From a virus, in IMG/VR virus record IMGVR_UViG_3300032462_000029, positions 1-36,821 of that record: DNA of 36,821 bases, one strand, 5' to 3'. Of the stretch, positions 1 to 36,821 are shown piece after piece. The notes under the pieces were generated by a model. The model made no database searches and had not been told where the DNA came from. It was given only the letters and a program-made list of their open reading frames with translations. The position numbers and the translations under genes were made by a program. The stretch's first letter is position 1, and each line of letters opens with the position of its first letter.

Positions 1-170
1 TTCCTGTGCTGCCCGTCGAAACAGACTTCCAGCTCGTTAGTGCACCTACTTGGATGGGGCTGGATTTGCTTACGACTGTACCATCGCCCAGCTGACCCGA
101 ACCATTAGACCCCCACGTCCACAACGTTCCGTCTGTTTTTACAGACAGATAGTAATTGTTTCCGCCGACT
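1..170. repeat. Terminal direct repeat, left copy
   Basis: This stretch recurs at the right end of the window (36652-36821) with one difference: A at 44 against G at 36695. It lies inside an RCC1-repeat gene whose frame continues across the junction when the copies are superimposed. The simplest reading is the overlap left when a circular or permuted genome is assembled as a linear contig. The one mismatch suggests population variation or an assembly error. Confidence 0.85.
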
Positions 171-1717
171 GCTTTAGACCAGTTCGTGAGTGCGCCCACT
201 TGAGTTACAGATGATAGGTTTGGAGTTGTTGTAGAATTGCCGAGCTGTCCCGATGATGCAGATCCCCAGGTGTACAACTTGCCTGATGCTGTTACTGCTG
301 CGCAACTGAAAGCAGTAAAAGAAATAGAAGCGACGTTGCTTATGCCAGATATCTGTACGGGATTGCTTTGCACCCAATTAGTCGTTCCCATTTGCCCGGA
401 AATGTTATTTCCGCCCCAGGCGTAAATGTCTCCATCTGTAGATAATGCCAGAGCGCCGTAGCGGCCAAATTCTATTGATTTCCAAAAATTAGAAGCGCCG
501 ACTTGAACGGGGCTACTATATGTTCCGATTTTGTTTAAACCGTTTTGAGGAAACCCACCCCAGGTAAATAAATCTGTGCCCGCAAAATAAGCGCCTACAC
601 TTGCACCCACTCCCAGTTTTGTTGCTGTGCTGATTGAACCAACTTGGATGGGGCTGCTGATGACGGTCGGAGTAGTTGTTGAAATGAGGTATCCCAGCAG
701 GTTCGTCTCTGTTTTACCATTTCCCCAACTCCATAATGTGCCATCAGTTTTGTTTGCCACGATGGCTTCTCGTAGAACCGCAACGTCGGACCAGTTTGTC
801 AGCGCGCCCACTTGCACTGGGCTAGAGAGTAGTCCCTCCGGTGTATTTCCCCAATTCCACAAACTTCCGTCGGTTTTTATAGCCGCAGTTAATCCATTAG
901 TGAAAAAACCACCAGTCATTGATATTCTGATTTTTGACCAATCCGTTAGCGCGCCTACTTGCACGGGAGAAGATGTTGTTGTCGTAGATCCCGTTCCCTG
1001 TTGACCCGAAGCATTAGCCCCCCATGTCCACAACGTTCCGTCTGTTTTCACAGAAAACACCGTGTCGACCCCTTCAGCACTCGATAGCGAACTCCAATTC
1101 GTCATGGCTCCAATCTGAACCGGCGAGGAGAGAGCGGGAGTTATAGTTCCGTTGCCAAGCGCTCCGTTACCCGATTTACCCCACGAAAATAACTCTCCGC
1201 TGGTGTTGATAGCATAGCTCGTAAATGTAGTCGTCCCAACTTGTGCCCACGTCGTCAGTGCGCCTATTTGTACGGGAGAAGATTTGTTTGCGGTTGTACC
1301 ATCGCCCAGCTGACCAAAAGCATTAGCTCCCCACGACCACAGTGTACCATCAGTTTTAACAGCTAATGCGTGATTTGAGCCGCATGCAACCTTGTTCCAA
1401 TTCGTTAACGCGCCTATTTGTACGGGAGAAGATGTTGCTGTCGTAGATCCTGTTCCGAGCGCACCCGCACTATTAGTTCCCCAAGACCATAGTGAGCCGT
1501 CTGTTTTCACACCTATGCACCAGTCATCGTAAAGCGATCCAGTGCCGCTAGAATTTAGCGATTGCCAGGTGCCGGATAAAGCCGTGGGCACAGTTAAGAA
1601 AGAAGATTCGCCCGTTCCGATGCGTCCTAGGTCTGTTGTTCCCCATGCGCCAAGAGAATATCCGACTTCTGGAATAGCCGCTTTTTGACTCATCATCATT
1701 ATTATTTCAGAAGTCAT
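1..1717 (-). CDS. RCC1-repeat tail-fibre-like protein A (N-terminal part, continues across the origin)
   Basis: The ATG at 1717 follows a TAGGAT Shine-Dalgarno-like site. The frame stays open to base 1 and, through the terminal overlap, continues from 36651 to the stop at 36191, giving 725 residues. It consists of about 13-14 copies of a roughly 50-residue repeat of the form [10 protein letters not shown], then an [12 protein letters not shown]-type strand, then GxNxxGQLG. That is the signature of RCC1/BLIP-II-type seven-bladed propeller repeats. The first about 20 residues are not repeat-like and could be a short attachment segment. It is a paralogue of the 736-residue gene just upstream in the operon. 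Its place after fibre genes and before a fibre-assembly chaperone suggests a receptor-binding or tail-surface protein; that role is inferred. Confidence 0.85.
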
Positions 1718-1720
1718 TGG

Positions 1721-1774
1721 TTATCCTACATTGAGTCTGATTATGAAAACGATATAGCTAGTAAGAATATCCCA
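1721..1774 (-). pseudogene. Relic of a fibre-gene 3' end between the two RCC1 genes
   Basis: Read on the minus strand, this stretch encodes WDILTSYIVFIIRLNVG and a stop. That matches the end of the 198-residue fibre protein (YDVTTTTYIVFVIGLNIG-stop) at about 10 of 17 positions with one gap. A TGA lies two codons upstream in the same frame, and there is no start codon. It appears to be the tail end of a second copy of that fibre gene, left when the fibre-plus-RCC1 unit was duplicated in tandem and then partly deleted. The stop-to-ATG spacing also resembles the junction at 3998-4002. Confidence 0.6.
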
Positions 1775-1787
1775 GCCGTTTCATCGA

Positions 1788-3998
1788 TCATGTGACAAAT
1801 GCTCCGCCGTTTGTCGTAGCGCCAGCTGTGACGTCAAGCCATGTAGCAAGAGCACCAACTCGAACTGGACTAGAAGTGATGGCTCCTGTGCCGCTGCCGA
1901 CAGGCGAAAATCCCCATGACCATAGAGTTCCATCTGTTTTGATACCCAGTGATGCCGCGTTTCTGCTAGTTACAATTTTATCCCAGTCAGTCAAGGCACC
2001 CACTTGCACGGGAGAAGATCGAGATGTCGTTGAGCCCGTGCCAAGTCTTCCGGTCGCTCCTAAGCCCCATGCCCAAAGGGTGCCGTCTGTCTTGACAGCT
2101 AACGTACAAGAGCTACCTGCTGAAACCATTTTCCAATCAGTCAGAGCGCCAATTTGGATTGGGCTAGATATGTCGGGTGTTATAGTACCATTGCCAAGTT
2201 GTCCCGAGGCGTTTGCGCCCCACGCCCAAATCGAACCATCGCTTTTGATAGCACTACAGTGATTCGACCCAGCCGACACTCTAGCCCAATCAGTCAGAGT
2301 TCCTACTTGAGTTGGCGAGGATACGTTTGTGGTAGTACCAAGGCCACACTGTCCGACTGTATTAGTTCCAAAAGCCCATAAGGATGAATCGGATTTGATG
2401 GCTAATGTAAAGTCAGTACCGCAAGAAATAGATTTCCAGTTGGTCAAAGCACCGACCTGTGCAGGAGAACCTAGGTTGGGAGTGGTGGTAGAGTTGCCTA
2501 GAGCACCGTTTGCAGCTGAGCCCCAAGTCCAAAGTGATCCATTGCTTCTTATAGCGGCAGCAGTTGAATTAGCAGCGGATACCGAACGCCACTGCGTTGA
2601 CGACCCGATTTGGACGGCATCGCTTTGAATCCAACCTGTTGTGCCAAGTTGACCCACTGAATTGGTCCCGCCCCAAGAGTAAAGGGCGCCCATTCTGCCG
2701 ATCGCTAGTGAAAAACCGTTGCCCACCGATAAACTTCTCCAGTAATTCAAAGCGCCGATTTGAACGGGAGAAGAATAGGTAATAATCCGATTTAGACCAT
2801 TAAACGGAGTCGCCCCCCAGGTGTAAAGAGAGCTGCCGTCAAAATAGGCGCCGAGGCTGTCACAACCCAAACCTAGCTGTGTAGCGGTACTGATAGTCCC
2901 AACTTGAATGGGTGATACTACCGTCGGGGTTGATGTTGTGAGCGGGTATCCAAGCAGATTGGTTGTCGATTTTCCGTTACCCCATGACCAAACCGTTCCA
3001 TCCGTTTTTAGGGCTATAGCGCTAGAATTATTTAAGATTAAAGATTTCCAGTCTGTCAGCGTGCCGATTTGGGCCGGAGAAGATATGTCGGGCGTGGTAG
3101 TACCGTTGGCTAATTGGCCGTTAGCCGATTTTCCCCAAGTCCAAAGCGATCCATCGCTTTTCACTGCTGCACTGCATCCAGTAGTGACCGTGCCGCCAGT
3201 GCCTAAATAGCAGGTATCCCACGTTGTCAGCGCACCTATTTGCACAGGTGATAACACCTGTGTTGTTGAACCATTGCCAAGTTGTCCCGAGGCGTTTGCG
3301 CCCCACGCCCAAAGCGAGCTATCCGATTTGATAGCTAATACACTATTACACTGAGAATTCATGGAGATTTTCGCCCAGTCGGTCAGGGCACCGAGTTGAA
3401 CCGGGCTCGATAGATTCGGAGTAGTCGTGCCATTGCCAAGTGCGCCGTTTATAGCCGCGCCCCACACAAACAGCTCACCGGTCGTTTTGATGCCATAACT
3501 TGTGTTGCCTGCGGCTCCCACGCGGCTCCATGTTGTCAAAGTGCCCACTTGTACTGGGCTAGACCTACTTGTAGCAACGCCGCTGCCGAGTTGTCCTCTT
3601 GTCCCAAGTCCCCAAGACCACAATGATCCGTTGCTTTTTACAGCTAAGCTATGAGCCGTTCCGCAGGCGAAATAGGCCCAGTCCGTCAGCAAACCCACTT
3701 GAACTGGAGAAGAATAAATAGACAATGATCCCAATCCCGTCTGTCCCGAGGCGTTAAATCCCCAGGCCCAAAGCGATGAATCGCTTTTTAGACCGAGACA
3801 GTAAGCGCTTGAAGCTGATTGTAAACCGCCGGATGTCAATGATGCCCATGAGCCCGGAACATTAGTCGGCTCGGTCACTGTAGAAGATAAATTGTTACCA
3901 ACCCCACCATTTACATTATTTCCCCAACCGTACAAAGAAATCCCCGGAGGCGGTACAGGAGCATCTTTTGAAGTCGTCAATAATAAGTGAGCTGTCAT
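1788..3998 (-). CDS. RCC1-repeat tail-fibre-like protein B (736 aa)
   Basis: About 14 repeats of roughly 53 residues fill the whole protein, each with an [12 protein letters not shown]-type segment followed by a [16 protein letters not shown]-type segment. These are RCC1 (regulator of chromosome condensation) or alpha-tubulin-suppressor-like repeats, which in known families fold into seven-bladed beta-propellers. Fourteen repeats would suit two propellers. The first about 20 residues (MTAHLLLTTSKDAPVPPPG) are not repeat-like. The ATG lies 3 bases after the stop of the upstream fibre gene, so translation is probably coupled. No catalytic motif is visible. A receptor-binding or adhesive role is inferred from location only. 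Confidence 0.88.
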   Translation of the reverse strand: MTAHLLLTTSKDAPVPPPGISLYGWGNNVNGGVGNNLSSTVTEPTNVPGSWASLTSGGLQSASSAYCLGLKSDSSLWAWGFNASGQTGLGSLSIYSSPVQVGLLTDWAYFACGTAHSLAVKSNGSLWSWGLGTRGQLGSGVATSRSSPVQVGTLTTWSRVGAAGNTSYGIKTTGELFVWGAAINGALGNGTTTPNLSSPVQLGALTDWAKISMNSQCNSVLAIKSDSSLWAWGANASGQLGNGSTTQVLSPVQIGALTTWDTCYLGTGGTVTTGCSAAVKSDGSLWTWGKSANGQLANGTTTPDISSPAQIGTLTDWKSLILNNSSAIALKTDGTVWSWGNGKSTTNLLGYPLTTSTPTVVSPIQVGTISTATQLGLGCDSLGAYFDGSSLYTWGATPFNGLNRIITYSSPVQIGALNYWRSLSVGNGFSLAIGRMGALYSWGGTNSVGQLGTTGWIQSDAVQIGSSTQWRSVSAANSTAAAIRSNGSLWTWGSAANGALGNSTTTPNLGSPAQVGALTNWKSISCGTDFTLAIKSDSSLWAFGTNTVGQCGLGTTTNVSSPTQVGTLTDWARVSAGSNHCSAIKSDGSIWAWGANASGQLGNGTITPDISSPIQIGALTDWKMVSAGSSCTLAVKTDGTLWAWGLGATGRLGTGSTTSRSSPVQVGALTDWDKIVTSRNAASLGIKTDGTLWSWGFSPVGSGTGAITSSPVRVGALATWLDVTAGATTNGGAFVT
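2187..2230. repeat. 44-bp exact repeat inside RCC1 gene B, copy 1
   Basis: These 44 bases are identical to 3270-3313 in the same gene and same phase. They encode the blade motif around [14 protein letters not shown]. The identity exceeds what protein constraint alone would require, so recent recombination or gene conversion between blades is likely. Confidence 0.8.
3270..3313. repeat. 44-bp exact repeat inside RCC1 gene B, copy 2
   Basis: Partner of 2187-2230. Homologous exchange between the two would delete or add about 1083 bp (361 codons) in frame, an integral number of blades. Confidence 0.8.
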
Positions 3999-4001
3999 TA
4001 A

Positions 4002-4598
4002 TTAACCTATGTTGAGACCAATAACGAAAACTATATATGTCGTAGTAGTGACGTCATAATACACACCGAGCATATCTAATCCACCCGCTGTTAAGGTGGG
4101 CGCGGTAGAGCTTGCAAATTGAGTCCCTGCTGGCCAAACAATGGTTCCAGCTCCGCCGTTGGACATGCGGATTATCACAACTTCAGATTCACCAGCTGCC
4201 GGGGCATTACTGAAATCAAATGTGATAGTATTAGATGAAGTGATGGTGCATGTGAAAACTTGAGCAGAAGCTAAATTAATCGTAGTTGTGCCTGTTGTCA
4301 ATGTTCCCAACGCCGATACTTTCAACTTTTCACCCTGTACCAGGGAGCTCACTAGGGGATACGCAATAGCGGCTGAAATAGTACCGTTGCCGTTAGTGAT
4401 AGCGATATTCGTGCCTGCTGTTAGCGTTGCTTTGGTAATTCCGCCACTAGATGTGTCGCCAATCAGCAGTTGTCCATCTGTGTAAGCCGTTTGACCCGTT
4501 CCGCCGCTGCCGAACGCAAGCGTGCCACCGGTGAAAACGGTTCCGTTAAAACTAACAGCTCCGGCTGTGGAGACGTTCAGTGAATTGGCTTTAGTCAT
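4002..4598 (-). CDS. Tail fibre protein (198 aa)
   Basis: A Ser/Thr/Gly/Ala-rich beta-structured fibre protein. It starts with MTKANSLNVSTAG, closely like the start of the 315-residue fibre (MVATNSLNISSTG). It carries the common phage-fibre segments GGTGQTAYTDGQLLIGD and AGTNIAITNGNGTIS at about residues 32-80. The C-terminal third looks like a small beta domain. A GAGGG ribosome site precedes the ATG. It lies between the 315-residue fibre and RCC1 gene B, overlapping neither. A degenerate second copy of its 3' end lies at 1721-1774. It probably forms a fibre shaft or adaptor for the RCC1 protein. Confidence 0.8.
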   Translation of the reverse strand: MTKANSLNVSTAGAVSFNGTVFTGGTLAFGSGGTGQTAYTDGQLLIGDTSSGGITKATLTAGTNIAITNGNGTISAAIAYPLVSSLVQGEKLKVSALGTLTTGTTTINLASAQVFTCTITSSNTITFDFSNAPAAGESEVVIIRMSNGGAGTIVWPAGTQFASSTAPTLTAGGLDMLGVYYDVTTTTYIVFVIGLNIG

Positions 4599-4714
4599 TT
4601 TTTACCCTCGTGATGCATGACTGAACTCTAGCATAAACATAGGCAGCGAACGATATCATATACCCATAATCAGAAACGCTAAATGTAAGAGCCGTCATAT
4701 TATCTTAAATAATT

Positions 4715-4743
4715 ATTATACAATAGGGACTGCATTGCTACAG
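4715..4743 (-). promoter_or_regulatory. Possible internal promoter before the 198-aa fibre and RCC1 genes
   Basis: A perfect TATAAT is read on the minus strand at 4720-4715. The hexamer 17 bases upstream (CTGTAG) is a poor -35 box, and it overlaps the hairpin. Downstream are the 198-residue fibre and RCC1 genes. Weak evidence. Confidence 0.28.
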
Positions 4744-4747
4744 TCCC
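4726..4747 (-). terminator. Hairpin between fibre genes, possible attenuator
   Basis: On the minus strand GGGACTG and CAGTCCC pair around an 8-base loop, about 20 bases after the stop of the 315-residue gene. The following sequence is AT-rich (TATTGTATAATAATTATTT) rather than a clean U-tract, so termination would be partial. Confidence 0.4.
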
Positions 4748-4767
4748 AAAAACTTAACTAACTAATA

Positions 4768-5715
4768 CTAAACAACGTTCCAGATGCCCTGAGGAGCACT
4801 TGCAAGTGTCCAGATAGCGCCACCAGCTGAGTAAGCCAAAACAGCTGAATCGCCTTTAACTGAACTTGTAGCCGAACCCGCGGCAGCACTAACTCCTGAG
4901 CCCATTTGAATGACATCGGATCCACCTGCTTGGAACAGAACGCTACCGGCAGACAGGTTAGATAGTCCAACGATATAACCGTCGGCCGGAGCCGTCGGAA
5001 GGGTCACTGTGAGGGCAGCGCTGGCCATGTAGCCATTGTTAGTCGCTGTAGTCGGAGCTGATGAAATCGTGCTCCAAGTAAAACCGCCGCCGGCTGCTGC
5101 CTGGAAGCTAGGAGCTGAAGCAGCGCCGTTGGATGTAAGAATAAATCCAGCTGTAGATGGAGCTACAGAAACAATTGCGTTGCTGGCACCAGCTACTAAA
5201 GTCGAGTGTTGAGTAATTACGCTTGCAGAAACAGCAGAAGAGCCATTACCACTTAGTACGCCGGTTAGCGTGCTAAAAATAGGAGCGCTTAAAAGAGTCT
5301 TAACTCCAGCAAAATCTTGGGCTGCGATGCTAAGAGCACCGGCATTAGTTGCATTAGCAGGCTGTAGATTAAGAACATTGCTTAATGCTCCCGATAAACT
5401 TAAACCGTCCGCATTTGGTGTAGAACCGAAAGCGCCGAGGGTTAGAATAGATGCTACTGCGCTGATGTTAATGCCACCAGCGGTGTTTGTAATTGTTACT
5501 GATCCGTCAGCTGACAGAATATTGCCAAGAATTGGTGCAGCACCTGTAGAACCAATAGCAAATTGACCGTTAGTTGCTACGCCAAGAGATACGATGGCGT
5601 TAGAGGCGCCTGCAATCATCACACCGTGCTGAGTTAGCGTTGGTGTTGAGAAAGCGGTACCGGAGAAATACGGTACGCCTGTTGAAGAAATGTTTAACGA
5701 GTTGGTTGCAACCAT
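4768..5715 (-). CDS. Tail fibre protein (315 aa)
   Basis: A low-complexity beta-fibre protein. Two related segments, TQHGVMIAGASNAIVSL (about residues 28-44) and TQHSTLVAGASNAIVSV (about 170-186), show internal duplication of a shaft module. The last about 105 residues, starting FTWSTISSAPTTATNNGYM, form a domain shared with the 182-residue neighbour: N-GY, then TLP-xx-P-xx-G, then a GxxxIxxGSG core, GD, and a terminal Trp pair. This is typical of a fibre distal or knob domain. The ATG has an AAGGA ribosome site. It probably contributes to the trimeric tail fibre; the exact role is not determined. Confidence 0.8.
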   Translation of the reverse strand: MVATNSLNISSTGVPYFSGTAFSTPTLTQHGVMIAGASNAIVSLGVATNGQFAIGSTGAAPILGNILSADGSVTITNTAGGINISAVASILTLGAFGSTPNADGLSLSGALSNVLNLQPANATNAGALSIAAQDFAGVKTLLSAPIFSTLTGVLSGNGSSAVSASVITQHSTLVAGASNAIVSVAPSTAGFILTSNGAASAPSFQAAAGGGFTWSTISSAPTTATNNGYMASAALTVTLPTAPADGYIVGLSNLSAGSVLFQAGGSDVIQMGSGVSAAAGSATSSVKGDSAVLAYSAGGAIWTLASAPQGIWNVV

Positions 5716-5733
5716 TTTTTTAAGTCCTTAAGA

Positions 5734-6282
5734 TTAAGATAATGTTATAGTTCCCTCAGAACCACCTTGCGATAGCCATGTGCTATCAGCAGCCCTGAAA
5801 ACCAGATTGACAGCATCACCAATTGCATTAGTGACCCCTGACCCCGTTACAGATGACAAACCAGATCCGATTCGAATCTTCTGACCTGTTGCACATTGAA
5901 TAGTTACAGCGGATGCCGTATCGGCGACGATATAGACAAACTGCCCTTGAGTCGGCGACGCCGGCAGCGTCAATGTCATGAGGCCTGTGCAGAAATAGCC
6001 GCGATTGACGACAGCTGTAGCACTGACTGCTTGATCTGTCCAGATAACGTTTGCAACGCTTCCAGACGCAGATAAATCAATCGTTCCCGGACCAAATGCG
6101 ACAATAATCGACGAATCAAGGGATGTGATTTTACCAACGCGAATATTGGGTAAAGCCGTTGCTGCAATAAGCAGCTGGCCATCCTCGACCATGGTCGGTT
6201 GAGTCGGTTTGTTCCTGCTAAAGTCTACGTTTGCGGCGTACACTGTTGCAGTTCGTCCGCTAAAGCCCATTGCCGTTGCCAT
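5734..6282 (-). CDS. Tail fibre protein with shared C-terminal domain (182 aa)
   Basis: The frame opens at 6345, but I place the start at the ATG at 6282 (MATAMGFSGRT). It follows the TAA of the upstream gene by one base and has a GGGTGGT ribosome site; the longer version would overlap that gene by 62 bases. Residues about 80-182 match the C-terminal domain of the 315-residue fibre: GY, LTLPASPTQGQFV, IRIGSGLSSVTGSG, GDAVNL, a late Trp, then GG. It probably shares a structural knob or attachment domain with that protein. Its function is presumably virion-surface fibre. Confidence 0.75.
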   Translation of the reverse strand: MATAMGFSGRTATVYAANVDFSRNKPTQPTMVEDGQLLIAATALPNIRVGKITSLDSSIIVAFGPGTIDLSASGSVANVIWTDQAVSATAVVNRGYFCTGLMTLTLPASPTQGQFVYIVADTASAVTIQCATGQKIRIGSGLSSVTGSGVTNAIGDAVNLVFRAADSTWLSQGGSEGTITLS

Positions 6283-6283
6283 T

Positions 6284-6931
6284 TTATACCACCCGAAGCG
6301 TTCTGATGTTTGCAGTCCATCGTATTGTGTAACCAGCGACGCCAATCACTTTAATCAGGAAATTGTTCCCTGAAACGTCGTAAAAACTGTCCGCAGAAGA
6401 AAAAATCGTATCTTCGAATTCGTCAGCAATCGGTGTTCCGATGAGGACAGCGCTCGTGCCGTTAGTTCTAACAGAGCCTGTCGTAGTATAAGCAGCGCCT
6501 TCGCCTGTGGTTGATTCTAAAGCGGACACTAGACCGTCTACGGCGTAAACAGCAGCAACAGAATCGAGTGGAAGCGTCAGCAGAGTGAGCGTTTCAGCTC
6601 CAACAGTAGTGACCGACCCGTCTACACCGATATTGATTGTCAGTGTGCTGGAACTCGGATCCCCTACTACAGAAACACCCTCGCCACCAATAAGATTGAT
6701 GTTTCCAGCTGTTGGCTCAACTTTACCGCCGCTATCGCCAGTTATATCAGTGTTGAGACCAGGGATGTCGGCATTGGCCAGTTGATAAGGTGAGATCGCT
6801 CTATCACGTCGTATACCAGCAGCAACCTGCGCCGCCGTGGCCATTTGGATTATACCGCCTGAGCTCTCTGAGGCAATGACTCGGCCGGTGTAGTTTAAGG
6901 GGTTTTGATTCAAGGAGTAATTAGATGACAT
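6284..6931 (-). CDS. Tail fibre / adaptor protein (215 aa)
   Basis: The protein is rich in small and polar residues. Near the N-terminus IQMATAAQVAAG followed by IRRDRAISPYQL (about residues 28-52) resembles the 'A-T-x-x-E-V-x-x-G ... R-A-I-T-P' motif common in proximal tail-fibre proteins. A Gly-rich beta section follows (GGEGVSVVGDPSSS), then a beta domain. The ATG is preceded by GGGAAC, immediately next to a small hairpin at 6943-6958. It is the first large fibre gene of the operon, so it may attach the fibre to the tail. Confidence 0.72.
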   Translation of the reverse strand: MSSNYSLNQNPLNYTGRVIASESSGGIIQMATAAQVAAGIRRDRAISPYQLANADIPGLNTDITGDSGGKVEPTAGNINLIGGEGVSVVGDPSSSTLTINIGVDGSVTTVGAETLTLLTLPLDSVAAVYAVDGLVSALESTTGEGAAYTTTGSVRTNGTSAVLIGTPIADEFEDTIFSSADSFYDVSGNNFLIKVIGVAGYTIRWTANIRTLRVV

Positions 6932-6942
6932 TTTTTGTTCCC

Positions 6943-6981
6943 ATGCTCGTTAGAGCATTACAAGTTGAGCTCGTTAGAGCT
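6943..6981 (-). promoter_or_regulatory. Two tandem UAAC-loop hairpins in the leader of the first fibre gene
   Basis: On the minus strand GCTC-TAAC-GAGC occurs twice, as ATGCTC-TAAC-GAGCAT (6958-6943) and AGCTC-TAAC-GAGCT (6981-6968). The loop is identical, while the outermost pairs differ but stay complementary. UAAC belongs to the UMAC tetraloop class, which folds like GNRA. The nearer hairpin touches the GGGAAC ribosome site of the 215-residue fibre gene, so it could modulate translation or RNA stability. Confidence 0.5.
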
Positions 6982-6999
6982 TCCTTTTCATAGCTTTCG

Positions 7000-7344
7000 C
7001 TATTGCAGATTGCCGACGGCCTCAAAATAGACAGCTCCGAGAGATGGTGCTGATACATATTTAAGCCACACTTGAGTCTGTTGAGATTGATAGAATCTGT
7101 AGGTGGGTATGGTATTAGTCATGAAATCCCAGTTTTCAGATTCTCCCGATTTTAAATACAAATGATCTGTAGATCCGTCGAACGATATCAAAATGTCTTT
7201 GTCGGTGTAGTTTTTGACTCTAATCATGCGAATGGGTCGATCAAAACTGTCGCCGAGCTCGGAAAAAACACCTGTAATATCAGCCGCCAGAACAGACTGC
7301 AGGGGTAAAAAATAGACTATGTTATATTGCGGAATGTCAATCAT
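7000..7344 (-). CDS. Small virion-associated protein, first gene of the fibre operon (114 aa)
   Basis: A GTG at 7353 is possible, but the ATG at 7344 (MIDIPQYNIVYF) has a GAG site at suitable distance and is preferred. The protein is compact and beta-rich, with FDRPIRMIRVKNYTDKDILISFDGSTDHLYLKSGES in broken stretches and many aromatics, like small phage tail or neck decoration proteins that follow a 'DILISFDG' pattern. It is read divergently from terL. No catalytic motif is seen. I assign only a structural role, by context. Confidence 0.65.
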   Translation of the reverse strand: MIDIPQYNIVYFLPLQSVLAADITGVFSELGDSFDRPIRMIRVKNYTDKDILISFDGSTDHLYLKSGESENWDFMTNTIPTYRFYQSQQTQVWLKYVSAPSLGAVYFEAVGNLQ

Positions 7345-7471
7345 TGAGCTCACTGCTATTTGAAAGTTTCAATGCAATAACCACGAATTATTTTGATACG
7401 TTTTTTTCAGTTTAATTTTGAAAGCTACGACAGAGCTCGAGTTGATAATGTAAATTTAGTATCGTGCGCTC
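7345..7471. promoter_or_regulatory. Divergent intergenic region between fibre operon and terL
   Basis: About 127 AT-rich bases separate two divergent operons, so promoters for both are expected here. A near-palindrome TTGAAAGTTTCAA at 7360-7372 could be an operator. I could not find a convincing -35/-10 pair with correct spacing on either strand, which may mean activator-dependent or non-sigma70 promoters. Confidence 0.45.
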
Positions 7472-8971
7472 ATGACAACGAAACACACTGATCAGCAAAT
7501 AGACTGGTTGCGCATACCGATCGATAGGGGCTACAGGCTGTGCACGCTGTACAAAATACTCGATAAACAGCAGAAACTCGTCACGTTTACTCCTAATTGG
7601 GCTCAACAAAACTTTATCGACTCGATCTGGAATCGATGCATCGTTTTGAAAGCGCGCCAGCTAGGCTTCTCGTTGATGATTGATCTAATGTTCTTAGACG
7701 CGTGTCTGTTCAACGCTAACACTAGAGCCGCGATAGTCGCTGACAACGAAGACAACGCCCACAATTTGTTCAAGCGTGTGAAATTAGCCTATGATCATCT
7801 TCCCAGTGAGCTCAAACTTTATATTCGAGCAGAAAACAACCGAGCTGGCGAACTGACGTTCAACAATGGCTCATCGATGAAAGTTTCCACAAGCGCTCGA
7901 TCATCGACTATCGATTTGTTGCATGTGTCAGAACTCGGTAAAATCTCAATTCACTACCCTCAAAAAGCGATTGAAATAGTGACAGGAGCTTTTGAAACAG
8001 TGCCAAAAAACGGCATCATCGTCGTTGAAAGTACAGCCGAGGGTTCAGCTGGTCTTTTTTACGATCTTTGTCAAATTTCAATGAATCAGCGAGATGTGAA
8101 GGCACATCTGTCTAAACTGGACTTTAAATTTATGTTTTACCCATGGTGGAAACAGAGCGAATATATCGATTGCAGCACGGTGGTATTCAGTGATGAAGAC
8201 GATACATATTTTGAAAAGTTGAAATCGCAGGGCATTGACCTCTCGCTTGATCAAAAAACCTGGTATCAAAAAAAGAAAAAGATACTAGCCGACAACATGA
8301 CTCGCGAATATCCATCGACCGAGATGGAGGCGTTTAGCGCTAACGACGAGGCCTATTACTTCATACGCCAGGTTAACAAGATGTCTGATGAGGGCCGACT
8401 GTGCAAAGTTGGCTACGATCAAGGCCTGCTGGTCGACACATTCTGGGATTTAGGCATGAACGACTCAACGAGCATCATATTTGCTCAGAGGTACGGATCA
8501 GAGATCAGATTGATTGATTATTACGAAGCGGCCGGTAACGGCCTTTCTCATTACGTGGATGTGCTACACAAAAAGGGCTACACGTATGGAGTGCACTACG
8601 CGCCCCACGACATTAAGGTTAAAGAGCTGGGCACTGGCCTCACACGGCTAGAGCAGATGGAGAAGCTAGGCGTTAGGATGGAAATAGTTCCCAAATTATT
8701 TATTCAAGAGGGCATTGATTTAATCAGAAGTCTCTTCAACATGTTCTATATTGATCAAAACAGATGTGATGTGTTGATTAAGCATTTAAAATCGTATCAC
8801 AAAAAATGGAATGACAAATTGGGTTGCTACAGCGAAACACCTGAACATGATCAGGCGTCGCACGGCTGTGACGCTATGCGCTACCTTGCAGCTATCTACG
8901 CTCAAGAGAAGCCATTATCAAACTCTGAAACAATTCGCAATCTACAGGCACAATACAGCAGGCGCTATTGA
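7472..8971 (+). CDS. terL: Terminase large subunit
   Basis: This is the ATPase-nuclease motor that cuts the concatemer and pumps DNA through the portal. The ATPase half shows a deviant Walker A ARQLGFS (61-67), where the Arg of 'RQ' replaces the usual P-loop Lys as in many phage terminases. It also shows a Walker B-like LLHVSE (149-154) and the coupling motif VVESTAEG (184-191). The RNase H-like nuclease half has DLGMND (Asp326), YYEAAG (Glu352) and the distal CDAMRY (Asp467). At 499 residues it is full length. It is the first gene of the rightward virion operon. Its small-subunit partner is not adjacent but at 23374-23814. Confidence 0.95.
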   Translation: MTTKHTDQQIDWLRIPIDRGYRLCTLYKILDKQQKLVTFTPNWAQQNFIDSIWNRCIVLKARQLGFSLMIDLMFLDACLFNANTRAAIVADNEDNAHNLFKRVKLAYDHLPSELKLYIRAENNRAGELTFNNGSSMKVSTSARSSTIDLLHVSELGKISIHYPQKAIEIVTGAFETVPKNGIIVVESTAEGSAGLFYDLCQISMNQRDVKAHLSKLDFKFMFYPWWKQSEYIDCSTVVFSDEDDTYFEKLKSQGIDLSLDQKTWYQKKKKILADNMTREYPSTEMEAFSANDEAYYFIRQVNKMSDEGRLCKVGYDQGLLVDTFWDLGMNDSTSIIFAQRYGSEIRLIDYYEAAGNGLSHYVDVLHKKGYTYGVHYAPHDIKVKELGTGLTRLEQMEKLGVRMEIVPKLFIQEGIDLIRSLFNMFYIDQNRCDVLIKHLKSYHKKWNDKLGCYSETPEHDQASHGCDAMRYLAAIYAQEKPLSNSETIRNLQAQYSRRY

Positions 8972-9075
8972 AATTGAGTAGCTAATTAAATTTAATTACA
9001 CTAAACAATCGTTGTCGCTACATCACGCCGAGGATCAGTCCTCAGAGCATTGATATCGTCGTCACCTAAGCTCGC

Positions 9076-11196
9076 ATGGACAACGTAGTACAAAGCTGGA
9101 ATGAGCGCTATGTAGAGGCCTACGCAGTTTGGTCGCAGTGGTATCCCCAGCGCGAACTCGACGTTCGCAATTATCTCGGCGACCAGTGGAGTGCTGACGA
9201 GCGTCAGGCGTATTACGCGCAAAATCGCCACGCATTAGTTGTTAATCAGATCAAACCTGTTATCGATATGCAGGTTGGCTATCAGATGAAACATAGACAC
9301 GTGTCTATTGTTAGTCCCACTGAGCCGAAAGACCAGGAAGTAGCTGATAAGATCACGAAGTTGATCTACCCCATGATGAATTTATCCGACGGCTACCGAG
9401 TCATTTCGGATTGTCACAAGGGCGCGCTCATTTCCGCTCTCAATCTGTGCTGTGTGTACAAATCATATGCTGGAGACCCCGCCGACGGCGATATCTTATT
9501 GCAGCGACTGGCGTATACGTCATTTATAATGGATCCCTATTGGACACGATTAGATCTGTCAGATTGTCGATATTTGATGAGACGTGAGTATCTATCGCTA
9601 CAAGAGTGTTTTGCGCTGCTGCCTGGCCACACAAAAGAGCTCGAGGAGTTAACGCCCCTTAGCAGCGCGTCAGATTTCGACGACAAATTCACATTCATGG
9701 TTCAAGCCCGCAGACCGAATGGCGAAAATCTATTCATATATGACGAATATTGGGAGCGGTTGTCTTCTAATTGTTATCGCGTTGTTGACATGACCACGGG
9801 TCAGTTTTGGAACATGAAAAAACTTAATGCTGAGACTAGAGCGTTTATCAAGTCATCTCAGAATTTTGAATACACTAGTTTCATGAAAGCCGAGATTCAC
9901 AAACACGTAATCATTAACGGCAAATGCATCAAATCAGAAATCAATCCTGACGGACTAGACGAGTATCCGTTCACAGCAGTAGTCGCCTATTTCCAGCCCG
10001 AGTCTGATGACTACAATTTGCGCCTACAGTCAGCTGTCACTCAGATGATCGGGCCTCAGAAAGAAGCGAATATTCTTCGAAATCAAATAATGGATATCAA
10101 CGCAACGAAGCTACACAGCGGTTGGATGATCGAAGAAGACACTGTGAAAGATTTGCAGCAGCTGTTTGTATCGGGTCAGGGCAAGATCATCGAAATTAAG
10201 AAAGGCCGGATGGGAGCTGTTCAGCCATTAGCTGCCGCAGCGCTAGACCCTGGCTTTATGGAGCTCAAAAACTCTTTTGATAAAGACATCATGATGACGG
10301 GTAACGTTTCTGATGAGCTGATGGCTATGGACTCGAACGCTAATGACACAGGCATCAGTGTCATGCTGCGACAAGGGGCCGGACTGATTCGACAGCAGGA
10401 AATACAGGACAACATACGCACATCGCAGAAATTCATTACTCGCAAAATGCTAAAAATGGCCCAGAAGTGGTCACCGCTAAAAATTAAAAGACTCATCAGT
10501 GAAGACATGCCCCCAGCATTCTTCGATGAGGATCTGATGAAATATGACATCACGATAGAAGAGGGAATGCTCACATCGACACAGAAACAGCTCTATTTCA
10601 ATCAGCTGGTAACGCTACAGCAGCTGGGCGTTCCTGTTTCTCCATCTGAGTTTGTTCAAGCAGCGCCGATCCAGGGCAAAGCTGAATACCTGGCATCAAT
10701 AGAACTTCAGCAAAAACAGCAGAGCGAGCAGCAGCAGCAGCAGATGCAGCTTGAAATGCAAAAACTCGATATGCAGAGCAAGCTGTTCGAGTCTCAGACG
10801 CTCAACAATATCGCAAGCGCTCGCGAGCGCAACACACGAGCTATGGCAAACGTCGGTCTCGAAACGGAACGCGAATCTCAGGCTATCGAAAACAGAGCTG
10901 ATGCTGATTATAGGAAAACGCAGTCTATCAAAGAGCTACAAGGCATTGATCTCGATAACCTGCGAAAGGGCATCGATATGCTCATGATTCTGCAATCGCA
11001 AACAGAAGCTCAAAAACAGATGCAGCGCAGTGAAAACATCAGTCTAGAACAGTCGAAAGAACAGATCTCTGAAATAGAGCGGCAGCAATTGCAACGCCAA
11101 CCTCAGGATCAATCTCAGGATCAATCTCAGGATCAATCTCAGGATCAATCTCAATCTCAGCAGTTTCAAGACCCTTCTATGGGGGGAATGACATGA
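9076..11196 (+). CDS. Portal protein (P22-like)
   Basis: It forms the dodecameric ring at the capsid vertex through which TerL packages DNA. Length (706 aa), the N-terminal segment DVRNYLGDQWSADER, and the order directly after terL fit the P22-type portal family. Residues about 535-690 are a Gln/Glu-rich coiled coil, as expected for a crown/barrel extension into the capsid. The extreme C-terminus has four 12-bp tandem repeats (11104-11151) encoding QDQS units. A TAA lies two codons upstream of the ATG, fixing the start. The ribosome site is weak. Its stop overlaps an ATG (ATGA) of a 16-codon open frame leading to the next gene. Confidence 0.9.
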   Translation: MDNVVQSWNERYVEAYAVWSQWYPQRELDVRNYLGDQWSADERQAYYAQNRHALVVNQIKPVIDMQVGYQMKHRHVSIVSPTEPKDQEVADKITKLIYPMMNLSDGYRVISDCHKGALISALNLCCVYKSYAGDPADGDILLQRLAYTSFIMDPYWTRLDLSDCRYLMRREYLSLQECFALLPGHTKELEELTPLSSASDFDDKFTFMVQARRPNGENLFIYDEYWERLSSNCYRVVDMTTGQFWNMKKLNAETRAFIKSSQNFEYTSFMKAEIHKHVIINGKCIKSEINPDGLDEYPFTAVVAYFQPESDDYNLRLQSAVTQMIGPQKEANILRNQIMDINATKLHSGWMIEEDTVKDLQQLFVSGQGKIIEIKKGRMGAVQPLAAAALDPGFMELKNSFDKDIMMTGNVSDELMAMDSNANDTGISVMLRQGAGLIRQQEIQDNIRTSQKFITRKMLKMAQKWSPLKIKRLISEDMPPAFFDEDLMKYDITIEEGMLTSTQKQLYFNQLVTLQQLGVPVSPSEFVQAAPIQGKAEYLASIELQQKQQSEQQQQQMQLEMQKLDMQSKLFESQTLNNIASARERNTRAMANVGLETERESQAIENRADADYRKTQSIKELQGIDLDNLRKGIDMLMILQSQTEAQKQMQRSENISLEQSKEQISEIERQQLQRQPQDQSQDQSQDQSQDQSQSQQFQDPSMGGMT
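11104..11151 (+). repeat. 12-bp tandem repeat in the portal gene, four units
   Basis: The unit CAGGATCAATCT is repeated four times exactly, encoding QDQSQDQS-type sequence at the portal C-terminus. Because the unit is a multiple of three, copy-number changes would stay in frame. Confidence 0.9.
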
Positions 11197-11226
11197 GACT
11201 CAAAACAGTTTTAAAAGTGGTTCAAC

Positions 11227-11601
11227 ATGCAAACACTCGGTGAAACTAGAGAAGCGGTTCTCGATAGGGACATGGACGAGGTAGAGCGACTTATCAATAA
11301 AAACAAGGCTTGGAAACAACCTTTTTATATTGTGATCGCCTACAAGCAAAATTTCAGCATTGTAGGCCCAGGTGGCGAGGCATGCGTTAAACGGCATGTG
11401 CGAGCCTACCCAGCTCCACCTGCTGATTTGATGGGTACCATTGTCATCACCTATAACCCTTCTTCTAGTTCAATCACTGATTGGAAAGTCAACCCTCACG
11501 ATGTGCCGATTGATTACGAAGCGCTGGCCCCCTATATCAAAGGTGAAGGCTTGCGCAGTGTTAGATCGAACGTGAGGGCTTCAGATTACAGATACACGTG
11601 A
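11227..11601 (+). CDS. Hypothetical protein between portal and scaffold (124 aa)
   Basis: I do not recognise the family. A TAA five codons upstream limits the start to this ATG, with AAGTGG as a weak ribosome site. Residues 1-30 are helical and charged (LDRDMDEVERLINKN). The rest looks like a small alpha/beta fold with PFYIVIAYKQN and LMGTIVITYNP strands. Its place between portal and scaffold suggests a head-assembly or packaging accessory, but nothing in the sequence proves that. Confidence 0.7.
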   Translation: MQTLGETREAVLDRDMDEVERLINKNKAWKQPFYIVIAYKQNFSIVGPGGEACVKRHVRAYPAPPADLMGTIVITYNPSSSSITDWKVNPHDVPIDYEALAPYIKGEGLRSVRSNVRASDYRYT

Positions 11602-11620
11602 AGACAACGGAAGGTCGGAC

Positions 11621-12274
11621 ATGAATTATAATAACTTAGCTGATTTGGAAACGGGCGATCAATCGTCTGCCGCCGAGACCCATGACGCTCAAACAGTTCC
11701 CCTTAGTGTCGTAAAATCGATGCGAGAGGAACAAAGCCGCCTAAAAGATCAGCTTAAAATAATGAGCGATCAGTATGACGTGATGCGCATGAGCGCATTT
11801 AACAAACGTGAAGAACTTCCAAAAGAGCCTGAAAAAGACCCGTCAGATCTGGTGACTTGGGGAGAGGCTCAGGGCTATCTAAATCAGCGAGAGTCGGGCA
11901 TGCGTCTAGAGATGCAGGAACTCAAAATGAGTCAGCAGAACCCCGACTATCAGGATGTTGTGTCTAAGTTCCTGCCATTAGCTATCAAAGAGGACCCGGA
12001 TCTGGCTCACGAAATCGAGATCATGGTCAAGACGGGGAAAAATGCAGCTGCGTACGCCTACAAGCGCACTAAACAGTCAGCAGCTTTCCTGGAGTCCTCA
12101 AAAAAAGTAGAGCACAACGATCAAGCTAAACGGATTTTAGAAAATGCTGAACGTTCTGGAAATTTAAGCGAAATCTCACCTGGCGCGAGTGTGAATTCTC
12201 AGCGGAGTGCTTATTGGAGCATGTCTGATGAGCAATTTCGACAACAAATGAACGCAAATCTAGGATTTAGTTAA
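11621..12274 (+). CDS. Capsid scaffolding protein
   Basis: A highly charged, helix-rich protein of 217 residues directly upstream of the major capsid gene, the usual position for a scaffold. An acidic, Ala/Ser-rich N-terminus is followed by a coiled-coil stretch (VVKSMREEQSRLKDQLKIM, about residues 30-50). A middle part has KEPEKDPSDLVTWGEAQ, and the tail ends WSMSDEQFRQQMNAN. It has few hydrophobic core residues and no Cys. The strong GGAAGG ribosome site suits the high expression needed. It probably drives procapsid assembly and is then lost. The sequence does not show a protease. Confidence 0.85.
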   Translation: MNYNNLADLETGDQSSAAETHDAQTVPLSVVKSMREEQSRLKDQLKIMSDQYDVMRMSAFNKREELPKEPEKDPSDLVTWGEAQGYLNQRESGMRLEMQELKMSQQNPDYQDVVSKFLPLAIKEDPDLAHEIEIMVKTGKNAAAYAYKRTKQSAAFLESSKKVEHNDQAKRILENAERSGNLSEISPGASVNSQRSAYWSMSDEQFRQQMNANLGFS

Positions 12275-12276
12275 AA

Positions 12277-13218
12277 ATGGCTTTAACAACTACAAATCAA
12301 TTAAAACCTGCCGTACGCGAGTATTATGACAGGTTGTTGCTAACAACGTTCTATCCGAACCTAGTTCACACTAGATACGGACAAAAACGCACCATGCCCT
12401 CCAAAAACGGCGATACAATCGTTTTCAGACGCTACGAAGTGCTTGATAGTGCTCCAGTGCCCCTTCGTGATGGTATCACACCTCCAGGTGTTGTGCCCTC
12501 TACTACTGACATCAAAACACGGGTGGATTGGTACGGTAATTTTATCGAATACACTGACCAAGTCCAAGCGACTGTAGAAGACAAAATTCTTAACGAGTTT
12601 TCGACTCTACTATCTGAAAACATGGGTCAGAGCATCGACATCATTACTCGTGATGTGTTGGTCTCTACTGCATCATCAGTGCAGTGCAGTGGTGGATCAA
12701 ACGGTGGGATAGTAACTGAGCTCTCTCAAAGTGATATCGACGGAGTAACAGCTACATTTCTCAGTAATAACGCTAAATTCATTACTGAAATTGTTCCAGC
12801 AGCAAACTTATTTGCTACTAGCCCAACCCGCGCTGCGTTCTGGGGGATTTTTCATCCCGACAACATTCAAGCGCTTGAAGCGTGCTCGGGCTTTGTTCCA
12901 ACTAGTCAGTACTCTATGCAAACAGCTGTTTCTAATAACGAATGGGGTTCTACCAAAAACTGCCGCTGGGTACAAACAAGCCTAGCATCAGTAGGAACTC
13001 AAACTATTCCTATCTACAACAACCTCATGTTCGCTAAAGAAGGATATGGAACGGTGTATCTAGGCAAAGAGACAGGCGAGTTCTACGTGAACCCACTTGG
13101 CTCGGCTGGTGCTGCTGATCCGCTACATCAAAGAGGCTCAGTAGGCTGGAAGATCCCCTACGCTACTGCTTTGTTGAACGATTTCATGATCGCAAACCTA
13201 CAATCTACCGCAGCATAA
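12277..13218 (+). CDS. Major capsid protein, N4-gp56 family
   Basis: A 313-residue shell protein. It shows the family hallmarks near the N-terminus: LKPAVREYYDRLLL, then TFYPNLVHTRYGQKRTMPSKNGDT and FRRYEVL, then a P-rich loop LRDGITPPGVVPS, followed by WYGNFIEYTDQVQ. These mark the HK97-fold coat proteins related to phage N4 gp56. The C-terminal part has the usual GSVGWKIPYATALLND segment. An AGGA ribosome site lies upstream. Only two bases separate it from the scaffold stop, and the next head gene follows after ten bases, so the three are co-translated. Confidence 0.95.
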   Translation: MALTTTNQLKPAVREYYDRLLLTTFYPNLVHTRYGQKRTMPSKNGDTIVFRRYEVLDSAPVPLRDGITPPGVVPSTTDIKTRVDWYGNFIEYTDQVQATVEDKILNEFSTLLSENMGQSIDIITRDVLVSTASSVQCSGGSNGGIVTELSQSDIDGVTATFLSNNAKFITEIVPAANLFATSPTRAAFWGIFHPDNIQALEACSGFVPTSQYSMQTAVSNNEWGSTKNCRWVQTSLASVGTQTIPIYNNLMFAKEGYGTVYLGKETGEFYVNPLGSAGAADPLHQRGSVGWKIPYATALLNDFMIANLQSTAA

Positions 13219-13228
13219 AGGATAAAAA

Positions 13229-13882
13229 ATGGCTCAGATTCAAACATTCACTTGGGTTAACCCATCTGCGGCAGTTGCTCGTGATCTCGATTGCGGTTTT
13301 CGAGTAGCTAAGATTGAAATTTACGATCAAAGCAACATGAACAGTGTAGCAAGTCCCGCTGTGTTTAAAAAAGGCGTCTGGACGCTGGACATGGCCGCCG
13401 CTTCAGCAATGATCATGAAAAACTCAGATGGCGCAGCCACTGATGTATCATCATATATCACTGCTAATGGAGTGACTGCTCTAGATATGCAGGCCTCGTT
13501 CGGTTCTGTTGTCAGCGGTTTCACCAATGCCGCTCCTGGCGTCGTTACTGTTGCAAACGGATCTCTTTTCAAAGCGGGCGATGTCATTCGCGTAGAAGGC
13601 ATGATTCAGACTGGCACAGGACTGAGTAAAAACGGGCAGTGGGCAGTAGCTAGCGTTGCCGGCTCTTCACTAACGCTCGTTGCAAGCACAGCGTCTGGAT
13701 ATCAAGCCTACAATGCAGGCGGTATTGCAACTGTTGTAGAACGCTTAAACCAAGATGGCGAGCTTCAGCCGTATGTAACCGTCAACACAGCAGTCCAGGG
13801 CGTCAACCTTGGAATAGGTGTTGTCGGAGCTGCTTTATCAGTAATGAAAGCAGTTTGCTACGGCGAAATGAACGTCGTTTAA
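13229..13882 (+). CDS. Head-associated protein with inserted beta domain (217 aa)
   Basis: It follows the capsid gene with a good AGGAT site. Residues 1-90 and 170-217 seem to form the body. Residues about 97-170, starting PGVVTVANGSLFKAGD and ending with a GYQAYNAGG loop, form a beta domain of the type often called 'ubiquitin-activating E1 FCCH-like' in phage structural proteins. A related domain occurs in the collar-type protein (15188-15916) and probably twice in the large tail protein (16256-18385). A capsid decoration or accessory role is likely from position. It is the last gene before a terminator. Confidence 0.75.
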   Translation: MAQIQTFTWVNPSAAVARDLDCGFRVAKIEIYDQSNMNSVASPAVFKKGVWTLDMAAASAMIMKNSDGAATDVSSYITANGVTALDMQASFGSVVSGFTNAAPGVVTVANGSLFKAGDVIRVEGMIQTGTGLSKNGQWAVASVAGSSLTLVASTASGYQAYNAGGIATVVERLNQDGELQPYVTVNTAVQGVNLGIGVVGAALSVMKAVCYGEMNVV

Positions 13883-13890
13883 CACGTAAT

Positions 13891-13924
13891 AGGGGGCTGT
13901 TTGCCCCCTGTTTGTCCCTTTTTA
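13891..13924 (+). terminator. Rho-independent-type terminator after the head genes
   Basis: AGGGGGC and GCCCCCT pair around TGTTT, followed by GTTTGTCCCTTTTT. The stem is strong, but the T-run is displaced about 9 bases, so it may be leaky. This would give more capsid-region mRNA than tail-region mRNA. Confidence 0.65.
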
Positions 13925-13955
13925 CACTATGAGTAACACTTTAGGAGTCTGTTTT

Positions 13956-14309
13956 ATGACTACAACTATGATTAATACAGCGAGCATTGATGCAAAAGAG
14001 AGCGCTGAGGAAAAGGCAAGAGATCTCCGCAAAAAAAAAGACGAGCCAAAACTCAAATATGAATTTATCAATATGGAACAGCCTGGTCGTTCTCTGAGTT
14101 TTTTCTACGGTGATGCTCGACGTCCTGAGAAATTTAGTTTTCATCACAATCAGGTCGTTGAAGTGCGGGAAGAGATAGCAGAACACGTGCAGTCTCGTCA
14201 GACGCCAATTTGGAAATGGGTAGATAGCGTGTCGTACGACGGCTCTCCTCGCCGAGTGGCTAAAATTGTTGGCTACACCCCACGTTTTTACATGAAGAGA
14301 GTGAAATAA
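13956..14309 (+). CDS. Small hypothetical virion-region protein (117 aa)
   Basis: The frame opens at 13929, but the ATG at 13956 has a clear AGGAG site 8 bases upstream, while the earlier ATG lies in the terminator tail, so I use 13956. The N-terminus is charged (KESAEEKARDLRKKKDEPK). The rest is basic and aromatic: FINMEQPGRSLSFFYGD, then WKWVDSVSYDG, then GYTPRFYMKRVK. It resembles small phage proteins found between head and connector genes that bind or transit with DNA. I do not assign a function. Confidence 0.7.
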   Translation: MTTTMINTASIDAKESAEEKARDLRKKKDEPKLKYEFINMEQPGRSLSFFYGDARRPEKFSFHHNQVVEVREEIAEHVQSRQTPIWKWVDSVSYDGSPRRVAKIVGYTPRFYMKRVK

Positions 14310-14313
14310 CGGT

Positions 14314-15183
14314 ATGACTACACTTGCCAATCTTAGAGTGCTTACACGACGGTATTCGGGACGAGAGGACGCTGACGAGATCAGCGATTCTCAGCTCAAT
14401 GCCTACATCAACGAGTATTTAACGATATACTTCCCGCTTGATGTGAAACTCTACGATCGGTTTCAGTCCTACTTCATCAATCTATACCCCGGTGTTGCTG
14501 TATACGACGTAGACCAAGATATTGTGCTACTCAACAACCCGCAGTTCGCTAACGGCCTATCTTTAGCTTTCTATACAGACCCTCGTTCTTTCTACGAGCT
14601 ATATCAAAATCAATATCATGCCTATCTCCTGGGCACTGGTAACGGATCTACACTAACGTTTACTGGCACTGTCCAGCAACTACCCATCATTCCCAGCAGC
14701 CCGTATGTTACCGATGGCACTGAAATGCTAACCGACAAAACGGGAAGCGGGATTCTATCGGGTAATCTGGGTGGCTATGGCACTATTAATTATGCGACTG
14801 GATATATAAGCGCGACTTTTAATACTGCTCCATCGGGTAGTGATGACATACAAGTTTATTATGATTGGTTCAACGTAGGACAGCCTCGCGCTGTGCTTTT
14901 TTATCAGAATCAACTTCAGATCAGGCCTATACCCGCTAAACCCACTATGCTCCGCTGCAACACCTACTGGCGTCCCTCAACACTAACAGCTGACTCATCA
15001 TCCATTACAAACCCAGAGTGGTCACGCATGATCGCTATGGGCGCTGCTCTCATTATTCTAAAAGAAAATATGGAAATAGATGCTGTCAGTACGCTGTACT
15101 CGCTCTGGTCGCAGGAGTTCTCATTAGTTCAAGAACGATCAAACTCGCAGCTCATCACTGGGCGCGTACAACCCTCATGGTAA
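14314..15183 (+). CDS. Head-to-tail connector / tail tube-type protein (289 aa)
   Basis: The N-terminus (LRVLTRRYSGREDADEISD, with SQLNAYINEYL) is helical and resembles connector proteins that dock under the portal in podoviruses. Residues about 105-185 form a separate beta insertion (GTGNGSTLTFTGT ... GTINYATGYISATFNTAPS), a module widely seen in phage structural proteins. The C-terminal helix region (WSRMIAMGAALIILKENM) returns to the connector body. The order after head genes and before the collar and large tail genes supports this call. It is not proven which of the P22 gp4/gp10 or T7 gp11 roles it plays. Confidence 0.7.
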   Translation: MTTLANLRVLTRRYSGREDADEISDSQLNAYINEYLTIYFPLDVKLYDRFQSYFINLYPGVAVYDVDQDIVLLNNPQFANGLSLAFYTDPRSFYELYQNQYHAYLLGTGNGSTLTFTGTVQQLPIIPSSPYVTDGTEMLTDKTGSGILSGNLGGYGTINYATGYISATFNTAPSGSDDIQVYYDWFNVGQPRAVLFYQNQLQIRPIPAKPTMLRCNTYWRPSTLTADSSSITNPEWSRMIAMGAALIILKENMEIDAVSTLYSLWSQEFSLVQERSNSQLITGRVQPSW

Positions 15184-15187
15184 CAAA

Positions 15188-15916
15188 ATGGTATGGGATC
15201 CAACGCTTCCTCGTCCGCAATCTAAAATTAGACTGTCGGCTGGATACATCACTACGAACTGGAATGCTATTCAAGACGGCCTAGGCTCGTCGCTCAATAT
15301 AGGCATTGTCTCAGGCACTAAGATGTATTTTTATCAAGATACGGCACCGTCAGGATGGACTATCCAAGCGTTAGCTAAAGACTGTTTGCTGGCTGTCAAA
15401 GCCGACACAACTACATACAATATTGTCGCCTTTAGCAACAGCTCACCTGGAGTGATTATACTCAATACAGCTACTCATGGTTTCGCTAAAGGCATGAAAA
15501 TCACAACTCTTGGCATCGTCATGAGCGGCAGCGGATCTGATCTCAACGGAGACTGGACTATTCTGAGTGTCTCGGGAGCATCGTTAACACTCAGCATCAA
15601 TACATCTACAGGTTTCAAATCATACGTATCCGGCGGAACAACTGCTTGCTCTACAGATAGCACGTATAGCGCAGGCGGAACTATCAGCGGGACATGGCAG
15701 CAGCCTGATCACGCGCTGAGTTCTGCTGAAATGGCGCACGTCCACGATGCCGGAACAAATCTAGCGGGCAACTCGGGTGGGGGTGTGTTTTTCAGAGCGT
15801 ATGCGACGATTACTGACAAAACGGGAGCAATCAGCTCGTCAACAGCTGCTGATCACAATCACGGCTACACGTACAGAAACTATGGTGCTGTTGGCATCAT
15901 CTGCGCTAGAGACTGA
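15188..15916 (+). CDS. Tail collar-domain protein with FCCH-like insertion (242 aa)
   Basis: Residues about 42-75 (GTKMYFYQDTAPSGWTI then CLLAVK) match the phage tail-collar domain found in short tail fibres, where the P-S/P-G-W element is characteristic. Paired histidines follow at AHVHDAG (about 184-186) and DHNHGY (about 224-228), as in fibre domains that bind a metal between subunits. Between them, residues about 84-155 are an FCCH-like beta insertion similar to the one in the second head protein. It probably forms a trimeric tail appendage. It sits alone among tail genes on the plus strand, away from the fibre operon. Confidence 0.78.
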   Translation: MVWDPTLPRPQSKIRLSAGYITTNWNAIQDGLGSSLNIGIVSGTKMYFYQDTAPSGWTIQALAKDCLLAVKADTTTYNIVAFSNSSPGVIILNTATHGFAKGMKITTLGIVMSGSGSDLNGDWTILSVSGASLTLSINTSTGFKSYVSGGTTACSTDSTYSAGGTISGTWQQPDHALSSAEMAHVHDAGTNLAGNSGGGVFFRAYATITDKTGAISSSTAADHNHGYTYRNYGAVGIICARD

Positions 15917-15948
15917 GTTTAAATGTAAAACTGCTGGACATCTCAATT

Positions 15949-16254
15949 ATGAAAAACACGTGCTGCGACAAATGCCGACACATCGAGTGCCCGAATAAAA
16001 TCGAGAGCTACTGGAAAGACGACAATGGAGATCTGAAAGTTTTGACTGACTGCGCACCGAAGCGATCGATGCTGATGTTACAGGAGTTTTCAAATCAAAT
16101 GGTCACTCAACAAGCGTCTATTGAGCAATTGCGCAATCAGTCTATTGAGTTGAACATCAAACTCGATGCAGCTAATGCGCGTTTTTCAGATGCAGCCGAT
16201 CAGCTACATCACGTGATCGATATAGCTCATATGATCACTAGCAAGGGGTGCTAA
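15949..16254 (+). CDS. Cys-rich small protein with coiled coil (101 aa)
   Basis: The N-terminus has CCDKC, HIEC and a later DCAP, which could form a small zinc site (Cys/His cluster in the first about 40 residues). The second half (about residues 45-95) is a predicted coiled coil rich in Gln, Asn and Leu. It ends one base before the GTG of the large tail gene. I do not recognise the family. A chaperone or small tail component is possible. Confidence 0.65.
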   Translation: MKNTCCDKCRHIECPNKIESYWKDDNGDLKVLTDCAPKRSMLMLQEFSNQMVTQQASIEQLRNQSIELNIKLDAANARFSDAADQLHHVIDIAHMITSKGC

Positions 16255-16255
16255 A

Positions 16256-18385
16256 GTGGGCTATCAACCGTTTGCTATAGCGCCGCTTACTAGTGGAGTC
16301 GATCAGAGCCTGCCATCACAGTTCATTCCAGACGATGCGTATCAATCTCTCGACAACGTCTATGTACGTCGGGGAGTGTTGCAGAAACGACAGGGCTACA
16401 CCCTTCTGTTTCAGCTGCCGACTATTGTGACTACGGCACTCATTAATATAACTGATATCACACGAGCAAGTGTCGGAGTGGTAACGGCATCGGGCGCGGT
16501 TAACGGAACACTGATACAAATCGCTGACGTATCGGGAATGACAGAAGTCAATTTTGCAGGCTCTAACGTCTACGTAGTTACGAATGCTACACCAACCAAT
16601 TTCGAGCTGTTTGACTTGTTTGGCAGTCCCGTTAACACCACTGCTTATTCGTCGTATGTGTCGTCCGGAGTGATCACACCCAGCTTGACTATCGCATCAG
16701 CTACTAAAACAGATCCTGTAGTCGTTACGACTACTGTAAATCACGGCCTGAGCAATGGGGCAGTGATCTACATAACGGGAGCTGTCAGCATGTCGATTAA
16801 CGGCACGAGCTACGTTGTAACTAACAAAACCCTGAACACGTTCGAACTGTATTACAAGGACGGTCAGCCAGTAGACGGTGTTGATTTTGATGACTACACG
16901 GGCCTTGGTATCATCTCGACATTCGTTGCCGATGACATCATTACGGGTATATTGAAGTTTTTCAAAGCCGATGGCAGCCAGTCGATTCTGGTTTTCACAG
17001 AACGGTTTATGGCGTATTTCGATGACACCATTTCAAATCTAGTTCCTGTAAGCAACACACGACTGTTTTTTGGATCTGGTGGCGATTTCTTCCTCGGCGA
17101 CACTTTTGGCGATAAAGTCTATTTCACTAACAACATAGACAACATTGGTGAGTGGAGCATACCGGACAACAAGTTATCCTTCCTCGTACCTAAGTACGGA
17201 TCTGGCGCAACAGACCTCATTATTACGTGCTCTCAGATACACAGTTTTAAAGACCGGCTACTACTGTTAAGTCCCACACAGTCTGGCTCAAGCCCCGGTT
17301 TACAAGCTCAGCGCCTCACAGCAAGCGCGCTCAATGATGTGTTGTCTGTCAACGCCTGGCGCTACGACATACCCGGCAAAGGCTTTTTTATAGATGCTTC
17401 AGTCGGTGAAACGCTCTATTCGTCGTGCACATTTAAAGATGTGATTATCGTAAGCTTCATAGACTCCCTGTGGCGCATTCGTGCAACTGCTAGCCCCTCG
17501 CTGCCATTCATTTGGGAGCGCATCAACTCGTTCAGAGGTGTGCAATCTCGCAAATCGCTCGCAAACACTCACAACGCAATAATGGGCATCGGTCAAGAAG
17601 GGGTGTTCCTGTGTGATGGCGTTAACGTCGCTCGTGTTGATCAGAAAATACCCACTTTTGTCTATGACGCCATCGATCAAGAGTTCTTTTACACTGTCTA
17701 TTGCGAGCGTGATGACATCCTGCGTCAAGTCTGGTGGACATATCCGAAAAATGGCTATCCGAAAGGCTCGGCTCTAATATTCGGAGAAGACGATACCAAT
17801 TACTCAAACTACACACTGCCATTCAACGTATTGCAATCGTTCGAAACAGTCTCTAGTGACACCACCTGGGGTTTTTACAACTCTCGCAACGGAAACGACT
17901 GGGCTTGGGATGAATTCCCAGAAGATGATTCCTGGATATCTGGAGATATGCAAAGAGGCTCGCCTATATTCGTCGCCGGCACATTCGATGGACGAGTAGT
18001 GATCGTTAATGAAGACGCAACTGACAACGGCACAGAAATCGAAGTCGAGATCGTTACAAAAGAATTCAATCCTTTCTTTGCTCAAGGTAAAAAGTGCCGA
18101 TTGGGCTATGTAGACATTCTACTAGAGTATGATCAGCAGATGTTGTTTTACGTCGATTTCTACACGAATCACTCGCTCAATGCGTACGTCACTCGTACAG
18201 TTAACTGCATTCCTAAATCTAACGATCCCAGCGTCATCACTGTGCTAACTAAACGCATATGGGCCGGATGCATTGGCAACTCTCACAGATTCAGGCTCTA
18301 CACTAAAGGGGACGCTGGAGGCCTCAGGATTCAGTCTGTGACTCCGTATTTTCAAGCTGCTGGTGGTCGGTTGTACAATGCCTAA
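16256..18385 (+). CDS. Large tail (hub/nozzle-like) protein (709 aa)
   Basis: The start, GVDQSLPSQFIPDDAYQSLDN followed within a few residues by VYVRRGVLQKRQGY, is typical of large podoviral tail proteins of the P22 gp10 / T7 gp12 type that plug the connector and hold packaged DNA. Residues about 68-140 and 145-222 look like two copies of the FCCH-like beta domain seen in two other virion proteins here. The remaining about 480 residues are beta-rich with regularly spaced W/F/G, consistent with a propeller-like nozzle. Translation starts at GTG, one base after the previous stop, behind AAGGGG. Confidence 0.8.
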   Translation: MGYQPFAIAPLTSGVDQSLPSQFIPDDAYQSLDNVYVRRGVLQKRQGYTLLFQLPTIVTTALINITDITRASVGVVTASGAVNGTLIQIADVSGMTEVNFAGSNVYVVTNATPTNFELFDLFGSPVNTTAYSSYVSSGVITPSLTIASATKTDPVVVTTTVNHGLSNGAVIYITGAVSMSINGTSYVVTNKTLNTFELYYKDGQPVDGVDFDDYTGLGIISTFVADDIITGILKFFKADGSQSILVFTERFMAYFDDTISNLVPVSNTRLFFGSGGDFFLGDTFGDKVYFTNNIDNIGEWSIPDNKLSFLVPKYGSGATDLIITCSQIHSFKDRLLLLSPTQSGSSPGLQAQRLTASALNDVLSVNAWRYDIPGKGFFIDASVGETLYSSCTFKDVIIVSFIDSLWRIRATASPSLPFIWERINSFRGVQSRKSLANTHNAIMGIGQEGVFLCDGVNVARVDQKIPTFVYDAIDQEFFYTVYCERDDILRQVWWTYPKNGYPKGSALIFGEDDTNYSNYTLPFNVLQSFETVSSDTTWGFYNSRNGNDWAWDEFPEDDSWISGDMQRGSPIFVAGTFDGRVVIVNEDATDNGTEIEVEIVTKEFNPFFAQGKKCRLGYVDILLEYDQQMLFYVDFYTNHSLNAYVTRTVNCIPKSNDPSVITVLTKRIWAGCIGNSHRFRLYTKGDAGGLRIQSVTPYFQAAGGRLYNA

Positions 18386-18794
18386 AATGTCCACTGATGA
18401 ACTCTTCCCCTCAATCGGCCTCAGCACTGAAGTGCTGATTTCTAGACTCAACGACATCATAGACTCGATTCAAGATGTCTTTAACTCATCAGCTGAGTCT
18501 CTTGATCAGCACTATGACATTGCAGCTACTCCATACGAAGTCCCTGGCATCGGCAAGAGGGGATCAGGGATGCTCATAGTTTTCGGTGAAAGCGAAGGCA
18601 CTCCAGCTGCTGTATTCACATGCGTTAAATCTACGTCAAATGCTAATGGAGATGTTGCTGTACAGAGCTCTCAGAGCGGAACCGGTGACTACGCAGCTGA
18701 AAATTACAGTTGCGACTGGCTAGCTAATCAGTCTATTCGAGTATCTGTAACAGCAACTACACATCGAGCGAGGGTACAATGGATAGGAAGTTGA
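18378..18794 (+). CDS. Hypothetical tail-region protein (138 aa)
   Basis: The frame opens with GTG at 18363, but the ATG at 18378 (MPKMSTDELFPS), overlapping the previous stop, is the likelier start. The N-terminal half is helical (LSTEVLISRLNDIIDSIQD). The C-terminal half is a beta-type Ser/Thr/Ala domain ending RVSVTATTHRARVQW. The last 16 bases overlap the next gene, implying coupled translation. I do not recognise the family; a small structural tail component fits the position. Confidence 0.65.
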   Translation: MPKMSTDELFPSIGLSTEVLISRLNDIIDSIQDVFNSSAESLDQHYDIAATPYEVPGIGKRGSGMLIVFGESEGTPAAVFTCVKSTSNANGDVAVQSSQSGTGDYAAENYSCDWLANQSIRVSVTATTHRARVQWIGS

Positions 18795-19294
18795 CGTTCA
18801 AACGAGTTACAGACCCCTATTTAGTCCCCAAGAAATACGTAGATCGTATTAAAGCGCGCACTTGGACTACTGAGAAATGGTACAAAACAGCAGATCAATC
18901 AGCTCATGTAAAAACTGAATATGGCAAAGCAGCGAACCTAGACACTTATTTACTGCTAGCTGTAGACGCTGAACAAGAAGTCGTAGGTTTCATTTGGATG
19001 CAGAAAGACGACCTCAACGACTGCCTCTGGCTCAACAACGTCTCTATTGATAGTAAATATTGGAATCAGGGCATCACGATGAGTGATATCATCCCCGAAA
19101 TCAAAAAAATAATGTATAAAGAATCGTTAGAAAAAGTGATCTGGACTACTACTAGACCGCGATACGGTGAAAAATACGGCTTTAAGCGCTGTGCTCACAC
19201 GTTAATGGAATATAATTTAATGGAGAATTCACATGGGCATGACGAAACCGCGACAGACAGGCAACATAGATCTGCTGAACCCCACACAGCGTAA
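18779..19294 (+). CDS. GNAT-like acetyltransferase-fold protein (171 aa)
   Basis: Residues about 60-150 follow the GNAT pattern: a strand LLLAVDAEQEVVGFIWMQ, then LWLNNVSIDSKYWNQGITM (equivalent to the acetyl-CoA loop region, but with no clear R/QxxGxG/A), helix SDIIPEIKKIM, strand VIWTTTRP, and a GEKYGFKRC end. Similar GNAT-like proteins recur among tail genes of N4-gp56-type podoviruses. The degenerate CoA loop means catalysis is uncertain and a structural role is possible. GAGGG precedes the ATG. Its last about 62 bases overlap the next gene in another frame, and that part (SHGHDETATDRQHRS) looks dispensable. Confidence 0.7.
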   Translation: MDRKLTFKRVTDPYLVPKKYVDRIKARTWTTEKWYKTADQSAHVKTEYGKAANLDTYLLLAVDAEQEVVGFIWMQKDDLNDCLWLNNVSIDSKYWNQGITMSDIIPEIKKIMYKESLEKVIWTTTRPRYGEKYGFKRCAHTLMEYNLMENSHGHDETATDRQHRSAEPHTA

Positions 19295-19826
19295 TCTACA
19301 AAATCAAATAGGGTCGGCAGCAGGACAGGGGTTTGGTCAAATCGATCCCAATCTTCAGAACAACCCGCTTTACAACCAAGCAACTGGCGCTCTGTCTAAC
19401 ATGCTGAGACCACAGAGCGCTGGTGACTTAGAGCAGTCGTTTCAAACATCAATCGGCGATCCCACTATGCGCCAATTTGATCGACAGATCGTTCCAGGGA
19501 TACAGCAGCAGTACGCAAACGTGGGAGCCGGCAGATCATCAGCTCTCAACCAAGCCCTCGCACAAGCTTCTACTGATCTATCGACTAACATGGGCTCACT
19601 GCGACAAGACTTTCTACAACGACAGCAGCAGCAGCAGCTGGGTGCAGCTGGTCAAGCAGCTGGTCTAGCCTCTATGCCTCTGCAACAGCTACTCTCACTA
19701 TTAGGACCTGCTATGCAGCAGTCTAATCAACCCATGGTTCAAAACTCACAGCCTACCTTTTTGCAGCAGCTGCTTAATGCAGGTGTGCAGGGTGCTGGCG
19801 CAGCGCTTGGCGGAGGGTATTTCTAA
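19233..19826 (+). CDS. Internal/ejection-type virion protein, Q/A-rich (197 aa)
   Basis: A protein of low complexity dominated by Gln, Ala, Leu and Asn (QQQQQLGAAGQAAGLASMP) with few charges and a Gly-rich end (GAGAALGGGYF). This composition matches P22 gp7/gp20-like DNA-ejection proteins packaged in the head. GGAG lies at the right distance from the ATG even though the start is inside the preceding gene. It is the first of three consecutive genes (with 19826 and 20579) that together look like the ejection set. Confidence 0.68.
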   Translation: MGMTKPRQTGNIDLLNPTQRNLQNQIGSAAGQGFGQIDPNLQNNPLYNQATGALSNMLRPQSAGDLEQSFQTSIGDPTMRQFDRQIVPGIQQQYANVGAGRSSALNQALAQASTDLSTNMGSLRQDFLQRQQQQQLGAAGQAAGLASMPLQQLLSLLGPAMQQSNQPMVQNSQPTFLQQLLNAGVQGAGAALGGGYF

Positions 19827-20578
19827 TGTCTATGACCTATGGCAATCAAGACCCTTACAATATGGGCGGTATAGGACAGCTGCTGGGACAGTTTCTAGGA
19901 CAGAAACAAGCTAACGCACGTCAGCAGAACACTCAATCGATACTCGGACAGGCTTTATCTCAGCAGCCCAATAGGGGTGAAGCTGGCTACGGGCCGATGG
20001 ACGGCCCAGACTCCGGCATTGAGCGTGTGCTACGAGCAGCTAATCAGAATAACGTTAGACCAGATGCCCTACAGCAATTTATGGGCATGGCTCCAGGTGT
20101 GGCCTATTTAAAAGAGCAAGCCCTCTCTAAAGATCTGCAAAAGTCTCAATTTGCGGCTCAAAGTAATCTACTACCAAAACAATTTGAAATGGCAGAGAAG
20201 CAACAGCTTGGAATGAATGCACTACAAACTATTCAGCATATGCAAGAGATAGGCAAAAGAGGAAATTTAGGTCGAGGATCAGCAATTTCTTCACTTTTTG
20301 GTGGTGAATCTGCAAAAGATGCTGGACATTATGAGAGATTGGGAAAATCTTTAATCTCTTTTTCTAGTCCCATTATTATACGTAACAAAAAAGAATTCGA
20401 AATTTTAGCGGGAGATCTTTATGACCCATCTATATCAGATGCTAGAAGAGAGGGCATTCTAGAGGGCATGAAAGAGATTATTACGCAAAACGTAATAGCT
20501 TATGGCGGAACTGTATCACCAGATAAAAGTGAACCCAAAGCAGAGCGCAAACCACTCGCAGAGATATTTGGGGAATAG
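19826..20578 (+). CDS. Internal/ejection-type virion protein (250 aa)
   Basis: The ATG overlaps the preceding stop (TAATG), so translation is coupled. Residues 1-60 are Q/G-rich (MGGIGQLLGQFLGQKQ), and 60-135 are helical with Gln and Lys. About residues 135-225 (GNLGRGSAISSLFGGES ... RREGILEGMKEII) form a distinct conserved-looking domain. The DNA encoding it, about 20230-20480, is visibly more AT-rich than its neighbours, suggesting a transferred module. A virion-internal DNA-delivery role is inferred from composition and order. Confidence 0.65.
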   Translation: MSMTYGNQDPYNMGGIGQLLGQFLGQKQANARQQNTQSILGQALSQQPNRGEAGYGPMDGPDSGIERVLRAANQNNVRPDALQQFMGMAPGVAYLKEQALSKDLQKSQFAAQSNLLPKQFEMAEKQQLGMNALQTIQHMQEIGKRGNLGRGSAISSLFGGESAKDAGHYERLGKSLISFSSPIIIRNKKEFEILAGDLYDPSISDARREGILEGMKEIITQNVIAYGGTVSPDKSEPKAERKPLAEIFGE

Positions 20579-23347
20579 ATGACAAACGCAGACAAATTCA
20601 AACAAGCAATTGATGCTGGCTATACTGCTGACGAGATTGTGAAACATCTATCATCGACAGATGAGAAGTTGAAGCAGGCAATTGATAGTGGCTATACTCC
20701 TGACGAGATTGTATCGCATTTTACAGCTCCAAAAGAGCGGTCTTTTGCTGCTAAAACTGGCAGAATCGCCACACAAGCAGCTCTTGGATCTTTAACATCT
20801 ATACCTATTGTGATGGCTCACGACGCTGTGCAACTAGCATCAAGAGTCCCAGGCGGACAATATATGCGAGCGCGTCAAGGAATAATGGAAGATTTGGAGT
20901 GGTTAGCAGAAAAAAAGAAAAGCGTTGGACTAACAGAATCTGAAGAGGCTCAGTTTAACGAATTCTCAGATGTGATTGCACAGCCAGCCCGAGAGTCTAG
21001 CTATTCTAAAACAGAGCCCTACGCTCAATCTGAAGACTACAGCACCATTGGGCTCATTGAAAAAGGCACGGGTCTTGATCTGAAACCAGAGGGGTACCTT
21101 GAAAAAGCTGCCTTTTTTTTAGGAGGTAATAAAACGCCCTCAAAGTGGGGTAAGACTGCTGTCGATCTGAAAAACATAGGACTGAAGCCATCAGAACTAG
21201 TTCAAGCGTTAAAACCAGGCATGAAGGAGCTCAGATCACTAACTGGAGCAGCTGGCTGGGAGCTGGCTGAGCGAGGGGGATATGGGCCCATAGGGATAAT
21301 CGCAGCATCGATTCTGGGTCACATGGTGCCTGGAGGAATAGCGGGTGTAACTAAAGCTTTTTTAAACCCAAAACAGTCCTTAGCTCGGGCTGTCAACTAC
21401 ATAACACGCGATAACTCAAATACGGCATGGCAAAAACAGCTTATCATAAGCGCGCGAGAAGCGGGTCTTCAGCTCGATGCAGGCTCTCTAACAGACTCTA
21501 GAATCATTAAATTAGCTCAAGCGAAGGCATCGCAGTCTGGATTAACGGGAGACGCATTAGACAAATTCAGGCAAAACCTGAGTGGTCAGATCATTAAAGA
21601 ATACGAACAAATAGCAGAAAGTCTATCGACTGCTAAATTTGAGAACGCTCATCAAGCGTCTGAATCTGTAAAAAGCTATCTAGAAACTGAGCCCATTGCA
21701 TTCAAAACAGCAGATCTAGAAAAGGGAATGGCCACGGCGCCCCCGCTAAGAGGAAGAGTCGGTGTTTTTGAGCACCCACAGCATCGTGAGACTCTACTCA
21801 ACGCTATATCTCCTGTTGAGACTATAACACCAGCACAGGGTGGACAAGAGCTTAGAGCTGTCGCAAACGACATCAGAAAGCCTATCAAAGATGGTTTCAC
21901 TAATCGATGGAATGAGATGAATCAAAAAGTTAGCTCTGTTCCCTCAGGCCCTCAAGTGGAGCTTGCGAGACAGATAAGGGCGTTCGTAGATAGTCACGGG
22001 GGAACGCTACTGCCCGGGATGTCTTCAGCAGAATCTCAAGTGATGAAGGCTGCTCAGGATTTGAGCGAAGTTCTATCGCCAAGCGGCAGCGGCTATAGTG
22101 ATGTGAGTTTGAGCAGTTTGATTAAAACAAAACAAACGCTAGCTGATATAGCTGATTTTGATTTTGGCGGATCAAACTTCAAATCTGCTTATAAAACGTT
22201 GGTCGGTGATGTCGACACAGCTATAAAGCGCACGCTATTGCAAAATCCCGAGCTTCGAGTAGAATACTTAGCTCTCAATGCTGAGTACTCAGCGTATAAG
22301 CAAACTTTTGAAAACAAACACACTCTCAAACTATTCGAGCGTAATAACAACGATGTCGCATCGACGTATTCATATTATTTGCAAAATCCTGATCGCCAGC
22401 GGGCGTTAGAAGGCGTTTTAGGGCAGTCGGAGCAGGGCATACAGCTTCTGCAGAAGGGGAAGAGAGACTATGCGTCTAGAGTACTGTCAAAAAGCAATAT
22501 GTCTGATCAAGAGCTTCGAGAGCTTGGAGAAGTACTCGGAAATCAGAACAGCGTAGCGTATGAGCAGTTCGCGCATGACTATCAATACGAGCAGAGCAGG
22601 CCTGGAGCTCAGCCGATACCTCAGAAAAGCCTTCCCTTTGCTCCTCAAGCTCAGACGAGTGTCTCGAGGCCCATAAACGCTAAAGAGAGCGTGGCTCACG
22701 CTAAAAACAAGAGCTACGATATGTTGAAAAATGAAAGCCCAGAAAAACTTATGGCTCGCATGAACACTCAACAAGGCATAAAAAAGACAAGACATTCGTT
22801 GAGCATCGATGAAGAGGGCAAGAAGCTCTTTAATGAGCTAGCACGACTGAAACTAGACGAGATGATTCGAAAAAACTTAACAACGAGCATGACTGATCAA
22901 GTGAAACTCGGCACATTCTCTAATTTGCTCAAAAGCGCAGAATCGCAAGCAGTCGTTAAAGAGCTGGTGGGGCCAGAAGCTTATGCGCGTTTACGCAATC
23001 TTCAGGGCCTCTCTGCAAAACTATCTGATAGCGCAGATATGTTTTTCAACGCATCGAAATCGGGCGCTACTGTTGCAGATATAGCAATAATATCGTATGG
23101 CATAAATGGAGCAATTGCAGCATTGCAGGGAAACCCCTTTATGCTCGCGCAAACTTTCGGTTTAGTTGCTGGCATGCGAATTTCGGCTCGGCTGTTAGCT
23201 GATCCGGTATTCTTAAAATTCTTAGAAGAGGCTATTTTAATTAACCCGACGGGCCCGCGTCTTAATAGAGCGCTTACACAAATGGGACCGCATGTCCTGC
23301 GCGCAGTAGATGCTCAAGCAGCTCCAGCAACGCAGATTTTAAGATAG
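20579..23347 (+). CDS. Large internal virion / DNA-ejection protein (922 aa)
   Basis: It begins directly after the previous stop with GGGGAA as ribosome site. The N-terminus has two tandem about 24-residue repeats (FKQAIDAGYTADEIVKH and LKQAIDSGYTPDEIVSH), a helix-pair motif common in phage internal proteins. Hydrophobic or amphipathic segments lie at about 65-90 (AALGSLTSIPIVMAHDAVQ), 230-262 (GPIGIIAASILGHMVPGG) and 845-885 (VADIAIISYGING ... FGLVAGMRISA), possible membrane-crossing parts used during DNA delivery. Otherwise it is long helical and Q/E/K-rich. No lytic transglycosylase or peptidase motif is seen. It is the largest and last gene of the virion operon. Confidence 0.72.
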   Translation: MTNADKFKQAIDAGYTADEIVKHLSSTDEKLKQAIDSGYTPDEIVSHFTAPKERSFAAKTGRIATQAALGSLTSIPIVMAHDAVQLASRVPGGQYMRARQGIMEDLEWLAEKKKSVGLTESEEAQFNEFSDVIAQPARESSYSKTEPYAQSEDYSTIGLIEKGTGLDLKPEGYLEKAAFFLGGNKTPSKWGKTAVDLKNIGLKPSELVQALKPGMKELRSLTGAAGWELAERGGYGPIGIIAASILGHMVPGGIAGVTKAFLNPKQSLARAVNYITRDNSNTAWQKQLIISAREAGLQLDAGSLTDSRIIKLAQAKASQSGLTGDALDKFRQNLSGQIIKEYEQIAESLSTAKFENAHQASESVKSYLETEPIAFKTADLEKGMATAPPLRGRVGVFEHPQHRETLLNAISPVETITPAQGGQELRAVANDIRKPIKDGFTNRWNEMNQKVSSVPSGPQVELARQIRAFVDSHGGTLLPGMSSAESQVMKAAQDLSEVLSPSGSGYSDVSLSSLIKTKQTLADIADFDFGGSNFKSAYKTLVGDVDTAIKRTLLQNPELRVEYLALNAEYSAYKQTFENKHTLKLFERNNNDVASTYSYYLQNPDRQRALEGVLGQSEQGIQLLQKGKRDYASRVLSKSNMSDQELRELGEVLGNQNSVAYEQFAHDYQYEQSRPGAQPIPQKSLPFAPQAQTSVSRPINAKESVAHAKNKSYDMLKNESPEKLMARMNTQQGIKKTRHSLSIDEEGKKLFNELARLKLDEMIRKNLTTSMTDQVKLGTFSNLLKSAESQAVVKELVGPEAYARLRNLQGLSAKLSDSADMFFNASKSGATVADIAIISYGINGAIAALQGNPFMLAQTFGLVAGMRISARLLADPVFLKFLEEAILINPTGPRLNRALTQMGPHVLRAVDAQAAPATQILR

Positions 23348-23373
23348 CGTGACTCGAGGCAGCACTCAGGCGT

Positions 23374-23814
23374 TCAATGCGGCTCTTCTTTGATGATTGA
23401 GCCGCTTTTGTTTTGCATCAACATCATAATCGACACGTTGTCGATATTCGCTTGTGCCTCGAGTTTGAGCTCTTCTCTGCGCCATTCTTTATATTCAGCG
23501 TCGATAAGCGGCATGAAGCGTGCGTACATGCCATTATTGCTCTCATGGCTCTTCTGACGATAGCTACGAGCGAATTGTGCCCTTGCTCTAGCATACAAGC
23601 TTCGGAACTCTTCGCTCACAGATAGCGCATGTTCGATTTGTCCCTTCGTGTACTCGTAATCAAGCACGAAATCTTTGAAATAAGTGCCAGGAGTAGGGTC
23701 TTTAGACCAGATGATGAGGTCTTCTCCCATCTTCAAAAATGGGTCTATGTCGACTGTGGCGCGTCTGCCAGATGCATTTTTTCTGTTTTCTGGTTTAACT
23801 CGTCCGCCTGCCAT
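23374..23814 (-). CDS. terS: Terminase small subunit (TerS-like)
   Basis: It recognises the packaging site and regulates TerL. The pattern DLIIWSKDPTPGTYFKDF, then a turn, then YTKGQIEHALSVSEEFRSLY and ARARAQFARSYRQKS, matches the helix-turn-helix and following helical region of phage DNA-packaging small subunits. A basic, Asn/Arg-rich N-terminus comes first, and a helical C-terminal tail follows (WRREELKLEAQANIDN). A strong AAGGG site precedes the ATG. It is transcribed against the virion operon and ends 26 bases from its end, separated from terL by nearly 15 kb. Confidence 0.75.
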   Translation of the reverse strand: MAGGRVKPENRKNASGRRATVDIDPFLKMGEDLIIWSKDPTPGTYFKDFVLDYEYTKGQIEHALSVSEEFRSLYARARAQFARSYRQKSHESNNGMYARFMPLIDAEYKEWRREELKLEAQANIDNVSIMMLMQNKSGSIIKEEPH

Positions 23815-23911
23815 TGTGAGCCCTTTTTAGCCCTTGTTTTAGCGCGTAGCGTGTTCACGTTAGTTGCTGAGCTGATTTTTTGTAGAGTAGGGCTAGAACA
23901 TAATTAAAGCA

Positions 23912-23942
23912 AGCTAGTTATTCAATTAATGAGTAACTAGCT
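23912..23942. terminator. Inverted repeat between terS and the acidic repeat protein
   Basis: AGCTAGTTA and TAACTAGCT form a perfect 9-bp stem around 13 bases. It lies 22 bases after the stop of the 267-residue gene on the minus strand and about 100 bases before terS. No U-run follows on either strand, so it could be a weak terminator, an RNA-processing site or an operator. Confidence 0.4.
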
Positions 23943-23963
23943 GCTCTTGTTGCCTGCGTCAGT

Positions 23964-24767
23964 TCAACAGTTACATCTATAGTAGTGCAGACAGTTCCGC
24001 GCTGCACGCTTGTCTGCTTCTTCGACTAACTCTGATACGATCAGACTCAGGATTTCGTTTATCTCGATGTAGCCCTGCATTTCAGGCCTATTTCCGACCA
24101 GAAACTGCTGGAGGTCTTCGATCGAAGCCGGACAGTCTAGTTTGTTTAGCGTATGAGGTGGGCGAGCTGCTGTGATCTGTTTTTTGATAGCGATGATTTC
24201 GTGACCGAAAAGTGTCAGTATTTCATTAGCTGAGACTTTGATGATGGTCTCTGGAGGCAATGCGAAGAGCTCTTCGATCGAGGCGGGCATTACAGCTGCC
24301 TCAGCTGCCTCAGATGGCTCTACTGGCTCTACAGCTGCATGCTCATCTGCCTCAGCTTCTGCATGCTCCGCTACAGCTTCATTAAGCAAGCTGTCGTACG
24401 CGCTCATTTCAGGTGTTTCATTTTTAGTCGCCGCTTGAGCTATAAAACTATCTAATGCGCGTTGCTGCTCATGAGTGAAATCTTCGAATCGAATTTCATT
24501 TTTTCTATTCATGAATGTTCCATTTTTAGCCATCGCTTGATCTATAAAACTATCTAATGCGCGTTGCTGCTCATCAGTGAAATCTTGTGTTCGAATTATA
24601 TTTTTTCTATTCATGACTGTTTCCTCAGCTGTCTCTACAGCTGCCTCAGCTGCCTCAGCTGGCTCTACTGGCTCTACTGGCTCTACAGCTGTATGCTCCG
24701 CTGCATCAGCTACGTTTATAGTTCCGACTAGTGGGAATTCTGCGATTTTCTTGTTTTTTTTAGTCAT
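23964..24767 (-). CDS. Acidic protein built from internal duplications (267 aa)
   Basis: I do not recognise the family. The layout is: a short basic start; an acidic linker EPVEPVEPAEAAEAA (about 29-43); two tandem 34-residue repeats (MNRKNIIRTQDFTDEQQRA and MNRKNEIRFEDFTHEQQRA, about 52-120); a second acidic linker AVEPVEPSEAAEAAV (about 145-159); and a C-terminal half made of two related segments, PASIEEL ... SANEILTLF and PASIEDL ... EINEILSLI. It ends with a Cys-rich tail (NCLHYYRCNC). GGAGG gives strong translation. It could be a multivalent binding or anti-host protein; no function is assigned. Confidence 0.7.
   Translation of the reverse strand: MTKKNKKIAEFPLVGTINVADAAEHTAVEPVEPVEPAEAAEAAVETAEETVMNRKNIIRTQDFTDEQQRALDSFIDQAMAKNGTFMNRKNEIRFEDFTHEQQRALDSFIAQAATKNETPEMSAYDSLLNEAVAEHAEAEADEHAAVEPVEPSEAAEAAVMPASIEELFALPPETIIKVSANEILTLFGHEIIAIKKQITAARPPHTLNKLDCPASIEDLQQFLVGNRPEMQGYIEINEILSLIVSELVEEADKRAARNCLHYYRCNC
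24422..24622 (-). repeat. Two about 102-bp tandem repeats coding the 34-aa units
   Basis: The units are about 24422-24520 and 24524-24622. Both include CTATAAAACTATCTAATGCG and a following GTTGCTGCTCAT block, with only a few differences between the units. The high DNA identity points to a recent duplication. Confidence 0.75.
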
Positions 24768-24952
24768 AAAATATGCCTCCAGGCTGATGTTTCAACGACG
24801 ATATATACAATTTTACGCGATCTCATACTTTATAATCTTAGACAAATTGAATATAGCACTATGCTAATAAATCACACATATGCTATGATGATATTACTCA
24901 AACTTCGTCTCACACACGATCAATACAAACACACACAAAAACGGAAACTCAG
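24768..24952. promoter_or_regulatory. Divergent intergenic region
   Basis: This AT-rich gap lies between the leftward 267-residue gene and the rightward 111-residue gene. It has a direct repeat TATGCTA (around 24859 and 24881) next to a TATGAT -10-like box on the plus strand. No good -35 box is visible. Divergent promoters and an operator are expected here. Confidence 0.4.
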
Positions 24953-25288
24953 ATGTTAGAAGATATTTCACAATATCATGGACTAGTTTGTTTTGAAGCA
25001 AACGGCACTTTTTATTGTTGCGAAGAAACAGAAACTGACCAATGGTTCGTTGGCAAACGCACTGATATCGATGAGGAATTAAATTTCTACACTAGTATTT
25101 TTTGTAAAAGTAGCAAACCTGACAATCTCTATAAAAAAATTATCGATCGTGATCGCGCTATTTTCAATCGTGATTGCGCTGTAGCTTGCGAATTACATGA
25201 AAAGCGTTGGATGTTGGATGAGTCTATCGGCTTAGCTAAATTTCTTGTCGAGCAGCAGCTGCTGCCCAACCGCGACGAAAATCAATAA
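24953..25288 (+). CDS. Hypothetical accessory protein (111 aa)
   Basis: An acidic small protein, unrecognised. It is aromatic and Cys-containing near the start (GLVCFEANGTFYCCEETE), with a middle DRDRAIFNRDCAVACELHEKR and an amphipathic end. The last codons (EQQLLPN) are written with the palindrome GCAGCAGCTGCTGC that recurs twice downstream. Its orientation opposes the surrounding early genes, as often in moron-type accessory genes. The nearby start region lacks a strong ribosome site. Confidence 0.6.
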   Translation: MLEDISQYHGLVCFEANGTFYCCEETETDQWFVGKRTDIDEELNFYTSIFCKSSKPDNLYKKIIDRDRAIFNRDCAVACELHEKRWMLDESIGLAKFLVEQQLLPNRDENQ

Positions 25289-25356
25289 ATTTCGTTAATA
25301 TTACGAAGACATTTAGGCAGCAGCTGCTGCCCAAATTTTACTGCCGCGCAGGCAGC
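25286..25356. repeat. 71-bp direct repeat, copy A (before the orphan cassette)
   Basis: Matches 26117-26187 at about 67 of 71 positions. It contains a TTCGT/ACGAA stem, the palindrome GGCAGCAGCTGCTGCC and a CTGCC/GGCAG hairpin. It begins exactly at the stop codon of the 111-residue gene. Confidence 0.85.
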
Positions 25357-25373
25357 ATCGGCTTTCAGCCGCA

Positions 25374-25404
25374 TTACTCACACTCACACTCACACTCACA
25401 CTCA
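25374..25404. repeat. Hexanucleotide microsatellite in the leader of the 215-aa gene
   Basis: About five units of ACTCAC/CACACT end 15 bases before the ATG at 25419. Slippage here would change promoter or leader spacing rather than the reading frame. Confidence 0.8.
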
Positions 25405-25418
25405 ATCTTCGGAAATTT

Positions 25419-26066
25419 ATGAAAACGATCTCATTTAAAATTAACAAAATCAATCGCGTATGGATAGACGCAACGATTGGCGATAGCTGCCCCTGCAAAA
25501 TCAAAAAATGTCAAAAAACCGCAGATTTGATTGCTGGCGAAGATTTTATGCTTTTAGTTGAAGATGTGTCTATTCGATCAAAATATGGCACTGATTTGCG
25601 TTACGAAGTCATTTCAACAGCATCAAAAGAAAAATGTTTTATCGACGCGTTGTATAACGAAGATTTAGTTGATCGCTGCAAGTGCCTGGGGGGCATTTGG
25701 GATGAAGAGGCACAAGTTTGGGCATTTGACGGCATCGTAAAAGATCGGGTCGAGGAACTAGAGGCGATTTATTGCTCTGAGATGGTGTCAGTAGAAATAA
25801 CTGCTCGAATAGAAGTTTTCGAATACAACGCGAATATAAAATTTCTTGGTTATCCTCTCTGCTACGCAACGGGACGAGATTCAGGCGCAAAATTATGCAG
25901 GGGAATTAGTTTAATAGAAGGCAAAATTTCAAGCGGCGGCAGTCACAAAAATTGGCTAACTAAAATAAGCGAGAATTCTAAATTTCGTTTAAAAATTTCT
26001 AAACTTTTGTTAGATAATGGGTCAGATATACCCTACTTTGATGTTAAAATTTTAGAAGAGTTCTAA
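25419..26066 (+). CDS. Hypothetical cassette protein (215 aa)
   Basis: Unnamed, but with recognisable features. A Cys-rich segment SCPCKIKKC lies near residue 25. A motif CKCLGGIWDEEAQVWAF (about residues 88-104) resembles the 'LGG-x-W-(x)n-W-x-F' pattern of small modules in some nucleic-acid enzymes. A C-terminal block YATGRDSGAKL ... SSGGSHKNWLTKI (about 148-185) I associate with orphan proteins of phages and plasmids. The gene is flanked by 71-bp direct repeats and preceded by a microsatellite, so it looks like a movable cassette. Function unknown. GGAAATTT gives a modest ribosome site. Confidence 0.65.
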   Translation: MKTISFKINKINRVWIDATIGDSCPCKIKKCQKTADLIAGEDFMLLVEDVSIRSKYGTDLRYEVISTASKEKCFIDALYNEDLVDRCKCLGGIWDEEAQVWAFDGIVKDRVEELEAIYCSEMVSVEITARIEVFEYNANIKFLGYPLCYATGRDSGAKLCRGISLIEGKISSGGSHKNWLTKISENSKFRLKISKLLLDNGSDIPYFDVKILEEF

Positions 26067-26116
26067 ACACTACTAGCTATTTACTGCCGCACAGGCAGCT
26101 TAGAAGAGTCTTTCAT

Positions 26117-26187
26117 TAAATTTCGTTAGTATTACGAAGACATTTGGGCAGCAGCTGCTGCCCAAATTTTACTGCCGCGCAGACAAC
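26117..26187. repeat. 71-bp direct repeat, copy B (after the orphan cassette)
   Basis: Partner of copy A with the same internal hairpins; here the palindrome extends to GGGCAGCAGCTGCTGCCC. An extra CTGCC-GCACA-GGCAG hairpin lies just upstream at 26084-26097. The two copies bracket the 215-residue gene with a period of 831 bp. Confidence 0.85.
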
Positions 26188-26213
26188 TACTAAATTAGTA
26201 TTTGCACTCTGAG

Positions 26214-26588
26214 CTACAACTCAGTAATGAAAATATGCGTCTCGTCAGTAGTTCCCCATTTTTTCTGAGCAGTCAAAAAAACGACTTGTGCATCGTCTTC
26301 GTACGCAACATTAGTAAGAGCGTCCAGAAGATTCTTTGAAACATTGTCAAGATCAGCCCTAGTCAATTTCCATTCGCCAATTTTCTTTTTCGTTGGGCTT
26401 TTGTAAAACGCGATAATCTCAATCTTGACAGCCCCTTTTATCGTCGACGCTATCTGAGGTTTTATCCAAGCCGCCAGCATCTTTCTGTTTTTTAGCTTTG
26501 GGTCGAAGAAGATCTTGCCGTTGCAGCGCGGGCGGCTCCAGGTCTGAGGGCGGCCTGGGAATATCAGGTGATAGTGTGCTAGTGTCAT
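26214..26588 (-). CDS. rusA: RusA-family Holliday-junction resolvase
   Basis: It cuts recombination junctions before packaging. The family core TRADLDNVSKNLLDAL and NVAYEDDAQV is present. Asp79, Asp81 and Asp98/99 correspond to the metal-binding aspartates of E. coli RusA, and Lys85 to its conserved Lys. At 124 residues the size is normal. The ATG overlaps the stop of a 36-codon upstream gene (ATGA), so translation is coupled. It is the last gene of the leftward replication operon. Confidence 0.92.
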   Translation of the reverse strand: MTLAHYHLIFPGRPQTWSRPRCNGKIFFDPKLKNRKMLAAWIKPQIASTIKGAVKIEIIAFYKSPTKKKIGEWKLTRADLDNVSKNLLDALTNVAYEDDAQVVFLTAQKKWGTTDETHIFITEL

Positions 26589-26695
26589 CTGATTGCTCGA
26601 ATTTGCTTCTCTAATCTATTCAGCCTCCATAGCCAGTATTTCATCTTTATTACACGCATGATGATACTCAGTAGAGAGCGCCTTGGTTTTTGCAT
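26585..26695 (-). CDS. Very small basic peptide upstream of rusA (36 aa)
   Basis: MQKPRRSLLSII continues as a K/R/W-rich helix ending EKQIRAIR; its TGA overlaps the rusA ATG. AAGAG stands before the ATG. The peptide is cationic and amphipathic, so it may be a coupling leader for rusA or a small DNA- or membrane-binding peptide. Confidence 0.5.
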   Translation of the reverse strand: MQKPRRSLLSIIMRVIKMKYWLWRLNRLEKQIRAIR

Positions 26696-26728
26696 ACTAA
26701 CTCTTTTAATCTCAAATTTTTAATTTAA

Positions 26729-26734
26729 ATTATA
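26729..26734 (-). promoter_or_regulatory. Possible -10 element upstream of the 36-aa/rusA genes
   Basis: A perfect TATAAT is read on the minus strand 34 bases before the 36-codon gene, within a very AT-rich stretch. No matching -35 box is present at 16-18 bases, so this is tentative. Confidence 0.28.
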
Positions 26735-26763
26735 TTCTGATTGCGTCTGATAATTACGCGTTG

Positions 26764-26865
26764 TTATGTTTTTTGTTTTGCTAAATAGACTAGAAGCATC
26801 GGTGCTGCACACGAGCACAAAAACAACAGTATTTTAAACGCTGTGAGCATCATATCTGGGTTCAT
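26764..26865 (-). CDS. Small single-span membrane peptide (33 aa)
   Basis: MNPDMMLTAFKILLFLCSC is followed by AAPMLLVYLAKQKT: one hydrophobic span of about 20 residues (8-28) with a basic end. Its ATG overlaps the stop of the preceding small gene (ATGA), a typical coupling. With its neighbour it could form a holin-like or other membrane pair, but no lysozyme is near. Its size put it below usual gene-calling limits. Confidence 0.55.
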   Translation of the reverse strand: MNPDMMLTAFKILLFLCSCAAPMLLVYLAKQKT

Positions 26866-26954
26866 TTTAGGCCTCTGCTTAGTCTGTTAGTCAGCCACGG
26901 TATGCACACGAGCAACGCGCTCAGCAGGACTAATTTGTCTGTTTGAATATCCAT
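26862..26954 (-). CDS. Small membrane peptide (30 aa)
   Basis: The frame is open from an ATG at 27053 (63 codons), but the ATG at 26954 (MDIQTDKLVLLSALL) has GGAAAG upstream and starts directly before a membrane span; the upstream extension is hydrophilic and lacks a ribosome site. The end, TNRLSRGLK, is positive. Coupled to the next 33-residue peptide. Confidence 0.5.
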   Translation of the reverse strand: MDIQTDKLVLLSALLVCIPWLTNRLSRGLK

Positions 26955-27008
26955 AGCTTTCCAAATTGTATGGTAGCTCTCACGACTCTGTTTTGTCTGA
27001 GTAAACGC

Positions 27009-27047
27009 TGCATCGTATAACGTTAATCCCTGCAACGTATAACGGTA
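27009..27047. repeat. Pair of 17-bp direct repeats (iteron-like), 22 bp apart
   Basis: TGCATCGTATAACGTTA (27009-27025) and TGCAACGTATAACGGTA (27031-27047) differ at two positions and are spaced by two helical turns. They lie between ssb and the small membrane genes. They could be a protein-binding operator or part of an origin. Confidence 0.55.
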
Positions 27048-27070
27048 AAACATTCGTTTAAAACAGGGCT

Positions 27071-27532
27071 CTAAAAAGGAAGGTTATCCTCGTTGAAGTC
27101 GTCAGCTGCAGTTCCTGGGCGAAAGCCGCCGGGCACTGAAGCGGGAGCTGGAGAGCCTCTCTGTGAATAGCTAGGAGTAGAAGAGGGGCGCTCTTCACTT
27201 CCTTGATAGCGATCACTCTTACCACCAGGAGCAAAGCGAATCTGAGTCGCCGTAATCTCCAAAGAGACCTGGGTGCGACCTTCGCGATCTTGATAGGTAT
27301 CGGGTTTGCGTCGGAATTCACCATGCACAATTAGCATAGTACCCTTTTTAATATAGGGCATCATGCGATCAAACTGATCACCCCAGCAGCTAACTTTCCA
27401 CCAGATCGTCTCTTCTCGCTCGCCTGCTTTGATAGTATCTGCAATGCGAAACGAGACGACTTTGCGCCCTGAAGGCGTCATACGCTCTTCTGGATCATTA
27501 CCAACGAAACCGATAATTTCTACGAGATTCAT
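27071..27532 (-). CDS. ssb: Single-stranded DNA-binding protein
   Basis: An OB-fold SSB of 153 residues. It begins MNLVEIIGFVGNDPE and has the conserved KVVSFRIADT, WWKVSCWGDQFD and GTMLIVHGEF segments. A Gly/Ser/Pro-rich linker leads to the classic acidic tip DDFNEDNLPF, which recruits partner enzymes. Its ATG overlaps the stop of the 137-residue gene (ATGA). It protects ssDNA during replication and RecT-type annealing and presumably works with recT/YqaJ. Confidence 0.97.
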   Translation of the reverse strand: MNLVEIIGFVGNDPEERMTPSGRKVVSFRIADTIKAGEREETIWWKVSCWGDQFDRMMPYIKKGTMLIVHGEFRRKPDTYQDREGRTQVSLEITATQIRFAPGGKSDRYQGSEERPSSTPSYSQRGSPAPASVPGGFRPGTAADDFNEDNLPF

Positions 27533-27942
27533 TCATTACACCCAATCTTTTCTTTATTTCTGAAATAGTCTCCGTTTTCTTGCCAAATGTCTTCTCGACA
27601 AATTCGGTTTGTCGCAGGGGAGTCGTCTTTTCGTAATCTATTACGCTCAACAGTGATGAGCGTTTTGTTGTTAAGCAACGGATGGGTGGTAGTCTCTAGA
27701 TATTTGATGCACTCGTCTAATTTGTCGACAGAGCAACCGGCTCGCAATGCCACAGCTTTTCTTCCTGCAATGCATCTGCTGCCTTCAAACGCAAAACTGC
27801 TAATGGCTGAATAGACAGAGAGTTGATATACATCGAGGCCAAGATAGAAAACGATATTGGGAGTTTGCGTGTTCCATTTATGGTTTGGCAATTTGTCTGC
27901 AATTTCTAGTTCTTCTTCATCGTAATAATTTTGATATGTCAT
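27529..27942 (-). CDS. Winged-helix replication-type protein, truncated paralogue (137 aa)
   Basis: Residues 1-134 differ from the start of the 343-residue protein at only about ten positions, then end at once with CNE and a stop. The block VYQLSVYSAISS ... GRKAVALRAGCSVDKLDECIKYLE is a winged-helix DNA-binding domain as in phage replication initiators. It lacks the linker and C-terminal part of the longer copy. It may bind the same sites without recruiting partners, acting as a competitor or regulator. Translation is coupled to ssb. Confidence 0.8.
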   Translation of the reverse strand: MTYQNYYDEEELEIADKLPNHKWNTQTPNIVFYLGLDVYQLSVYSAISSFAFEGSRCIAGRKAVALRAGCSVDKLDECIKYLETTTHPLLNNKTLITVERNRLRKDDSPATNRICREDIWQENGDYFRNKEKIGCNE

Positions 27943-27999
27943 GTTATTTGGTCTTTCTCGTTAAGAGGTGTTGCTGAATTGTGTCAATACGCTTAAACA

Positions 28000-28353
28000 T
28001 CACAAGCGGGAGCTTTGGATGGGTAGTGGTTTTACGAAAGCATAGGATATTGTCCTATCATGTGCGTTTTTATTAAGATTGGCGCGCATGAGAATAGGAT
28101 CAAAATCTTGTATGGCACTCCTTCTCTTCTTCCCATTGCTTAGGTAGATAAGCAGCTCTCTTATTTCATCAATAGTGAAATATGGGAAAAAAGAGTGCAT
28201 TTCTTTTGTAGATTGACGTACCCAAGTCCTTCCCTCATGAAAATTCTCATTACATTTCTCGCTGATTTGACAATGGGCCTGAAAATGTTGAATGAGCAGG
28301 CTTGCGTTAACACCATATTTTTTTGCTAAATCGATGTCGAACGAGTGACGCAT
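28000..28353 (-). CDS. Winged-helix replication-type protein (117 aa)
   Basis: The frame opens at 28371, but the ATG at 28353 (MRHSFDIDLAKKYGVN) follows AGGAA and matches how such proteins normally begin. Features are KYGVNASLLIQHF, the diagnostic GRTWVRQSTKEM, then SFFPYFTIDEIRELLIYL and NLNKNAHDRTISYAF. This series is common in small phage replication proteins with a winged-helix fold. The usual C-terminal replisome-binding part is missing, so it may be a stand-alone origin-binding or regulatory version. It lies between the two copies of the duplicated gene. Confidence 0.75.
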   Translation of the reverse strand: MRHSFDIDLAKKYGVNASLLIQHFQAHCQISEKCNENFHEGRTWVRQSTKEMHSFFPYFTIDEIRELLIYLSNGKKRRSAIQDFDPILMRANLNKNAHDRTISYAFVKPLPIQSSRL

Positions 28354-28369
28354 TGAGTTCCTTGTTTGC

Positions 28370-28406
28370 ATGTGATTAAATTATTTATTTATTATGTGAT
28401 TAAATT
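28370..28406. repeat. 13-bp direct repeat upstream of the 117-aa winged-helix gene
   Basis: ATGTGATTAAATT occurs at 28370-28382 and 28394-28406, separated by AT-rich TATTTATTT sequence. The second copy overlaps the stop of the 343-residue gene. Possible operator or duplication scar. Confidence 0.6.
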
Positions 28407-29423
28407 GAGTTTTCTCAAACAATTGTTTATTTGCTCCAGCGAACCTGCATCTGAGAAGCGGATGAACTGAGGTTTTGTGTCTGTCGGTAGTTTAAACTCG
28501 AGACAAGTTTCATGAACGTTGAACGACGATGTAGCAACGTGGCGGCATCGAGAAGCGTTCATAGTGCTGCGGACCTTTTGGCAGTAATCGTATAGCTCTA
28601 GCACCCGATCTCTAGACCCTTTTGCCTGATCCGATTGCTGCTGCTTAATATCGACGTTGGGGCACGCTTTACGCTTGAGTAAGGCCGTGACTACGGCAAT
28701 GGGATTATCGACGTCTCTGGTGGCTTTGTATTGCGAATACGCAAGTGCTGCATTCTCAAAGTCCTGAGCAACATGAGTAGGTGAGTATTCGGAGCATAGC
28801 TTTTCGAGTTCAGCTGGCTTGAGAGGGAGAGTAGCAAACTCTTTGAGTTCAGAGAGAACAACGAACGAAACAGGGGAGGCGCTAGCCTCTTCTTGTTTGT
28901 TGTTCTTCTTGTCTTGTTTATGTTCTTCTTCTTCGGGCCGCTGCTGGCTACCCCCCCCGCTGCTGGCGGATACACCCCCCCGCTGCTGGTGGATACCCAC
29001 CCCCCGCTGCTGGCGGATATCCCCAATCTTTTCTTTATTTCTGAAATAGTCTCCGTTTTCTTGCCAAATGTCTTCTCGACAAATTCGATTTGGCGCCTGG
29101 GAGTCGTCTTTTCGTAATCTATTACGCTCAACCGTTATGAGCGTTTTGTTGTTAAGCAGGGGATGAGTAGTAGTCTCTAGATATTTGATGCACTCGTCTA
29201 ATTTGTCGACAGAGCAACCAGCTCGCAATGCCACAGCTTTTCTTCCGGCAATGCAGCTGCTGCCTTCGAACGCATAACTGCTGATAGCTGAATAGACAGA
29301 GAGTCGATATATATCGAGGCCGAGATTGAAAACGATATTGGGAATTTGCGTGTGCCATTTGTGGTTTGGCAATTTGTCTGCAATTTCTAGTTCTTCTTCA
29401 TCGTAATATTTTTGATATGTCAT
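28392..29423 (-). CDS. Phage replication initiator-like protein (343 aa)
   Basis: The N-terminal winged-helix domain (about residues 25-105) is as in the truncated paralogue. Residues about 135-162 are a repeat-encoded linker (QQRG and SASSGGG units), followed by an acidic/basic stretch (PEEEEHKQDKKNNKQEE). The C-terminal domain from about 185 has LPLKPAELEKLCSEYSP and DVDNPIAVVTALLKRK, typical of the helical C-terminal part of phage replication proteins that recruit helicase or primase. The linker is encoded by poly-C tracts that can slip. It is the likely replication initiator of the early operon. Its leader carries a 158-bp insertion with a large hairpin. Confidence 0.78.
   Translation of the reverse strand: MTYQKYYDEEELEIADKLPNHKWHTQIPNIVFNLGLDIYRLSVYSAISSYAFEGSSCIAGRKAVALRAGCSVDKLDECIKYLETTTHPLLNNKTLITVERNRLRKDDSQAPNRICREDIWQENGDYFRNKEKIGDIRQQRGVGIHQQRGGVSASSGGGSQQRPEEEEHKQDKKNNKQEEASASPVSFVVLSELKEFATLPLKPAELEKLCSEYSPTHVAQDFENAALAYSQYKATRDVDNPIAVVTALLKRKACPNVDIKQQQSDQAKGSRDRVLELYDYCQKVRSTMNASRCRHVATSSFNVHETCLEFKLPTDTKPQFIRFSDAGSLEQINNCLRKLNLIT
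28938..29025 (-). repeat. Degenerate minisatellite with 8-, 7- and 6-base C tracts inside the initiator gene
   Basis: About four units of the form GCTGCTGGCGGATA-C(n) occupy the linker region. C-runs lie at 28951-28958 (8), 28975-28981 (7) and 29000-29005 (6), with 4 at the end. The units are not all multiples of three, so successive copies are read in different frames (QQR versus ASSG). Confidence 0.85.
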
Positions 29424-29454
29424 TTTAATTGGTCTTTCCTACTAAAAGGTGTTG

Positions 29455-29525
29455 ACCAAAATGAACGATTAATGATAAAAAGGTCTTGTTATGCAGACCT
29501 TTTATTATTAATCATTCATTTTGGT
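29455..29525. repeat. Large near-perfect inverted repeat (about 31-bp arms)
   Basis: The left arm ACCAAAATGAACGATT...AAGGTCT (29455-29486) and right arm AGACCTTTT...TTTTGGT (29495-29525) pair with two mismatches and one bulge around an 8-base loop. The inner part (AAAAAGGTCT / AGACCTTTTATT) would act as a bidirectional terminator. It lies at the left edge of a 158-bp segment absent from the paralogous leader at 27943. Confidence 0.85.
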
Positions 29526-29526
29526 T

Positions 29527-29563
29527 CCCCCAGTTCCCTAAAAAGGTGTGGGGGTTTTTTTTT
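29527..29563 (+). terminator. Plus-strand intrinsic terminator with no plus-strand gene before it
   Basis: CCCCCA pairs with TGGGGG around 16 bases and is followed by nine T on the plus strand. The genes around it are on the minus strand. It lies within the putative insertion. Confidence 0.7.
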
Positions 29564-29645
29564 GATGATAATTGATAACTTAAATTGCTGTGGTACTGAA
29601 TGCATACACTGCGTTGCTGAATTGTGTCAATCGCGTTTGCTGCCT

Positions 29646-30062
29646 CTAAGCTAGCGTGTCATTTTTTTGTGAGTCGTCCTCACTTTTCTCTATTAGCACT
29701 TCTGTTTTTTCTACAAAAGGTGCGTTTGCTTCCTCGTACACAGCCCACTCATATCCTAAAATCTTCCCGTTTAAATTTTTATACGTTATGCGACTGAGGT
29801 ATCCAGCTTCTCGCAAAATCTTCAGGTATGAGTAAACTGAGATAATGCAGAAACCTGTCTCGTTTGAAATAGACTGAGCCACAATATTCCAATCGTCAGG
29901 TTTCTCGAGTATTGAGTATAAAACGGCACGACAGCAAGCCCACCCGGTGACTGTGACTCCGACTGGCGGTGTATGGCGATTAGTGAGTATCTTTGAAATG
30001 AAAACACACTCAGAGCTGTTTAATATCGGAGCTCTAAAGATTTTTTGCTTATTATTAATCAT
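29646..30062 (-). CDS. Winged-helix DNA-binding protein (138 aa)
   Basis: Residues about 50-112 follow the helix-turn-helix pattern common in phage replication and regulatory proteins: KPDDWNIVAQSIS, a short loop, SVYSYLKILREAGYLSRI and a wing ITYKNLNGKILGYEW, ending AVYEE. The C-terminus is acidic and hydrophilic (EKSEDDSQKND). It stands upstream of the initiator gene in the leftward operon. AGGGAAAG serves as ribosome site, preceded by a run of nine C in the minus-strand leader. It may bind the repeat-rich region directly upstream. Confidence 0.75.
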   Translation of the reverse strand: MINNKQKIFRAPILNSSECVFISKILTNRHTPPVGVTVTGWACCRAVLYSILEKPDDWNIVAQSISNETGFCIISVYSYLKILREAGYLSRITYKNLNGKILGYEWAVYEEANAPFVEKTEVLIEKSEDDSQKNDTLA

Positions 30063-30306
30063 TTTATTTTTACTTTCCCTGTCGGGGGGGGGTTGACTGG
30101 AAACTCTAACAAATGGTACACATTAACCTGTGTGTTATTGTGTGTTATTGTGTGTTATTGTGTGTTTTATTTGTTTTATTTGTTTTGTGTGAGTTGTTTG
30201 TTTTAGTTTTCGTATTTTGTAAAATAGTGTGTGAGTTGTTTATATAAGTTTTTCCGTTTTACTTCGGATTTTAACCCTCGGCTCTTAATTAAGGCCGAGG
30301 GTTTTT
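30063..30306. other. AT-rich non-coding region with 10-bp tandem repeats, origin-like
   Basis: No gene fits here. TGTGTTATTG is repeated three times exactly at 30131-30160, with degenerate copies after it. GTGTGAGTTGTTT occurs at 30187-30199 and 30229-30241. The region is strongly T/G-biased on one strand and AT-rich. It sits beside replication-type genes, so it is the best candidate for the replication origin or a main regulatory region. A plus-strand terminator closes it. Confidence 0.5.
30084..30092. repeat. Nine-base G/C homopolymer in the leader of the 138-aa gene
   Basis: Nine G on the plus strand lie about 22 bases upstream of the start codon. Length changes would alter leader or promoter spacing without shifting the frame. 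Confidence 0.85.
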
Positions 30307-30308
30307 TT
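30274..30308 (+). terminator. Strong plus-strand intrinsic terminator
   Basis: CCCTCGGC and GCCGAGGG pair around an 11-base loop and run into seven T. It overlaps the end of a small minus-strand gene. No plus-strand gene precedes it, so it must end a short untranslated RNA or read-through transcript. A TTGTTT box and a TAAAAT box 16 bases apart around 30198-30225 could start an RNA of about 80 bases. Confidence 0.78.
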
Positions 30309-30450
30309 ATGTCGAATATTTGCGAAACGCTTTGTAGACCAAGACTGCTTGTAACGATCCCGCCACAGCACTAATGCCTGCACTGTGTAACTCAACACCA
30401 ACCAGCAGGTACGCGTCGACAATCAGTTGAAATGCAATCATCGAACCCAT
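30307..30450 (-). CDS. Small membrane protein (47 aa)
   Basis: It begins MGSMIAFQLIVDAYLLVG and ends LVYKAFRKYST: two weakly hydrophobic stretches (about 4-19 and 25-40) and a basic C-terminus. GAGAG lies at good distance upstream. It starts 19 bases after the stop of the 211-residue gene and ends at the plus-strand terminator. Function unknown; a small inner-membrane peptide is likely. Confidence 0.55.
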   Translation of the reverse strand: MGSMIAFQLIVDAYLLVGVELHSAGISAVAGSLQAVLVYKAFRKYST

Positions 30451-30468
30451 TTTGAACTCTCTTTTATT

Positions 30469-31104
30469 TTAGGAGGCATTTTCGGAGGCTGAAGCAATTC
30501 GAGAATTTCTGATATCAGCATTTCGGCGTCGATTAACATCACCCGATTTTCTCTGTCCAGAGTATGCTTGGGAAGGCTTTGGAGAAGGAGCAGGGCACTC
30601 TGGGATTTCCCAAAACATTGGCCCACACGGTACTCTGTATCCTGTAGGTGGCATAAGACAGTCTCCAGACTCGATTGCGTCTCTGCAAACGACTCTAAGT
30701 GCGTTGATAAATCTTTGGCGCAAGAGTCGATCGGGTAGTGGGGCGTAGTGGGGTACATGTAGCAATCTCTCGGGTTCCTGAATTGAAAAATTAGGCAACT
30801 CTACAAATATGTTCCGTTTTTTAGTTTTAGCAACGACTCCGTTGATGATGAGTCCGCATTTAAGTTGTACCGATGCTGTATACACATTTTTTTTATCTCT
30901 ATCGATACCGTTTTCGTAGAGCGCAATGACCTTCATGCCCGTTTCTATGGGCTCGATTGAAGGTTTTTGCACCTCTGGCTGTGCCTGGTCTTGTATCAGT
31001 CCCATAACAAATGCTTTAACTGATCTGCTATTCTTTATTGTAATACACATTTCAAAAAGTGCTTGCTCAGCGTCATTCAGAGCAAACGCGTAGGTTTTAG
31101 CCAT
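30469..31104 (-). CDS. Hypothetical early protein (211 aa)
   Basis: I do not recognise the family. Residues 1-45 (AKTYAFALNDAEQALFEM ... SVKAFVMGLIQ) could be a ribbon-helix-helix-like start. The middle has beta-type segments (TGMKVIALYENGID, GLIINGVVAKTKK). About 120-165 is helical (LPDRLLRQRFINALRVV), and the C-terminus is Arg/Asn/Ser-rich and probably disordered. The ATG overlaps the end of the preceding small frame by 8 bases. It is part of the leftward early operon and may be regulatory. Confidence 0.65.
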   Translation of the reverse strand: MAKTYAFALNDAEQALFEMCITIKNSRSVKAFVMGLIQDQAQPEVQKPSIEPIETGMKVIALYENGIDRDKKNVYTASVQLKCGLIINGVVAKTKKRNIFVELPNFSIQEPERLLHVPHYAPLPDRLLRQRFINALRVVCRDAIESGDCLMPPTGYRVPCGPMFWEIPECPAPSPKPSQAYSGQRKSGDVNRRRNADIRNSRIASASENAS

Positions 31105-31297
31105 CGATTTTATCCTGATTTTTTTTGATTGTTGCTTCGTGTGCTGCGTTAAATCGATGAATGATGTCGTTTATCGAATCAATGCATGTATTGTTTTCGC
31201 GATCGATAAATGCCGAGTTATTCAATTTCTTTCTTTTTGGTTTTTCTTTTTTTTGAACACACTTTGTTAAAATATTGAAGAATGTGATTGAAACCAT
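31097..31297 (-). CDS. Small basic open frame (up to 66 aa), start uncertain
   Basis: The frame opens with ATG at 31297, but that part overlaps the previous gene and lacks a ribosome site. A TTG near 31229 is a possible real start, giving about 43 residues. The segment NNTCIDSINDIIHRFN resembles KKTCADGFNHILQYFN in the previous gene, so the two may be degenerate tandem duplicates. It overlaps the start of the 211-residue gene by 8 bases. Confidence 0.35.
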   Translation of the reverse strand: MVSITFFNILTKCVQKKEKPKRKKLNNSAFIDRENNTCIDSINDIIHRFNAAHEATIKKNQDKIDG

Positions 31298-31490
31298 CAG
31301 CGCATGTCTTTTTTTTGAAAGTCATCTCGTGTTTCATGTTCTCATGAGCGTTTATGATCGCGTTTTCATACTCTTTGCTCTGATTCGCATCGAGTCTAAA
31401 AAAAATAACTTTCAGTTTAGGTTCTCCGTTAATGAGGGGAATTTCTGGGTGTTTTCTCGGTCGACCGCGGGTTTTTTTTTCGATATCCAT
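31218..31490 (-). CDS. AT-hook-like small DNA-binding protein (90 aa)
   Basis: The frame opens at 31508, but the ATG at 31490 has AAGGAA 5 bases upstream and is preferred. The motif KKTRGRPRKHP at residues 5-15 is an AT-hook-type minor-groove binder. A compact helical part follows (FFRLDANQSKEYENAIINAH). The C-terminus is very Lys-rich. As the first gene of the leftward early operon it is a candidate regulator of the divergent promoters at 31491-31560. Confidence 0.65.
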   Translation of the reverse strand: MDIEKKTRGRPRKHPEIPLINGEPKLKVIFFRLDANQSKEYENAIINAHENMKHEMTFKKKTCADGFNHILQYFNKVCSKKRKTKKKEIE

Positions 31491-31518
31491 GTTAGTTCCT
31501 TGATGCAATTGTTTAATA

Positions 31519-31547
31519 ATGCTACAATATTTGATATATTAACGCAA
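31519..31547 (-). promoter_or_regulatory. Probable sigma70-type promoter for the leftward early operon
   Basis: TTGCGT (31547-31542) and TAGCAT (31524-31519) on the minus strand are separated by 17 bases, each matching consensus at 4 of 6. The first gene starts 29 bases after the -10. The region is shared with the rightward recT promoter. Confidence 0.42.
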
Positions 31548-31560
31548 GTGGGAATATAAT

Positions 31561-32382
31561 ATGAATACTCAAAACGAAAACGTGCCAGCAGTGCAGCATC
31601 AACAAATAAAATCTTCGGACAACTTTCTAAGTAGTCTCGAGGCTCTAGTTAAAAGCACTGATATGATCAAAAACCTCTGCAAACAGCTTATGCAGACTCC
31701 CCACTACGCTAAACTCAAAGAAGAAGGCATTTTTGCTATAGTAATGATGGCTAATTCTCTTGGAATTGATGTACAAGCAGCACTCAACGGTCGTCTCGGC
31801 TACGATCGAGGAAAGGTTACAATACCCTCTGAAACAATGAATTTAATGATCCGCCAGGCCGGACATTCGATTGAAAAAGATCCTGTTTCTAACGAAAAAG
31901 TGTGCATTCTCACAGGCAAACGCAAAGACAATGGAGATACGATCAAAGTCAAATACACAATCGAAGAGGCATCTAGAGCGGGTTTAACAGCTAAAGACAA
32001 TTGGAAAAATCATCCCCAAGCCATGTTGTTCGCTCGATGCAGTTCAATGCTAGCTCGACAGCTATTCGCTGACGTTATTGGCGGCTGCTACACACGAGAA
32101 GAAATGGACGACGAAAACTTCATCAACAAAAACGCATCTGTAGTTGATATTGCATCTGTCATTGTAAAAACGTCAGGCATGTTTAGTGACGGGCAGTCAG
32201 ACGAGCTAGAGAGTTTGGTTGCTAATATGCCCGATATTCGCGAGCGCATACTGTCACTGTATGTAGTTACAAAATTCACAGAAATACACGCGACTAATTT
32301 CGAGTTTATCAAAAACTGGGCTACTAAAGAGCTCTCTCGTCGACAAGTTGACTCGCTGAAGACGACTGAGGACGCTGAATAA
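31561..32382 (+). CDS. recT: RecT-family single-strand annealing protein
   Basis: A 273-residue annealase that pairs ssDNA ends produced by the neighbouring exonuclease. Family features are LKEEGIFAIVMMANSLGID, VQAALNGRLGY (about 70-80), PSETMNLMIRQAGHSIEKD and the HPQAMLFARCSSMLARQLF helix ending DVIGGCYTREEM (about 155-180). This order is diagnostic of the RecT group (not Red-beta or Erf). GGGAAT stands before the ATG. The stop overlaps the next ATG (TAATG). With SSB and RusA it forms the recombination module. Confidence 0.95.
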   Translation: MNTQNENVPAVQHQQIKSSDNFLSSLEALVKSTDMIKNLCKQLMQTPHYAKLKEEGIFAIVMMANSLGIDVQAALNGRLGYDRGKVTIPSETMNLMIRQAGHSIEKDPVSNEKVCILTGKRKDNGDTIKVKYTIEEASRAGLTAKDNWKNHPQAMLFARCSSMLARQLFADVIGGCYTREEMDDENFINKNASVVDIASVIVKTSGMFSDGQSDELESLVANMPDIRERILSLYVVTKFTEIHATNFEFIKNWATKELSRRQVDSLKTTEDAE

Positions 32383-33263
32383 TGAAAATAGTTAACTTTG
32401 AGCAAACTTCGGACGAATGGCTAGACTGGCGACGAGGTAAAATGACTGCGAGTCGCATCGCGTGCGCCATGAATAGGTCGCCGTTCGGCACAGCATACTC
32501 ACTATGGTGTGAGATCGTCCTCGGCAAGGTCAAGCCGATGTATATGCCAGCTGTTGATCGAGGAAGGGCACTAGAAGAGCCTGCTCGTTATTGTGCAGAG
32601 CAAATGCTGGGTATGACGTTTACTCCTCTGTGCGTCGAGTCAGACGAGAATCCGAGTTGGGCCGCTTCACTAGACGGCTACAATCCCGAAAACGATGTCG
32701 TTATCGAAATCAAGGCTCCAGGAAAAGAAGTTTTAGCTAAAGCCGAGAAGGGGATTATTCCCGACGAGTATTTTTTGCAAATTCAATGGCAGCTGTTAGT
32801 AACGGGCGCGAAAAAGGCGTGTTATTTTTGCTATTCAGGTCTCTCGGGTATGGCCATCTGGGTAGAGCCGTGCCCGGATACATTCGAAAAAATGAAACGT
32901 ACTGCGATCGAGTTTCAGGGCTATGTCGATAGACTAGAAGAGCCAGACCTCACTGATCAAGATGTGATCGACGATAATTCTGTAGAGTGGCTTGAGTTCG
33001 CTAGACTTAAAATACAGACAGCTGAGGCCCTTAGGCAGGCTCAATTCGACGACGACACAGTAAAAGCTAAGTTGGAACAGATAGCTGGGACTAGAGCTCG
33101 TATTCGTGGTGGCGGCGTTTTGTACACGCAAACTAAACGACCGGGGAACATCAATTACAAATCAGTCGTTGAGAGTTTAGACATTTCTGATGAAGAGCTC
33201 GAAAAGTTCAGGGGATCACCAGTTACAACTACTCGTATAACTATTACTAAATCACGTGCGTAA
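32382..33263 (+). CDS. YqaJ-family phage exonuclease
   Basis: A lambda-exonuclease-like PD-(D/E)xK nuclease that resects dsDNA for RecT. Visible motifs are DEWLDWRRGKMTASRIA (11-27), the catalytic set SLDGYN (Asp98), VVIEIKAPG (Glu109 and Lys111), and FLQIQWQLLVTGAKKACYF (131-149). A helical C-terminal part follows. At 293 residues it is full length. It is translationally coupled to recT and is the last gene of the rightward early operon, ending before a hairpin. Confidence 0.93.
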   Translation: MKIVNFEQTSDEWLDWRRGKMTASRIACAMNRSPFGTAYSLWCEIVLGKVKPMYMPAVDRGRALEEPARYCAEQMLGMTFTPLCVESDENPSWAASLDGYNPENDVVIEIKAPGKEVLAKAEKGIIPDEYFLQIQWQLLVTGAKKACYFCYSGLSGMAIWVEPCPDTFEKMKRTAIEFQGYVDRLEEPDLTDQDVIDDNSVEWLEFARLKIQTAEALRQAQFDDDTVKAKLEQIAGTRARIRGGGVLYTQTKRPGNINYKSVVESLDISDEELEKFRGSPVTTTRITITKSRA

Positions 33264-33269
33264 ATAAAA

Positions 33270-33295
33270 CTTGGGGCAACATCTTGTTGCCCAAG
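33270..33295 (-). terminator. Hairpin terminator between the nuclease and integrase genes
   Basis: CTTGGGCAACA pairs with TGTTGCCCCAAG around three bases and is followed on the minus strand by TTTTATTT, so it mainly ends integrase transcription. It may also stop the converging nuclease transcript. Confidence 0.65.
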
Positions 33296-33308
33296 CGGAT
33301 ATCGGAGA

Positions 33309-33887
33309 CTAGTCCCATTTGAACGTTTTGAAACGAGCGGGATTGATTTTAGTGTAGCCGATAACTCCGTTAAGACTTCTGTGCCCTAAATAGTCTTGTA
33401 TCAATCGAATGTCGCACCCTTGATTCACTAAATGGTAGCCGCATGCATGACGAAGCATGTGAGGAAAAGGCTTAAAATCTAGACCCGCTTTTTTACCGAG
33501 CATCGCCATCAGCTGATTGAATGCGATCCGAGTAAACTGAGTGTTTCGCTGCGACAGGAAAATCTCGTCAGTTTCTAGCGAAGGAAATCTCACGCGCCTC
33601 TCTCTGCGCCAGTCGTTCAACATCTTGAGCTCGTCTAGCTGCATCGGCTGTGTAGTATTAAGCCCCCCTTTAGATCGCACTATATATACAGTGTGATTGT
33701 GCGTGTCTATGTCTGTCCATTTCAAGCGGCATAGCTCTGTGGCTCGGAAGCCATGGCGAAATGCAAGCATAACAACGGCTTTGTTGCGTGATGGATAATC
33801 TGTTTTGTCACATGCTGCTATTAAAGTTTTAACTTCGTCGTGTGTTAAGTGTCGTTTTTTGCTATTTTTCAATTTGTCGTATCTCAA
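33309..33887 (-). CDS. Tyrosine recombinase, FimB/FimE-like (integrase)
   Basis: A catalytic-domain-only recombinase of 192 residues, close to FimB in size and in motifs HGFRATELCRL, PHMLRHACG and RLIQDYLGHR. The active-site set is complete: Arg48, Lys73, His143, Arg146, His169 and Tyr178. No separate core-binding domain is seen. There is no ATG: the frame is closed by TAA five codons before a TTG at 33887, so TTG is the only plausible start. It could integrate the phage or invert a segment. The adjacent repeat-bearing gap may hold its recombination site. Confidence 0.88.
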   Translation of the reverse strand: MRYDKLKNSKKRHLTHDEVKTLIAACDKTDYPSRNKAVVMLAFRHGFRATELCRLKWTDIDTHNHTVYIVRSKGGLNTTQPMQLDELKMLNDWRRERRVRFPSLETDEIFLSQRNTQFTRIAFNQLMAMLGKKAGLDFKPFPHMLRHACGYHLVNQGCDIRLIQDYLGHRSLNGVIGYTKINPARFKTFKWD

Positions 33888-34048
33888 ATTTTTAAGTAGT
33901 TAAATGTCTCTCAGTGTCTGAGATTTATTTGTTAACTATTGCCCCAATATATTAATACAAAATGGATATTTTGTAATGAAGCGTTTTCAGCAACTTTTCA
34001 TTGCAAACGATTGCGCGTTAGGGCTATTTATCGGTTTATAGGTTAACT
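33888..34048. other. Intergenic region next to the integrase, candidate attP
   Basis: It contains the inverted repeat TCTCAG-TGT-CTGAGA (33909-33923), ACAAAAT-GGAT-ATTTTGT (33957-33974) and a direct repeat GTTAACTAT (33931-33939 and 34042-34050). Such short repeats beside an integrase gene fit an attachment site or operators. No core sequence can be identified from this window alone. Confidence 0.4.
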
Positions 34049-34270
34049 ATGATTCCCGTTCCAAAAGACATTTCAGTAGCTACTCGTCTGAACGACTCGT
34101 GCAATTGCTCCTGCTGCCCGGTTTTTCGGAGATTTTCGCCTAAAGCCAAATCGTCCTCTGTAGCGTCGACTAACACGACGCCAATCGTTGATCCGGCAGA
34201 TGTAAAAGTGGCCAAAGCTGCAAAGTGGTTTTTTCAACGAAAATCAACAGCAGCGCCCAACTTACACTGA
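34049..34270 (+). CDS. Small hypothetical protein (73 aa)
   Basis: TAGG precedes the ATG. The protein has a Cys cluster (SCNCSCCPVF, about residues 17-26), then a Ser/Thr/Pro/Ala-rich part and a basic aromatic end (KWFFQRKST). Unrecognised. Either a small regulator or a spurious frame is possible. It lies alone on the plus strand. Confidence 0.4.
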   Translation: MIPVPKDISVATRLNDSCNCSCCPVFRRFSPKAKSSSVASTNTTPIVDPADVKVAKAAKWFFQRKSTAAPNLH

Positions 34271-34318
34271 GCTGCAAAACAATATTTCTATTTGTCTCAA
34301 CGCATATCTTTTTTTTCG

Positions 34319-34347
34319 TTGAAAAAATAACTGCGGCTGTCTATGAC
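34319..34347 (+). promoter_or_regulatory. Probable sigma70-type promoter for the 58-aa gene
   Basis: TTGAAA (34319-34324) and TATGAC (34342-34347) stand 17 bases apart. TATGACAGA is repeated just after, at 34355, possibly an operator. Confidence 0.48.
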
Positions 34348-34376
34348 AGAGCATATGACAGATGAGAGAGGTGTCT

Positions 34377-34553
34377 ATGTCTATTGTTAAGCCAACCTAC
34401 GCCGAGCTGTGGCTCGCTCGCAAACCGAGAAAACGCGCTGACAAAAACCACCCCTGGATGTACACGATTAGGTCAGCCTCATGGTGGAATCTCCCACTAG
34501 AGCAGATCAACTACGAGGGGAAAATAGTAAAAAATCACAACGACGATTTCTAG
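34377..34553 (+). CDS. Small hypothetical protein (58 aa)
   Basis: I use the ATG at 34377 (MSIVKPTYAELWLARKP), which has AGAGG upstream, rather than the ATG at 34362. It is basic and Trp-rich (WMYTIRSASWWNLP). A promoter-like pair lies just upstream. Its stop overlaps the stop of the convergent 52-residue gene by 3 bases. Function unknown. Confidence 0.55.
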   Translation: MSIVKPTYAELWLARKPRKRADKNHPWMYTIRSASWWNLPLEQINYEGKIVKNHNDDF

Positions 34554-34708
34554 ATTTCCTCGTCTGGGCTCAGATCGATTGTTACACCCGTTTGCTGTTT
34601 TATCACAGCTTCACAGGCCTGTTCAACGGGATTGTCATTGCCTATATAGATCGTGCTAACTAAACCCAGGCATAAAGTAAGGGCAGTAATGGCGAGTACA
34701 ATAACCAT
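34550..34708 (-). CDS. Small phage membrane protein (52 aa), last gene of the fibre operon
   Basis: MVIVLAITALTLCLGLVSTI is a membrane anchor or signal, followed by GNDNPVEQACEAVIKQQTG and VTIDLSPDEEI. This 'anchor plus NPVEQ ... xxQTGVxIDLSP' pattern is a recurrent small phage protein placed at the end of structural operons. GAGGAT gives a strong ribosome site. It follows the tail-fibre assembly gene by 34 bases. Its role is unknown in known cases; a virion-exit or lysis-related role can be considered. Confidence 0.72.
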   Translation of the reverse strand: MVIVLAITALTLCLGLVSTIYIGNDNPVEQACEAVIKQQTGVTIDLSPDEEI

Positions 34709-34741
34709 TTTAAATCCTCAAGTTTTAGATTGAATACGCTG

Positions 34742-35179
34742 TCAGTAGGTTGGAGGGGTGGGCCAATCAATTGCATTTGGGAATCCTGCCTGCCCGGGTA
34801 TTTTTCTGAGATGATCTCTATACTCCATCCATTCCATAGAGGCGCATGGAGCGTCTGGCAGCATTGTCCAGTCGCAGTTTTTTAGCAATTCGTTACGTCT
34901 ATGTCTCATTTCAGCAGCCAAAGCTGTATCTATCAGCTCAAGGTCTGCATCGCTACGCATGCGAGTAATCTGCGTTTCTGTAATGTCGTGTTCGTTGATG
35001 ACTACTACACTGCTGGTGACTATGTCCCCTGCCGTAACTACGAGTACATATGGCAACCAGCCTAGGTCTGCTAGTGCTACAGGCGTCATGTTTTTCAATC
35101 CGCTGATGTTTTCCCATGATTCGGGCAGACCCATCGGGCCCTCAACGATGACTTTGTCGATTACTAAAGCGTAGCGCAT
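34742..35179 (-). CDS. Tail fibre assembly chaperone-like protein
   Basis: The C-terminal third reads RHRRNELLKNCDWTMLPDA, then WMEYRDHLRKIPGQAGFP and NAIDWPTPP. The 'RxxRNxLLxxCDWTxLPD ... WxxYRxxLRxIP' signature marks the phage tail assembly chaperone family (T4 gp38 / Tfa-related). It helps fibres fold and trimerise and is normally encoded beside the fibre it serves. GGAGAA stands before the ATG. It overlaps the glycosyltransferase gene end by 16 bases, so the two are co-translated. Confidence 0.88.
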   Translation of the reverse strand: MRYALVIDKVIVEGPMGLPESWENISGLKNMTPVALADLGWLPYVLVVTAGDIVTSSVVVINEHDITETQITRMRSDADLELIDTALAAEMRHRRNELLKNCDWTMLPDAPCASMEWMEYRDHLRKIPGQAGFPNAIDWPTPPTY

Positions 35180-36168
35180 ACAATTTTCTCCAATAGGCGT
35201 TGGCGGACATTAGCAAGAGGGGCTGCCCAATTGCCATAAGTTTCTTGTCTAAACAGTCGTACAGATCCGTACCAAGATGATTTTTCTCCAGGAACTGACC
35301 AGGTGTAATACGGCATGATGGGAACGATGACCCAGGTCTCTTTCCCCATAGCAGCTGCTAGATGGGCAATAGATGTGCATGAGGTAATGACTAGGTCGAG
35401 ATCAGCAATAATCGAGCACGTAGCCTCCCAATCCGTCATTTGATGTCTGAGGTCGGCGAACGGTAGACCATCTATAGTATTGTCGTCACGTTGCAGTGAG
35501 TAAAGCGTGACTCCTGGTATTTCGTGGAGGTCAATCAGCGGCTGGGGGTCAAATCTTCTAAATTGCTCATGTTCAAATTCAGGTCTGCCGCTCCATTTAA
35601 TCCCAACTTTCAATTTGCCCTGTTCGCTGTAAAGCTGCTTTACATTGTCCGAGTGCAAATAGGGTTTTCCGCAAAGCGTTTCATGCTCATATCCCAGCAT
35701 GTGAGCAGTAGACATAGCGGGAACCCAGTAGTCGTAGTGAACGCAACTAACATACTCATTATCTACGCATACGTAACCGTGACGCGAAAAGATCGGCATT
35801 AAATCTTTAGCGCAGGCTATGACAACTCGGGCGCCTAGTTTTTTAAAATCTTCAGCAAATCGGAAATTAATAATTTGATCGCCGAAACCGCCCTCACATC
35901 GAAAAAGCAGGGTCTTGCCCTCCAGCGGTTCATCACGCCATATATTTCCCGCAATCCGCGGCAGGCCAAAAGCGTTTAGGAATCGACCCGCATCCATCAT
36001 TTTCATGCCCTTATTGAGCTCGCCCCGTCGAACCGTATGCCAGCCCAGGTTAAAAATTATCCCCGGATGATCCTGCTCATCCATCCCGCGAAGAATTTCT
36101 TCGCTTTTATCGGGGTTTCCCGTGACGCACTGGTGCAGCGCTTCTGCGATTGGTTCTCTCATGTGCAT
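35164..36168 (-). CDS. TPR-containing glycosyltransferase (GT9/GT41-like)
   Basis: Residues about 5-65 form one or two TPR-like helix pairs (GIIFNLGWHTVRRGELNKG). The catalytic part has the donor-loop CEGGFGDQIINFRF (91-104), KVGIKWSGRPEF (187-198), and the donor-binding SCTSIAHLAAAMGKETWVI (263-281), the pattern of heptosyltransferase-like and O-GlcNAc-transferase-like enzymes (GT-B fold). The substrate cannot be deduced. Lying between the RCC1 fibre genes and the fibre chaperone, it may glycosylate a fibre or an LPS precursor. AGGAG precedes the ATG. Confidence 0.85.
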   Translation of the reverse strand: MHMREPIAEALHQCVTGNPDKSEEILRGMDEQDHPGIIFNLGWHTVRRGELNKGMKMMDAGRFLNAFGLPRIAGNIWRDEPLEGKTLLFRCEGGFGDQIINFRFAEDFKKLGARVVIACAKDLMPIFSRHGYVCVDNEYVSCVHYDYWVPAMSTAHMLGYEHETLCGKPYLHSDNVKQLYSEQGKLKVGIKWSGRPEFEHEQFRRFDPQPLIDLHEIPGVTLYSLQRDDNTIDGLPFADLRHQMTDWEATCSIIADLDLVITSCTSIAHLAAAMGKETWVIVPIMPYYTWSVPGEKSSWYGSVRLFRQETYGNWAAPLANVRQRLLEKIVCATL

Positions 36169-36190
36169 AATGCTCCTGTAATTGAGTCGC

Positions 36191-36821
36191 TCATAAGCTA
36201 AAAGCTCCGGCGCTGGATGTCAACAGACTGGAATCCGCCGAGTTCCAATTCGTCAGTGCACCCACCTGGACGGGAGATGATCTGTTAGAGGGCAAGAGGA
36301 GAGAATTTCCCCATGCGTAGAATTCTCCGGCTGTTGTGACCGCTAGAGAATTGCTCGAGCCTGCTGCTACAGATTTCCAATTCGTCAGTGCGCCTATTTG
36401 TACGGGAGAAGATTTGTCTGCGGTTGTACCATCGCCCAGCTGCCCAAGGTTATTTTTTCCCCACGACCACAGTGTGCCGTCTGTGCGCACAGCTAAAGCA
36501 TGGTTTAATCCTAAAGATACGTTCGACCAGACAGCAAGAGCACCAACCTGGACGGGCGATGATTGGCTCGCAGTCGATCCCGTGCCCAATATGCCGCTAC
36601 TACCATCACCCCACGTCCACAAAGAGCCCGACACAGTAATTGCAGCTGATGTTCCTGTGCTGCCCGTCGAAACAGACTTCCAGCTCGTTAGTGCGCCTAC
36701 TTGGATGGGGCTGGATTTGCTTACGACTGTACCATCGCCCAGCTGACCCGAACCATTAGACCCCCACGTCCACAACGTTCCGTCTGTTTTTACAGACAGA
36801 TAGTAATTGTTTCCGCCGACT
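36191..36821 (-). CDS. RCC1-repeat tail-fibre-like protein A (C-terminal part)
   Basis: This is the last part of the 725-residue RCC1 protein that begins at 1717; positions above 36651 duplicate the left end. The repeats continue unbroken to the C-terminus, which ends in a short non-repeat tail (SSAGAFSL). An internal ATG at 36775 is not the true start, because the frame is open beyond the window edge. The glycosyltransferase gene follows 22 bases after the stop. No trimerisation or autoproteolysis domain is visible at the C-terminus, which is unusual for a fibre tip. Confidence 0.85.
   Translation of the reverse strand, partial: VGGNNYYLSVKTDGTLWTWGSNGSGQLGDGTVVSKSSPIQVGALTSWKSVSTGSTGTSAAITVSGSLWTWGDGSSGILGTGSTASQSSPVQVGALAVWSNVSLGLNHALAVRTDGTLWSWGKNNLGQLGDGTTADKSSPVQIGALTNWKSVAAGSSNSLAVTTAGEFYAWGNSLLLPSNRSSPVQVGALTNWNSADSSLLTSSAGAFSL
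36652..36821. repeat. Terminal direct repeat, right copy
   Basis: Second copy of bases 1-170, with 169 of 170 positions identical. Removing it leaves a molecule of 36651 bp. Confidence 0.85.

Follow-up and report, generated by a model that had tools for sequence, protein, structure and literature searches.

The locus that surrounds a 215-residue gene in the viral contig studied here is rather likely to be a multi-copy RNA anti-CRISPR of the Racr-like kind, which would titrate the Cas6f and Cas7f proteins of the host, and we regard it as probably an RNA decoy directed against a host CRISPR system rather than a cassette that is swapped in and out. The window is the whole of record IMGVR_UViG_3300032462_000029, a viral contig of 36,821 nt whose termini are repeated (1-170 corresponds to 36652-36821, with 99.4% identity). 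According to our scenario, transcription through a 111-residue gene and the 215-residue gene would produce an RNA that carries two intact Cas6f hairpins, here called R' and R1, and that ends near the palindrome at 26142-26167. Each hairpin would be bound and cleaved by the Cas6f of the host, which would not leave it afterwards, and Cas7f would load onto the RNA that precedes the hairpin; the resulting complexes would be dead and would starve the I-F Cascade of the host. A third repeat, R2, is a decayed copy. Since R1 and R' possess the stem required in RacrIF1, and since the gap between the gene and R1 resembles that of RacrIC1, we infer a Racr-like locus and, with it, transcription, binding by Cas6f, inhibition and a host equipped with a type I-F system.

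Type I-F repeat copies in the window

R1 (26079..26106, + strand) is a complete type I-F CRISPR repeat, ATTTACTGCCGCACAGGCAGCTTAGAAG, which scores 40.3 bits with the Rfam family RF01317 (gathering score 35) and agrees with its consensus at 25 of 28 positions and, by eye, with the repeat of a short array (L031) at 27 of 28, that is, at the level of at least 90% identity expected of a repeat match. It is located in intergenic DNA: the stop codon of the 215-residue gene lies 12 nt upstream of it, and a further 108 nt on its other side separate it from the point where the convergent RusA gene ends. It contains both an intact Cas6f stem (26084-26098) and the 8-nt handle. R' (25336..25363, + strand) is an I-F-like copy that matches the consensus at 20 of 28 positions and has lost the handle, yet keeps all five pairs of the stem CTGCC/GGCAG (25341-25355). 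R2 (26167..26194, + strand) reaches the same score of 20, and its stem is broken by the change of GGCAG to GACAA; thus, the C6-G20 pair is kept in R1 and R' and lost in R2. No other site in the window scores above 17, and among 200 dinucleotide shuffles none exceeded 20 of 28 (the mean number of sites with at least 20 matches was 0.015), while the two stem-intact hairpins compare with an expectation of 0.035.

A covariance model trained on 20 I-F repeats of viral origin assigned 43.2 bits to R1 and 20.4 bits to R' (E-value 0.0044), which makes R' marginally significant according to the model, and left R2 unmatched; in the control, comprising other loci from phages and plasmids (586 kb in total), the same model returned a single weak match of 17.6 bits. 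All stem pairs are kept in the 20 repeats, one of which has compensatory changes in three of them, although this conservation is not independent evidence, as the repeats were gathered with patterns that contain the stem. These data bear on the idea, which we hold to be unlikely, that the locus is a remnant, made up of pieces of an old Racr or of a CRISPR array from a host, combined with terminator palindromes and now devoid of function. The decay of R2 and of the handle of R', as well as the terminator-like appearance of the palindrome, agree with such an origin. However, R1 is nearly perfect, its handle included, R' retains the five stem pairs, and the conservation of all pairs in the viral repeats points in the same direction, weakly because of the way in which they were collected.

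Neither Cas6f (PF09618) nor Cas1 (PF01867), the two cas families searched for, was found in the record, and the control genomes gave positive results. The terminase of this phage has its relatives mostly in phages of Vibrio, Pseudomonas, enterobacteria, Moraxella and Acinetobacter, and gammaproteobacteria are the main home of type I-F systems. A type I-F repeat that likewise ends in GAAG occurs in an array of 84 hairpins on a plasmid of Acinetobacter lwoffii. The terminase relatives and the shared ending may indicate a gammaproteobacterial host, and we regard them as suggestive only. The plasmid in question (NZ_CP046295.1, 221 kb) carries at least 84 type I-F repeats within 5 kb, in a stretch for which the gene table of the collection lists no gene. 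The search for a host by the exact repeat gave no match in genome_contigs, and 118 I-F spacers from the fetched loci had only matches of 12-18 nt to the window, with E-values of 0.003 or worse, which we took as chance.

As regards expression, the 250 bp upstream of R1 contain a promoter-like sequence TTAAAA-18-GATAAT at 25989-26018, and such sites are no commoner in the window than in shuffled sequences. In the first of the two duplicated blocks the palindrome precedes R', so transcription might stop before it.

The duplicated blocks and the palindromic core

The earlier note had described direct repeats of 71 bp around the 215-residue gene, and this observation holds: block A (25282..25354, + strand) and block B (26113..26185, + strand) are each 73 bp long, 95% identical, and separated by 831 bp from start to start (the 71-bp frames given originally, 25286-25356 and 26117-26187, differ at 4 positions by eye). 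The 18-bp palindromic core GCAGCAGCTGCTGCCCAA was likewise correctly reported as present in three copies, the first of which ends the preceding gene; the exact copies are at 25252-25269, 25317-25334 and 26148-26165. An exact 14-mer of the core was found at these three places only, and with up to two mismatches it has 9 matches in the window, 3 of them being the known copies, compared to 0.17 expected in shuffles; the remaining ones are mostly CAG runs inside genes.

Block A consists of an AT-rich hairpin (25291-25307), a GC palindrome (25311-25336, with one mismatched pair) and the I-F-like hairpin, while block B contains a perfect 26-bp palindrome (26142-26167), which is terminator-like and has a weak T tail. 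When folded as RNA, each block is predicted to be more stable than shuffled sequences (z -3.45 and -3.32), in agreement with the stacked hairpins noticed previously. What had been missed is that the complete repeat R1 separates the gene from block B and that the final approximately 20 bp of each block correspond to the hairpin of the type I-F CRISPR repeat, so that, judging from the sequence, the stack is composed of a hairpin rich in AT, a palindrome rich in GC and a mimic of the CRISPR repeat. The reading of the repeats as ordinary terminators, raised as the possible refutation of the cassette idea, accounts for the palindrome but not for the CRISPR repeat that the blocks also carry.

A search for the block beside other genes in related phages had been proposed, and the block was not found with other genes: the block region has no nucleotide match in phages, the junction of the core with the hairpin has none in genome_contigs, and the perfect 18-bp palindrome appears in viral_contigs in four unrelated contexts only. 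None of these four contexts includes I-F hairpins, and we took them as coincidence. The matches of the palindrome pair to mir-4484 and isrG in Rfam were ignored, as they are far under the gathering scores.

The presence of two same-strand I-F-like repeats, R1 and R2, 88 bp apart could be taken for a CRISPR mini-array, in which R1, a spacer and R2 would yield, with the use of the Cas proteins of the host, a guide RNA that targets a rival virus; arrays of this kind are known in phages (PMC11656645). We consider this extremely unlikely. The interval between the repeats has 60 nt instead of 32, and it is filled by the AT hairpin and the perfect palindrome; since the palindrome is found in block A as well, the interval is not a foreign spacer. 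Moreover, because the stem of R2 is broken, Cas6f could not make the 3' end of the guide.

Exchange of the 215-residue gene by recombination between the direct repeats, as the reason for which the repeats exist, appears very unlikely to us, although several observations speak in its favor. The repeats of 73 bp are 95% identical, the relatives of the 215-residue protein are scattered over mobile elements, and the phage encodes RecT and a YqaJ-type exonuclease, which make recombination between the repeats possible. On the other hand, a cassette does not predict a CRISPR repeat within the blocks, and neither an excised nor a swapped form was seen, the only close relative of the contig being one that does not cover the region. 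That relative (L038/L039), a contig of 25.5 kb with 99.97% identity, lacks coverage of 23949-35103 of the window, a stretch that includes the gene. Of the suggestion of a defence-type cassette, the defence direction is retained, via RNA hairpins, whereas recombination as the purpose of the repeats finds no support. In our view, the most likely origin of the duplication is copying of the intergenic RNA module.

We also considered site-specific recombination by the FimB-like invertase of this phage as the reason for the direct repeats and rejected it, since FimB-type invertases invert the DNA between inverted repeats. The gene in question (33309-33887, - strand) encodes a FimB/FimE-like tyrosine DNA invertase (NF007370, 1.3e-50). 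In its vicinity there are tail-fibre assembly genes (34742-35179, phrog_4912) and a pair of 20-bp inverted repeats (34224-34243 and 34313-34332), 90% identical and 69 nt apart; this arrangement makes the region a candidate for a phase-variable tail-fibre switch.

The 215-residue gene and its neighbours

The 215-residue ORF (25419..26066, + strand), which is bracketed by R' and R1, belongs to the family phrog_18108 (3.8e-9) and has relatives in plasmids of Vibrio, Lactobacillus, Leptospira and Streptomyces and in a phage of Dolichospermum; the identity to the protein from a Vibrio parahaemolyticus plasmid amounts to 35% over 96%. Thus, the gene is not the orphan it was initially taken for, although it is one with respect to Pfam and NCBIfam, in which it has no match. 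A single-protein search of viral_contigs revealed no relatives, and the predicted structure was discarded (pLDDT 29). No I-F repeats were found near the relatives at the loci examined, which indicates that this protein family has no fixed link with CRISPR mimicry; the gene may simply occupy an anti-defence spot here.

The 111-residue ORF (24953..25288, + strand) is located upstream of block A and its 3' end holds the first copy of the 18-bp core. It has no family match in Pfam, PHROGs or NCBIfam, and tblastn returned nothing below an E-value of 0.1. The right border of the locus is formed by the convergent gene of a RusA-family resolvase (26214..26588, - strand; PF05866, 1.3e-17), which, like the 111-residue protein, has no relatives in viral_contigs. 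No known Acr or Aca neighbours were detected with the Pfam, PHROGs and NCBIfam libraries.

The window contains repeated sequences elsewhere, too. A 434-bp direct repeat, 92.6% identical, occurs at 27541-27973 and 29022-29454 around replication-initiation-like genes, and a tandem 102-bp duplication (24414-24621) is found within a 267-residue ORF, beside short repeats that code for an acidic, alanine-rich stretch. At 1788-3998 (- strand), near repeated tail-fibre-like DNA, there is a gene of a 736-residue protein with regulator-of-chromosome-condensation (RCC1) repeats.

I-F hairpins in other viral contigs

A scan of viral_contigs for type I-F repeats revealed host-like arrays in five loci (L012, L013, L020, L022 and L029) together with a number of small groups. 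In L010, L014, L015, L021 and L028, two or three hairpins are spaced by 46-48 bp, leaving intervals of 18-20 nt instead of 32, and these loci possibly form a short-interval class of repeat mimics. The spacing in other groups is 60 bp (L017 and L018), 64 bp (L023) or 66 bp (L027). Several groups lie less than 50 nt past a gene on the same strand, and what comes next is often a terminator or another gene; a terminator-like hairpin follows in L014, L023, L024 and L027, and the last hairpin of a group is often devoid of the handle, as in R'.

The clearest parallel to the locus in the window is L119 (IMGVR_UViG_3300044504_000122), a contig of 26,112 bp with four I-F hairpins at 9212, 9948, 9996 and 12038, all on the + strand. 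Each group of hairpins lies between the stop of one gene and the start or the ribosome-binding region of the next one, and a RadC-like gene (phrog_10276) is located, together with a short paralogous gene, between the first and the second group. Both loci have several same-strand I-F hairpins in the gaps of an operon of small genes, a bracketed gene and a gap of 12 nt past a stop codon. However, L119 has neither the 73-bp block nor the GC palindrome, its pairs are spaced by 48 bp, and none of its proteins is detectably similar to those of the window.

The hairpins on both sides of a gene are also compatible with processing of its message: the host Cas6f would cut after 25355 and 26098 and free the mRNA of the 215-residue protein, whose expression would then answer to an active I-F system. 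The intact I-F hairpins that flank the ORF, and the position of the hairpins of L119 between genes and around the RadC-like gene, argue for this interpretation, but the bracketing may just reflect duplication of the module, and R' scores weakly in the covariance model; on balance, we consider it improbable as an explanation of the locus. Cutting of the mRNA by Cas6f is, nonetheless, compatible with the decoy role, and both could act together. A decidedly doubtful conjecture would go further: phages might place Cas6f hairpins between the genes of small-gene operons, with the result that the Cas6f of the host is titrated while it cuts the message into single-gene mRNAs, and that phage gene expression senses an active I-F system; the 215-residue product would then serve in counter-defence, and its expression would differ in hosts armed with CRISPR.

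Taken together, the window, L119 and several viral contigs in which two or three I-F hairpins are spaced by 46-48 bp suggest that multi-copy, operon-dispersed mimics of I-F repeats constitute a class hidden by the solitary-repeat filter. If they are active, such mimics would widen the known range of RNA anti-CRISPRs, flag the uncharacterized genes in their neighbourhood as candidates for counter-defence, and raise the question of whether Cas6f cuts phage mRNAs.

Comparison with known systems

The published search for Racrs (Camara-Wilpert et al. 2023, PMC10651486) retained only solitary repeats, defined by the lack of a second repeat more than 70% similar at a distance of up to 100 bp. Like RacrIF1 and other viral solitary repeat units, the locus described here is an intergenic mimic of an I-F repeat, stem intact, located 3' of a gene in a phage with no Cas6f or Cas1. 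Unlike the solitary units, it has three copies, with R' 743 bp upstream of R1 and R2 60 nt downstream; as R2 is, by eye, identical to R1 at 20 of 28 positions (71%), it falls within the 100-bp limit of the strict definition, and the locus should be regarded as a variant rather than as a plain member of this group. In phage mini-arrays (PMC11656645), as in this locus, repeats of the host type reside on a virus; here, however, a spacer of 32 nt is lacking, the two repeats are separated by 60 nt of palindromic, duplicated sequence, and the second repeat is broken. A further difference from RacrIF1 is that the copies are embedded in duplicated 73-bp blocks flanking a gene. RacrIC1 is located 11 nt past acrIC5, with which it is co-transcribed (PMC10651486), and R1 follows its gene by 12 nt. 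RacrIF1, which requires the C6-G20 stem, serves Cas6f as a substrate for binding and cleavage and nucleates a Cas6f-Cas7f filament on the upstream RNA, thereby starving Cascade (PMC10651486). Variants of it with an altered 8-nt handle still show substantial activity (PMC10651486); the handle, which R' lacks, was dispensable there.
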